Assembly: GCA_014871385.1 (NCBI GenBank)
Contig: CM026426.1
Span: forward strand, 106,684,030 to 106,748,029
Origin: Ceratodon purpureus
Taxonomy: Eukaryota > Streptophyta > Bryopsida > Pseudoditrichales > Ditrichaceae
Direction: 5' to 3'
DNA: 64,000 nt
Shown here: positions 1-64,000 of the stretch, piece by piece
How positions within the stretch are numbered: position 1 is the first letter of the stretch
How the letters are laid out: each line of letters begins with the position of its first letter
Notes under the pieces: generated by a model
What the model saw: the letters and a program-made list of their open reading frames with translations, nothing else
Databases searched by the model: none
Told to the model about the DNA's origin: nothing
Program-made: the position numbers and the translations under genes

Positions 1-600
1 TGAAATTAAAAAGATAAAATAAAAAAAAATAAAAAAACATACAACACGATAAAAATCTAAACAGAAAATAAAAACCAAAATGAAAATAAAACCTCACTCG
101 GAAATTTTAAAAATACTTGACTATTGGAAAAAAATAAGAGATGTCGGGGAACTAACTAAATTTAAAAATGAAAAGGGAAATAAATATAAATAAAAAAACA
201 AATTAGTAAGTTAGTAACCAGAACAAGAAAGGGTCTTAAATAATAATTTGTGGGACTTAAATGACATGGAGACATAATCTAAACCAAATGAAATTTAACC
301 CTTATTTAGCAATTTCAAAAATACTTAAATGCAGGGGAATAAAAAAATAAAAGATAAAAGAATTATCTTACTCTTATTTGTCTGAGTATGGACGATGTTT
401 CTTTGACTATGTATTCGCACATCTACTAAATTTTGAGAGTGAATTGACTAAATTTTTGAATTTTTTAATATTATTTTTAATGAAAGTGTACATTTGAAGA
501 CAATTCAAGCGTTCATGTAACTACTCGCTTCACTATCCTCTCTATAGAATACAGTATCTTTGAAAGGCATTACTTCTTTGTAACATTACCCTTCTACAAA
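1..600. other. AT-rich spacer, nothing recognised
   Basis: About 600 bases rich in A runs with scattered AAATAAA-like words. I see no open frame of note, no repeat shared with the rest of the window and no RNA gene. It abuts the 3' end of the minus-strand gene that starts at 3826. Confidence 0.6.
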
Positions 601-639
601 ACATTGTATACCAAAAAAAACTCCATGACTCTGAGCTCC

Positions 640-3600
640 CTAGTCGCTGTCAGCATGTGCAATGTCGACATCGGGGGCAATATCCTCCCCGGCACCCCTG
701 TTGCCAGCATCCGCGATGTCCTCATCGTTGTTAGCAGCGTCCCTCTGTTCATCTTCCTCGCCCCCACTGCCAACCATGTCCCCGTTGGCATTCCATTCCT
801 TCTCTTCTTCCATCATCCAATCTCCTTCGTCCTCCACGACTTCTTCAAGAACATATGCTCGTCCAACACGCCTCCTCCTTGACCTCCACTCCTGGCAGGC
901 AATGGCAGCGTTTGATTGTTGCCACCGCTCGCGTCTCCTGGCCGCCTCAATGGCCCGTGCTCCGTCATCCGGGTCAGGTACAGCTCCCTGGATTTCCATT
1001 TTTTTCCTATATCGATGTTGTATGTTTCGGTACCAATGCTGGATCTGCTCGAGAATCGCACTAGTACGGGCTTTCCCACCACCATGGGCTGTATGTGCCT
1101 AATGTGCTGCCTTCGCTTGGTGGTGAGATTTCTCCATGCCTTGGCAGCTCCAGACTCCAAGGCTCTTATAGTGTTCCACAAACCAAGTGGAGTGCCGTAC
1201 AATTACGTGCTGTCAACAAGAAGAAGGAAGTTAAAAGCCGGATACTTAGGTCAAGTAGACAACAGTATGGTTAAAAGCCGGATACTTAAGTCACTGAAGA
1301 AACACCAAAAGTGGACAACAGACAGAGCCGTGAGCATACCATATAATGGGTAACATGCTCCTCTCCAAAGGCCTTTAAGTATGCCTTTCCCCACTTGTGT
1401 ATCTTCCGCTTGAATTGCATCCGTTGCTCTGCTGTCAACACCAATACTGTCAAATTTGGTACGACATCTTCAAAGGCTTGCCACATCTGGTACTTTGCAA
1501 TGCGGTCAGCCCCATTTCCGGCATTATTATTCTCACCTTGACATATATCCTTCCAGGCCTTATCATTGCCAGACCAAACGCTTGGCCTAAAAAGCCTGCT
1601 GGCAACGGTACCACTCAAAGAGGGTTTTTGCGGCACGTTTCCGGTGTTGCCACTGAGCTTGGGGTCCCTCTTAATCTCCACGTTTCTACCATGAGCCCCA
1701 ATCGCGGACAACGACTTCTCCATTTGTTCAATTGCAGTAGCCCTCAGTCTCTGATTCTGTATGTTCCAAACATACATGATATGCATGTGCACTATCTTCT
1801 CCGTCAATCGAACCAAGGCATGCAATGTACAAATGTGTACTCTGGACAAAGGAATCGGTAGGATAGGCCTCCACCTAGTAGATGTTGCCATGTCACAAGG
1901 TTCCTCAGGTACGCTGCTGGAAAATAGCCCCCCCACCCAGTTTGCTTTACCACGGCTCTTGATGGCAGCGTTTGCCTGGCTTCCTGTCCCCGCAGTGGGC
2001 TTTATCCTCTTCTGGTCGCAATATATGCGATTCATTGCACACGACGGCCCTGACTGGAGCCCGTACATACACTTGATCGTCTTCATGTCCGCAGCAAGAT
2101 GCCATTCCACCTGGAATTCTCCAACTTCGGGGACCGTGAGTTTCTCGCCACTTGACTGCGCTGCTATCACAGCCGGGATGTTCGACTTTTCAAATATCCA
2201 CGAGAGAACATCGTAGGACTCCTTCTCGACCTGAAACGTGGCAACTGGCCAAATCTCCTGCTCTGATTGTACTGAGAAGTACCTCTCGTGGTCCACCTGA
2301 ATGTTAGTGTCCAGAGCCCGATTCATCAACGCGATGCTAACACGTTCAAATTTCTTCCCGTTAATAATCTCTGCCTCATCCAGCTTGAGGACAAATATCA
2401 ACGGAGCCCCTTCCAACTCTGCAAGAATATCCTCACGTAAGAATGTTTCTGTAATGCAATCGAATTAGCTTCCATTGTTAATTACATACAATGCAGTTGC
2501 TGGCACCAAACGGACATTCACCATTGCTGTCAACAAGAGAAGAAGAGGATGCATACCTGACTCCGTGATGCCATAAAAGATCACCATGCTCTGCTGGACC
2601 ACCTCAAGGTCCGTGAATAGCGAGTTTTTTTCATCTAAGACCACCTCCTTTCGCTGCTCCTCAGATTTCTTGGTTTTCTTTGACACTGCTGGCAGCTCCA
2701 TCCTTCCCTCAGCGTGGTAGTACTGGCCAATGAATTGTGGCAAGTTCGGATTTAGCTCTTGCCGAAGCCTTTTGACGTGGTAGGGACTAGGTAGTATGTT
2801 GGATTTGGCATCCTTGCCCAAATCCCGAACTGGAGCCTTCACGGCTTGGTAAATTGCACCATAACCTTTCAAGGACACCCCTGCTTGGTCGCAGGCAGCA
2901 AGAATATTACTCGGCCCTACCCTTTTTCCAATTGCCTTCATGACGTTAGTAGCAATCTTTCTCTTAACATGCTCCATAGATGGCTGAGTTGCGAGGGTGA
3001 GACCTTCATGCCTAGTCAGTATCTTTGCTAACGCTACAGCAGTTACTGTTTGGGAGGCTTTATCCCCATGAAGTCGCTGCTTCTCATGGTTGACCCGGTT
3101 GTTGTCGTTGACAGCATCCACGAGATGAGGTTGCAAATGCGTCCTAACGAGCTTCACTCTGCGTTTTTCCCACCCTGAACCATGATTCAATTCATGAATC
3201 CCCCTGAGCGGTCGAGCCCTACGTCGCATCCCCATAGGCGTGTCCTTCAAAGGGCTAGGCCCCTCCGGTAGGCGCTCACTTGCTTGCTGCAAGCGACGCA
3301 CCTCGGTCTCCAAGCCCTGCACCGTCACCCTATGATTTCTCTCCATGCTGCTCATCTCGGTTCGAATAGTCTCCAATTCAACCCGCAATTGCATGCATGT
3401 ATCCTCAATGTCCCTGTTATGGTCGAGCCTCTCTCGGCTGCCAGCAAGGTCCTCTCTCACCTTGCCGAGTTCTTCTTCTAAATGTCGGCACTGCATCTCC
3501 ATCTCACTCCTTGTAGGTCCTCCTCCATCAACGAGACCCAATCTGCGTGCATATCCATACAGACCTTGCTCTCCATGACATATGAATTCCAGGCAATCTC

Positions 3601-3826
3601 GAAGAGTTCTGAATGGAGGTGGCCTCCCTGTTCCTGGATCAACCGGGTAAATGCTGCCATCGACCCACAAGTCAATGTTTGTATCCCCGGCTGCCCTCCG
3701 TCCTCGAAATGTTGATGGGCAGGGTTGCTCGGATCTCAATGAACCTCTCCTAATAAGTGGTGCATAGCGTGCATCAAGCTCAGCACTAACACGGTAGCTT
3801 GAAGGCTCCACCCCTCGTGCTGCCAT
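640..3826 (-). CDS. Three-exon gene of an unrecognised multi-copy-looking family, interrupted once
   Basis: I do not recognise a named domain. Exon 1 (3826 to 2557) begins at an ATG and encodes about 420 residues: a short N-terminal region, a coiled-coil-like stretch rich in E, R and L around residues 115-190, then a basic region and a conserved-looking tail. Exon 2 (2418 to 1340) is joined by a 138-nt intron, GTATGC to TTGCAG, in matching phase. Exon 3 (1209 to 640) is joined by a 130-nt intron, GTATGC to GACAG, again in phase, and ends in an acidic D/E-rich tail. Exon 2 has a run rich in H, C and W ending in the words HVTHYM, which reads on into exon 3. Exon 3 carries one in-frame TAG at 1099-1101, so this copy is probably inactive or recently broken. 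The architecture (coiled coil, then a conserved HWxC-rich core) suggests a repeated gene or DNA-element protein, but that is inference. Confidence 0.6.
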
Positions 3827-4489
3827 CGAGAGACCAGAATTCCGAAGTAGTGATTCAAGCTCTCAAGGCCCCGGATCGACCTGGAAGTATGCAGAGAATC
3901 GTTTTTAAGATTGCCATGTACCCAAAACCGCAGAGTTCACAACAACCAAACCCTATAGCATAGCCACTCAAGGAAATTGCAGGATCAAATGAATAGCATG
4001 CAATGTACAAATGCACGACCCGAACTTGTCATAGAGAAATTGACACTTACACAACCTCTTCAGTCCACGGCATGAGGTGTTGCAAGAACACCCTTCGAAT
4101 GCTTGCTGCTCCAATTTGTAACTGCTGCCAACGCGTATCTGCACAATCATGCTCACTGGTTTAGTTCTCACAATTTCCCTTCACTCTCGAATTTCACCTG
4201 CGAATTGGGTCGTTGGTCCTGCAACACCAAAATTCTACGCACCCAACTTCGAATCACCCCATTCCCAGGTGGGGAGACCAACCTACTGTCGACGGAGCTC
4301 CATGGCTTCTTCCCGTTGTGGCAGCAAACTTCGAATCTTGACACGGTTGACACCAATCTCCCGTCATCTCTCCTTCGAATCGGGCTTTAACTTCAATAAA
4401 TGGGAGAAGGCGTGGTTCACCAAACAAGGCAGCCACCTCGGCGCCACTAGGCACACTGACCCGCCCCGCAACCCCTTCCCGAGACCATT

Positions 4490-4626
4490 AAGTCGCCCTA
4501 TTAACTCTGCGGGCAGCGATCCTGGCACCCGCTGCCAGCGACAGTGCCGCATTTGGGCAGGGAGTTCACCTAGAAAGGGCAGGCTTACACGGCCTTATTT
4601 TGAGCTCATTTTTCTCCTAATGGAGG
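4490..4626. repeat. Partial copy of the 23.1-23.5 kb inverted-repeat element
   Basis: About 110-130 bases here match 23370-23480 closely, including the words GGTTCACCTAGAAAGGGC and TTACACGGCCTTATTTTGAG. Only one end of the element is present. It sits inside the relic of the small gene at 4617-4787, cutting off its coding frame after the words HIGSLH. Confidence 0.7.
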
Positions 4627-4787
4627 CTTCCGATATGCCTAAACGGTGGCAAGTCCATGCCTCGTTCCCTGGCGCGCTCCACCTCCAGCAGCCAGGGCCG
4701 CAGCTCCTCATAACTCGCCGGTGCCTTTGGGGGCAAACCTACAGCCGCTCTCGTCCTCCTCGATCTCGCATTACACACCTTCGGCAT
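4617..4787 (-). pseudogene. Relic of a small gene related to the one at 56118-56804
   Basis: From an ATG at 4787 the minus strand encodes 56 residues before a TAG supplied at the edge of an inserted repeat. The segment YEELRPWLLEVERARERG closely matches VEELRPWFMAVERARGRG of the two-exon gene at 56.1-56.8 kb, followed in both by a PP-rich word. Beyond the repeat, near 4500, the frame AELIGRLNGLGKGL could correspond to the LIARLMQPG segment of the other copy. So this is an older copy split by a repeat. The function of the family is unknown. Confidence 0.55.
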
Positions 4788-5221
4788 CGCGCAACACGCA
4801 ATTGTTGTACTCTTAAAACGTTACACGCAAGTTTGCAGAATGACATCCCCGAACTCCTACGCTACCTTCGCATACAGCACAGCATGCCAAGGACTTTGTC
4901 ACTATCCTAATACGCCACCTAGAAACAAGCTCAAGAAACCAAGAGTGACCTCCTTCTCTGGAACCCAGCTTACCAAGTGCTGTTTCATGATGATAATCTC
5001 CTACTTGTATCACTCAAATGAAGATGCTTAGCTGCCTAGGAAGAGAGAGTAATCTTCGATGAAGACAAGGACTCTTACAAGGTATATCTTGGTTTCAGCA
5101 GTTAAGATACTATACCTGACTTTTGAAATATTCCAGGAAGTTTTCAAACCATGCCTCCTTTATGTTCTGTGAAATTTGTTTATTTCCTTGTACATCTACA
5201 TAATCCTATGAAAGAATTATT

Positions 5222-5560
5222 TGTTTGGTCTAAAACGTAACGCCTCATCATTGTATCTTGCCTAAACCCAAGACAAATCTAAGAAAATATATGCATTACG
5301 TCATCATGACATCAGCCCTAATTTGTATCTTAGAGAACAAACGTAATAAACTTTTACCAGAGATAACCCTGATCTCCACGGTAATATACTCTTTTCCTAA
5401 AAAAAGTGTCAAAATCAAGCCTTAATTTAGTAATTTTCCACGGTTATAGGGTCTACTTTGCTTTTGAAAATTTTGCTAATTGTCAATTCTGTGCTCTCCA
5501 TTCTGTGCTCTCCGCTCTCCGCTCTACGCTCTCCGCTCACATACGAACTTTCCCCCGCCC
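5222..5560 (+). repeat. Promoter-like dispersed repeat, copy 1
   Basis: About 340 bases recur inverted at 25525-25850 and in part at 45555-45775. Shared parts in order: CATTGTATCTTGCC, a CRE-like region (TCATCATGACATCA), AATTTGTATCT, CCACGGT(TA)TATACTC, CCACGGTTATAGGGTC, then a run of GCTCTCCGCTCT-type words ending in GCTCAC(A/G)TACGAACTTTCCCC. TATA-like words follow a bZIP-like site. Copy 2 lies directly before a small gene, so the repeat may act as a mobile promoter. A solo long terminal repeat is an alternative. Confidence 0.7.
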
Positions 5561-5830
5561 ACGGATGTCCCCGGGGTCGGCCGCGGCCAACCACGCGGTT
5601 AGGGGGTCCGTCCGCGTGGTCGGCCGTCCCGACCGCGGGGGGGCGATTCACCGACGCACCCGCAGAGAGCGGTCGCGGCCGCACGATTGGTCACGACCGT
5701 GTTCTTCAACAGCCGCGACCGGTCGTGCGATGAACCACTTACGGCCGTTGGATTCTCCATCGGCCGAGATCCAACGGCCGTAGGGGGGCCGCGTTTTGAC
5801 CTAAGCGGCCGTCTAGGGGTTTGGGCCAGC
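5560..5830. other. GC-rich island with nested palindromes
   Basis: About 270 bases are very rich in CpG and in GGCC/CGCG words inside an otherwise AT-rich neighbourhood. They include an inverted repeat with arms ACGGCCGTTGGAT and ATCCAACGGCCGT around a loop of about 15 bases (near 5740-5782), and several CGACCG/CGGTCG pairs. I see no gene. The island starts exactly where the homology of the promoter-like repeat ends. Confidence 0.5.
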
Positions 5831-6299
5831 ACAAAAAGCTGGCCCTGCATCCTTTTTTTTCACTTGGATGCTCGTGCTACATGTGCTGGATTTACTTCAG
5901 CTCAATTGCGTTCCTCCAAGCTTTTTCTACTTCCCCACGGGTTATCGTGGGATTGTGTTCAGGGTTATCAGCACCGTTTGTTGGTTATTATGAAACCAAC
6001 AAACTAATGCTTCATACCTACAGTTTCTAGGTAGGAGTTCGGGGCTTTGTTTTGGTCCTTAGGCACTAGATATACACATGATTAAATCAACTTTTATACA
6101 GTGGGGAGAAGTTACAGCCGTTGTTACAAGGTTGGTTCAATACACAGTATTTACAGGTACTCGCTTACCCAACTTTTGCCATGCCTCGTAACGACCAGGG
6201 AGGATCCTCGACTTTAAAAAAGAAACACACCTTGGATCCATACGCTACGAATGATCCTGATTGCGTAGCAGAGTTTGGATGGGAGGAGGAACCATCACC

Positions 6300-7669
6300 A
6301 TGGCAGATGGTTACTTGCAAGGAATATGTGAAGATGAAGCACCTTATGAAGTTGATCCCGTACGTCTACGTACCGAGGCAGCGGAGAAACAGGCAACACG
6401 GGGTGAAATCAGGATCGACAATTGTGAAAGTAATTATTTGACTATTAGATATAACGAGATATTTCGAGCAGCACAAATCCAGAACTCCCGACCTCATATT
6501 ATGTTGTATTCGAATATGGCAATGGTGTGGGCGGAGATAGTCTTACACAAGAGGGTCGACCGGCGCACAATCTCGGGCCTGAGGACAGATAGAATGAACA
6601 GAGAAAGCATGGATCTTGACACAGCCTAGGTTGGACATAGCAATTGTCCTCCACTACATATTTCAAACCGTCGGAGTCCACCAGCACAAGATGTTGGAAT
6701 ACAAACTCTAGCCATCGAATATAATGATGAAGAACAGGAGAGACGTCGTTTAAGCGATGATAATGATGACAACTATCGAGGGCGTCGCTCAAACAAAAAT
6801 CCCAGGAACCGCAGAGGGCATTGTGGCAGAGAGTTATCGCGTACCAACCATCAGGAGTATTGACAATGCTCTGCCCACGGAGGACACCGTTCGCGTGATC
6901 GTCAAGACGTGGGACCCCACGAACGAGGCCATGGCTACGGGGAACCCGAAGGAGTGCCCATAACCTCTGTCGTGTTGGATGTGTATGGCACCTTTGGGGG
7001 ACGACCTTGGCCGGATTATGCAACGGGATCAGGATATTATACAGACGGCTGGTCGGAAATACCGAGTCCTCCAAGGAGTGCTAGTCCGCGCCATCGAACA
7101 CTTGCGAGAGAGGTACCTCACGGTTATTCCCTAGATTGCGAAGGAGTTGCGCAGAGACTGGGACGTGATCATTACGGAACTCCCCCTCCATACCGCGGAT
7201 TTGGTGGTCATGCTACCCCATTTGCCCTTTTTGCAGAAGATAATTAAAGATCATCTTCGTAGACTTCGCCTGGAATATTTCCTCCACCTCTAGGTTATCA
7301 CAACGACGATACTGACCACAATAGCGGGGAAAACCGCAACATTCTTCATCCCGATGACGGAGTACCACCTCCTCCTTTTGGATACCCTCCCCGTCGAGTT
7401 GTAAGAGATAGCTATTTTGAGGAAGAATTAGAGTTGGAGCGGACAAGGCAAAATTATGTACTACAAATGGAGAATCATGCGTTTCACCTTAGACGGGATA
7501 ATCGAAGATTGATGGAGGAGAGAGAGAGACTTTTGAGAGCCTCGACAAATTCTACAGGGCACGGGCCACAAGAAACCTACGATCGAGGAGGTCCAAGCGT
7601 ACTCCCCAATGATGGGAACTATTATCATCCATATGACTACAATGGATTAGGGAAGAGGGGAGACTATTA
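6300..7669 (+). pseudogene. Broken unrecognised coding region (Arg/Tyr/Gly/Pro-rich, coiled-coil end)
   Basis: A single plus-strand frame from an ATG at 6300 to a TAG at 7669 stays coding-like for about 455 codons and is broken about four times by in-frame stops, with no shift of frame needed. The N-terminal 110 residues look globular (MADGYLQGICEDEAP at the start). The middle is rich in R, D, N, H and Y (RRLSDDNDDNYRGRR, then GHGYGEPEG), and the end is a charged coiled coil (FEEELELERTRQNYVLQ). I recognise no domain. It could be a nucleic-acid-binding host protein or the first protein of a mobile element, and I treat it as a fossil. Confidence 0.4.
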
Positions 7670-7679
7670 GAATGGGGTG

Positions 7680-8600
7680 CATGGTAGTACTTTCTACACC
7701 ATCGGAGCGTATCGAGTCTTTAATATGGACATCGCATATTACAAATGTACAGCGTAAAGTAAAAGATGCAAGCATAGTGTGTACGTAGTTTGTAGTTTTG
7801 TAGGTGGAGGTTTAAGATGTACGGACTTAAGAAAATTGGCACGTGCCACATATTGCAAATGGAATAGATAGAATTAGTGGAATAGAGTGTAGTTGTGTTG
7901 TCTTCTATATTGTAGTTGTCTTGACATTTTATATGAATTTGTCTTTTTAATCTTCTCTTGACGGTCTTCCAAATGTACGTTGTTATCAATATCACTATTT
8001 TGTAAATGACAACTTACCATTGACATGGGTTACGACTAGTTGAGTATTCTAAATCTCAAGACACGTTTGCACAATAATTTTCAAATAAATTTTTTCAAAA
8101 TTAATAAGAATATCATGAATGATCCTTATCGAGGGATGCATATTTATATAAGAAGCTATTTGTTTGTACCGGGGATTATGAGCAATCATGTTATGCGGCC
8201 CTTACGGTTTAGTCTTCACGAAAAGAAGTTTAGTACACGCTTGCCAATATTTCTAAGACTAAAACGTACAAAGCATATTGGTTACAATTCACATATCACA
8301 TCATTTTCATAATTACAATTGAGACTATCGAGTTTTAGCTGGATGTGTGGAGCAAATCCTTTTTCCAGAGAGTACGAGAGACGGAAATAGACCAATCTCA
8401 GTACACAAGACCAGATTTGAACCAAATGCAAATAAACTTTATAAACAAAATATTGACCAATGTACAAAAATTGAGATTCCAACATCTCATCATAATTTAG
8501 AATCTAAATATAACTATTCACTACTGAGAGCTATGCCCGCCGTCCGGTAAGAAAAAAACATTATGAAATTATAGAAATTCGGAAAGGTAGATATGCCTCT
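7680..8600. other. AT-rich spacer, nothing recognised
   Basis: About 900 bases between two broken genes. Short open frames occur on both strands but none looks coding, and I found no repeat shared with other parts of the window. Confidence 0.5.
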
Positions 8601-8605
8601 CCATA

Positions 8606-9790
8606 TCAGTACTCCATGCGGTAGTGCTCGTAGGGAGTGGGCCAGTTGTGTGTATCTCTGAAACGGTTAATAAGATGTCCGAGTCCACCCACCGTTCCTC
8701 TGTTGTTTTGGCAAAATCTATCAAGATAACTTTTGAATACTATATTGAGGTCTCTGATCCTCTCGAAATGGTGTGTTTCTACTGGCTCCGCTTCGTGGTA
8801 TGCTGTGCACATGTTGATGCCGTTTATCTTTGCCGCAATCTTTGCGGTTGCGAAATCCTCCGATGCAGCCGTCAAATATGGAATGATTCTAATATCTTGG
8901 CTTTTCTTGTGGACGTATACCATGCAAGGATCCACCCAGTATCGCCTCCTCATAGTCTCCTCCATCTGATGGACACTCTCAAAAATCCAAGGCGACCTTC
9001 AGTTCTCCTCTATCTTCGTCATCAAGCCCCAGTCACAAACCCCGATGTAGATCTAGGACTCATCTTCGGGAAAATGAAGTAGGATGTTGTCCGGTGACAA
9101 GTCATTGTAGAGGTAACTGTATTTGTGCACAGCATCTATGATGTTACACAATGCCCAAGCAAGCTCTGTACGCTTACTTCGGAAAAGTCGGAGACGCCTT
9201 CCTTGAATCAGACTGTCCTTTGGATTCCTATTGAAGGTGTAGTGGATGTGGAGGTTATCCCGGACCTCATTGTCCATCTGTAGCATGTCTCGGAGGGTCC
9301 CTCTGTTCCACCAATACATGTATCCAACATGTTACCTCTGATGAATGTCCATAAAGCGGATGACACCCTCATGGGGAATCCTTATCGCAAGAGATTCGTT
9401 GTTGTGGTCCACACGTGCCAAATCCGGCCTCATAGACCAATTGAGCGGCCGTTTCTCAGCAAACTGCCAAAATGGTGGGATTTCCGGGTTTCCCTCGATA
9501 CGAACCCTACGTATGGTAACATAACCACCTCTTTGAACTTCCTTGTCCAAGTAATAGAAAATTGCGTAGTCTGACAAGATAGTCAAATGCCGTCTACATA
9601 AGTCAGCCGTCGTCTCTATCCCAATCAGAGAATTCCACCATTTAACAGACATCTGTCGATGCTTTCTTGAGCTCAGGGGCGCCATTAGTCTCTGGAAGCA
9701 ATCTGCCTTTGAAATAACATCCTTGAAGGCCTTGACTCCCCCCTTTTGCTCCCTTGCATACTTAGACGCAACATCACGAGCATTCCATAA
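8606..9790 (-). pseudogene. Protein kinase-like pseudogene
   Basis: The minus strand from about 9790 to 8606 encodes a kinase fold broken by about three stops. In order: an N-terminal stretch (YYALWNARDVASKYAREQ), a glycine-loop-like GGYVTIRRVRI, the phrase GVIRFMDIH, a WWNRGTLRDML hinge and helix region, the catalytic loop YNDLSPDNILLHF (matching the HRDLKPENIL pattern with the catalytic D and N kept and H-R replaced by Y-N), and a DFG-like VCDWGL. The C-lobe continues to TPYEHYRMEY. Kinases with D-W-G in place of D-F-G are known. I cannot place it in a subfamily. All three stop codons occur, and I see no intron sites. Confidence 0.65.
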
Positions 9791-9799
9791 CGCGTAATA

Positions 9800-10530
9800 A
9801 TAGAAAATTTAAATAACTAATATTTCATGTTATTCTTGAATTTATTTACCATGTTTCATTCAATTGGGACATACAATAACATTACACAAAAAATATAGAA
9901 AAAAAAAAAATACATCATGGAATGGGAAGGATAAAAGAAATAAATACATGATAGACTAAGAATGGAAGAAAAAGAAATCGAGAAGATAGAATGGAATAAT
10001 AATGAACTTAAAAAGAGCAAGATGATAGAATTGAAGACAATTGGAAAAATAAATAAAAACAAAAGATGGAATGGGCGACTAATGGAAGAATAATAAAATA
10101 AATTAATACATCATAGACTAGGAATGGAAGAATTAAAAAAACAAGAAGATAGATTGGAAGAAGAATAGAAAAATCAACAAATAAAAAGACAGAATGGGAG
10201 AAAAATGAAAAAAAGTCATGGATAAAAAGCTATCAAGTGTGATTAACGACATAGACAACAATGGATTGGCGCATACAAATTTTTTGAATTAATCAACGCG
10301 AAGGCAATGGAAATGAATACAAAGTGCTCTAGTTTAAACAAAATTAAACTAACTCCAAAATCTCTTATTAATCTAATTATCTATGCCTTTTGCTACTATT
10401 TTAATTCCAATATCACATTACAAATTTTTTTACATCAATCATCGATCTCCATCACATTGCGTACTGAGGAGCTGAGCACCTTTGTGTAGCATCGATTATT
10501 TGTGCATGAAAATGCAATCAACAACTTCTT
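9800..10530. other. Purine-rich low-complexity spacer
   Basis: A-rich DNA with loosely repeated words such as GGAATGGAAGAA and CATCATAGACTAGGAATGG between about 9900 and 10220, then unique AT-rich sequence. No gene is seen. Confidence 0.5.
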
Positions 10531-10534
10531 ACTC

Positions 10535-10925
10535 CAAGTCCGACGCGAGCTATTGGGCGCGTGCAGACAGGCGCGCGCAAAGGAGGAGTTAGCACCAAAT
10601 TAAAATGAACTTCTTAGTGGAAGTCCGGAGCGAGCTCTCGAGGGCGTGCGGACGGGCGAGTGCAAAGGAAGAAGTAGCACCAAAATGAAATGAACAACAA
10701 CTTGGTAGAAGTCTGGCGCGAGCTATCAGGCATATGCAGACAAGCGCGCACAATTTTTTTATTTTTATTTTTGGATTTTTTTTTTGTGCGCCCGCGCGCC
10801 CATTGACATGCGCCCGTTTGTGCGCGCAATGGTGGAACTAGCACCAAAATGAAATGAACAAGAACTTGGTGGAAGTCCGGCGCGAGCTATCGAGCAAGTG
10901 CGGACAGGCGCGCACTCGCGTACAA
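10535..10925. repeat. Four-unit tandem repeat with GCGCGAGCTATCG core
   Basis: Units start near 10535, 10618, 10703 and 10869. Each runs AAGTCCGGCGCGAGCTATC, then GTGC(A/G)GACAGGCGCGC, then TAGCACCAAAATGAAATGAAC. Spacing is about 80-87 bases, with the third unit lengthened by a T-rich insert near 10745-10830. The unit is GC-rich in an AT-rich setting. No coding sense is seen. Confidence 0.65.
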
Positions 10926-11331
10926 ACCAAAGATATATAATAAATATAAAAAAATATATAAAAATAAAATAAAAATAAAATAAAATGTTTGATTTTTTTT
11001 TTTGTGCGCGCCCATTCGCATGCGCCCGAGCGCTCGTGTCGAAAATTTAGCGCTAGGTAAATTTGTTTTATCCTTACCATGAGTCAATTGATCAACGCCC
11101 TTATCGAATGGACTAAGGGGTGTGTCATGTCACGATGACGGACTAATGGCCTAACGTACGGTCTGTTTGTTATCACAACCCTGACTGCCGTCAACGGTAG
11201 TACCATTGAGAGGGTACTTGCGCTGCCGAGGGAATAACGCTGCACCAAAGCAGTTGTGAAATCATAATCACCATAATTACGGAGAGAGAAATTAGGCTTT
11301 ACGAGGTGTTACCTTCCTTCAACGCAGCATC

Positions 11332-11538
11332 CTATTTGGTTGGCTGTTCATCATCCTCCAGGGTTGGTCGCTCCTCCTCATCAACGTCGTTGTTTGTCAC
11401 TAGCTCGTCGGGGTTGACGCCAGGTCGTTGCTCCAAAACGAGGTCAATAACGACCGCGACGGTCATCTCGTCTTTGTTAGACTCTGACGCCACCGATGGT
11501 GTATTGCTATCTGACAATTGTATTAGCCACGCGCCCTA
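11332..11538 (-). CDS. Possible isolated acidic exon
   Basis: After an acceptor-like TTTAG on the minus strand at about 11539, the frame runs for about 68 codons to a stop at 11332. It is acidic and rich in D, E, V and T (for example VDEEERPTLEDDEQPTK). No partner exon was found. It resembles in style the acidic segment of the CACTA ORF1-like gene at 18-21.6 kb, but I see no clear alignment. A chance open frame is possible. Confidence 0.2.
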
Positions 11539-11539
11539 A

Positions 11540-13110
11540 ATTTCAACTACCACATGCATAGAGAAACAACAATAGAGAACAATTTGCGACAGGGTAAAGG
11601 AGTAGCACCTGAATAGAGAAAATCAAATCGTGACAAAAGAGGACAGTGCGCTAGGAAGATATGGTCCAAGACGAGAAATTGAGCAATAGGAGAAATAATT
11701 AAGCAAGACAAGCTAAATCTTAAAAAGCCAAATTGAAGGAGCTATGTAGACAGGAAGACAATTGGCGGAGAACACGAAGTGTTGGTGAGACAGCGCCAGG
11801 GGGAAAAGAAAATAGTGAGAAGGTGATACATTAGGAGGGCATGAGAAATTGACTCGTATCTGCTCAAGATAGCGCGATATGATGAGAGGAGACATGTAGG
11901 TCGACAAAATGATTATGAAAATAATTGCTAAGCCTGAGGTACTTAAACAGTTAATTCTGATCAATATAATTTCCAATAACCAATAATTTTAGATTACTAG
12001 AATGACAATCTATAGACTAACATACCCATCCTATGAAAGGTCATTTTTAAAAAAAAAAAGTTAAGATGAACTCCACAAACACTGCACCATCTCATACACC
12101 ATCGATACAATCAAGACATCAATAGAGTAAGGACTAACATGTGGGGCTTTCTTGGCTTTGTTCTTGGGCAAGTCCGGTGTACCTATTCTTGATTGCTCTC
12201 TTACTGCTTCGTGCTAGTCCTTAACCTCTTCTTTGCACTAGAGTCAACCTCTAAATCTTTAAATTTTAAGACACAAGTAATCCCACTCTTTTCAAAACGC
12301 TCAGTTGCATTCTTGGTTTTGGCCATTCTACTTCTTTCTAAAACCTTCCTAGAACTAAACTGAAAACTATTCTTCCTTCTCTTCTGCCTAGTCAGGTCTT
12401 GCATGTCACACTACAGCCATCTATTTGAGCGACACAACACCAAAAGAAAGTGTCGAACTAAAACCATGCTCATATAGTTGTGTCCAAACAACTCAATATT
12501 TCCAGCAGCAGGAGATGGGTCCAATATTACTAACCAATAATTTAAGAAAATGCGAGACGCAATCTTTAAAGCATAGTTAAAGAACCATTCAATCATTTTC
12601 AGAGACTTTATTAATACACATACATTTGACGGCAAACTCCAATCTGGTTTGGATCCAAGACAAGATGAATTTGAGCCATAACTCACCATAAAAGCAAAAT
12701 AGGTACTAAATCTAAACAAAATAGGGAGTAGAAGACAATAACAACCTGCCTAAATACATCTATCCTTCCTCCTTACATTCTTTGTTCAAATATTATGATC
12801 TTATTTAGAAACCTAATAGAAATGTATATCTAACAATTATGAAATGATGTTAAATAAAATATGGAATGACAACGATGCCGACCACGTTAGTAACCAACTA
12901 GTGGCTTCTTAAATGTTCATTCTATAATTTGATTTTCCTTTACATCCAAGAGTAGTTAGGTTTTTGTGGCTCAAGGTTAATGGATGGATTCTGGATCTCG
13001 GATAATTAGAGCAAGGACAATGCACTAATCCTCTCAATTTGTATTCTCTGATTCTTGTAGCATCATATGAAGCTCACTACAGAATAGAATGGCGCAACTC
13101 CCAGCAAACA
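11540..13110. other. AT-rich spacer, nothing recognised
   Basis: About 1.5 kb of AT-rich sequence with only short frames of non-coding look. No shared repeat or RNA gene was noticed. Confidence 0.5.
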
Positions 13111-13121
13111 GACTGTTAGGT

Positions 13122-16100
13122 ATGGCTGTGCTTTGAGCTCACGAAGTTGGTATTCCACTTATAGTACGTGTGGATGATAATGGGTTGGTAACTATACTGG
13201 TAACGCCTTAGCTTTAGATTCCACTTCAGAGAGGACATTGTTAGTATTGAGGAAGGTATATATGACTTTGAGACCAATGAGATTACACATACACTTAATC
13301 AAGTTTTTGAGAAGGACGATGACAATAGTGTGTTTTGGAACCTCTATTCTGATAGATACAAAGTTTACGGTCTCACACATTCACGGATGCAGGCGTCCAC
13401 AGAGATTCTAACTCCTCGCCGTTTCTCTACTTGTACTATTGAGACTCCACTGCCTCGTGATGTGAAGGTTAAAGTAAAGTCTAGCATGGATACTCTAGTT
13501 ACAGGGCCAGTCATCTCCCTCTCTTCAGACAAGGAGACTAGTCCTCTGAAAGCATCACCTTATGTTCCAAAACAGTCTGTAGAATCTAGGCCGCTAGCTA
13601 CATTTCCAGTCAAATGTCCCAGTGCCTCCCAATCTTCAAAGGAAGCCCCTGTTAATGTTCCCCCCCCCCTCCGCAAACTTGCCGAGAGACCTCGGAAGAA
13701 AAACATTCTAAAAAAGTTAGATTACTCATTTGTTAGACACGAGAGAGTAGAGTAATTGCCTGCAGTGTTCAATGGTGCTATCATTCTTGAGTTGCCCCCT
13801 GCTGGTGAAGGAGCCTCCAGATTGCAGACGAAGTCAATGCAAGGGATGGACAAGCGTTACAATGGCCACGTTTGGACTAAGACCATCACCACCAACATCA
13901 GAAACGACTTTGGCCTCTCTTTTCAATATTCAAGCTGCGTTGGGTGGTTGCGTTGCAACAACAAGGAGTCCAAATTCCTAAATCGGCGACCTTGCATTTT
14001 TTAAGTGAACAAGACTGAGTTTGAAAGGTGTACCCTCCAAGCTTTCGTGGTAGATCAGCCAACCCTAGTTGATTTGATACTTGTCTGCCAGGTATGTAAA
14101 GAACCTCCAACATATATTACTACATGTGGAGCTAAGATTTATCACGTGGCTGGCAAAGGCAACCAGACCAAAGCGTGTATCCACCTAGGAACTCATAATC
14201 ATCCAGTGAAGGTTGGGGACTATAGAGACACTAAGGTGGAGATTAATAGCTTAATAGGAGAGCAAGTTGAGAAGACTCCTCAAACTACAAAGAGTGCAGT
14301 TGTGTTGGAGACGAGTAAAGTTTTGATTGGCAGCTATCTCCTACAGCCTGAGGACGCACCCCCGAAGAAGCTGAGCATAGAGGAGCTTGTTCCCGTACTA
14401 GACTGGCGCAAGGACATAACTTCATTAAACATCCGCTACAAAGTCATGACCTTTTGGCAGTTGAGAGAGTATGGTGTCATGGACGTTATTACCAAAATTT
14501 GAGAAATCAGTTTATGGGCCTTCGTCTAGGAGAACAAATTTCCAGGTCAAGGGGCTAATTGTGACAAGGTATACCTCTCTTAGATGTCTAAAGTCCGGCC
14601 AAGTAGTGAGGTTGACTTAGTCAGAAGAATGTAGCTCCACGGAGATCTCCAGAATGCATGGTCGATGTTCAACCAAGTCAAACATGTTAGATAGTAGACC
14701 ACGATTGTTTGCAATGTATACAACTTAACCTACTGTTGCGTCATGACAAATGCCAGCTATGATATGCAGCCTGAGGATTGTGAGGCCCAAATTGTATTCA
14801 GGAAAAACTTAGACCTAGTCTTGGAAAATAATGGCGTAACAGCGCGAAACTTCAAAGGTTTCATGGCCGACAGCGCTCAGGCTGATTGGAATGCGATTTG
14901 GATCATCTACAGGAATGGGAAGAAGGAGGATTGCATGGAGAACAAGGAGAGGACCCGCCAGTTTCACTAGACTCAATCGATGGTCAAGTACACGGAGAAG
15001 CACATCCCCGAAGAGATTTGGGAACAACACAAGTAGATGTGTCACCTGTATAAGACAGCGAGGGCTAGGGAAGAAGCGGATACTTTGTACCATAGATTGC
15101 GAGCTTGGTGGGTTTTTGCCGGAGTAGTGTCTGAGAAGGCCCTAGGTATGCTAGAGCTCTAGCTTACATTCTGGCACTTCCGCAATCGACATTGGGGAGA
15201 ATTCATGACTAGGGTATGTTATTTCTTCCCTATTCTATTTTTTTTTCCTTCTTAAATACGCCCCTCTCATTAGAGTTAATTCATCAAATCTAAATACTTC
15301 GCATGTTTCCCTTGTAATATCTACAAAGGAAGAACTTCCAGAAGTGTTTTCATGTAACATAGCCGAAACAATTTACAACAAGTAGCTTCAAGCTTCAAGG
15401 AAACAAAAGCGGCAATTCTTATATTGCTATCGTGGACGACTTCATTCGTGGCTTTCTATAGGTTGTCAACTTTTACCAGTTTCTGAAAGGTGACGTGGGC
15501 GGTACGGGACCATCTAAGAAGGGACTAAAGCTACGGATGGCTAAATGCAAGGCAAAGCTAACATGAAATCCTATAGTGCTTGAAGATCCCATGTTAAAGA
15601 TGCTCGGAGCAGAAGAGTTTTGCATGCATTAGCCTTGCATGGCAGGAGAAGAAGTGTTTGGGTCAGTCAAGCAAAAGGCCGACCTACCCCTTTGAGCTAA
15701 AGACAAGGTGAACTTCTCTCATCGTGAACTTCAAGTTGAGCACGTGCCACTAGGGCTCGCATCGTTCAAGTGCCCATTATTGTGGAAGATGATATTGAAG
15801 ATGATACTGAGGTACAGGAAGTTGAACCCCCGGCAGTAGATTCTCAGAGTACCCCAACGTCACCACTGAACGAGGAGGGTGTTCGCCATGTCAACGCGGT
15901 TGAAGAAACCAAGGTTAACGTCAAGGAGTGACACATTTTGAGACTACCCAAGACTTCCGCCAAGTGTTGTTGGGCCCAAAGAGCTGTCTCAAAAAAGAAG
16001 TGTACTGAGAGAATCATAAGGGGAGGTAATTCGACTCCAACACCAACTTACACCGGAGTCTCGACAAATCTCAAACACAGAGGTCAAGCTTGGAACAAAT

Positions 16101-16225
16101 TTCAAATACAATGAAATCCTTGCACTCAAAGAAGCAGGGTTCCAACTCCTGCAAAAGAAGCCTATCTCCTCCAGACGCCTCGTCTCCTCACCCCGCCCCC
16201 TGCAAATCTCAGTTCTGTACATGTT
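13122..16225 (+). pseudogene. Decayed, 3'-truncated copy of the SWIM-type transposase gene
   Basis: This region aligns along its length with the whole gene at 40187-43865, from the N-terminal segment (RYKVYGLTHSRMQASTEILTPRR against SYRVYGLTDSLMAASTEILTPRR) to the words CCCCGCCCCCTGCAAATCTC. It then stops, so the C-terminal SWIM finger is missing. The intron after FMTR/FMTE is present at the same place (about 15220-15335), so this is a DNA-level copy rather than a retrocopy. Roughly four fifths of bases agree in the best parts. Many in-frame stops and some indels are present. At least four are CAG-to-TAG against the whole copy: 14526 (CAG at 41579), about 15164, 15461 and 15633. Confidence 0.9.
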
Positions 16226-16234
16226 CCTCCGATT

Positions 16235-16560
16235 AGGAGTGTGCAAGATTTCAGGGGGTACCTGCAGGTGCACCTCCTCACCATCTTCCCATATTTCTGA
16301 ATCTTCCTCATCATCATCGTTATAGTCATCATAATAATAGTCTTCTTCTTGTGAGTAAAAAAAAAACGTCATCTGCAGGTCCAATATTCATTTCTGAATC
16401 TACTTGTACGTCCTCTAGATGTTCTGGCTGCAGCAGTCTATCTCTATCAATGTGAGCACATAGATCGTCATCTATGTTTTCACCAGGAGTACATGTGTCT
16501 GTCCATACAGGATTCTTTCGCGGCCTGCCACGGGGGCGAGGAGGCTCACTGCCCTGCACA
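16235..16560 (-). pseudogene. Truncated exon of an acidic AT-hook protein
   Basis: After an acceptor-like CTGTGCAG near 16560 the minus strand encodes GSEPPRPRGRPRKNP, a canonical AT-hook (RGRPRK) for binding the DNA minor groove. An acidic segment follows (GENIDDDLCAHIDRD). A T tract near 16362 separates this frame from a second very acidic frame, SQEEDYYYDDYNDDDEED, suggesting a shift there. The exon is cut off at about 16230, where the decayed transposase copy begins. Confidence 0.4.
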
Positions 16561-16849
16561 GGACACTACAAATGTCAATACGAGTGTATTGACTTTATTA
16601 CATCATTGAGTTGATACTACAAACTCGCCTCCAAGTTCAGGATGTCGTTTTGTTGCAGAGCTTCCCCTGTCAGTGCCTCTAGTAAATCACCGCAACACCT
16701 TGAACTCTACTCGTATTTGTGCTAGCACCGTGAGTCTAGGCAATCTGAATTGCAAGGCCAAAAAACTGACGCTTTCGATCTTAGTGCCCTTGAGGCTTCA
16801 TTTGTTGTGACTAAGTTACGAGCTGCTATACACTAGATAAAAACAGGGA

Positions 16850-17645
16850 TTTTGGTGACGCGTTTTGACGCGTTTTTTAAGAGCGTTTAACGCGTTTTGA
16901 CGCGATTTTTTTTTTCGACGCAAAAATATACCACTACGTCTGGAGAGTCAAATCGATCTTGACGTGTCGCGTCATGGAGCGTCATCAGCCTCTTTCCTTT
17001 GACGCTCATTGACGCGACACTGCTTTGTGAATTTACCTGCGGTCAGTAACTTGGAGAGTAACTTTTTTGCCACGTGGGCATTTTCCGGTTTCGCAGGAGA
17101 CACAGTGGATACCACGTCATGGATGAAAAATTTGCTGAAGTGGCACAAAATTTTGACATGGCGATCAGATTTTCAACGGCTCATATGCTGACACGTGGCA
17201 TGATTGTGGACTGGGCGTATATGTGCGATGCGTTTGTTAAAAGTGACGTAATTTTCTGTTACTTTTGACGGAGTGGGGTTTTTTGGGAGTACGTCACGGA
17301 CGTCAGTTTTGACGCTTTTTTGAGGTTCTTTGACAGATTAGTAACGCAAATTACAGATGTTTTGACGTGGGTGCATGTTTGCAAGGCGTATGTCGTGACG
17401 CATCCAATACGAATTTCATGTCATATGAAACGCAATGCAATGTTCAAGTTGACGTGCAGAAACATGTTCGACACATATTTTGGGCGTTTCAGATGACCTC
17501 TCCAGACATACGGTGTCAAACAGAAATAACACGTCATGACGCTCAGGAGATCGTAGTTAGACGTCAAAAGAAACACATCATTCTACTTAGGACTACGTGG
17601 GGCAGCGTCACTCCTGACACAGGTGGACACTCCTAAGGATTGACC
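16850..17645. repeat. CACTA subterminal region rich in GACGC words
   Basis: Nearly 800 bases carry many copies of GACGCG, GACGT and CGTCA in both orientations, starting 16 bases inside the CACTAG terminus. No coding frame is convincing. Such arrays are the usual binding sites of the element's regulatory protein. Confidence 0.6.
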
Positions 17646-18087
17646 GTCATGTCAAGATTGACGCAGAATAACAGGGGACATAACGATGGCAAGGGACGTG
17701 GCGGAAACTAGCGGTAAAACGCGCAATTCTAATAACATTGCTGTAAAGAAGAGTTTGTGCACTGTTAACATAAAAAAGAAGCCTTCTGCATTGAAATATA
17801 ACCTCGTACATACATGAGTAGTCATTGAACAATTTCTACTACCTGTAGCTATTGAAAAGCGTACACCCAACTGAAAAACGGTTGATGACTACTGCTGCGT
17901 ACGTAGGTTGGGGATGCACGGAGATGTTGCGACTCGTGAGGGCGTCCACTCATGCCGGATTCTTCTTCACCTTCACAACACACATGCAACCAACTGTGAG
18001 TTTACACCAACACAAAGCCGACGACAGAGTAGGTAGGATTTCAGCAGTGGTTTAGAGTGACGTACATTAATTACCTTTTTGGTGCTC

Positions 18088-21000
18088 TTAACGGGCTGCT
18101 CTTTCGGTTCCGTTAGTTTTGCCGAACCCCCCGCTTCGTCCTGGACACACAACTGACTCATCATCACGAGGATAGAGGTAATCAAGAGCTTGTATCAACG
18201 CCTTCAAGTGTCCACTATTCTTGGCCTTCCTCGACCGTGCAGGAACTTTTTTTCTGACCTGCGCAATGGAATGAAAAGAAGAATAGGAGACGCTAGTGAG
18301 AGTCGTCTTGCGGAGAATAACTTACCTGGCAGGCTTGATGGACGAGGGGGGTGGAGAACGTACCTCTACGGCCTGCTCGGGGAAGGCAACCCGTTTCCGC
18401 ACCTTGAATGCATAGTCCTGTTTTTTCTTCGCCTTCTCCTGCCCCTTCACATCTGACTTAGGCTTCTTCTCCTCAGGAACAGACTTCAGCTTCCTGCTCC
18501 CTGCTCGTGTAACGTAATGTAGCACTTCCTCCGTGGGCTCTGATTCACCTCTAGGCGGTGCTGGCGGCCTTCTATGCTGGATGTCCGCACGACGTAAGTC
18601 ACTCGCGGGCCAGTGAATGATGTAGCCAATGGCCTGGTTCATCACCATTACCTCCTCCTCCTTGATTGGGTACTTCACGTCGTGGTCGTCTTTTAGACTT
18701 GCGCCCACCTACACTGAGAACTCGTGCTCCTCGATCGTCTTGCAGTGGATCCTTTCACCGGGCATTCCGTGTAGTGTTCCGTGTCCAACAATCTCAGAGT
18801 CAGGTGCAGAATGAGGACCACTGAACAACTCCATTGGTACGCCTTTCACTAATCCACTGTGCCATACCACGTTAGTTGTAAGTCATAGTTGTCGTTCTGA
18901 AACGTCACTCATGACATGTACAGTGTCAACCAAGACGCTAGGTTGTGTCATCAATGATGCAAATTGATGTCATTGGAAACATTATATTGTGACAACAGTG
19001 ACGCAATTACAATTGGAAATTTCAGCACGCTCCACTGAGAGCATTGTGGGAGTGTAAGTAAGGACGTACCTGCTCTGCCGGTACCTTCTCGGGAGACATG
19101 GTGGCGTCTTTGGTTGAGAAACCCTACTCGTCTACCACATGGGTCGAGGAGACCTTCCTGTCGCGTTCTTCGATTGGTCCGTCAGTACCTTCACTCTCTT
19201 CGTCGGGTGCGGAGCCCACTGCTATGATAGTGTCGGTGTCCTCGCTGTCGGCATCTTCATTGGGGGCCTCGTCTAGGGCAATAAAACGCGACTGCTCTGA
19301 TTCCCCTGCTTCCGAGATGCGTGCATAGTCATCCTCTTCACGCTGTGAGTCGTTATCTCTTCCCGATAGGCGACTCTGTCAGGCGTCCTCCTTCATCGTT
19401 CGTTCTTCTGGGGCCTTCTCTACCGGGGACGCAGAGTCCACTGTGCCCGCCATCTCCGTTGCTTCAGTGCTGTCAATCTCCTCTTTGTCCTCTTTGCTAG
19501 CCTTGTCAGGTGGTGTCGTTGCTGCTTGGTGACTTGACGGAGCTCTGTCAGTGGTCCGCGTAGGCTGCACTCTCCCCACAGACTTCACGCTCCGCTTCTG
19601 CTTCGGGGCCGTCGGCTGTGGCTGAAGTGCAACCCTGGCCATCATCTCCTTTAATTCCTTAAGCAAGTCCTCCACCTTCTTCAACCTCTTATCCTGGGAC
19701 ACATACATGGATTCAAGTTCCTCCATCCTACTGACTTCACAAGTTTCTACCCTCACCGGCCTTGCGCGCTTGCGGTCTTTTGCCTCTTTGCGCTTCATTG
19801 CCTTCACCTCCATGTTGACTTCTACTTCTGTAGGTTGGCGACCCCATTTGATAGCCTGCATGATGAGTTCCACGATGAAACTGTTAATAGCTAGAATATC
19901 ACAAAGGCGCTAGACTATCCATGTGCGTGGGAAAGCAAATGGAGAATTGGAACATACCTAGATTGTCATGTGCGAAGAGTCGGTTTAGGCGGGCATGTGT
20001 CAAAAGAAAACGCATGGACAGATAAGAGGAATTAGAAGGCAACGTCATCACAAACGTGACAGTACGACACGAAAGACGCAATGCCACGTAAGGTTTAGGG
20101 TCTGGATGCCATTAGAAACGCGGAATGATGATAGGAAAAACGCAAAAAGGCGTCACTGGAGACGCGGGATACAGACTGAACTGAGCGTACTCTCGTGTAC
20201 TTCAGATGTTACTTCCCAGACTGAGTACATTTAGACTCAGCCAAAAAGTACGCAAGACAGACAACGTAGCAGACTTGTAAACACAACAAACATTGTAGCG
20301 CTACACTGGTTAATCAGTGGATGACCAGATGAGACTATTGAGAGAAATAAATCCCACAATGAAACTAAAAGAGAATCCAGTAGATAAACACAAATCAGTA
20401 GTCTCAAAGACTCCTAACATTCCGCTCCTAGGTTGTGAGAGAATTCAGTTAATGTGGAAGTGTCGCTTTTGGAGGAACTTACTAGTGATCCAATCGCTGT
20501 CGCATGCTGAGCCCATGAGGAGCCGCTCTTCCCAGGCCTTACCAGGCTAATGCTTGACATGAATTCTGACTTCTCTTGAAACGCAGGGTCGTCCCTTAAT
20601 TCCACCAACTTGTCCAAGTAGACTTTGCCTACGTCAGCTGGCCTCAGATGTCCCTGCTTGATGAGCTTCATGATTCTGTACCTGACCCGCGACACGCACC
20701 TAGACATCTTGGAGTTGAACCACTTCTCACTCAATTCCTCAGAAGCCCCATAAAACTCGAAAGTCAACTCCACTCGCGAAATGAGCAACTTCTTGGCTTG
20801 CCTATGTTGTCCGCGCCAACCGGGCTTCGCGGTTGGATCCAAGGCTCTCGCGAACTTCAGCAGTTCCCGTGCCACCATCGGAGAGTGATGCCCCACTGGC
20901 ACGCCTTGTCTGTTCAACTTGATTCAAATGGGCTCCCTCGGATCCCCCTCATCGTCGTCCTTGAAAATGTCAACGTCGTGATCCGTGTCCATGTCGTTGT

Positions 21001-21577
21001 CATCGAATTCCTCCTCCATATCTTCATCCTCCTCGGGAGAATCGTCGTCTTCGGGCTGCTGGCGATGGGAGGCAGACCCTTCGGTGATATGGCCAGTCCT
21101 CCCCGTTGCTCGTTTAGGGCGAGAGGCAGATGAGCCCCACCCTGCAGATGATAGGTCCGTGTCATTTCGATGGTGCCAATTTGGTGGAGTTAAGTCGTCA
21201 CTCACCTCCGTCGAATGTCTCTTTGGTGCAGCCGTGTTCTGTGAACGCCCTCCAATTTTTCTGTTACGGCTTGGCCCTGGAGACATGGCCCCAGTAGATT
21301 TTGTACGAGTTTGCTTGCCGGGGGGGCTTCCTCCAGTGCTCTTCGACATCCACCCTGTGGCGACATGCCTCAGCTGTGCGATCTTACTCTTGCGGGTCGC
21401 ACGGTGTTTCCTCCCCTCTAACTCCTCGCCCTCCATTGACTACACAGCGTGGGAGTTCTCCACACGAAGAGCAGCACGTATAGCCCTCAGGGAGAAGCAG
21501 TTTCCCTTACTGATGCCCTTCTAGATCGCTGCCTCCAATGCGTAAAGAGCTCCTTGGTCTCCTTCCGTTTCTGCCAT
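18088..21577 (-). pseudogene. CACTA ORF1-like gene (plant Ptta/En/Spm transposase type plus DUF8039-like domain), broken
   Basis: Exon 1 runs from an ATG at 21577 to a GTAAG donor at 20483 or 20543. It has a short N-terminal part, a basic segment, an acidic run (about 21060-20930) and then a domain of the Ptta/En/Spm type (KLLISRVELTFEFYG, then NSKMSRCVSRVRYR and DDPAFQEKSEF). Exon 2 (19909 to about 19072) opens with RLCDILAINSFIVE and holds a coiled coil (EELESMYVSQDKRLKKVEDL). Later exons (about 18850 to 18326 and 18258 to 18088) carry a DUF8039-like stretch: VGHGTLHGMPGERI, then AIGYIIHWPASDL. In-frame stops are four TAG (21521, 21440, 19124, 18709) and two TGA (20924, 19379), with no TAA. 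ORF1 proteins of these elements are DNA-binding regulators. The family call rests on pattern memory. Confidence 0.55.
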
Positions 21578-21589
21578 GATAGAAAACGC

Positions 21590-21860
21590 AGGATGACTTC
21601 ACGACCTTGAACAGAAACACGTCATGAAAAACAAGGAAAGACGTCATAGGAAACGCAGACACATGTCATAGGAAACGCAGACAGATGTCATAGGAAATGC
21701 AGACAGATGTCATAAGAAACGCAGAAAGACGTCATAGGAGACACAGAAAGACGTCATAGAAACGCAGAAAGACGTCATAGGAAACACTAGGTCGACATGT
21801 CAAAGCAACACACGGTGCCGTCATTACAGACGCAAGATCATGTCAAAGAAGACGCACGTA
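21590..21860. repeat. Short tandem words ACGTCATAGGAAACGCAGA
   Basis: About eight loosely tandem copies of an 18-20 bp word combining ACGTCAT and AAACGCAGA lie just upstream of the ORF1-like start. The same halves occur alone in 20040-20200 and 23610-23690. They look like subterminal or promoter binding sites of the CACTA element. Confidence 0.7.
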
Positions 21861-22743
21861 CAACACTAGTGACTCATATCAATCTACTCCCCCTCATAAA
21901 GGCGTCCAAATAAGAAACATAAGAAGAATAAAACTAGAAAATTAAGACTACCGAAACCGCAAGACATGTCCCGAGACTCTGGAACGAAGCATTTCTGCGA
22001 CTGGATTATCTACGACCTCCAATAAACGCACCTAAGGGTCGCTGCGTACCTTCAAAGACCAGAAGTTCACATAGTGCCAACCAAGTAGAAACAAGACAAG
22101 AGGAAAACCGAACTGAAGACCCCGGAACCGACACTTACCTACACCACCAAACGAGAAGAATCGACTTGTTACAGATCAAACCCGTTGCTGAGGCTCACCC
22201 AATACAATTCACACATCAAAGCAATTAGCAACCACAAGATCAGAAAGCGTAACCTCCAGAGCATAAAGAACCCTAACTCAGATGTGCAGAATCGATGAAA
22301 GTTTTTTAGCAAGATATCAAACCAGAACGTGCTTCATTACAAACAAATTCTATGGCATTATGCAGAATAGCAGACCTGATCGCTGTTCGAGTGAAGACAA
22401 ATCAAATTCGAGAGAATGCAGAATATCACAATGCGCTCATTTTATTAGAACTATGATTGGATTACATAGATTTAGAAATAATGTATTTGTCTAATAACGT
22501 AATACGGTCTGAACATTCTAAACCTGATTACATCTATGTGGCGTATTCTGCAATTAAACTTCTCTGACACGGAAACCGTCCACCTAATTGTTGGCGGTGG
22601 CAATGCCGGCTATGGCCAATTACTGCGAACCCTAATCTGCGTCTGTTCCTACTCTCGGTTTTCTCTAGTCCCATTTCTATTCCATTCAATCTAGCCACGG
22701 ATACATTCTCTCGAACACATGGGTCTAGGGCAAGAAAACTTAC

Positions 22744-23061
22744 AGCGTAAGAGCGGCTGCAATCTTTGATGTGCGTCTCGTTCGCGAGGTAGGAATCCGT
22801 AGGAGGCTGTAGAACTCGCAAGCTGCGCCTCGGCTGGAAGTCCAACTCCTCGGAACCTGGGCGCCCTCCTTGCAGATCCAATGCAACGCTGGGAGCAGCA
22901 GAGGACTTAACTGAAGAACTCGCACGCAAGGGGAATAAAGCAGCTGCAAATTCTGGATCAAACCCTGCTTCCCTCAGTCGATTCCTAATCTCCCGCTTGT
23001 TCGCTTCTACAATTGCATCGCGAAGTAGCTCGTACGCTGGAGTGATGGTAGCCGCGTCCAT
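22744..23061 (-). CDS. First exon of an unrecognised gene
   Basis: An ATG at 23061 opens a 106-codon exon ending at a strong donor (GCT|GTAAGTTTT, exon end 22744). The start reads MDAATITPAYELLRDAIVEA and continues NKREIRNRLREAGFDPE, a helix-rich charged stretch. Later comes DFQPRRSLRVLQPPTDSY. I recognise no domain and see no clear next exon between 22744 and the ORF1-like gene. The inverted-repeat element at 23080-23479 lies 19 bases upstream, so it may have replaced the native promoter. Confidence 0.4.
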
Positions 23062-23079
23062 GTCTGACCATGATGAAAG

Positions 23080-23479
23080 CATTAGGTGCAAATTCAGGTC
23101 ACAAAAAGGCCGTGTAAGCAGCACGTGAGAGAAAAAAACGGGCGCTGCCCGCGTACTTTTTGACATGGCATGTGAGGTGCCACCGTGGTGCCAGCAACCG
23201 CCACGGGGGCTCGAACCAATGACCTCTCCGCGAGGCGTGTGGAGGGCACAAGCTACAGTGCCGGGCTGACACAATCTGACCATTTGGGACCAAACCCCAA
23301 GCCGATCATTCATGTCTCAACTAATATTCCGAGGACCTTTGTTGTGAGTGCGCCACGCAGTCCTGTGCGGGCAGCAACTCTGGCATCCGCTGCCAGCGGC
23401 AGAGGTGCCCAAAGCAGGGGGTTCACCTAGAAAGGGCAGGCTTACACGGCCTTATTTTGAGCTCATTTTGCACCTAATG
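23080..23479 (-). mobile_element. 400-bp element with about 40-bp inverted ends and a tRNA-like core
   Basis: The ends read CATTAGGTGCAAATTCAG and, on the other strand, CATTAGGTGCAAAATGAG, both continuing to AAGGCCGTGTAAGC, so about 40 bases are inverted-repeated with a few mismatches. On the minus strand the interior (about 23180-23270) has a TAGCTTGTGCCC A-box-like word and, about 40 bases on, GGTTCGAGCCCC, a near-ideal RNA polymerase III B box. This is the head of a tRNA-derived SINE. Whether the SINE sits inside an inverted-repeat element or the whole is one composite cannot be settled. I found no clear target duplication. One end recurs at 4490-4626. Confidence 0.6.
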
Positions 23480-24168
23480 GATAATCACCATGCCCTAATT
23501 CGCTCCGAGTAGGTGACCCAAGAAAGACTGCGCCAATTAATTCACCCAGCGGTTATCAGATACGGGTACTCTAAAACCGCAGAATGCTTCATAAGTGCGA
23601 TATTAATGCAGAACAGTGTCGGTGAATGTCATGCGTAACGACGGTAAGCGTCATTGGAAACGCGTTGATCCGTCAAGTAATACTTCTGAGTCCGTTATTC
23701 TAAACGTGCTTAAACGCTATAACACCATATTCGTTATTTTGGGAGATATTCTTGATTTTGGGAAATCAGCGTGTAGAGAAATGGCGACATTCGTCCCCTC
23801 CCATTTACTTCAATCTTGCGGAAATCAATATTGAATCATTAAAAACACCTTAAAGGAACAATGAGGCCCATGTCATTTAGGTCGAGTGGATCTAAATGCA
23901 CGAACATAGAGGTGAAAACTTAGTAATGTTCATTGATTCATTAAAAACATGTTTAAAGAGAGATGATGATTAAGTCATTTAGGTCGATCACACCTAAACG
24001 CAATATAAACAAGGAAAAAGAATATACCACGTCCCCTGTATTTTTAGTAGTAACAATCCGTTACCTTTTCTAAACCAAGGTTTCAATAAAAGGCAATGTC
24101 CACTCACATAAATTACATTCGGAAATTTGAATAACACAAAAAGTGTGCAAGACAATGAGGCAAAAATA

Positions 24169-24759
24169 CACTACTAGAAAATTGTGACCAAATCAACATA
24201 AAATCAACTCATTTCTGTTGATTGGGGCACTGCATTGACCGTATTCACTGATTTTTGAACTTTTTGTAAAAATCAATAGTTTGCTAAAAATATTTTGTTG
24301 ATTTGAGTAGTGTAATGACCGAATCAACAAAATTTCATCAAATATGGAATCTTTTGGAATCTTTCGGGAATCTCTTGAAAATTTTCTGGAATCTTTTGAG
24401 AATCTTTTGAGAATCTTTTTGGAATATTTTGGAATTTTCTGGAATCTTCTGGAATCTTCTGGAATCTTTTGGAATCTTTTGTAATTTAGGGGTATAGATA
24501 CGGTCCATATTATATTGTTAAATATCAAGAATTTTGCTGAAATTTTTTGTATTTAATTAAAAAATTGGAGAGTTTGGTATTACATCCAACTTAGGAACTT
24601 GTTTGGATTTAGGACTGAAATATTTAGGACTGAAATTTGACCAAATCAACAAAAAATATCAACAAAATTCTGTTACCTACTGTCCAAGTCAACGCGACCT
24701 ATTCAACTGAAAAAATCAACACTTCTTTGTTGATTTGGACGCTGAATTTTCTACTAGTG
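24169..24759. mobile_element. Non-autonomous CACTA MITE, 591 bp
   Basis: The left end is CACTACTAGAAAATTGTG and the right end, read inverted, is CACTAGTAGAAAATTCAG. Both go on to CCAAATCAACA. The element is flanked by the trinucleotide ATA on each side (24166-24168 and 24760-24762), the 3-bp target duplication of CACTA elements. The interior is AT-rich and has a run of TTTTGGAATC-type words (24345-24485) of about 10-11 bp period. It codes for nothing. The ends differ from the larger element at 16834, so it belongs to another subfamily. Confidence 0.9.
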
Positions 24760-24889
24760 ATAGCAGAGTAGAAAATTTGACAAACAGATCAATCGTTTTA
24801 TTCAAAACATAATTACATTGAAATAACACAGAATACTCGTCTATATTGTCTGCGCCATTGCTATCCAGTACATAGTATCCTCTATATGG

Positions 24890-25517
24890 TTATGGAGTCC
24901 CTCCGTAAGCCTCAATTCTTGACTTGACAAATTCCCGTTGGCGCTGACGTGTCCACGACATTCCCTCAACCTGCATCATTGGACTATCAAGAAGACGTTG
25001 CAACTTCTGCCTACGCCTGTCACCGATGCTTGACTCTGGCAGAGAGTGGCCACGGGTACTGGATGGTTTAGAGTGGGAGTCGGCGGACTTCCTTGCCCCG
25101 GATCCAGTAGTTGTTGATCGTAGCCTCGGCATCTGCAAAGGGGATAAATTAGCATTGAGAAAAGATTTCGGTTTAGGTCGAATCGACCTAAACTGCTGAG
25201 TGCAAGTGTAAAGGTCGAACGGACCTTGAACGAGGAGGCCAACATAAGCTAGAACTAGACCTAGATGAGAGTATAAGAAGATCAATCATTTTAGGTGGCC
25301 TCGAGCTAAAATAAGGACATCAGAATGAAACATCATGAAAGAAACATACGGGATGAAACATCAGAAAGGAATGAAAAGCGAATACTGAGGAATGAAAACC
25401 AACCTTTGCCGGTAGTGGTGACGGCATGTCTTCCACATTGTTATAAAGAGCACGCTTCGTAGGGGTAGAACTCTGTCGTTTCGGAGACAAAACCTGCAGT
25501 ACGGTCCGTGGCCACAT
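24890..25517 (-). CDS. Small two-exon gene, unrecognised basic protein
   Basis: Exon 1 (25517 to 25404) starts MWPRTVLQVLSPKRQSSTP and ends in a GTTGGT donor. Exon 2 (25132 to 24890) follows a good TTTGCAG acceptor in phase and ends in TAA. The product is 118 residues, basic, rich in S, R and K (PRLRSTTTGSGARKS, later DRRRQKLQRLL). No domain is recognised. The promoter-like repeat (25525-25850) ends eight bases before the ATG, so transcription may start in the repeat. The intron holds one full and two partial copies of the window's palindrome (25171-25193, 25211-25227, 25290-25310). Confidence 0.5.
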
Positions 25518-25524
25518 AGGAGAA

Positions 25525-25850
25525 GGGGAGGGGAAAGTTCGTACGTGAGCGGAGAGCGTAGAGCGGAGAGCGGTGAGCGCAGAATGGAGAGCACAGAATC
25601 GAGAATTTGGAAAATTTTCAAAAGCAAAGTAGACCCTATAACCGTGGAAAATTACTAAATTAAGGCGTAATTTTGACACTTTTTTTAGAAAAAGAGTATA
25701 TAACCGTGGAAATTAGGGTTATCTCTGGTGAGAATTTATTACGTTTGTTCTCAAAGATACAAATTAGGGCTGATGTCATGATGACGTCATGCATACATTC
25801 CTTTAGATTTATCATGGGTTTGGGCAAGATACAATGATCAGAAGATGAGT
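25525..25850 (-). repeat. Promoter-like dispersed repeat, copy 2 (inverted)
   Basis: The inverse of 5222-5560, matching over about 320 bases including the TGACGTCATCATGACATCA region, GAGATAACCCTAATTTCC, CCACGGTTATATACTC and the CTCTCCGCTC run. Oriented so that its CTCTCCGCTC end points at the small gene starting at 25517. TGACGTCA is a consensus bZIP site and is perfect in this copy. Confidence 0.75.
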
Positions 25851-27461
25851 TTTAGATCAAAGATAGATAGGTTGGTGTGGTGGAATTGACGACAGTGGGG
25901 AGATGGGACTTGTGAGGGTCGGAGCATTGGTTGCGGGAAGGGGGAGTGATGGGGGAAGTGACATGTTGGGGGTTGAGGGGAGTGAAGGAGGGGGCGCGGG
26001 CACGAGTGTGGGGGGGAGGCGTAACATATGGCAAGCGGGGCAGAGGAGGGAGGGGGAGTCTTTGTTGATGGTGGGGAGGGTGAGGGCAGCCGGGGGGGGG
26101 TGGAATTGTGAAGAGTTAGAGCGATGGATTTTGAGAAGGGGATTGTGCTGGCGTGGGTGGGGCAGGTGTATCTGCGACGGGGGCTGCAGAAGGAGTGGGA
26201 GGATAAAGCTACTTTGCCGGGTCTGCCACGTCTGAGCCGTGCGGTGGCGGACTCGGAGGTGTTTATTTGGTCTGATCAGTGTCGGCAGGAGGTTGTGGCA
26301 TTCGGGGTAGCGGCGGGGTACAAGTTCGAGGAGTATGTGTCAGAGCAGTTTGGGGTGTCGGATCAGGGGGGTGATATTGCTGGTGCTAATGGGGTAGGGG
26401 AGGATGGGGGCGGAGTGGCGAGAGGGGAGGTGGCAGCGCGACCAGGCCTAGGAGCGAATGCGGCAGTGCAGGCAATGGGCGCGGCAAAGGATCGGGAGGT
26501 GTGGCGAGCACGGGCGATGGAGTTGATGGATCCAATGCCGCCCAGCGTGGCAGACATTCTTCGGCAGTTGGCGGCAGCGGGAGGTGGGGTGTACGAGGAG
26601 CGGGAGGAATTTTCGACGAAGAGCAGTTCCGAGGAAGTGGACGAGAATGAGGATGGCTCCGTAGAGGTGGCTCCGAAGATCAGTGAGAACAAGGTGCAAG
26701 GGGGCCAGAATGCAGAGGTGGAGGGTGGGACGCAGGTGGTGAGTAGCGTGCCAAGCCGCAGCCGAGAGTGAGGAGAGCAGAATGAGTGGAGAAAGTCTGT
26801 CGGGGAGGGGGTGATAGGGGTGGTGAGACTGGAAATGGGAAAATTGAAGTTTGTAAGGGGAGGGATAGCCTGAGGAAGTGCGAGAGGGAGCACGTCCTGT
26901 GCATTTGTACAGACAAGGTTTAAAGATGGGAACGGAATTGTGGATAATGGTTGGAATGGAATATTTAGAATGTGTTTTGAGAAAGCTGCTTGTGATGCTC
27001 GAGTTTTGTGCACAGATGGTTGGTTGTTGTGGTCTGTGAAATGCATGGGTGGGGTGGGGGATGATGTGTGTGGCTACGATGGTGAATGTGTGTATGTGGG
27101 GTTCGGTGGCTGGGGTGAATGTGGGAATAGGGAGAGGAGGTAGTTGGGGTGGGGAATGTGTGTGGCAGGGGTATGTGTTATGAGGAGCGCAGCGTGAGGC
27201 CTGTTCAGTGGACCTTAGCTCAGGGTCATCTAATTCCTACTGTGTGAGGAGATGCAAGTGGGAAGAGCAGAATTGGCGTTGAAGAATTGGACGGAGGGAG
27301 GGTGACGGGAGCACGGTCTGGATAGTAGGAGTGTAGAGTGTAGCTGGGGGGAGGGAAATTGCTGGAAGTGGTTGGGATGGGAGTGGAGGAATGGGTAAGG
27401 AGAGGGGATAAATTGAATGCAGTATGTAATGAACTCCACTGAAATCAAATCAAATCAAATG
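25839..27461 (+). mobile_element. Retroposed element with 11-bp target duplication, no reverse transcriptase seen
   Basis: The direct repeat GATACAATGAT flanks the segment at 25828-25838 and 27462-27472. The 3' end is a TCAAA-type tail (GAAATCAAATCAAATCAAAT) directly before the right copy. Target duplication plus simple tail is the mark of LINE-machinery retroposition. The body is G-rich on the plus strand, with one clear ORF (26124-26771) and about 690 bases of G-rich 3' sequence. No reverse transcriptase or endonuclease is visible, so it is a non-autonomous passenger or a 5'-truncated member. Confidence 0.65.
26124..26771 (+). CDS. ORF inside the retroposed element, unrecognised
   Basis: 215 codons from an ATG to TGA. 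The first 90 residues look globular (MDFEKGIVLAWVGQVYLRRG, then LPRLSRAVADSEVFIWSDQ and VVAFGVAAGYKFEEYVSEQF). The rest is low in complexity, rich in G, A and E (VYEEREEFSTKSSSEEVDEN). No RT, zinc knuckle or RRM motif is seen. Upstream, GCEELERW-like sequence in another frame at 26105 suggests the coding part once began earlier. It could be a LINE ORF1 relative or a captured host gene. Confidence 0.45.
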   Translation: MDFEKGIVLAWVGQVYLRRGLQKEWEDKATLPGLPRLSRAVADSEVFIWSDQCRQEVVAFGVAAGYKFEEYVSEQFGVSDQGGDIAGANGVGEDGGGVARGEVAARPGLGANAAVQAMGAAKDREVWRARAMELMDPMPPSVADILRQLAAAGGGVYEEREEFSTKSSSEEVDENEDGSVEVAPKISENKVQGGQNAEVEGGTQVVSSVPSRSRE

Positions 27462-27487
27462 GATACAATGATAGAGCGAGGCCTCTT

Positions 27488-30400
27488 TCAAACTTCGAAG
27501 ATGCTACAGTCGCTACTTCCACTCTCAGAACCCGATGACTCAGACTCTCCTTCTACAGCCTCTTCATCGACAAATAGAAGGGCCCTGGGATCAAAATTAG
27601 TGGGCCGACTTGGAACATATCTAAGTGCACCACATTGAAGCGCTTGTGCTAAGCCCTCTGCATAGTCCGGAAGAATAAAAGGCTGAACCGGGCTGGAATT
27701 AAGACGCCACGATGGAGTGAACACGGCTCTATGCCCACTTGGCGGTGTTGTCACAACTACTCTGCAATAGAAAGCCAGAAGTGGTTAGAACGAATAGGTA
27801 AATTTTAGTACAGAAATAATACTAGATGCATTGCACGAAACCTACAAATTCTAGAGTAAGACTTACAATACTTAGTGGGTCTTTGTTTCTTTGCTGGTGC
27901 TTCCTCTGCTGCTGCCGGTCTAGGATGCTTAGGGGGGCCCATGGGAGATTTTGCTGCCATATACGGTTTGAGAAGGGCGTCGAATATGGCTTCGTCATCC
28001 TCAAAAGCTATAACATGACGACCAATAGCCTGGCAAGCCTTGATAGAGGCCCCTGCAACTCAAAGCAAGGTGAAGACGTGAGAAACTGAGAAAGGAATCA
28101 GAGAAATAATTCTGTAGAAACATGTAAGAACGGTTACCTGTTCCTGCCTTCCAGTCCAGGACTATGTCGCCGGGCTTCGAGAGCTCTCCAATTATGTTCT
28201 GCATCATCCCAGGGGATTTTTCCCTTGGCCCTCTCCATGGAACATCCCCATTCATTTGCTGAGAATCAACGTCGATAAAGTTGAAAATCGCATCACTCTC
28301 GGTAATGTTGAGGTCGCCATGTATGACATGGGATTTCTTCGTCTGAAAGGAGAACTTAGATGGCGGCTCGCCACCACGAACGAAGACACGGATCCAGAAC
28401 CGATTAGTCTGCAATCAACCAAATTATGTCAGAATGAATAAACGGAAGGGATAGTACTAAGTAAACTGAAGGAAAGGAAAGGATGAAATTACCAGGTTTC
28501 CGGGGTTCGTAGGAGAAGTGAGGCTGAGCTCATTGAAGCCCCACCAGTCTTTGTAAAGGACGAACTTAGTGGCGCTAGCTTCTTCAAGAATCTCCGTTGC
28601 CAACGCTTGATCATTGTTGTAGATGATGCACAGAGCGCCATCATTTTGCAAGTAAAGACTTGCGAAATAGAAAATGTCGTACACATAATCCTTTTCACGG
28701 GAGTTCCAAGGAGGAATCACTGTAGGGGGATCGGAAATGAGAGGGACAGGAAGATTCTCAGGGATGTCTACAATGATCAAGTCGACTCCAAGATGATTCT
28801 CAACCTCGCACCGCTCAGGAACTTGGTTATGCCGCCCACGTCCAAACTGGAGAAACAACATCTAAACCCTAAACCCTAAACCCTAAACCCTAAACTGGAA
28901 AAGTGGAGAAGTCTGACTTCTTATCAAAAGGCTTTTCTGCGCGGGTACTAATGAATGCGGGGAAGGCCTTTTCCCAAAGGACAATACGCCAGCTCTCCAC
29001 ATATGCGTCTGGCCGCAACAGTCCCGGTAAGGACTTCCACTTGATGACAAGGTTCTCGGTCTTACAGATGTCATCAAACTCCCGAGTAACAGCATCCTCC
29101 AACTGCCACAGAAAGGTAATGTCGTTGAGGTAAACATGGACATTAAACAAAAAAGAAGAGGTTTTAGAGATTGTTAAGAAGTTTGAAGAGTTCTACCGCA
29201 GCCCAGAATGTGGCCTTGTTCAACCAGGGCTCCAACTCGGTCTCCTTAAAGTCTTGGGGCAGAAATCTGTAAGATTGTCGTGCACTTGGTGAAGAGTTCC
29301 ACCACTTTAGCCAACGGGCTTTGAATCTGGCATCAACATTTGCGGGAACAATCCTCTGAAGCTTATCCACTGTCATCTCGGGCTTGGAAAAATCACTGTA
29401 ATGCCGATTGATCTGGGAAGAGAACAATACATGATAGGGAAGATTAGATTTGAAAATAATTATAGGAAAGTAAAGTAGAACTGTCAAGGGTCGAAACTCA
29501 CCTCCGCCAGGAAGTCATCACCGTTTTTGGGATTGGCAATGGTCAGGTACTTGGTGAAGTCCTTCTTCTTAATGTAGTTGATCATGTCGGACGAAGCAGC
29601 CGACATAGCATCCCAAACCCCTGCGGCAGTTTGCTCTGTAATGGGTGTCTTCTCCTTGTAGGTCCTGGCTGCTTCGTCTGAAGCAGCCACGATTTCTCTC
29701 TGGAAAATAAACATTATCAACTTCTTAGTGTACAGAGCACGGCAATTGATGACATTTAGAATCGTAAGGGGGGGTGGGGAAGAAGTGCTTACACGATAAA
29801 GAAATGCGATGAAGATTTTGGTTGGCAAAGTAAACCATCCTGGAATCGATGGTTTGTGATTCAAACATAATTGATACTCTGCTGGTGAGAGCAGATCCTT
29901 GAATTCCTCCAATTTCATCACACCAAAAGAGCGAATACGAAAGAGTTTTGCAGGAAGATTACTCTTCACATGATCATTTTCTGTAGACCTGCTCGAAGAT
30001 ATGGTAGTTAGTTAAAGCCCTGAAGTACAACCAGCTTTCAAGAAGTGGGGACAAAAAGTAGGGAAAAAATTCTTACCAGTTGATGTCGTGCATGACATGA
30101 AGAAGGTTTCCCACATGACCGCGGGGGTCAAGAACAATGCAATGCACGGAGATGTGCCAAGCTGGATCATCATAGTGATGGTTGTTGATATGTCTGTACC
30201 AAGCGGCAAGGCGATGGTTTCCTTCCCAGACATAGAACATCTTCCCAGAGAACTCCTTCCAGTCCGGGTCGGCCAAGAGCTCATCTTCGAAAGCATCATT
30301 GACTTTTTGCCAACAAGGGCTCCAGTCAGCCTTGATCTCCGGAGTGACTTCGGCTGTCTTCTCTTCGTGGTTGTACATGGAAATGTACATGACCCGGTCC

Positions 30401-31411
30401 CCATCTCTATATCCATTGACAAACTCGCGCTCCAAATGTTGAACTCCCATTTCGCCTACCGGTCGCACTCTTGCCATTGACTGCATCCTGCAGAGGGGTA
30501 CAAGCATACGGGACTTCGCCTTTGGGAGTATTCGGAGATCGTTGATAACGGTTGTGGAGTCCAATTTGAAATGTTTCCTGTGTTCCAATTCACTGTCCAC
30601 TGCATTCGTCAAATCAGTGGGACAAGATGGCGCTGGCAACTGATCCTGTGTTTGAGTTACCTGTCAAAGGTCATACGTACTTAGAGTTGATTCGAAGTCA
30701 ATGAACTTAATCAAATCAAAAACAATAAAGTAGAATAAAAGAATTACTTCTCAGACTGGTACATCTTTTTAAGAACACAATCAGCTGGAGCAGAAATAAG
30801 TAGAGCTAAGGCCACTATGTGCGTCGTGCACGACTATAATACTCCCTAGCCTGTCTACAGTTCCAGTGACGGCGCCTCTTCCAAAATCGCCTGGTTTGCT
30901 GGACAGGGCATGGCAATATCGCTGGCAGGGCGAAGACAACATGAGCAGGCCTCCTGACTCTAATAGGCGAGGATGGAGAAGGTGGAGACATAGGCGGGGT
31001 CCCAAGTCTTGGAGAGGTAGGCATGTAGCCCGGGGATGTAGGCTCATAGACAGGAGACGTAGGCATGTACTGAGGAGAGTGGACCTCGAGAGGTCCACTA
31101 CCTAAACCTACGGGGTTGCCCAGATCACACCTACATAAATGGGGCTGATCAAATGAATCCGAGAGGTCGGAGACATTGATCACTGAGATCGGCGAACTGA
31201 TGGACAAGGGTGCATCTGAGAATACCTAGAGAAAAAGAACAAAAACATTGTCATATTCCCAACTAAGCATTCAAAAGAAAATTAGAGATGACTATGGAAG
31301 TTCAATAAATCAGGCTATGTACAAATCCCGAAACAAATGAAAACAGATTACCTCAGTTTCTGCTGGTGTTGGGCCATCAAAGTCACTTGCGGTGAATTGT
31401 TCAGTGAGCTC
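27488..31411 (-). CDS. Gene A: ParB/Srx-like domain fused to a beta-class DNA methyltransferase, about 11 exons
   Basis: Exons by splice motif and phase: 31411-31352, 31225 to about 30818 (end uncertain), 30660-30077, 29988-29793, 29699-29502, 29412-29197 (weak donor), 29102-28896, 28846-28493, 28408-28138, 28052-27867 or 27872, 27761-27488. The 30660 exon has FYVWEGNHRLAAWYRHI, matching the GNHR/GHRR signature of ParB-like/sulfiredoxin folds. The methyltransferase follows in beta-class order: DLIIVDIPENLP (motif IV position, DIPE where DPPY is usual) and PPWNSREKDYVYDIF; then REKSPGMMQNIIGELS, KPGDIVLDWKAGTGGAS (motif I, normally DPFAGSGT) and GRHVIAFEDDEAIFDALL. The tail is S/E-rich and ends in TGA. 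Bacteria and phages have ParB-methylase fusions, but here the gene has eukaryotic introns. Activity is doubtful because motif IV is altered. Confidence 0.75.
28847..28895 (-). repeat. 49-nt intron built from telomere repeats
   Basis: On the minus strand the exon ends TTTCCA, followed by four GTTTAGG units plus GTTTAG, then ATGTTGTTTCTCCAG and the next exon TTTGGACG. The segment opens with GT, ends with CAG and joins two phase-0 exons of gene A (DFSTFP to FGRGRHNQ). Without removal the frame stops at once in the repeat. So the telomere-like tract most likely serves as an intron. Confidence 0.7.
30840..31225 (-). other. RNA polymerase II CTD-like heptads within gene A
   Basis: In the exon from 31225 the protein reads SPQYMPTSP, VYEPTSP, GYMPTSP, then RLGTPPMSPPSPSSP: three consecutive YxPTSPx heptads and a proline-serine tail. 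The Pol II CTD consensus is YSPTSPS. Position 2 is M or E instead of S, while Y1, P3, T4, S5 and P6 are kept. This may be a docking or phosphorylation tract. The frame after the tract is uncertain. Confidence 0.6.
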
Positions 31412-31544
31412 CTACAACACAAAGGGTATGCATCTTATGAGATTTATATACAGAGCATAAAAAAGATAGAATATAACAAAGTATTGCAAATTATACAAAT
31501 CAATTTCCCAATATTTAGATTAAGTTTTAATTTCCCAACTCTCT

Positions 31545-34500
31545 CCCCCCCCACATTCTCCCCCTCCTCGTGGGATGGTTTCGGATCCGAATGCGCCCTT
31601 GCGAGGGCTCCTCCCCCCGGGGCCGCATCATTCAATGGAGCCTCCACTGCTGCAAGCAATGCCGCAAGGGCCGCGGCCATGGCAGTAGCTCCAATGCTCA
31701 ACCCACCAACTCCCTCCCCCCCCACATTCTCCCCCTCCTCGTGGGGGGGTTCGGATCCGAATGCGCCCTTGCGAGGGCTCCTCCCCCCGGGGCCGCATCA
31801 TTCAATGGAGCCTCCACTGCTGCAAGCAATGCCGCAAGGGCCGCGGCCATGGCAGTAGCTCCAATGCTCAACCCACCAACTCTCTCCCCCCCCACATTCT
31901 CCCCCTCCTCGTGGGGGGGTTTCGGATCCGAATGCGCCCTTGCGAGGGCTCCTCCCCCCGGGGCCGCATCACCCAATGAAGCCTCCACTGCTGCAAGCAA
32001 TGCCGCAAGGGCCGCGGCCATGGCAGTAGCTCCAATGCTCAACCCACCAAAACTCTCCCCCCCCACATTCTCCCCCTCCTCGTGGGGGGGTTTCGGATCC
32101 GAATGCGCCCTTGCGCGGGCTCCTCCCCCCGGGGCCGCATCATTCAATGGAGCCTCCACTGCTGCAAGCAATGCCGCAAGGGCCGCGGCCATGGCAGTAG
32201 CTCCAATGCTCAACCCACCAACTCTCTCCCCCCCCACATTCTCCCCCCCCTCGTGGGGGGGTTTCGGATCCGAATGCGCCCTTGCGAGGGCTCCTCCCCC
32301 CGGGGCCGCATCAATTAATGGAGCCTCCACTGCTGCAAGCAATGCCGCAAGGGCCGCGGCCATGGCAGTAGCTCCAATGCTCAACCCACCAACCTTGCTC
32401 CCGCCCCACATTCTCCCCCTCCTCGTGGGGGGGTTTCGGATCCGAATGCGCCCTTGCGAGGGCTCCTCCCCCCGGGGCCGCATCATTCAATGGAGCCTCC
32501 ACTGCTGCAAGCAATGCCGCAAGGGCCGCGGCCATGGCAGTAGCTCCAATGCTCAATTCACCAAAACTCTCCCCCCCCACATTCTCCCCCTCCTCGTGGG
32601 GGGGTTTCGGATCCGAATGCGCCCTTGCGAGGGCTCCTCCCCCCGGGGCCGCATCATTCAATGGAGCCTCCACTGCTGCAAGCAATGCCGCAAGGGCCGC
32701 GGCCATGGCAGTAGCTCCAATGCTCAACCCACCAACTCTCTCCCCCCCCACATTCTCCCCCTCCTCGTGGGGGGGTTTCGGATCCGAATGCGCCCTTGCG
32801 AGGGTTCCTCCCCCCGGGGCCGCATCACCCAATGGAGCCTCCACTGCTGCAAGCAATGCCGCAAGGGCCGCGGCCATGGCAGTAGCTCCAATGCTCAACC
32901 CACCAACTCCCTCCCCCCCCACATTCTCCCCCTCCTCGTGGGGGGGTTTCGGATCCGAATGCGCCCTTGCGAGGGCTCCTCCCCCCGGGGCCGCATCATT
33001 CAATGGAGCCTCCACTGCTGCAAGCAATGCCGCAAGGGCCGCGGCCATGGCAGTAGCTCCAATGCTCAAACGACCAACTCTCTCCCCCCCCACATTCTCC
33101 CCCTCCTCGTGGGGGGGTTTCGGATCCGAATGCGCCCTTGCGAGGGCTCCTCCCCCCGGGGCCGCATCACCCAATGGAGCCTCCACTGCTGCAAGCAATG
33201 GCGCAAGGGCCGCGGCCATGGCAGTAGCTCCAATGCTCAACCCACCAAAACTCTCCCCCCCCACATTGTCCCCCTCCTCGTGGGGGGGTTTCGGATCCGA
33301 ATGCGCCCTTGCGAGGGCTCCTCCCCCCGGGGCCGCATCACCCAATGGAGCCTCCACTGCTGCAAGCAATGCCGCAAGGGCCGCGGCCATAGTAGTAGCT
33401 CCAATGCTCAACCCACCAACTCTCTCCCCCCCCACATTCTCCCCCTCCTCGTGGGGGGGTTTCGGATCCGAATGCGCCCTTGCGAGGGCTCCTCCCCCCG
33501 GGGCCGCATCACCCAATGGAGCCTCCACTGCTGCAAGCAATGCCGCAAGGGCCGCGGCCATGGCAGTAGCTCCAATGCTCAACCCACCAACTCCCTCCCC
33601 CCCCACATTCTCCCCCTCCTCGTGGGGGGGTTTCGGATCCGAATGCGCCCTTGCGAGGGCTCCTCCCCCCGGGGCCGCATCATTCAATGGAGCCTCCACT
33701 GCTGCAAGCAATGCCGCAAGGGCCGCGGCCATGGCAATAGCTCCAATGCTCAACCCACCAAAACTCTCCCCCCCCACATTGTCCCCCTCCTCGTGGGGGG
33801 GTTTCGGATCCGAATGCGCCCTTGCGAGGGCTCCTCCCCCCGGGGCCGCATCACCCAATGGAGCCTCCACTGCTGCAAGCAATGCCGCAAGGGCCGCGGC
33901 CATAGTAGTAGCTCCAATGCTCAACCCACCAACTCTCTCCCCCCCCACATTCTCCCCCTCCTCGTGGGGGGGTTTCGGATCCGAATGCGCCCTTGCGAGG
34001 GCTCCTCCCCCCGGGGCCGCATCATTCAATGGAGCCTCCACTGCTGCAAGCAATGCCGCAAGGGCCGCGGCCATGGCAGTAGCTCCAATGCTCAACCCAC
34101 CAAAACTCTCCCCCCCCACATTGTCCCCCTCCTCGTGGGGGGGTTTCGGATCCGAATGCGCCCTTGCGAGGGCTCCTCCCCCCGGGGCCGCATCACCCAA
34201 TGGAGCCTCCACTGCTGCAAGCAATGCCGCAAGGGCCGCAGCCATAGTAGTAGCTCCAATGCTCAACCCACCAACTCTCTCCCCCCCCACATTGTCCCCC
34301 TCCTCGTGGGGGGGTTTCGGATCCGAATGTGCCCTTGCGAGGGCTCCTCCCCCCGGGGCCGCATCATTCAATGGAGCCTCCACTGCTGCAAGCAATGCCG
34401 CAAGGGCCGCGGCCATGGCAGTAGCTCCAATGCTCAACCCACCAACTCTCTCCCCCCCCCACATTCTCCCCCTCCTCGTGGGGGGGTTTCGGATCCGAAT

Positions 34501-37500
34501 GCGCCCTTGCGAGGGCTCCTCCCCCCGGGGCCGCATCATTCAATGGAGCCTCCACTGCAGCAAGCAATGCCGCAAGGGCCGCGGCCATGGTAGTAGCTCC
34601 AATGCTCAACCCACCAACTCTCTCCCCCCCCACATTCTCCCCCTCCTCGTGGGGGGGTTTCGGATCCGAATGCGCCCTTGCGAGGGCTCCTCCCCCCGGG
34701 GCCGCATCATTCAATGGAGCCTCCACTGCTGCAAGCAATGCCGCAAGGGCCGCGGCCATGGCAGTAGCTCCAATGCTCAACCCACCAACTCTCTCCCCCC
34801 CCACATTCTCCCCCTCCTCGTGGGGGGGTTTCGGATCCGAATGCGCCCTTGCGAGGGCTCCTCCCCCCGGGGCCGCATCATTCAATGGAGCCTCCACTGC
34901 TGCAAGCAATGCCGCAAGGGCCGCGGCCATGGCAGTAGCTCCAATGCTCAACCCACCAACTCTCTCCCCCCCCACATTCTCCCCCTCCTCGTGGGGGGGT
35001 TTCGGATCCGAATGCGCCCTTACGAGGGCTCCTCCCCCCGGGGCCGCATCAATTAATGGAGCCTCCACTGCTGCAAGCAATGCCGCAAGGGCCGCGGCCA
35101 TGGCAGTAGCTCCAATGCTCAACCCACCAACCTTGCTCCCGCCCCACATTCTCCCCCTCCTCGTGGGGGGGTTTCGGATCCGAATGCGCCCTTGCGAGGG
35201 CTCCTCCCCCCGGGGCCGCATCATTCAATGGAGCCTCCACTGCTGCAAGCAATGCCGCAAGGGCCGCGGCCATGGCAGTAGCTCCAATGCTCAACCCACC
35301 AAAACTCTCCCCCCCCACATTCTCCCCCTCCTCGTGGGGGGGTTTTGGATCCGAATGCGCCCTTGCGAGGGCTCCTCCCCCCGGGGCCGCATCACCCAAT
35401 GGAGCCTCCACTGCTGCAAGCAATGGCGCAAGGGCCGCGGCCATGGCAGTAGCTCCAATGCTCAACCCACCAACTCTCTCCCCCCCCACATTCTCCCCCT
35501 CCTCGTGGGGGGGTTTCGGATCCGAATGCGCCCTTGCGAGGGCTCCTCCCCCCGGGGCCGCATCATTCAATGGAGCCTCCACTGCTGCAAGCAATGCCGC
35601 AAGGGCCGCGGCCATGGCAGTAGCTCCAATGCTCAACCCACCAACTCTCTCCCCCCCCACATTCTCCCCCTCCTCGTGGGGGGGTTTCGGATCCGAATGC
35701 GCCCTTGCGAGGGCTCCTCCCCCCGGGGCCGCATCATTCAATGGAGCCTCCACTGCTGCAAGCAATGCCGCAAAGGCCGCGGCCATGGCAGTAGCTCCAA
35801 TGCTCAACCCACCAACTCTCTCCCCCCCCACATTGTCCCCCTCCTCGTGGGGGGGTTTCGGATCCGAATGTGCCCTTGCGAGGGCTCCTCCCCCCGGGGC
35901 CGCATCATTCAATGGAGCCTCCACTGCTGCAAGCAATGCCGCAAGGGCCGCGGCCATGGCAGTAGCTCCAATGCTCAACCCACCAACTCTCTCCCCCCCC
36001 ACATTCTCCCCCTCCTCGTGGGGGGGTTTCGGATCCGAATGCGCCCTTGCGAGGGCTCCTCCCCCCGGGGCCGCATCATTCAATGGAGCCTCCACTGCAG
36101 CAAGCAATGCCGCAAGGGCCGCGGCCATAGTAGTAGCTCCAATGCTCAACCCACCAACTCTCTCCCCCCCCACATTCTCCCCCTCCTCGTGGGGGGGTTT
36201 CAGATCCGAATGCGCCCTTGCGAGGGCTCCTCCCCCCGGGGCCGCATCATTCAATGGAGCCTCCACTGCTGCAAGCAATGCCGCAAGGGCCGCGGCCATG
36301 GCAGTAGCTCCAATGCTCAACCCACCAACTCTCTCCCCCCCCACATTCTCCCCCTCCTCGTGGGGGGGTTTCGGATCCGAATGCGCCCTTGCGAGGGCTC
36401 CTCCCCCCGGGGCCGCATCATTCAATGGAGCCTCCACTGCTGCAAGCAATGCCGCAAGGGCCGCGGCCATGGCAGTAGCTCCAATGCTCAACCCACCAAC
36501 TCTCTCCCCCCCCACATTGTCCCCCTCCTCGTGGGGGGGTTTCGGATCCGAATGCGCCCTTGCGAGGGCTCCTCCCCCCGGGGCCGCATCAATTAATGGA
36601 GCCTCCACTGCTGCAAGCAATGCCGCAAGGGCCGCGGCCATGGCAGTAGCTCCAATGCTCAACCCACCAACCTTGCTCCCGCCCCACATTCTCCCTCTCC
36701 TCGTGGGGGGGTTTCGGATCCGAATGCGCCCTTGCGAGGGCTCCTCCCCCCGGGGCCGCATCATTCAATGGAGCCTCCACTGCTGCAAGCAATGCCGCAA
36801 GGGCCGCGGCCATGGCAGTAGCTCCAATGCTCAACCCACCAACTCTCTCCCCCCCCACATTCTCCCCCTCCTCGTGGGGGGGTTTCGGATCCGAATGCGC
36901 CCTTGCGAGGGCTCCTCCCCCCGGGGCCGCATCATTCAATGGAGCCTCCACTGCTGCAAGCAATGCCGCAAGGGCCGCGGCCATGGCAGTAGCTCCAATG
37001 CTCAACCCACCAACTCTCTCCCCCCCCACATTCTCCCCCTCCTCGTGGGGGGGTTTCGGATCCGAATGCGCCCTTGCGAGGGCTCCTCCCCCCGGGGCCG
37101 CATCATTCAATGGAGCCTCCACTGCTGCAAGCAATGCCGCAAGGGCCGCGGCCATGGCAGTAGCTCCAATGCTCAACCCACCAACTCTCTCCCCCCCCAC
37201 ATTCTCCCCCTCCTCGTGGGGGGGTTTCGGATCCGAATGCGCCCTTGCGAGGGCTCCTCCCCCCGGGGCCGCATCATTCAATGGAGCCTCCACTGCTGCA
37301 AGCAATGCCGCAAGGGCCGCGGCCATGGCAGTAGCTCCAATGCTCAACCCACCAACTCTCTCCCCCCCCACATTCTCCCCCTCCTCGTGGGGGGGTTTCG
37401 GATCCGAATGCGCCCTTGCGAGGGCTCCTCCCCCCGGGGCCGCATCACCCAATGGAGCCTCCACTGCTGCAAGCAATGCCGCAAGGGCCGCGGCCATGGC

Positions 37501-38213
37501 AGTAGCTCCAATGCTCAACCCACCAAAACTCTTTCCCCCCACATTCTCCCTCTCCTCGTGGGGGGGTTTCGGATCCGAATGCGCCCTTGCGAGGGCTCCT
37601 CCCCCCGGGGCCGCATCACCCAATGGAGCCTCCACTGCTGCAAGCAATGCCGCAAGGGCCGCGGCCATGGCAGTAGCTCCAATGCTCAACCCACCAACTC
37701 TCTCCCCCCCCACATTCTCCCCCTCCTCGTGGGGGGGTTTCGGATCCGAATGCGCCCTTGCGAGGGCTCCTCCCCCCGGGGCCGCATCACCCAATGGAGC
37801 CTCCACTGCTGCAAGCAATGCCGCAAGGGCCGCGGCCATGGCAGTAGCTCCAATGCTCAACCCACCAACTCTCTCCCCCCCCACATTCTCCCCCTCCTCG
37901 TGGGGGGGTTTCGGATCCGAATGCGCCCTTGCGAGGGCTCCTCCCCCCGGGGCCGCATCATTCAATGGAGCCTCCACTGCTGCAAGCAATGCCGCAAGGG
38001 CCGCGGCCATGGCAGTAGCTCCAATGCTCAACCCACCAACTCCCTCCCCCCCCACATTCTCCCCCTCCTCGTGGGGGGGTTTCGGATCCGAATGCGCCCT
38101 TGCGAGGGCTCCTCCCCCCGGGGCCGCATCATTCAATGGAGCCTCCACTGCTGCAAGCAATGCCGCAAGGGCCGCGGCCACGGCAGTAGCTCCAATGCTC
38201 AATTTACCAAATC
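31545..38213. repeat. 171-bp tandem satellite, about 39 copies
   Basis: Spacing measured at the word TCGGATCC gives 170, 171 or 172 bp, mostly 171, from 31581 to 38092, hence about 39 units. The unit is GC-rich with C8-like and G7 runs. Because 171 is 57 codons and the unit lacks stops in some frames on both strands, it yields long open frames: minus-strand Ala-rich repeats (AMAAALAALLAAVEAPLNDA) and plus-strand Pro/Ser/Ala repeats. A marked variant unit (TCAATTAATGG at 32311, 35049 and 36589, each followed by a CTTGCTCCCGCCCC unit) recurs after 16 and 9 units and shifts the frame. It probably lies in a large intron of gene A or its upstream neighbour. Confidence 0.95.
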
Positions 38214-38221
38214 TATCTACC

Positions 38222-39248
38222 CAAGTTCCAATGAACCCCAACAACATTTGAAGTATGCTCACCTGATCAGTAGCCGGGCCGCGGTCCGTGCCACCTCCCT
38301 CACTCGCCATCTCTTGTTCTTCACGCTCCTCTCCTCGCCCCTCCATCTCCTTCTCGATCTCCTCTCTGGCCGCGGGTGTGTGAAGCAATGGGGCTTGCAA
38401 AGGGCCTTTCTCCCTCCCACCTCGACCCTTACCCCTCCCAGGACCCCTCACCTCACCCCTTCGACCTCTCCCTCGGGCCGACCCCTCATCCATGTCCTCT
38501 TCTCCTGGACCTACCGCAATGTCGAGCGAATCACTATCCTCCCCACTAGTTTCAGTAGGACTTCCAGGGTGCCCTCGCCCTGCTCGTATAGCAGCAACTG
38601 CTTCCTCACCTTCGTCCGCCTCCATAATTTGGCGTCTCGCTCTCCTAGCGACTTTTCTCAACGTCTCATGATCTGACTCTTCGCCCGTATACACTTCTGG
38701 CGTCTTCTCCTCTAAAACATCTTGCTCAATCCTAATGCAGTCGCCAGTCTGCGCAAATGTTTACGACTAAGACGAGAATTACTACTCCACTATTATTTTA
38801 TACAACCGTTCAGTTTAATGCAGCTTCACTATTGTAAACAGTAAAACAACGAACCCGCAGCAAAGACATTAATTCTCACCAAATATAACTCTACCAATAT
38901 ACATAATTTACATTTAGCATTTTCAAATTTGTGGATTATGAAACTTACTCCATCCGTATGAGCATGGTCACTTGACTGAGAATCCGTCCCTCTTGTTGAA
39001 CACTCCTTGAATCCGAAAGAAGGTTGCAGTGTCTCCAAAGTCGGACTACAATTCAACCCTAGCTCTTCCGTCATCTCCAGATGTTTCTTTCCGCTACTTA
39101 TTACTTCATGCTCCTCATGCTCAACTGCGGTATCCTCTAAAACCTCATCTTCCGCCTCTACAATGGACTCTAGAATGAGTTTACGGATGCTACAAAATTT
39201 AATTGCCACAGGCAGCCCAGCTCCTCGAACCTTTAGAGGTGCACTCAA
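38222..39248 (-). CDS. Probable upstream exons of gene A
   Basis: An exon ending at 38949 with a strong donor (GGA|GTAAGT) joins in phase 0 to an exon from 38748 (acceptor TTTGCGCAG). The first is acidic (VEAEDEVLEDTAVEHEEHE, then DSQSSDHAHTDG). The second has acidic and basic low-complexity parts (RGRGRRGEVRGPGRGKGRGG) and ends LLGFIGTWVDRFG at the first satellite unit. A phase-0 donor after GTW (38222, GTAGAT) would splice over the satellite to the exon at 31411 (ELTEQFTASDFD). The true start is not clear: an in-frame TAA lies just upstream of 39248. Alternatively this is a separate gene reading into the satellite. Confidence 0.45.
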
Positions 39249-39359
39249 GAGGTTGCCTTACGACTTTGACTTCCTACGTAATTCTCTCCTCTTCCTCGAT
39301 CTCCTGTTAGTAAAATCTGTACCACCTGGTTTTCTTCTACGCCTAGGAGTGACATAAGT

Positions 39360-40170
39360 GGAGTGAGCTGACCCTCCACTCTCCTTCATATGTCTAACTA
39401 ACGAGAGAAGTCTCCTCACAATATAGCTCTCCTCCTAACTTCCCTCTAACTTATGTATGCCAACCCTGCAACCCCCCTGACTCAGCCCTAAATACTTCCC
39501 ATACTCTAAACCTACTTGAATTAATGAAAACTATAAATAAATTGCAATTTGAATTAAAGCTGATGAGATCAATCTATATTGGAAGAGAATAAACAAAGCC
39601 CACATAATATTAGAAGATTAGAATTAAGCACAGAAATACTTGTATCAAATATGGATGCAAGTGACGGCTCACTCTAATCTCACTCACAGTCTGTCTGTCC
39701 AGTAATTTATTATGAAAAATGAGGAACTCTAACACTGAATAAAATATAGAATTTGAATAAATCATATGCTTGCATTAGTCTTATAAATATATAACTAATG
39801 CATGAATTTGATTAATTCAAATTCTATATATTTATTGTTTTAAATGGAGAAGGAATAGACGGCTCTTTTTAATCCAATCACACCCCATAAGAAAAAGAAT
39901 CTGCTCCACCATTCAAATACGCGAAGCAATATTCTAAAAATCTTACTACATATTTATGGGCCTGCAAAAAGCAACATCATAATTAGTTAGCGCCGTCTCT
40001 CTTTAATCATACATTCGTTACGTAGTAGAATGAATCATTACCTAGTCGTCCACATGGACATTCCAATTTGAATAAAATGATCAACAGCGATGCATCATTC
40101 CTCTCACTTCGCTCTCGCGATACTGCTTTGCTAGTACACTCACTCTTCTTCCTTCTTCCTCTAGTATATT
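39360..40170. other. AT-rich spacer upstream of the transposase gene
   Basis: About 800 bases without a convincing frame. The region 39700-39850 has AT-rich words in inverted arrangement (AATTTGAATAAATCATATGC and GATTAATTCAAATTC). The SWIM-type transposase gene starts at its right edge, so the promoter should lie here. Confidence 0.45.
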
Positions 40171-40186
40171 TGAGTTGCCTGCGAAT

Positions 40187-43100
40187 ATGGGGATGGTCTG
40201 TCTGTACGCCCAAGGCATGGGCATCCCTCTTAGGTTTCGCGTAGATGACGACGGTCTAGCTACGGTGTCCTCTCTTCGCCTCAGTCTCAGATTCCATTTT
40301 CGTGAGGATTCCATCAGTATAGAGGAGGAGATCTTTGATGACGTTACTGCCGAGGTTACCCACACCCTCGGGCAACCTTCAGTGAGAGATGAGAACAACA
40401 TGTTGCAGTGGAGACTCCTCCCTGGATCCTATAGAGTCTATGGTCTTACTGATTCTCTTATGGCTGCATCCACTGAGATCCTCACCCCCCGTCGCTCTTC
40501 TACTTGCACAATTCAGACTCCCTTACCTCGTGATGTCAAAGTCAAAGTCGAGCCTGGTACCGAGACTTCAGATGTAGAGAAACCTCCTCCGACCGTCATA
40601 TCTCTCTCTTCTGATGACGAAGTCAGTCCCGTCAAGTTGGTGCCTAAGGTCCACGCAGATGCTCCTCCTTCCAATGTGTCTCCTCCATTGTCCCAGGTCA
40701 CAGTTAGCATTGTTCCGCTCCTTAAAGAGATTGCTAAGACGCGTGGGTCCAAAAACATTTTGAAGAAGATAGACTATTCCACTATTAGACACGAGAGAGT
40801 AGAGTACTTGCCTGCGAAGTTTGATGGTCCGGTTCTTTTTGAGTTGCCCCCAGCTGCTGCAGGTTCCTCTAAGCTCGCCGCCAAGTCTATGCAGGGAATG
40901 GACAAACGATACGACGGACACTTTTGGACCAAGACCATCACAACAAACATCAAAAACGACTTCGGACTCTCTTTTCGAAGTTCCACCTGCGTCGGATGGC
41001 TCCGGTGCAGATACCAGGAGTGTGACTTCCTCAAGCGTGTTCCCAAGATCTTCGAGGTCAACGAGACTGAGTTCGAAGGCTGTACCCTGCAAGCTTTTGT
41101 CATGGACCAGCCTCCTCCATCTGACTCCACGCTAGTGTGCAAGGTATGTAAAGAACCTCCATCATGTGTAGCTACATGCGAGGCTAAGATTTATTACGTT
41201 GTGGGCAAACCGAATCAGACTAGAGCTTGTATTCACATAGGAATACATGATCATCCAGTGAAAGTAGGAGACTACAGAGACTCTAAAGCAGAGATTAGTA
41301 GCTTAATAGAAGAGCAGGTAGAGATGAACAACAAAGCAACAAAGAGCGCCGTTGTCCTGGAGGCGAGCAAACTCCTCATCGGGAGCTACCTCCTACAGCC
41401 CGAGGATGCACCACCGAGGAAGCTGACGATGGAGGAGCTGGTTCCTGTTCTGGATCGATGCAAAGACATGGCGTCACCAAACATCCGCAACAAAGTCGCC
41501 ACCTTCAAAAAATTCAACAAGTACGGAATCATGGACGGTATCACCAAGCTCCGTGGAAAGAGTCTCTGGGCGTATGTCCAGGAGAATAGGTTTCCTGGTC
41601 AGGGAGCTATGCGTGACAAAGTCTTCGTCTTCAAGATGTCAGAGGTCGGGCCGGGAAGTGGTGTCGACTGGGTCAGCCGTATGCAAGCTGGTGGCGACTT
41701 GGAGAACGCATGGATCATGTTCGACCATGTCAAACGCGTCAAAGACTGGTCGACGATGGCGTGCCATGTGTACGACGCCACCTACTGCCGCGTGATGACA
41801 ATCGCCACTTGCGACATGCAGTCCGAGGACACGGACGCCCAGCTCGTCTTCTGGAAAAACCTGAACCTGGTCATGGAGATCAATGGCGTTGCAGCGCCGA
41901 ACTTCAAGGGGTTCATGGCGGATAACGCACAGGCGAATTGGAATGCAGTGCGAATCCTTTACGGCAATGGCAACAAAGAAGACCCAATGGAGGACCGGGA
42001 GAGGTCGTGCTTGTTCCACTGGACTCAAAACATGGTGGCGTATACGCAGAAGCACTTCCCCGAAGAACTCTGGGAACAGCACAAGAAGATGTGCACTCAG
42101 TACAAGAATGCGACCAGCATGGCAGAGGCGGAAACTCTGTACCACGCGTTGCGAGCATGGTGGGCATCCACCGGGGTCGTTGGCGAGAGCGGGCTCATCA
42201 AACTCGATCAGTGGCTGTCATTCTGGCACCACCGCTTCCGCCAGTGGGGGGGATTCATGACCGAGGTATTATCTCTGCACTCTGTTTTCATGTTTTTGAT
42301 ACTGGTTTCCTAGCCCTAATCTAGAAACCTGTAATCCGTGAATCTAACGGCACCTACTGTCAAATCTGCAGAAATTCACGAAAGAAGAACTCACAGAGAT
42401 GCCCACCTGTAACCTCGCCGAAACAGTTCACAACAAGTGGCTCCAAGCTTCAGGAAACAATGGGAACGACCTCTACGTTGCTACCGTGGACGATTTTGTT
42501 CGGGCTTTTCTACAGGTTGTCAACTACTACCAGTTCCTCAAAGGTGACGTCGGCGGAACAGGACCATCCAAGAAGGAACTCAGGCTCCGGATGGCTGAAC
42601 GCAACGCGAAGAAATGGGGAAATCCTACAGTGCTCGACAAGCCCATGCTCGATATGCCAGGCGCGGATGAGTTCTGCACTCGTCAGCCTATCATGCCTGG
42701 AGCGGAAGTCTTCGGTTCACAGAAGCGAAAAGCCGACGTCCTTATCGGAGCTGACGAGGAGTCTCATCGCCCGGACAAGACAAACTTCTCACGCCCAAGA
42801 GGCCCAAGACGTGCCGTCAGGGCTCGCCCTATGCAGATGCCCGTCATTGAGGAAGACGACTCCGAACACGACACCGAGGTACAATGTACGCAACCTCCTG
42901 CCCAGGAAGTTCATTCCCCTTTACCTTCACCTGTGAACAAGGGCGGCATTCGCCATGTCAACGCGGTTGAAGAAACCAAGGTGGACGTAAAGGAGTGGCA
43001 CATTTCCAGACTTCACAAACTTTCTGCAAAGTGCTGCTGGGCCCAAAGAGCTGAAACGAAGAAGAAGTGCACTGAGAGAATCGTCAGAGGGCCCCATTGC

Positions 43101-43865
43101 ACAGCTGCACCGACCTACACTGGGCTGTGGACTAACTATCGCAGGAACACTGTTGAGAAGACAGAGTTCTTCTTCTGCTCCGACGATATTGAGCGCTGCG
43201 TGAAAGGCTCTAAGCGCAAGTGGGTAGCGCACTACTCAAAGGACCAGGAATTCCCCTCCATTCCAGAGGTCTGGCCAGTGAAACTAGGTACTAATCTAAA
43301 ACTTACTGAGATTCTTGCCCTCGAAGCAGCGGGCTTTCAACTTCCGCCTAAAAAGCCGGTCTCCCCAAGACGCCTCTTCTCCTCTGCCCCGCCCCCTGCA
43401 AATCTCAGCTCGGTGCCAGTCCCTGCAGACGCTGACCGCTACCCAGGCAAGAGAGACGGCAAGATGGTGAAGCGCACTGCCACTCGTCCCAATCCGGCGC
43501 AGCGACTATCCATGGGCTCCTCCGAGTCTCTCAAAGCGCGCCTCCGTTCCGTCACCATGATACCTGAGCCGGGCCACGGTTGCATCATTGGGCTGGATTC
43601 GGGCGTCGCTCCTCACATCACACGTTACCAGATTACCATCTGTTCTTACCTTGGTTGCACTTGCCCAGCATTCAAGAAGACGATGACTACGTTCAAAGGC
43701 AGGACTCAGTTCACGTATTGTAAGCACCTATACTACATACTCTTGAAGGTCTGCAACCGTGATCCCGAAGCCGAGCTTTTCATCCATGCGCCTACCTTTA
43801 GCTTCAACGAGGTCAAGCTTCTCCTAGAGAGTGGAATCTTGCGTCACCCCTTGGCGAAGAAGTAG
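40187..43865 (+). CDS. MULE-like transposase with SWIM zinc finger, two exons, whole
   Basis: Exon 1 is 40187-42265 and exon 2 is 42372-43865, joined by a 106-nt intron (GAG|GTATTA to CTGCAG) in phase 0. The product is about 1,190 residues. N-terminal part: VKVEPG, a sumoylation-type site, and TVISLSSDDE, a SUMO-interacting motif. Middle: a C/H-rich segment (CVGWLRCRYQECDF, later CKVCKEPPSC) and a DDE-type core (HVYDATYCRVMTIATCDM; NFKGFMADNAQANWNAVR; HWTQNMVAYTQKHFPEELW). C-terminus: CTCPAF and YCKHLYY, the CxC...CxH of a SWIM finger as in Mutator-like transposases. No internal stop. I chose the ATG at 40187 because it opens the segment shared with the decayed copy. The DDE assignment is by pattern and the third acidic residue is not fixed. 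No terminal repeats were found. Confidence 0.75.
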
Positions 43866-44119
43866 GTAGCCCTTCTACTTTAGAACTGCCATTTCCACAA
43901 TGGCCATTTGTCACGTAGTGAATGATTTTAGTAATATACCATGTACTAAGTCAGCTATTCAGAAGCTGTATTGACTTTTTCATTATATTAAAGGCTTTGT
44001 CGTTCACATTGATTGCATTCTATTTCAATACATTCTATCTTGAAGAAGAGCACTATATACCTCGTATCCTCTGACATGTACCCTTTATTACAGCAAACAT
44101 ATACTTGTTATTAGATGTC

Positions 44120-44572
44120 CTAATCTTCGAACCTAACACGTTTAGGGTTGCCCACTACACTATCAGCAGGGCTCCGAACCTCTGACTGTACTACAGGACA
44201 AACTACATTCGCATTCACTTTCGTTCCCACGCTTGGAGCGTGTCCTTGGTATGATCGTTTCAGCAATGGCCCACCTCCCCGCCTCCGATTCACTGATTCC
44301 CTGGAATAGGTTCCCCTTGGGATCTTTCCAACCTTGGAGTATGCATGAGGTTGCAAAGGCACATCTGCGTCCTCCTCCAGCACTCTGATATCATCCGAAT
44401 TTTCTGAACGTGGAGGGTCAGCTCTAACATCCGGTTGCACGTCAACATCCGTTGTTAAAGGACGCCCCTGGCTGCTGGCCATCACCTCTTCTTCGTCCTC
44501 CACCTCAACATATGGTTGAAATGGACAAACATCGTCAGCAAGTGAAACAACAATATCTCTGACGTCTTCCAT
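44120..44572 (-). CDS. Small acidic/basic ORF, unrecognised
   Basis: 150 codons from ATG at 44572 to TAG at 44120, convergent with the transposase gene 255 bases away. It starts MEDVRDIVVSLADDVCPFQP, then acidic (VEVEDEEEVM), then basic (NRRRGGGPLLKRSY), and ends PKRVRFED, a possible nuclear-localisation-like or PP1-docking-like (KRVRF) tail. No domain is recognised. It may be one exon of a larger gene. Confidence 0.35.
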   Translation of the reverse strand: MEDVRDIVVSLADDVCPFQPYVEVEDEEEVMASSQGRPLTTDVDVQPDVRADPPRSENSDDIRVLEEDADVPLQPHAYSKVGKIPRGTYSRESVNRRRGGGPLLKRSYQGHAPSVGTKVNANVVCPVVQSEVRSPADSVVGNPKRVRFED

Positions 44573-44874
44573 AACTGCTGTCCCGCAGTACGGAAAAGAG
44601 CTTTACAAAACACCAACAGAAAAGAGGAAGAGACATTCCATAATCCTAACTTAAATATCCGTGAAGGAGATGCTTGGCGCCCTTGAAAATCGGCTATTCA
44701 TTCATTTGAAAGTTGCATCTTCCTCAACTGAATGGAAAAGGATGAGGGTTGAGCAGAAGTCATTTAGCTTTTAAAATTTAAAAATAATAAAAAAAATTAA
44801 AAAAATATTATAAAAGCAAAAAGGAAAAAAAGCAAAAATAAATATTAAGGTTGAAAATAATATGAAGGCGACTA

Positions 44875-45255
44875 AGAAAATGAAAGAGAAAATAAAATGA
44901 AAGACAAAATAAAATGAATGACAAAATAAAATGAATGAGAAAATAAAATGAATGAGAAAATAAAATGAATGAGACAATAAAATGAAAGAGAGAATAAAAT
45001 GAAAGACAAATTAAAATGAAAGAGAAAATAAAATGAAAAGGAAAATAAAATGAAAGAGAAATTATAATGAAGGAGACAAGAAAATGAAAGAGAGAATAAA
45101 ATGAAAGAGAAAATAAAATGAAAGAGAAAAAAAAATGAAAGAGCGAATAAAATGAAAGAGAAAATATAAGGAACTAGAAAATAAAATGAAAGAAAAAATA
45201 AAATGAAAGAGAGAATAAAATGAAAGAGAAAAGAAAATGAAAGAGAATTAAAGGA
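44875..45255. repeat. 17-bp minisatellite AAAATAAAATGAAAGAG, about 22 copies
   Basis: A purine-rich tandem repeat with period 17 and frequent GAAAGAG to GAATGAG variants. No coding sense. Confidence 0.85.
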
Positions 45256-45554
45256 AAAGAAAGATAGATAGAGTAATGGAAGTTAAAATGAAGAATAAAA
45301 GAAATAAACCATGTAGACCATGGCGGATGATTTCTAACAATGTTAAGAAATTGTTACGATATTAAATGTTACTTTATCCCTCTTAAGAGCTTTAATACCA
45401 ATACATTTTATGCGGTAATTTGCATATAAATTTGAGGAGATAAAGGGAATTAATGTATGCCTAAACTAGTTAGAAGGAGCTGGAGCATAGTAATTGGTGC
45501 ACGTTAAAAAATTAATCATCAAAAAAAAGAGAAAACGAACTACAAATTCAATGA

Positions 45555-45775
45555 AAACACTGTAATTATTCCACGGTTATAGGGTCAATAAAATTACTAA
45601 AATTAGTATTTTTCCAAAAATATACTGAGAATATTCGAATCTTCTAATTTTATATTTTATTTTTAGTAAAAAAAGTGCTATTTTTAGGTTCTGTCCCCCA
45701 CTCTGTGCTCTCCGCTCTCCAAATCTGCGCTCACCGCTCTCCGCTCTACGCTCTCCGCTCACGTACAAGCTACGT
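45555..45775 (+). repeat. Promoter-like dispersed repeat, copy 3 (partial)
   Basis: Shares TTCCACGGTTATAGGGTC and the CTCTGTGCTCTCCGCTCTCC run ending GCTCACGTAC with copies 1 and 2, but about 100 bases between these parts differ. The upstream half (TGACGTCA region) is missing. Confidence 0.65.
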
Positions 45776-46191
45776 CCGAGAAGGGGATTTCAGGGTCTTG
45801 GGAACGGAAAGGTTAACCGGGCTGTCGACAGCCATAGTTGAATAGTCCATCGTGGACTGCGCTGTTGCAACGGATTGCAACAGAAGCCCTCTGCTACGTA
45901 GAGAGGGCCCGCAGCCATAAGCATAATTCAAAGAATCCACAGAGGCTCGAAATGCATTATCTTGCAATACATAAAGCGAATAGAAACATACATCCACCAA
46001 TAATTCAGCAATGGTTTAGGGTTCGTCGCAAGGGGCAGAATAGATCAAGAAAGAAATATAAACTTCGTATTACAAAAGGAGTAGTCTGGATACAAAGATT
46101 ACGCAAGTGGTAAAGATGTACAACATACTAATAGCTGCGCGGCAGTTATGAAATGTCTATTAACAAAGTAGAGAACCGAAACCATGCCAAA

Positions 46192-47362
46192 TTATGGTCT
46201 ACGACTAATTGCCTCATTAATCTTAGCGTATTGTTCACAAGTAGAACGGTCATCATAATACATTTTCTTCCCGATTGGACGCTCGGCCCTGAATCTAGCG
46301 ATTGTCCCCACAAAGTGGTGTAGGTCTACAAGATATGGCAAAAGTTTCGACAACAAGAAACGATCATCTGCGGCATCGGGATTCTAATTGTTCCAAGTGG
46401 AGAGTAAAAGGACATTGTAAGAATTATTCTGACAGTGCTTGATCGGGCTGTCGTCGATAAAAATTGTGTTGGCTTCGGAATATAGGCCACCAAATTTACG
46501 AAAGAGACCATCAGACATCGGCTTAAGGAAGATGTCCTTCTGAGTCCCGGGTTCCTTCATATATACCGGACGACCTCGAAAATCTACGCCTATAGGAACT
46601 CTCTGACAGTCCTCTTGACCTAGAATTTTGAGCGGATAGACAGGACGAATCGGACCGAACAGATAGTCGCAGATCATTTTTGTCGTCGAAGTCTTCATCG
46701 AACTCCAGACGGTTATGGTTGCGAATGCTGACAACCGACGAAGGAAATCAGCGCAATTGGGCCTGACACAAACAAGCTTGGGGCCCACGACTGCTGGCTT
46801 GGACGCTGGGTGGATGCTAAGGTCATGGCTAACGAATGATTTTCCAGGCCAATTAGGAGTACTGGAGCAGAGTATTCCATTGAGGTCAAGGACAACGTTC
46901 AACCAACCACTCTGAGGTCGCGTCGGGACAGGTCTCAATTCTTCACTAGAACTTACGTCACATCCAGATGCCTCGCGCACCTGGAGAGGAAATACCGATG
47001 ACAGATGGACATTACTATATTATACTAGGACGGGGTTATACGAATGATACAATGAGGACAGTCGCAAGGCAAGTCATTCTCCAAGGAAACAGTGCAACGA
47101 GATATAATGATGGATGAAATACCTGAGCATCCTCGGCTTGGCCTTCTACAACATCCCGATCCTCCATAGGACCCATCGACCTTAATGAATTCTGAGGTTG
47201 ATCGCTAGGAATGACCTCTACGCACGTTGGCAAGGTCAGAGCACACTGGGCCGTGACATCTAAATCCATATTTGTGCGTACAGGCTCATCCGCAGTTTGG
47301 GCCATGACAACATCATCCACGATCCGAAGATCTTCCACTTCCTCATTCACTTCGTGACCTGG
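46192..47362 (-). CDS. FCP1/SCP-type HAD phosphatase-like gene, one internal TAG
   Basis: Exon 1 (47362 to 47123) follows a CCCAG acceptor and is acidic. Exon 2 (46982 to 46192) joins in phase through GTATTT and CTCCAG. The NIF/FCP1 domain reads VVLDLNGILCSS (motif I; DLNG where DxDGT is usual, as in many plant members), FLRRLSAFATITVWSSMKTS (motif II region), then YSEANTIFIDDSP and the N that follows (motif III). After STWNN an in-frame TAG at 46384 is followed without shift by NPDAADDRFLLSKLLPYL and 45 more residues of typical C-terminal NIF sequence, ending at TAA (46192). So the TAG is a recent change or is read through. The family dephosphorylates phosphoserine, for example on the Pol II CTD. 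It lies about 200 bases downstream of gene B on the same strand. Confidence 0.7.
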
Positions 47363-47565
47363 GCATTGCAAGAGAACTATTGAATCATCAGAGAGTGATC
47401 AATGAAGCTGACATAGAAGGGATTGGTAAAAAGTTGAACGATTTAGCTCGAGTCGAGCTAAACAGCCCATTTGTATTAATTACAATCGTTTTGGTACAAA
47501 ATGCACATTTCAGTGAACTACTCTGGTATTAACACCTCATCTACAAAATTCCGAGTTCAAAAAAT

Positions 47566-50500
47566 CTAAGTTTGGGAGGGACCTGAAGATGTCTCGGGAG
47601 CATCTCCCTGAGTCTGATTGTGGGAGGGAGAACGGGGTGGACTGGGACTAGGGTCACGCATGACCTGGTCGGTGCAATGATGGCTTGGCTCAGGCAGTGA
47701 TGCGGGACTCAGATCCGGCTCTGGCAATTTTGCACCACCGGTAGGGGATCCCAAAATCTCAAGTACTCGCGAAGAAGGCAGGGCACTACCTATCGGCTGG
47801 ACGTTGGGCAGAACTGGACCCGCATACGGGAAAAGAGTGGCATTACTCATGCCTTGCAGAACACCCTGCAGTGCCGCCTGCACGGTCTTCTCTATATCCA
47901 TTTTCTGCTCTGCCATCTGATCTTGTAATGCTTGATTCCTATCCTTGGTCGCCTGCAATTCTGCGAGAATAGCTTGAATATCCGGATCGGGAGCGGCTCT
48001 CCCCAACGTGGAGGCTTGCCGAGCTTGAGGATTGACCCTCTTTTCCTTCTGAGCCGGCTTTCCAGTACTTTGCGCACCGCCAGTCTTTCTCCCACTTCCG
48101 GATCCCAGCTCCGGTGCAGAATCCGGTCTCTCATCGTCCGTACGTGTAATGTCGACGTCTGGAAACTCGAGTCTTCTCCCCACGCCACCCTCATATGCGG
48201 TCTGACTTACCGGATCAGAAGGCGGAGCATCGCTCTCATTGCTAATGTCCGCAGCACTGGAGGAGGGGGTCTATTCCTCGGTGGGGGCATCCTCCTCCAG
48301 ATCAACATCGTCACCCTCCTCCACAGCTCTGCCTTTCCCTTTCCGCACGGCTCTGCCGTATTCCGGAAACCGTTCCTTATCGACAAAATATGCGTCGACA
48401 CTAAAATTGGTTGGGTCCAGAGTTAATCCAAGTGCCTGAGCTTCGACCATATGAGAAGAGTCGCTATCATCCGCGACCACGAAAGACGAGATCGAGAGCA
48501 TCTGAAGAAAACAAAGACAAGGTAAACACGGTTTAGCTCGACTCGAGCTAAAGTGTGGAAGTGTGTGCATACATGGTGCATAAGATCAAAACAGTGGAAC
48601 CATTTAACTCGACTCGAGCTAAAGTGTGGAAACTTACCGCGGCGGCCATGAGAGACTTCGTTCCCGCATAGAGCTAATAAACCGCCACCCCAGTACTGCA
48701 GAAAGTGTCGAGGACCTGCAGGTAGAACTCCATCCTTAACTCGGATGGATACATTGCGTACCTCCTTTCGTTGAACTTCCTGTTGTCCTTGTACAGTGGG
48801 TGGTCCGGAGTTGTGTACTTGCTCAGAGGTTCAGGCGTTGACCCGACGTTCTCAAGTACATTATCATCAATGAGAAACATGAGTTTGACGGGTTCCATCG
48901 CGATTCTGCTCTTCGGGGGGTGTCCGCCAAGTCGCTCGTTAGGAGCGGGTAAATACTCAGAGGGGAATCTTCTACGACCACTCAAGGTGTTTCGCTCCAC
49001 CCAAGTGAGCACCTGGGCGAAGTCCTCATCGTCTCCGCAAATGAGAAGCCAGTGGCGAACATCGTGAAACTGGGGCTGCCCCAACTCATCGATCATTTTG
49101 AAGAACTCCATGAAGAAAGGGTTCTCCAAAGTGTAGTTATGCCTTGTCTTGTAGGTTGGGAGGAACCGGAAGTTGATGATTGCGAATGTGAGTGCGCCGC
49201 CCGCCAACCTCCATATATCGGAGGGCCAAGATCCAAAGGCGAGTCGAGGCTCCCTGATGAATGGGAGGAACCACATCTCAGCTGAAGGACACTGAAATGC
49301 ATGTCGAACCTTCAGGAAGGTTTTGAAGAACTCAACCGCATATGGAGAGAGATCCTTGGCCGACTTGTTGCGGAACTGTGTAGCTCTGGAGTTAGTCCAG
49401 TACGAGTCTGGAATATCCCAATCAAGCAGAACGTGCTTCGACTCCTTGGAGACATAGTAAGTCTTCTTGAAATGCTTCCAAGCGGGTACATCAAAGCCGT
49501 CTCTTTTGAATAAATGGAGCGTTGGATTAATGTTGTTGAACTCCGCTTGAGCTACAGCCTTACGTTTTCTCCGCTCCGCCCACTCCTTGACCGAGTAGCA
49601 GTCCTCCAATACACTCGTATTCTGCGTGATGGTAACCTTCGGATTTGTGTACTTCCGACTTGGCCCAGACTTATGCAGGATGAGCTTACACAGCTTGCGG
49701 TGATCTGCCTCTGTCAAGTTCCCGAGCCATTTGAAGAACTCCCTCGGAAGCGTCCCATCCTTGTCCGGAACGAACCCCTTCTTCTCATAGAATTTCTTAT
49801 GAGGAGCTTCGGTGTCGGGATCAATGAGTCCACCACATGCCGCAGACGCGATCACCTCCTTCCACAGGTCCCATGTTTTATCACTGGATGTGATGATAAA
49901 CAGCTCGTTTGTTAGGGAGATAGTGTTCTTCCCTCCCTTCTTTGCCACCATGGCTTGATGCTTCGCCACATCGATCATAGCAAAGCGCTCCCTGATTGCA
50001 TTCACGAAGTTCTGCATACGCACAGGAAGAAACCTTAGATGATGCTGTCACAGAACTACTCTTTAGCTCGAGTGGAGCTAAATTGCTCGAGATACACCAG
50101 AATATTGAAAACAAAGAAGATTATCAATATTTAGCTCGAGTCGAGCTAAACTGCTAATGCTAATGAATCAGTGAACTTACATCGTATGTCTTCGACGCTG
50201 GATTACTTTTTGGACCTGTACTCCTGCGCTCAGCAGCACCAGCGGCAGCATGTTTCTTTTGGGGCTTACCATACTTCACCCACACTTTTCTTGAGGCAAG
50301 TATATTGCTCGCCTAAGTTGGCTTGAAGGGTGCGAGATGGTTCACCCGATTATAGAATGCTGATATCTTTCGCAGCTTGTCTATATCATGCGTCCAAACG
50401 ATGTACGCATCCCACCTCCTGAAGTCCCTCAACAACTCCTCACTAGCGTTATCCTCGATGAGAGATTTGGACGCCGCCACGCTGTGTTGCCCGTTGATGA

Positions 50501-51638
50501 TGTGGAATGTACAGCCTTCCAGATCCTCTTCTTGTTGAGGTCGTGCCTTCGTGTCTGGCATCAGACACAGGGTTTGCTTCTGACCCCTATCAGGCATGTT
50601 GACCAAGTAATTCTTCATCTCCTCCATGCCCCGCTTCTCATATGCGCGGATAGTCCATGCGGTTGGTGCGGGCTTGCACCGCGTCACGTCCACACTGAAC
50701 TTCTTTGGTTGCCCATTCGTTTTAAAGACGAACTCGTCCTCACAATCAGAAAAGAAATTCTGGTAAATGCGATTGGCGTTATCGAAGTCCAGGACCTCTC
50801 CTACCTTGTTCACCTTTGGGAGTTCCCCGAGAACAGAGTTCAAACTTGTTGCCAAGTCCTCCGCAAATAAGAGCAAGTTCTTCTTGGGCTCTGGCTTCTC
50901 AGTTTTCTTCTCAAGGCCTTTCTTCTTCAATGGTGAGAGGGGTGTGGGAGTTGCAGAAGCGCCTCGGCTTTGGGATGGAACTATTGCTCTCCCCCTACTG
51001 CGTCCTGTCTGTTGGCTCCCCATTTGACTCCCGGTTGCTGTCACTCCAGAAACGTCAACATGAGATTTTTCGAGGTTCTGCTTCACCTTTGCCTCCGTTG
51101 CTCGGAGAGCAAGGGTGCAGACAACATTCCTCAGTTTCCACGCTAGGGATTTCGCCGCGAGAGTTCGTCCATCCTTTGTTGCCCATTTCTTGTCCAGTAT
51201 TTCTTGTCTCATCGTGGAGACTATCTCCTCGAAAGGTGAATTGGACAGACTTTCCATTAAGGAAATGGGGTCGAAGAGGTTCTCCACAACGTCTACTACT
51301 ATGGAGAAGAGGTATGGATTAGCCCCGATAGATGAGCAGAGGATCTTTATTTGGTCTTTTCCCTTATTGTCAAACTCGGTGACCTTTGTATCCATGTCGA
51401 TGACTTCGGGATCATCGACTTCTCCCTTGAAAATGGTTGCGAACGTTAGATATGATGTGTATGCAACCCATCGCAGAGTCCAATTTTTGACCTTCGAGGG
51501 GTCTTTGAAGGACCATGCCTCAAATGTGCTTGAGTCATCCCCGTCATCGTCATCTGAATCGGAGATAGGAACAGGCTTGAAGAAATGTCGTAGCGCCTCA
51601 ATTACCCTTGCTTTCGCCTCAGTGCAAGGAGGACACAT
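47566..51638 (-). CDS. Gene B: second ParB-like plus DNA methyltransferase gene, three internal TAGs
   Basis: Exon 1 (51638 to 50178) starts MCPPCTEAKARVIEALRHFF. Near its end is TFHIINGQHSVAASKSLIED, a ParB-like NGQH signature, and later FYNRVNHLAPFKPT. It ends at a GTAAGT donor (TYD). Exon 2 (about 50021 to 48641) follows TATGCAG and carries VLLDWDIPDSYW (motif IV position, DIPD instead of DPPY), then, about 230 residues on, YLQVLDTFCSTGVAVY (motif I) and LYAGTKSLMAAA. Exon 3 (about 48512 to 47566) continues SFVVADDSDSSHMVEAQA (motif II/III region), then an S/P/E-rich tail with a coiled coil (AELQATKDRNQALQDQM). In-frame TAGs lie at 50313, 48674 and 48271, with no TAA or TGA before the end. 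Architecture matches gene A, though sequence similarity is low. The introns carry palindromes (48531, 48602, 50062, 50130). Confidence 0.65.
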
Positions 51639-51663
51639 TTACCATTAGACAAATTCGAAGCCA

Positions 51664-52382
51664 TTTAGCTCGATTCGAGCTAAATGTTGATTCTATTAAT
51701 CAAGTAACCGATGGCATCCCAGCAGTTTAGCTCGAGTTGAGCTAAACTGCTTGGGCTTTCAGCATGGGAGCCTTGCAGTTTAGCTCGACTCGAGCTAAAC
51801 TGAGCAGCTCCAACCATGGGAGCCTTGCAGATTAGCTCGACTCGAGCTAAATAGTAGAGCTCCCATGCATGAATGCCCAAGCAGTTTAGCTCGACTCGAG
51901 CTAAACTGAGCAGCTCCAACCATGGGAGCCTTGCAGATTAGCTCGACTCGAGCTAAATAGTAGAGCTCCCATGCATGAATGCCCAAGCAGTTTAGCTCGA
52001 CTCGAGCTAAACTTCTTGGGAATAAGCATGGGAGCCTTGCAGTTTAGCTCGACTCGAGCTAAACTGCTTGGGCTTTCAGCATGAATGCCCAAGCAGCTTA
52101 GCTCGACTCGAGCTAAACTGCAAGGCTCCCATGCTGAAAGCCCAAGCAGTATAGCTCGACTCGAGCTAAACTTCTTGGGAATAAGCATGGGAGCCTTGCA
52201 GTTTAGCTCGACTCGAGCTAAACTGCTTGGGCATTCCTGCATGGGAGCTCTACAGTTTAGCTGGAGTCGAGCTAAACTGTATGTGACACTCCCAGGAAGT
52301 GGAGGAGAGTTGTACCTCCAGTTTAGCTCGACTCGAGCTAAACCATGGGCTGCTAAGCAGTTTAGCTCGAGTCGAGCTAAAC
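51664..52382. repeat. Array of 14 palindromes on a 53-bp period
   Basis: Palindromes of 21-23 bp (GTTTAGCTCGA, central C or G, TCGAGCTAAAC) start at 51664, 51725, 51778, 51831, 51884, 51937, 51990, 52042, 52096, 52149, 52201, 52255, 52321 and 52360. From 51725 to 52255 the spacing is 52-54, mostly 53. Spacers are about 30 bases and are built from a few half-modules around CATG (CATGGGAGCCTTGCA, GAATGCCCAAGCA, CTTGGGCTTTCAG), some inverted. The array begins 26 bases upstream of the start codon of gene B. Each unit can fold into a long hairpin. Confidence 0.95.
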
Positions 52383-52399
52383 TGTGGGCTTTTATGATC

Positions 52400-53880
52400 G
52401 AATTATCGTCAGTTTTATGAATAATATATTGCATTATTCTTTGTTTTTGTTGAATTTCACATTTTAGCACTGCAGTCAAGCTTTGTTTCATGAGGAGTAT
52501 ATGATATTGGCATTTGGTTTTATACCTCTCGGCCATTTCCAGATGTATTAGCTCCTGTTTCTTTCTTGGAAATTATGTCAATCGTGTTTTGCCTGCAAAA
52601 AGAAATGGTTGCAGAGGATCAGAAGATGGAATAAATATTTGAGACGTTCAATATTCGCACCGAAAAATACGGGAGAAAAGTACAAATGTAATAGGATTCC
52701 TTTTCAGAAGATTCTAATATAAGCAAAGTCGATCAGATTACCAAAACACATAAACATATGGCTCAAAACAATGGCGCCAAAATCAATGCAACGTAGCAAA
52801 AACTGTTATCAACATAACTACAACCTCGACATCAATTAACCTAACGTTCAGTCCTCAAATCAGTAGAACCTATCAATTCCGACATAGAGCAATGATAATA
52901 TTGCAGGAATAGTCGTATCAGTTTTCCAGAATTACTGAAATGCATGTTGTTTGACCTACAATTCGAAGAAAACAAGAAATTCAAACTACACAATCATAAC
53001 AATTACAGTGAATTATAGAACATTCATAGCTTCAATTCAATTCCGCAAATTGAACTCCAACAGAACTTCTGTGCATATTCTTTGTAAAGACAAGTAGCTG
53101 AAATCAACGACACGAATCCATGACAAGAGTTTAAATCAAAAAATCCAAATTTCCAACCACAAGTATCGAAAACAATACAGAGCTTTGGATATTGACAGAA
53201 CTGTTCCAAAAAAAAACCGCACGCGAACTAATAAAAGTGAACGAAGGTGATGACTTACCTGGAAACCCTGTGTAGAAAACCCTGCTTCGTAAACCTCCGC
53301 AACCTCCACTTCACTCCGCGACTGTCAAAAGAACAACGCTCCGCACTTCGAAATTGATGTTGTTGAACCTCCGCACTACGAAATAAAAGTTGCAGAAATT
53401 CAGCATGAACCCAATCCCCAAAACCTATATCAAACCCACAAATTCGCCACAGACTTGCAGGGGAAAACACCCGCGCAACTACTGTTATCAACCGAACCCA
53501 CGAAGTCCTCTTCGCCAGAAAGTATTGAAACCCTAATGAAGAACAAACACTGCGGATACGGTATCAAGAAACCCCAGAACCTAAAACCCTGCTTCTGATC
53601 CTCCCGAAACTACAAAACACTGCGAACAGTACAAAGGAAACACTACAAAGCAACAGGACCCTGACACCACTTCGACGCAGAAAGAACAAAGGAAAACCTG
53701 AACCGAAACTACACAACAAGAGCGCGCCAGAATCAAAACACACACACAGGAGAAAATGGAAAAACACAGGGGACGAAGTCAGAGTCTGGTTCCTAACCCT
53801 CGTGGGGATCGAAAACCGCGCCGCCAAAACTCGCCACCCTTGACCGTGGTTCTGTGGCCCGTCCCCGCGGGTGAAGAGTT
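52400..53880 (-). other. Probable 5' region of gene B, no clear coding
   Basis: The minus strand at about 52595 has CTTTTTGCAG, then about 75 bases to GCCGAGAG|GTATAA near 52527, which would make a small leader exon with an ATG (ATGGCCGAGAG). Further up, to 53880, only non-coding-looking frames occur. I cannot prove the link to gene B. Confidence 0.3.
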
Positions 53881-56110
53881 ATGACTTTCTAACTAATGAC
53901 TACCAATTTAAATTATGGACTTAATGATTTTTAGAGTAGGCAAAATTAATATCCTTCAAAACACAACTTTCCTTCCTTGCATTTTATTAAAAGTAGTGAT
54001 AGTAATAACAATACTGAGGGAATTAAAATGTTTTTATTTATTCATGATATGCAAATATTCAAAACATTGTATGCCTTGTATGACTGGCATGTAAATCAAA
54101 CAAATCTGAATCAATTTAATAAGGTTCTACCTTGACCAATATTCGTACAAATATATTCTTTCCTTATGAGAAAGTAGATTCTTTGGTTCATTTATATAAT
54201 AACAAAAAGAAAATTCAAGTTAAATCACATCTCATTATTTGAATATGAGACGTCTTCAAATTTAATTAACATCATAATCCTTTGAATTATACGAAATTAA
54301 AATTTGTTCAAAGACAAATTTAGATCTAATTACACAAGATTAGAGTTTAAATAATAGTTATTACGAAAGCATCAAATATGAATACACTATTAGCAGTGAA
54401 AAATAATTTACTACACTCTATTGGGAACATATTTACGCAAATGTTATCATCATATTATCATTAAAATACATGTTAGTATAATTATGAATTAGAGTTCTAT
54501 TCCAAATAAATTCCATGCAATTTTGAAGATTTTGGTAATTCAGAATTCATATACAAGCATATACATAGATACTGCAATTTAAAAATTTAATTTTCATTAT
54601 GGATTAATAATTTTAGTTATATCAGAATCACTGAATGGTAATATCAATATTTGTAAGAATTGCGAGTTAAATATTACTGTCCCTTTTTTTATTATATTTG
54701 TATTAACCTGATTCGGGTAGTGAGAAAGTGGAAAAAACTTTTTTTAGGAAGTTACTTTAAAGATAGATAGTGCGGTTCAATCTCCATATTGTTAACCCCA
54801 TATGGTTTGGTAAACCTGCTCTTTCTTACCTTAAGAAGAATTCACCATGATGGCTCCAATAAATCACATGGGATTGGAGAACCATGTCCCTTAATGTGTA
54901 CTCTGAACCGGGTTGAGGTGACCAACCCAATGTGAGTTCCAATGAAAACTAAATAGGATAGGGAACTCCTTTTTTTTTTATTAAGATAAAAAGTATTATC
55001 TTTTAGCCTCTCCGTTACTAAATTTACAGTGAAACATGGAAATATTATAATACAAAAGAAACAAATAGGGTTTATAAATTATAATTCTATTCAAAAGAAA
55101 TTGCACGCAATTTTGGATGTTTTGAAAAAATCCACAATTTTGAACTTCAACGTGGACAAATTAAGAACAATTGAAAAGGATGAAAATGTACATTTTTATT
55201 TAACAGAGGACAATTTTTTCGACATAGTATGCCTCGTATGATTGGCATGAAATTAATTAAATTTTAATCAATTCAATAACGTTCTATCTAAACAAATACT
55301 TCTGCTAATCTTTGTAATAATAATTTGTAATTATATTACGAAAGCATCAAATATGAATACTCTATCAGCAATGAAAATGAATTTACTATACTCTAATTGG
55401 AAACATATTTACATAAATGTTAGCATCATATTCTTCAATTACATGTTGGTATCATAATTTAATTATAATATAATAATATAGTATAGTATACTAAGGCACT
55501 AATATATTCATTTACAATTTTATATTTAATTAATGATTATAATACTAGAATTATAATCTATATTCAAGTATATACAAATCTTAAAATGATATATAAGTAT
55601 ATTCAAGTATATATATGAAGTACATTGTTAAAAATAATAGTATTTAATTTTAGAATTCAATTCATTTATTATGGCAAATTCTTTATATTTTTTAGAAGGT
55701 TTAGGGTTTTTTATATTTATTCATGAGAAGCGAATATTTAAACCATGGTATGCCTTGTATGATTGGCATGTATATTACAAAAATCTTAATCAATTCATTC
55801 ACGTTCTACCTTGACTAATAATCTTACAATTTTATTACATTCTAATAAGAAAGTGGAATGCTTGCTTCATTTGCATAATTTTAAAATACAAAATTCATAA
55901 TTCATAGATTCAAACGAAATTTAATACTACATTAACTAGTTAGCATGGACATATTAGAATACGAGATATACAAATATGAAAGCATCAGATGAAACACTGG
56001 TTTTCGTCTAAAAGAACCCTGTTCTGAAGGCATTCCATTCCAAAAATTGTTTACAATCCACACGGGGAATACCATCAGCAAAAGTTACCAAAAGATGAAA
56101 GTCATCTCTT
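53880..56110. other. AT-rich spacer with a repeat family in direct copies
   Basis: Very AT-rich. A family marked by TATGCCTTGTATGA(T/C)TGGCATG followed by ATCAATTCA..GTTCTACCTTGAC recurs at about 54070-54200, 55225-55310 and 55740-55880 in this orientation, and inverted at 57170-57330 and 57645-57720. No gene is seen. Confidence 0.65.
55495..55885 (+). repeat. Long inverted repeat, left arm
   Basis: About 390 bases match the inverse of 57170-57560, including TTTATTATGGCAAATTCTTT, CATGGTATGCCTTGTATGAT and TAATAAGAAAGTGGAATG. The arms enclose about 1.3 kb that holds the small two-exon gene at 56118-56804. Confidence 0.7.
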
Positions 56111-56117
56111 TTCACAT

Positions 56118-56804
56118 CTATGGTTTCCAAATATTGTATAATCTAGCGGTCGTCCTAACTACTCCTGAAGTCCCCATTCCATATCTGACTTGATTAGCAG
56201 CAAAAAGTAAAATCGTAGAAGTATATCGAAGATGCCTGCAAGTTCTGGCGAAAAGATAAAAACAGGATCAGATGGTATGATGTTTAGGGTTTAAAACGGA
56301 AAAGTGCATGTCAAAAGCAAGGACTCATCCTCCTAACAATCAGAACGAACTCAGCATGAGCCATTAAAATTCTGCGCAATACATACAGCAAACGCAATCT
56401 ATTATTATGAAAACATCAAACTGAGGACAAGGTTAAGGGTTCTGAGGAGATAACAATTCACCTACTCACTCATGTGGTGGGCTCCCCAAATCCACGCTCC
56501 CCTCCTCATTAGAATCAGGCATAGAGAAGCCCTCGCCGGAGGTGAGGGGAAACTTGATGTTGGAAGCGTTCATAATCTCCAGTTGCTCTAGACCATGTGC
56601 AATAGTCCAATCCCACTCCACACCGGGCTGCATTAGGCGTGCAATGAGGTTCCACGGGGGAATCTCTACGCCGCGACCACGGGCGCGTTCCACAGCCATA
56701 AACCAGGGACGAAGCTCCTCCACTCCTTGTGGGGAAACAACCACCTCCCACTCGTCTGGCGGGTAACTTGACACCCTAAAACCACCGCCCGACCTCCTCA
56801 TCAC
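56118..56804 (-). CDS. Small two-exon gene, VEELRPW family
   Basis: Exon 1 runs from ATG at 56804 to 56470, with donor GTGAGT. Exon 2 (56235 to 56118) follows CTTGCAG in matching phase and ends in TAG. The product is about 150 residues: MRRSGGGFRVSSYPPDEWEV, then VEELRPWFMAVERARGRG, PPWNLIARLMQPGVEWDWT, and a C-terminal LLFAANQVRYGMGTSGVV. No domain is recognised. A broken relative lies at 4617-4787. The gene is framed by a long AT-rich inverted repeat. Confidence 0.5.
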
Positions 56805-57169
56805 AGCAAATGAACTACAAGTAGATGAAACAGAAGGGAAACTAAGAATGAAACAACTGTTTCGTCGCCCAAAGGAACTTATGCTTATGAAGCGGCATGG
56901 GCGGGAAGCCGAATGTTCCAGAGTAACGAAGGGGACTTTGACCAGACTCGGTAATGGGACTTTGACCGATGTGGGCTTTCGAAAGTCCGGATTTACTTAA
57001 ATGTGTCATTTTAATTTATTATTAAAGAATTGATTAATAAGATTGTATGCTTAGACAAGCATCTAGAGCCTTTCTCGATATTATATATTAATACTACAAT
57101 TATAATTATGATCATTGGTTTAATACGTTTCCTTTGAATCCATAATTTATGAGTTTTTTTTTGAAAAAT

Positions 57170-57930
57170 GAATGAACCAAACATTCCACTTTCTTATTAG
57201 AATGTAATAAAATTGTACAAATAGAAGTCAAGGTAGAACATTAATGAATTGATTAAGGTTTGTGTAATGTCCATGCCAATCATACAAGGCATACCATGGT
57301 TTAAATATTTGCTTCTCATGAATAAATATAAAAAACCATAAACCTTTTAAAAAATATAAAGAATTTGCTATAATAAATGAATTGATTTCTATAATTTAAT
57401 ACTTTTATTTTTAACAATGTACTTCGTATATATACTTGAATATATTTGTATATCATTTTTAGATTTGTATATACTTGAATATAGATTATTATTCTTGTAT
57501 TATAATCAATAATTAAATCTGAAATTGAAAATGAATATGTTAGAGCCTTAGTATACTATACTATATTATTATGTTATAATTAAATTATGATACTATCATG
57601 TACTTTAAGAATATTAGGCTTACATTTAGGTCAACGTACTCTCACCCCATGCCAATCATACAAGGCATACCATGGTTTAAATATTTGCTTCTCATGATTA
57701 AATATAAAAAATTCAATCTTCTAAAAAACGTATATAATTTGCCATAATAAATGATTTAAATTCTATAATCTAATACTATTATTTTTAACAATGTATTTCG
57801 TATATACTTGAATATACTTGTATATCATTTTAAGATTTGTATACATTAGATTTTAGTTAATTATTCTCGTACTATTCTTAACTGGACATTAAATTGTTAA
57901 TGAATATATTAGTACCTACTTCATATTGAT
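57170..57930 (-). repeat. Inverted-repeat right arm and a second, adjoining copy
   Basis: 57170-57560 is the inverse of 55495-55885. 57645-57930 is another copy in the same orientation as this arm, starting at CCATGCCAATCATACAAGGC. All are AT-rich and non-coding. Confidence 0.65.
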
Positions 57931-58109
57931 TTCATATATCACATATAATAATTAAATTGAGCAAAAATACGTATTTAGTAAATGGAGGTATAAATATTTG
58001 CAACGACATACTTCCCTGTATCAACCTGACTCACGAAATTCAAATAGTTTCAAACAATTTTCGATTTAATTTTATTCCATGTACGAGATATTTAATGTCC
58101 CTAGAAATG

Positions 58110-58192
58110 CCTTCACCCTAAACCCTTAACCCTGGACCTAAGACCCTAAACCCTTAACCCTGAACCCTATACCCTAAACCCTGAACCCTGAT
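58110..58192. repeat. Degenerate interstitial telomere-type repeats
   Basis: Loose copies of CCCTAAA and CCCTGAA (CCTAAACCCTTAACCCTGG, then CCTATACCCTAAACCCTGA). An old interstitial telomeric tract. Confidence 0.7.
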
Positions 58193-58707
58193 AGAGGAAG
58201 AAAAGTTCGCGGCCAAAAGTCAACACTCTGTCTGGCGCTATAGGGACTTCCAACCCATCCCATTTGATTTAATGCACCAATTATTTCGCATCTGCATCTA
58301 TCTAAAGGGCCGAGAAGTATGGAAAGTGGTAATTCCCGCGCATTCTCACACCCCGAAATGTGGAGGGACGAATGGTCATGCATGATTCCCGCCTATTTTC
58401 AGAACTCAAGCGGCATGAAAACGGTCACACGTTAGAGAATGACCTCTGGAATTGTCCCCGCTTGAAGTCTTTTCTCTACTCACTTGCTTCTCTCGCTTGT
58501 AGGAGCTCTCGGCGCCCACTTGGAGGTGGTTGTTTTCTGGGCGGAAGCTGTATTGCGCCGTTTCTCTTGTACGTCTTCTCTTTAGTTCTCTCCGATCATC
58601 AGTACACTTCGTTGATTTCTGCTTGTTGTATGCTTTCCTTTGATTCAAGTCATGGTGTATTTGCAGTGTCTCTCTTTACTTCTTCCAGACGTTTTAGAGC
58701 GGACACC

Positions 58708-58944
58708 GTAAGCGTACTCTGAGTCTGCGACTCAGAATTCCGAAGATGGAAGCACCTATTAAAGCGCCGCTTTTTGCGGACTGCAGTTTAGCTCGACTCA
58801 AGCTAAACTCATGCTTCCCATAGTCTAGGAACAGTTTAGCTCGACTCGAGCTAAACTGCGCCTGGGATAAGTTCTCAAATTTAGAGATTGGTTCCCTTTA
58901 AGGAGTATAATATGCTCTCACAATATTTTGTCTGTTGCATTTCA
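58708..58944 (+). promoter_or_regulatory. Leader intron with two palindromes
   Basis: Bounded by ACC|GTAAGCG and TTGCATTTCAG|GT. Palindromes at 58785-58809 and 58834-58856, 49 bases apart, close to the 53-bp period of the array at 51.7-52.4 kb. Confidence 0.45.
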
Positions 58945-58950
58945 GGTACA

Positions 58951-61788
58951 ATGGACTATGTCTCAGATGATGAGGTACCCGTTGAAGTGCCCGTAAACCG
59001 AGACCTTCTAGACTTCGTGGTTGTACCCTCAAGACAATGGCAGAACAAGACTGTAACAATATATAGTGACGACAATATCCCGTTAGCAGAGGGTTTGATC
59101 CGGAACCCACGGTCCAGCTTGGTATCTGACACGGTTGGTCCCCTTGGTGATTCCGTTGTCGTCGTCCAGGTATCACGTTCTTTGGTCGAAGAAGAGTCAG
59201 AGGATGATTGGAGGTACTCCTTCAAAACGTGGCCTATCAGCCACGTCTATCTGGATGGAGTTAGCCTAGAGCACCATAGTCAACGTGATGTGTATACCTG
59301 TTGGGTTGCAGAGCGTAACCGATCCCTGGGAGATCGTACCCGATCGTATGATAACTCCTCTAGGAATACTCCCCCACCTATATCACGTCACGCTGAGTTT
59401 CTGATGACCCAGCCATCTATCAACTCTGTAGCGGCAAACACGTGCTGCGCTCACCTATGCGTCCAACACTATCCCAGAGATAAAATCTCTAGTCTACGGT
59501 CGCGTATGTACGACAAGACCACAGTGCAGTTCCGTAACCACATAAAACTCGACGTGCATAGACAGATCCATAAGAATTCAGCGGGGAGGAGTGTGGTGAC
59601 TCTGGAGGGCATAGATGTTTGCCCCTTCGCCTGGATGAAGATTATAGGAGTGAGCTCCAGTACATTCTATAGAAATGCCCAGTATGCTGCTGCTGGTTTC
59701 GAGGCTCAATTTCACGGTAATACTGGTTTACGTAAACCTCAAAATCACACAGTCGTAGCAACTGCCGTCCTAGGGGCCATCCTTGACAGGCATGCCGACC
59801 ACATGCCCCACAAGAGTCGTGTTCTGCCTTCAGGGGAGACAGTTGTAGCTAAAGTTTTGCCTTCCAGTTTCAAATGGAAGGAACAGATTCCCATCCTCGA
59901 TGAGCATTTAGCGGACTGCGGATTGCCTCCTATGTCCGCTTCTAACTTGAGCAAGATCAGGAGGCTTAGCTATCCAGAATATTACGCCAAACGGGCAGGA
60001 GACAACTTCGCTCGTTGCTCAAAATGTGATGAGTTCCAGTCCCAGAAGAAGTTGACGGTTACGGGATCTCAGGCGTCCCTGTTGTGGTCTAAGAAAATGA
60101 GGCTGCACAATGACTCTGCAATGGCGCATAGGGACTTGTACTACCTAAATCGATTCAGGTCGAAGGCTACTCCGCATGAAGTTCTTACTATTATGCATGA
60201 CAAGATGGACCATTCGAAGACGGCGTCGCCGGCGTTATCGCACAAGGTCAAACACTTAGACGGTCTCATGAAGCTTCCTCTCGCAGTGACGGGAATGCTT
60301 GCTCATGGGCATGTGGACCAACGTTACGCCCATTATGGCCTTGACATTTACTCACACAAAGCTAATTACACGGTTGGATCGTTTGCGAAGCTCCTTCGGG
60401 ACCTTGAGTCACCCCCCAAATCCACCTCTAGGGAACTCTTTCAAGAGAATCCTTCCCACCCATTGTATGCTGCGCTTTTGCATGGTTCAGAGATGTGTTT
60501 GGATCCTCTTGGCCCTCCTCCTGAGGTTCCTGTTGCTGCTAAACCGTTGCCTCCCATTCTTAACGTCCAAATGGATAACGCTGTCAGTGATAACAAGAAT
60601 AGATTTGTATTTTCATTCTGGTCCCTATTAGTCGCAAAGCGGGTGTTTCGCGAAGTGTACGTGAATTTCATGCTGGTCGGCCATACTCATGACGATATTG
60701 ATGCCCTTTACGGGCGATGGAGCATGGCTTTGCGGAGGGAGGACTTTCCCACAGTACCTCTCCTCATGAAGTCCTTCATGAAACATGAAGCAGTACCAAC
60801 AATTCCGCATCTTATTCAGGAGGTCCCAGATTTCAAGAAATTCATCGCGGAGTGGATGCTTGATGGCGACGATACGTTAATGGGTCACACTAAAGCTCAT
60901 CAGTTCAAATTCTATGTAGATTCTTCAGGATGCCCAGTCATGAAGTATAAAATCTTCTGTCACGACGACGACTGGTTGCCAAAAGGAGATGGTTGTGGCA
61001 TCAAGTTGTGGAAGGAGGATTCAGAAGGTCGATCTTTATGGCCCCGTGGTGTTCCTGGTGCCGTCGCGCCTCGCGAGATGCGGCACCTGCCTGATGTGAT
61101 TAAGGGCTTGTCGGGTTTTGTAGATCATGGGGAGAGGTTATCTTCGGATTCAGTGGAGTCCAGAAGAATCTATGAGCCACTCTCATACTATTGGAACGAT
61201 GTTAAAGAGGCTCTTTCCATCCCCTTTGATGCTGTCCCCGCCTTGGAGCATGGTTTTTGGCCATCCACGCGGCTCGCTCACTCCGTCGAAGACGAGTTTC
61301 AGGATGATGGAACTTTGCGCGAGGAGTTCGCAGAGGATGATCACTTTGTTGGTCACAAACGAGATCGCCCAGGACCGTCGTTCCGTGTTGCGCGAGACCT
61401 TTTTGCAGGGTACTTCTTGGCGCTTCGACCCTGCGATGAAGACAATCGTCCTTTTTGGCTTGCGCGGGCCTTGACTGACCCTAATTCGAACCTCGACCTC
61501 TTGAACACGCTCCAAGTAGAGTTCTACCGCCCAATTTTCCGAGATGAAAATGTTTTGAAATTTTATACCGGCTGGGATGTGGATGGGAGACTTCGTTGGA
61601 CAGTTGAGAAGGATGTACCCGAGTCGTGGCAGAGTACTGATGCAGTCATAACAGCTTGGAAATCCAAAGTTAAAAAAAATGTCAACGAGCGGGGCGTTGG
61701 CAAGGATCCAACGCTGAAGATCCCGCTGGAACAACTGGACATTATAAAGGCCTCCTTGGAGAGATTTGTGTCTCCGGATTTTGAATAA
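58951..61788 (+). CDS. DUF7869-like, transposase/integrase-like protein, 945 residues, whole
   Basis: One exon from ATG at 58951 to TAA at 61788. The start is chosen because GCATTTCAG|GTACAATGG at 58945 is a good acceptor: a leader exon ending near 58707 (ACC|GTAAGC) would be joined over a 237-nt intron that holds two palindromes. The N-terminal 230 residues are unique. A Cys pair region follows (FARCSKCDEFQSQKK, about residue 355), then the conserved core: VLTIMHDKMDHSKTASP, LNVQMDNAVSDNKNRFVF and FMLVGHTHDDIDALYGRWS. This D...DN..DNKN...GHTHDDID pattern is DUF7869 as I know it, and is often compared with RNase H-fold DDE enzymes. That function is inference. The C-terminal 200 residues resemble a chromodomain-like or SH3-like tail (FLALRPCDEDNRPFWLARAL). 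No stops or shifts. Confidence 0.7.
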   Translation: MDYVSDDEVPVEVPVNRDLLDFVVVPSRQWQNKTVTIYSDDNIPLAEGLIRNPRSSLVSDTVGPLGDSVVVVQVSRSLVEEESEDDWRYSFKTWPISHVYLDGVSLEHHSQRDVYTCWVAERNRSLGDRTRSYDNSSRNTPPPISRHAEFLMTQPSINSVAANTCCAHLCVQHYPRDKISSLRSRMYDKTTVQFRNHIKLDVHRQIHKNSAGRSVVTLEGIDVCPFAWMKIIGVSSSTFYRNAQYAAAGFEAQFHGNTGLRKPQNHTVVATAVLGAILDRHADHMPHKSRVLPSGETVVAKVLPSSFKWKEQIPILDEHLADCGLPPMSASNLSKIRRLSYPEYYAKRAGDNFARCSKCDEFQSQKKLTVTGSQASLLWSKKMRLHNDSAMAHRDLYYLNRFRSKATPHEVLTIMHDKMDHSKTASPALSHKVKHLDGLMKLPLAVTGMLAHGHVDQRYAHYGLDIYSHKANYTVGSFAKLLRDLESPPKSTSRELFQENPSHPLYAALLHGSEMCLDPLGPPPEVPVAAKPLPPILNVQMDNAVSDNKNRFVFSFWSLLVAKRVFREVYVNFMLVGHTHDDIDALYGRWSMALRREDFPTVPLLMKSFMKHEAVPTIPHLIQEVPDFKKFIAEWMLDGDDTLMGHTKAHQFKFYVDSSGCPVMKYKIFCHDDDWLPKGDGCGIKLWKEDSEGRSLWPRGVPGAVAPREMRHLPDVIKGLSGFVDHGERLSSDSVESRRIYEPLSYYWNDVKEALSIPFDAVPALEHGFWPSTRLAHSVEDEFQDDGTLREEFAEDDHFVGHKRDRPGPSFRVARDLFAGYFLALRPCDEDNRPFWLARALTDPNSNLDLLNTLQVEFYRPIFRDENVLKFYTGWDVDGRLRWTVEKDVPESWQSTDAVITAWKSKVKKNVNERGVGKDPTLKIPLEQLDIIKASLERFVSPDFE

Positions 61789-61794
61789 ACATGT

Positions 61795-62760
61795 AGCTTT
61801 GAAGTTGGTGGTCTTGAAGTTCTGAATTTAGTGAGATCGCTTATATTCGTTTGAAGACGGCTGAACTGAATTTCGTTCGTCCCTTCATCCAACATTATGT
61901 TTTCAAGACAAAGGTAGATGTTTAGCTCGAGTCGACCTAATCAGTTATAGCGTATTAGTTCTAGCGTATTTATGTTTTGAATACTAGCTAATTACATATA
62001 TTTAATTGGAGGGAACACTACTTAAGTGTTTCTGTCCATTCCTTATTTATCATGTGTACCACATTATAGACCGCAGTTTAGGTCGAGGCGACCTAAACTG
62101 CATTTGGCGTTGAAGTTCGTACTTTACGAGTGCGGGATACCAACAGGTCACCTATAGTTCTTAGTGTAGCTTTTTACTTAGTACCCTAAAGCGTTGATTC
62201 TATATCATATGTACTGCCACATAACAGCCATTTAGGTCGAGGCGACCTAAACGACATCTAGCGTTGAAGTTCCTAGTTTGGATCTCTGTAGTAGAGCCGA
62301 TAACATACATTTGTTGGCATGGGACTATTATGAAGTCCGTATGTTCTTGGATTGCATATCATACTCCGGAAACTGTAGGCAGCTATGTTAGTCGAGCAAC
62401 TTGATTGTTTGTACAGGTCTGAAAGAGCCTGTCACGGATTCAACATTTAAGGAGTGTCGACCTAATTTGTATTTCCACACAAATATATAATATAAGATTT
62501 CCCAGCATATCCGTTGTGTCCATTTCTTGTTATTTGTTTGATGTTCATTTAGGGTGGTTCGACCTACCTTGTATTTTTTCAAGTATTTCTAGTAAACCAC
62601 TACGTTCTTTCATTTCTCATTAGTACTGTGTGATCATGTCCCAAATTAATGGAAATTGCTTATAAGCTTTTCCTTGTCAAGTATGGGACCATTGTGCCCA
62701 TTTTAACTCGACCTGACCTAATGCATTATTTTGGGAGATGATAAATCTCCCAAAATAACG
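61795..62760. other. Spacer with serial decayed palindromes
   Basis: Palindromes at 61921, 62076 and 62231 are about 155 bases apart and each is followed by related sequence (GCGTTGAAGTTC occurs after both the second and the third). Three more decayed copies lie at 62440, 62541 and 62701. No gene is seen. Confidence 0.6.
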
Positions 62761-62777
62761 AATATGGTGTTCTATGT

Positions 62778-63620
62778 GACGTCATCTGTAATACAACTTA
62801 TGTTAAACAGAACGTTCGCTCACGAAGTCTACCTATCTACCTATATTCTAACCGTAATGCATGAGCATAAGTTATTTGAAGATGCTTTCAAAGTTTACGA
62901 GAGAGGTGTACGAGTATTTAAGTATCCCAGTGTTTGCCTTCCTTGGTCTACAGATGCTCAACGTCATACGAAACGCTATGTGAGGTCATCTGTAACACAA
63001 CTTATGTTAAACAGAACGCTTGCTCACGAAGTCTACCTATCTGCCTATATTCTAACCGTAATGCATGAGCATAAGTTATTTGAAGATGCTTTTAAAGTTT
63101 ACGAGTATGAGTCCCTTAGTTGCTATGGAGGGAAGAAATTAGAACGTGCATGAGATTTATCACAGATTACGGTGAAAGGGTTGAGAATCTTCAGATCTCA
63201 AGGAATGCTCCACGATATGCTGCTGGCATTTTGACGTGTTATTTACGAGATACAATTTGATGTATTGTAATACGTGATGTGATGTACTCTCACGTGTGAC
63301 GTGACGTTATGTCAACTGTGGGGATATGTAACGTGATCTACTGTCGCTTTTAATTGAGAGGTGTTTGACGGTGGCTGGTATTTGCTGAGTGGATGAAACT
63401 TCAGCTTCTCGGGTCCCGCTGACATGGTTTGAATCAATAAATTATCGAAGCGATGTAAGCTCTTAGAGCATAGAGAATTCAGATTCTGCTTACGTATTGA
63501 AGTATCCCAATGTTCGCCTTCTGTGGTCTATGTGCTAGATCAGGTGCTGGATCGCTACGGAGGGAAGAAATTAGAACGTTTACGACATTTATTTGAGCAA
63601 GCTTCGAAAGAGGTGAGAAT
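62778..63620 (+). pseudogene. Three tandem partial copies of a SYF1/XAB2 (HAT-repeat splicing factor) fragment
   Basis: Copy 1 (62778-62940) encodes YILTVMHEHKLFEDAFKVYERGVRVFKYPSV and copy 2 (62978-63111) encodes nearly the same stretch up to FEDAFKVYE. A YGGKKLERA word follows near 63125. Copy 3 (63495-63620) has LDRYGGKKLERLRHLFEQASKEV. In SYF1/XAB2, a helical-repeat component of the spliceosomal NineTeen complex, the corresponding run is FEDAFKVYERGV..FKYP..., then YGG.KLERARDLFEQA. The pieces are separated by non-coding DNA and stops, so this is a broken, locally duplicated fragment. Confidence 0.65.
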
Positions 63621-63624
63621 TATC

Positions 63625-64000
63625 ATTTCTCAAGGATTGCTTTGTGTTGTTGCACGCATGTACTTCACATGTCTATCAAACTCTGTTCTCCTAACAGATC
63701 TGTGTTATACATGCTGGTTCTAGACACTTCCCATGGAATGCCCTATTTAACGTAATACAACCGTTACTCGCATGTCATCTTAAACGTGACATACAGTATA
63801 TCCTTATTGGTGTCACGTCATTGTTAACGCGATGGAACGTGGTCGACTGTCATGCAAGACGTTCCATGAGCATGATTCAATTGCAAAATGACGTAGTTGC
63901 ACAGTAAAGTGATAAGCGTGCAGAGGAGGTGACTAAATAATTCAAGAGCTCGACATGAAAATTAGCCTCAGCGGAACTCATATTAAACCGGAAGTCTGTG
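63625..64000. other. Spacer at the right edge, nothing recognised
   Basis: Continues the decayed SYF1-like copy with ACGTGAC-type words. No convincing frame. Confidence 0.4.

Follow-up and report, generated by a model that had tools for sequence, protein, structure and literature searches.

A 14-copy palindrome array and dispersed palindromes in the introns and flanks of mobile-element-like genes of Ceratodon purpureus

A window of 64 kb from Ceratodon purpureus (contig CM026426.1; the window is the whole stretch of 64,000 nucleotides analysed) harbors, between positions 51664 and 52381, an odd palindrome of 21 bp, TTTAGCTCGANTCGAGCTAAA, in 14 copies at nearly regular distances beside a gene. 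What is the palindrome for, and does its amplification matter? The reading preferred here, to which a probability of about 0.5 is given, sees in the palindrome a dyad element that acts in cis and belongs to a mobile-element-like family of eukaryotic genes, probably bound by a dimer and amplified at the array. This is the most likely of the readings weighed, followed by an action of the palindrome as RNA and then by selfish spread.

Anatomy and growth of the array

Chance origin of the palindrome matches is excluded: the TTTAGCTCGANTCGAGCTAAA pattern, allowing up to three mismatches, has 27 matches in the window and none in 100 dinucleotide shuffles. A preliminary description spoke of fourteen perfect palindromes; all 14 cores are present, but only eight are symmetric in ten of ten arm pairs, the other six in nine of ten. 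The near-constant spacing of about 53 bp that it reported is borne out, with 10 of the 13 core-to-core distances at 52–54 bp (62, 53, 52, 54, 52, 54, 52, 54, 53, 52, 54, 66, and 39 bp) and tandem-repeat periods (TRF) of 52, 106, and 159. An open reading frame (51901–52536) spans the array; a coding repeat was rejected, as the 53-bp units shift the frame from one to the next and Pfam offers no match to this ORF.

Ten spacers are regular (S2-3 to S11-12). Seven of them are clearly one asymmetric sequence of about 32 bp in either orientation, with 26–32 matches to S2-3 across 32–33 columns: the reverse complement of S2-3 is identical to S9-10 (32/32), the inverted S11-12 is matched at 30 of 33 positions by each of S4-5 and S6-7, and S7-8 equals S10-11 in direct orientation (31/31). 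S3-4 and S5-6 are identical to each other and fit the common spacer less well (23/32), and S8-9 is an A/A hybrid joined at CATG. Of the proposed permutations and inversions of a few half-modules centred on CATG, the inversions and this one hybrid thus survive, while the modules reduce mostly to a single spacer in two orientations. Growth by hairpin-linked shuffling rather than simple unequal crossover was likewise half of the matter. Because spacers occur in both orientations and a hybrid is joined at CATG, inversion or template switching took part; because two units are duplicated exactly over 106 bp (Table 1) and identical spacers recur, ordinary duplication also acted. Both processes shaped the array. 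Each core is its own reverse complement and neighboring cores are thus inverted repeats, so that recombination or template switching between them could have flipped the spacers.

Minisatellites are defined by head-to-tail copies that arise by tandem duplication, and the exact 106-bp duplication places the array among them. A neutral minisatellite, seeded by one element and with copy number, spacing and flips devoid of function, is the default reading of the array as such and probably the correct one. It is compatible with a dyad, an RNA and a selfish reading of the palindrome alike. The duplication, the repeated spacers and the flips speak for it, as do relatives in which the corresponding place holds just three or four copies; the full symmetry still seen in eight of the 14 cores speaks, not strongly, against it.

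Table 1. Palindromes and palindrome-bearing genes in the window.
Feature	Positions	Strand	Remarks
Palindrome array	51664..52382		14 cores of 21 bp, often extended to 25–29 bp; spacers ~32 bp
Exact 106-bp tandem duplication	51775..51986		Copies 51775–51880 and 51881–51986, two units each, 100% identity
ParB-like exon	50181..51638	-	Directly beside array; one in-frame TAG; L019, L020 and L028 open here
Intron 1, GTAAGT..CAG	50012..50180	-	Palindromes at 50062 and 50130
Methyltransferase-like exon	48638..50011	-	Phase 0; one in-frame TAG
Intron 2, GTAAGT..CAG	48502..48637	-	Palindromes at 48532 and 48603
Third exon of ParB-like gene	47569..48501	-	Low-complexity, coiled-coil-looking by eye; one in-frame TAG
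Palindrome between third and NIF exons	47442..47462		In gap, intron boundaries not fixed
NIF/FCP1-like phosphatase exon region	46387..46985	-	Pfam NIF 1.2e-10; 45% identical to L019
Two palindromes 5' of DUF7869 gene	58787..58855		Upstream of acceptor 58945
DUF7869 gene	58951..61788	+	Reading frame uninterrupted; 67% identical over 940 aa to L001:890-3733
Three palindromes 3' of DUF7869 gene	61921..62251		Two are G-type and one is a C/G hybrid; degraded copies (15–16/20) around 62548 and 62702
Four G-type/hybrid palindromes	23876..25310		Near unassigned minus-strand gene; 25172 and 25290 in putative intron 25403–25133

The genes that carry the palindrome

The palindrome, first taken as the unit of the array, also occurs outside it, scattered at particular genes, and has relatives elsewhere. 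A scan of the window with TTTAGSTCGANTCGASCTAAA finds 28 sites of at least 17/20, 14 of them outside the array, and none in each of eight Markov shuffles. These sites, beyond which the window holds no other at this threshold, form three clusters (23.9–25.3, 47.4–52.4, and 58.8–62.3 kb), located in the 64 kb of genome examined at two gene families and one unassigned gene only. The latter, at 22.5–26 kb, has no relative found in the MAG (metagenome-derived assembly) introduced below. Some dispersed sites are G-type, with C changed to G on the left arm and G to C on the right. No site occurs in the 6.3-kb gap between the ParB-like and DUF7869 genes (52400–58700). Eight other tested stretches, which include a satellite, the MULE copies and locus L029 of the MAG, hold none of at least 16/20; the MULE-type transposon genes, in two window copies and in L029, are accordingly without palindromes at this threshold.

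Other features of the window were recorded alongside. The satellite (31535–38202) comprises 39 copies of a GC-rich 171-bp unit with 97% matches and is open in several frames. The two copies of the MULE-like transposon gene pair lie at 13207–16178 and 40241–43829, and their main ORFs share 36 and 43% identity with L029. Between the palindrome-bearing genes, an AT-rich region (55408–57634, 25–34% GC) contains a 464-nt inverted repeat, 91% complementary, with copies 1.3 kb apart. Short runs of plant-type telomere-like repeats (ACCCTAA/CTAAACC) occur at 58115–58191 and 28862–28895. A minus-strand ORF at 30073–30639 has a GNHRLAAW motif, ParB/Srx-like by eye; neither PHROGs nor NCBIfam gives it a match at E≤1.

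The array lies directly 5' of the first homologous ParB-like exon, within an intron or leader whose acceptor is not fixed. The ParB-like ORF (441 aa, minus strand) continues through introns 50180–50012 and 48637–48502, scored for splice sites with a hand-entered weight table; these GT-AG introns adjoining the array fit the nuclear location first proposed. Among 13 window ORFs compared with Pfam, only DUF7869 and NIF rise above cut-off. The names ParB-like and methyltransferase-like rest on weak profile matches. The ParB-like exon has no ParB_N domain above the Pfam cut-off; aligned by hhalign with 12 of 14 Rhizobium ParB_N matches it gives P=0.005 at a probability of just 7%, compared with P of 0.27 and 0.64 in cross controls, the alignment falling at INGQHSVAAS. 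The methyltransferase-like exon of L019, a relative from the MAG, reaches E=0.03 and 14.6 bits against Pfam N6_N4_Mtase, below the cut-off of 26.7, and the exon compared with three Rhizobium sequences gives P=0.036 at a probability of just 1.4% (hhalign); no DPPY motif is seen in the alignment. Predicted structures are too poor to use, with a mean pLDDT of 38.5 for the methyltransferase-like protein and 29 for the DUF7869 protein. The third exon resembles that of L019 weakly (27% over 91 aa, pairwise E 0.005), a similarity absent in tblastn, and the L019 similarity of the NIF exon extends beyond the in-frame TAG to 46207. The ParB-like gene of the window looks broken: across 46207–51638 each of its four homologous exons is interrupted by one in-frame stop, in all four cases TAG and never TAA or TGA. 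The DUF7869 frame of 966 aa is free of stops. Chance, decay or deamination of the CHG type could produce such TAG-only stops.

Relatives occur in an unrelated assembly. Of three exact-pattern matches in genome_contigs, one (L001) is a 4.3-kb contig titled as the cyanobacterial MAG AVDCRST_MAG81, and it contains a DUF7869 gene with palindromes on both sides. Two other loci of this assembly, L019 and L020, contain the ParB-like, methyltransferase-like and third exons in the order of the window (L019 the NIF exon also), and palindromes of type TTCAGCTCGANTCGAGCTGAA occupy the introns and flanks that correspond to those of the window gene. A distant relative on a third contig of the assembly (L028, 28–33%) has TTTATCCTCGANTCGAGGATAAA in the ParB–methyltransferase intron and four further copies 5'. 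Identity to the window is 28–39% for the ParB-like and methyltransferase-like exons, 45% for NIF and 67% for DUF7869. All seven comparable introns between the ParB-like, methyltransferase-like and third exons (two each in the window, L019 and L020, one in L028) contain palindromes, 12 in total, and all seven have a GTAAGT donor and a CAG acceptor. In alignments of the L019 and L020 introns the first palindrome and its surroundings align, and copy numbers differ (two vs. one, three vs. one). The cluster 5' of the ParB-like gene comprises three or four copies in two relatives vs. 14 in the window. The DUF7869 genes provide a second comparison: between the 5' flanks of the window gene and L001 (451 and 594 nt; proteins 67% identical), the best local match is a 27-bp palindrome (window 58832–58858), identical at 27 of 27 positions and not extending beyond. 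No mention of DUF7869 was found in the open PMC literature searched.

Three observations suggest that the MAG contigs C71, C74, C243, and C269 are eukaryotic contaminants: GT-AG introns interrupt the ParB-like genes (the 5' intron of L001 being a presumed one), 385 of 386 genomes of the phylum of the cyanobacterial MAG lack the palindrome at zero mismatches, and DUF7869 matches occur in 0 of 14 control genomes. C80, the contig of L029, appears eukaryotic from its similarity to the window transposon only. A public cyanobacterial MAG would thus include apparently eukaryotic, mobile-element-like contigs, likely through assembly contamination. Forty further MAG contigs, covered to their first 12 kb at most and mostly bacterial-looking by ORF cover, contain one core of the (C/G)TCGANTCGA(G/C) type vs. 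18 in L001, L019, L020, and L028. Two Rhizobium matches (L002, L003) have one palindrome each in 8 kb with near-identical flanks and were taken as unrelated. The viral_contigs set yielded no match for four palindrome versions and no relative of the DUF7869 ORF or of the ParB-like (A3) and DUF7869 (A1) alignments, which rules against a viral origin; plasmids and phages yielded no match to 51700–52400.

Symmetry of the arms and what may read it

None of 51 sites at the family loci falls in a coding exon, though 73% of the spans is coding; spans and exon bounds (from splice sites and homology) were chosen by the analyst, and n was lowered by 13 for the probability of this count. Sites within ORFs not accepted as genes were counted as non-coding, as were those inside listed ORFs that run past a donor (L019 4315, 4357, and 5828; L020 2949 and 4391; L028 816–844). 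The threshold was at least 17/20 in the window and approximately at least 16/20 in the relatives (TTYAG form), with L028 sites taken by palindrome span. This count and the 41-site set below omit L020:1432 (15/20), L019:496 (16/20), L001:106 and L001:558 (15 each), window sites 62446, 62548, and 62702 (15–16/20) and every 14/20 site.

Symmetry was evaluated at 41 sites, array sites excluded, from six gene loci and two sources. The consensus centre TCGANTCGA is common to all groups, with positions 1–4 unpaired in 9, 5, 6, and 0 of the 41 sites. Arm positions 5, 6, 7, and 8 differ between gene copies and nevertheless pair in 35, 39, 40, and 40 sites. At position 8, pairing is 40/41 within sites vs. 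0.38 between sites (T:T 19, C:C 16, A:A 5), these counts being of sites rather than independent events, with the 16 C:C sites from two related loci. In L028 the shared centre is bordered by different outer arms, TTTATCC..GGATAAA, both in the corresponding intron and in the 5' flank; these arms do not fit TTYAG/CTRAA as splice or branch signals, which were rejected. Symmetry continues outward at positions 11–13, where the score is 78 compared with a within-group shuffle mean of 57.6 and maximum of 74 (5000 shuffles), and shows no clear excess at positions 14–16 (44 vs. 39.6).

Arms that change together between relatives suggest that something recognises the symmetry, and co-change at the level of groups fits a dyad read by a dimer. 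In the preferred reading, the ParB-like/methyltransferase-like/NIF and DUF7869 genes carry dyad elements, generally as multiple copies, in introns and flanks, and a dimeric DNA-binding protein, perhaps encoded by the family, would recognise the TCGANTCGA centre together with family-specific arms. Recognition by a dimer would require both arms to change together. A cluster of a few copies 5' of the ParB-like gene would then have grown by tandem duplication to the 14 of the array. That the ParB-like and DUF7869 genes form one element is suggested by their shared palindromes and proximity in one window, with the qualification that arm types differ within the MAG. Because the DUF7869 locus there is TTTAG-type and the two ParB-like loci are TTCAG-type, a single shared binder is not obvious. 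A fixed protein site also does not predict the site-specific symmetry that continues at positions 11–13, which agrees with a hairpin or with mutation that perfects palindromes.

The strongest competitor, although unlikely, is an element acting as RNA, in which hairpins of the pre-mRNA or paired intron hairpins affect splicing or small RNAs and the array is a source of dsRNA. The sites lie in introns and gene flanks, all known ones may be transcribed, and the arms covary, site-specifically so at positions 11–13. Of four introns or flanks folded in silico, two show their two palindromes paired with one another (by eye), and the array is predicted to fold into long duplexes, a fold without shuffle control. 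Against this, arm mismatches read in gene sense at 37 sites (the 23.9–25.3 kb cluster, of uncertain strand, excluded) comprise 6 G.U (five at three L001 sites), 5 A.C and 18 other, no wobble excess at what is low power; the 21-bp core by itself would form just a weak hairpin (-9.7 kcal/mol), and the centre is conserved, including the would-be loop, the A/T next to N (32 of 41 sites).

Somewhat less credible is that the palindromes are selfish short repeats that spread without function in non-coding DNA, with template switching that perfects palindromes maintaining their symmetry. The sites agree with this in their non-coding location and variable number, and so do the local duplications and inverted spacers; the site-specific outer symmetry fits a mutational mechanism, and Volvox offers a precedent in the part of the source available (PMC2670323). 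Palindromes of the Volvox type would be expected to spread in non-coding DNA regardless of gene, and within the 64 kb this is not the pattern: sites are restricted to particular genes, as the empty remainder of the window and the eight empty stretches illustrate. They are also kept in homologous introns of genes at 28–39% identity and at 27 of 27 positions between the DUF7869 loci.

A bolder and improbable version of the dyad reading gives the family its own address system: palindromes in introns and flanks would be read by a family-encoded dimer co-evolving with the arms, and the array would be a nucleation or marking centre. The reader would be the ParB-like or the methyltransferase-like protein; the shared centre contains GANTC, and the sites may be likened to bacterial parS or modification sites. 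Finally, a CRISPR-like system or an assembly artefact has next to nothing to commend it except the regular spacing, the feature behind the initial CRISPR-like label: CRISPR spacers are unique, whereas those here are copied from one another (seven of ten one sequence in two orientations, one a hybrid, two identical), the surrounding genes are eukaryotic and spliced, and the palindrome is dispersed in the window with relatives in an unrelated assembly.

Known systems and meaning

DNA transposons such as CACTA/Spm contain multiple short subterminal or internal repeats, direct and inverted and family-specific, that bind transposase or regulators. The palindromes described here, known from sequence alone, resemble them as multiple short direct and inverted sites specific to an element family, and differ by lying in introns of element-like genes. 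In bacteria, REP/BIME palindromes are associated with RAYT, and parS or iteron arrays are bound by ParB-like or Rep proteins. Common to these and to the present case are palindromes that adjoin a gene for a candidate binder and mosaics in two orientations; in contrast, the genes here are eukaryotic and spliced, the ParB relationship is weakly supported, and no HUH protein stood out among the genes seen.

The 17-base core has no match in the open PMC literature searched, and among the matches listed for the 10-base palindrome halves none looked related by title and start of abstract. The closest cases in the searched open literature, among the matches listed and as far as the available parts of the papers go, are organelle palindromes of Volvox and Lobosphaera. 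In Volvox carteri, palindromes make up about 80% of non-coding organelle DNA, with the plastid motif TCCCCTTTAGGGA, and nuclear copies were judged inert and organelle-derived (PMC2670323). They too are short, intergenic and intronic, and in both orientations; from the part of the account available, the present palindromes differ in motif, in their tie to particular spliced genes and in having symmetric, family-specific arms. In mitochondria of Lobosphaera incisa, the LIMP palindromes, suspected in processing and rearrangement, share dispersal and an invariant centre, and differ in being mitochondrial and in their pentanucleotide stems, with no gene-family link described in the accessible part of the source (PMC4524435).

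So far, dispersed palindromes of eukaryotes have been considered selfish or inert, for instance in the available part of the Volvox account (PMC2670323). Here, the same introns keep the palindrome in distant relatives, the sequence changing and the symmetry staying, which amounts to a natural experiment in recognition. Three arm types share one centre and each accompanies its own gene copy, which makes the binder, hairpin and selfish readings directly testable. If the reader is indeed encoded by the family, this would be a eukaryotic element with address sites built into its own introns.
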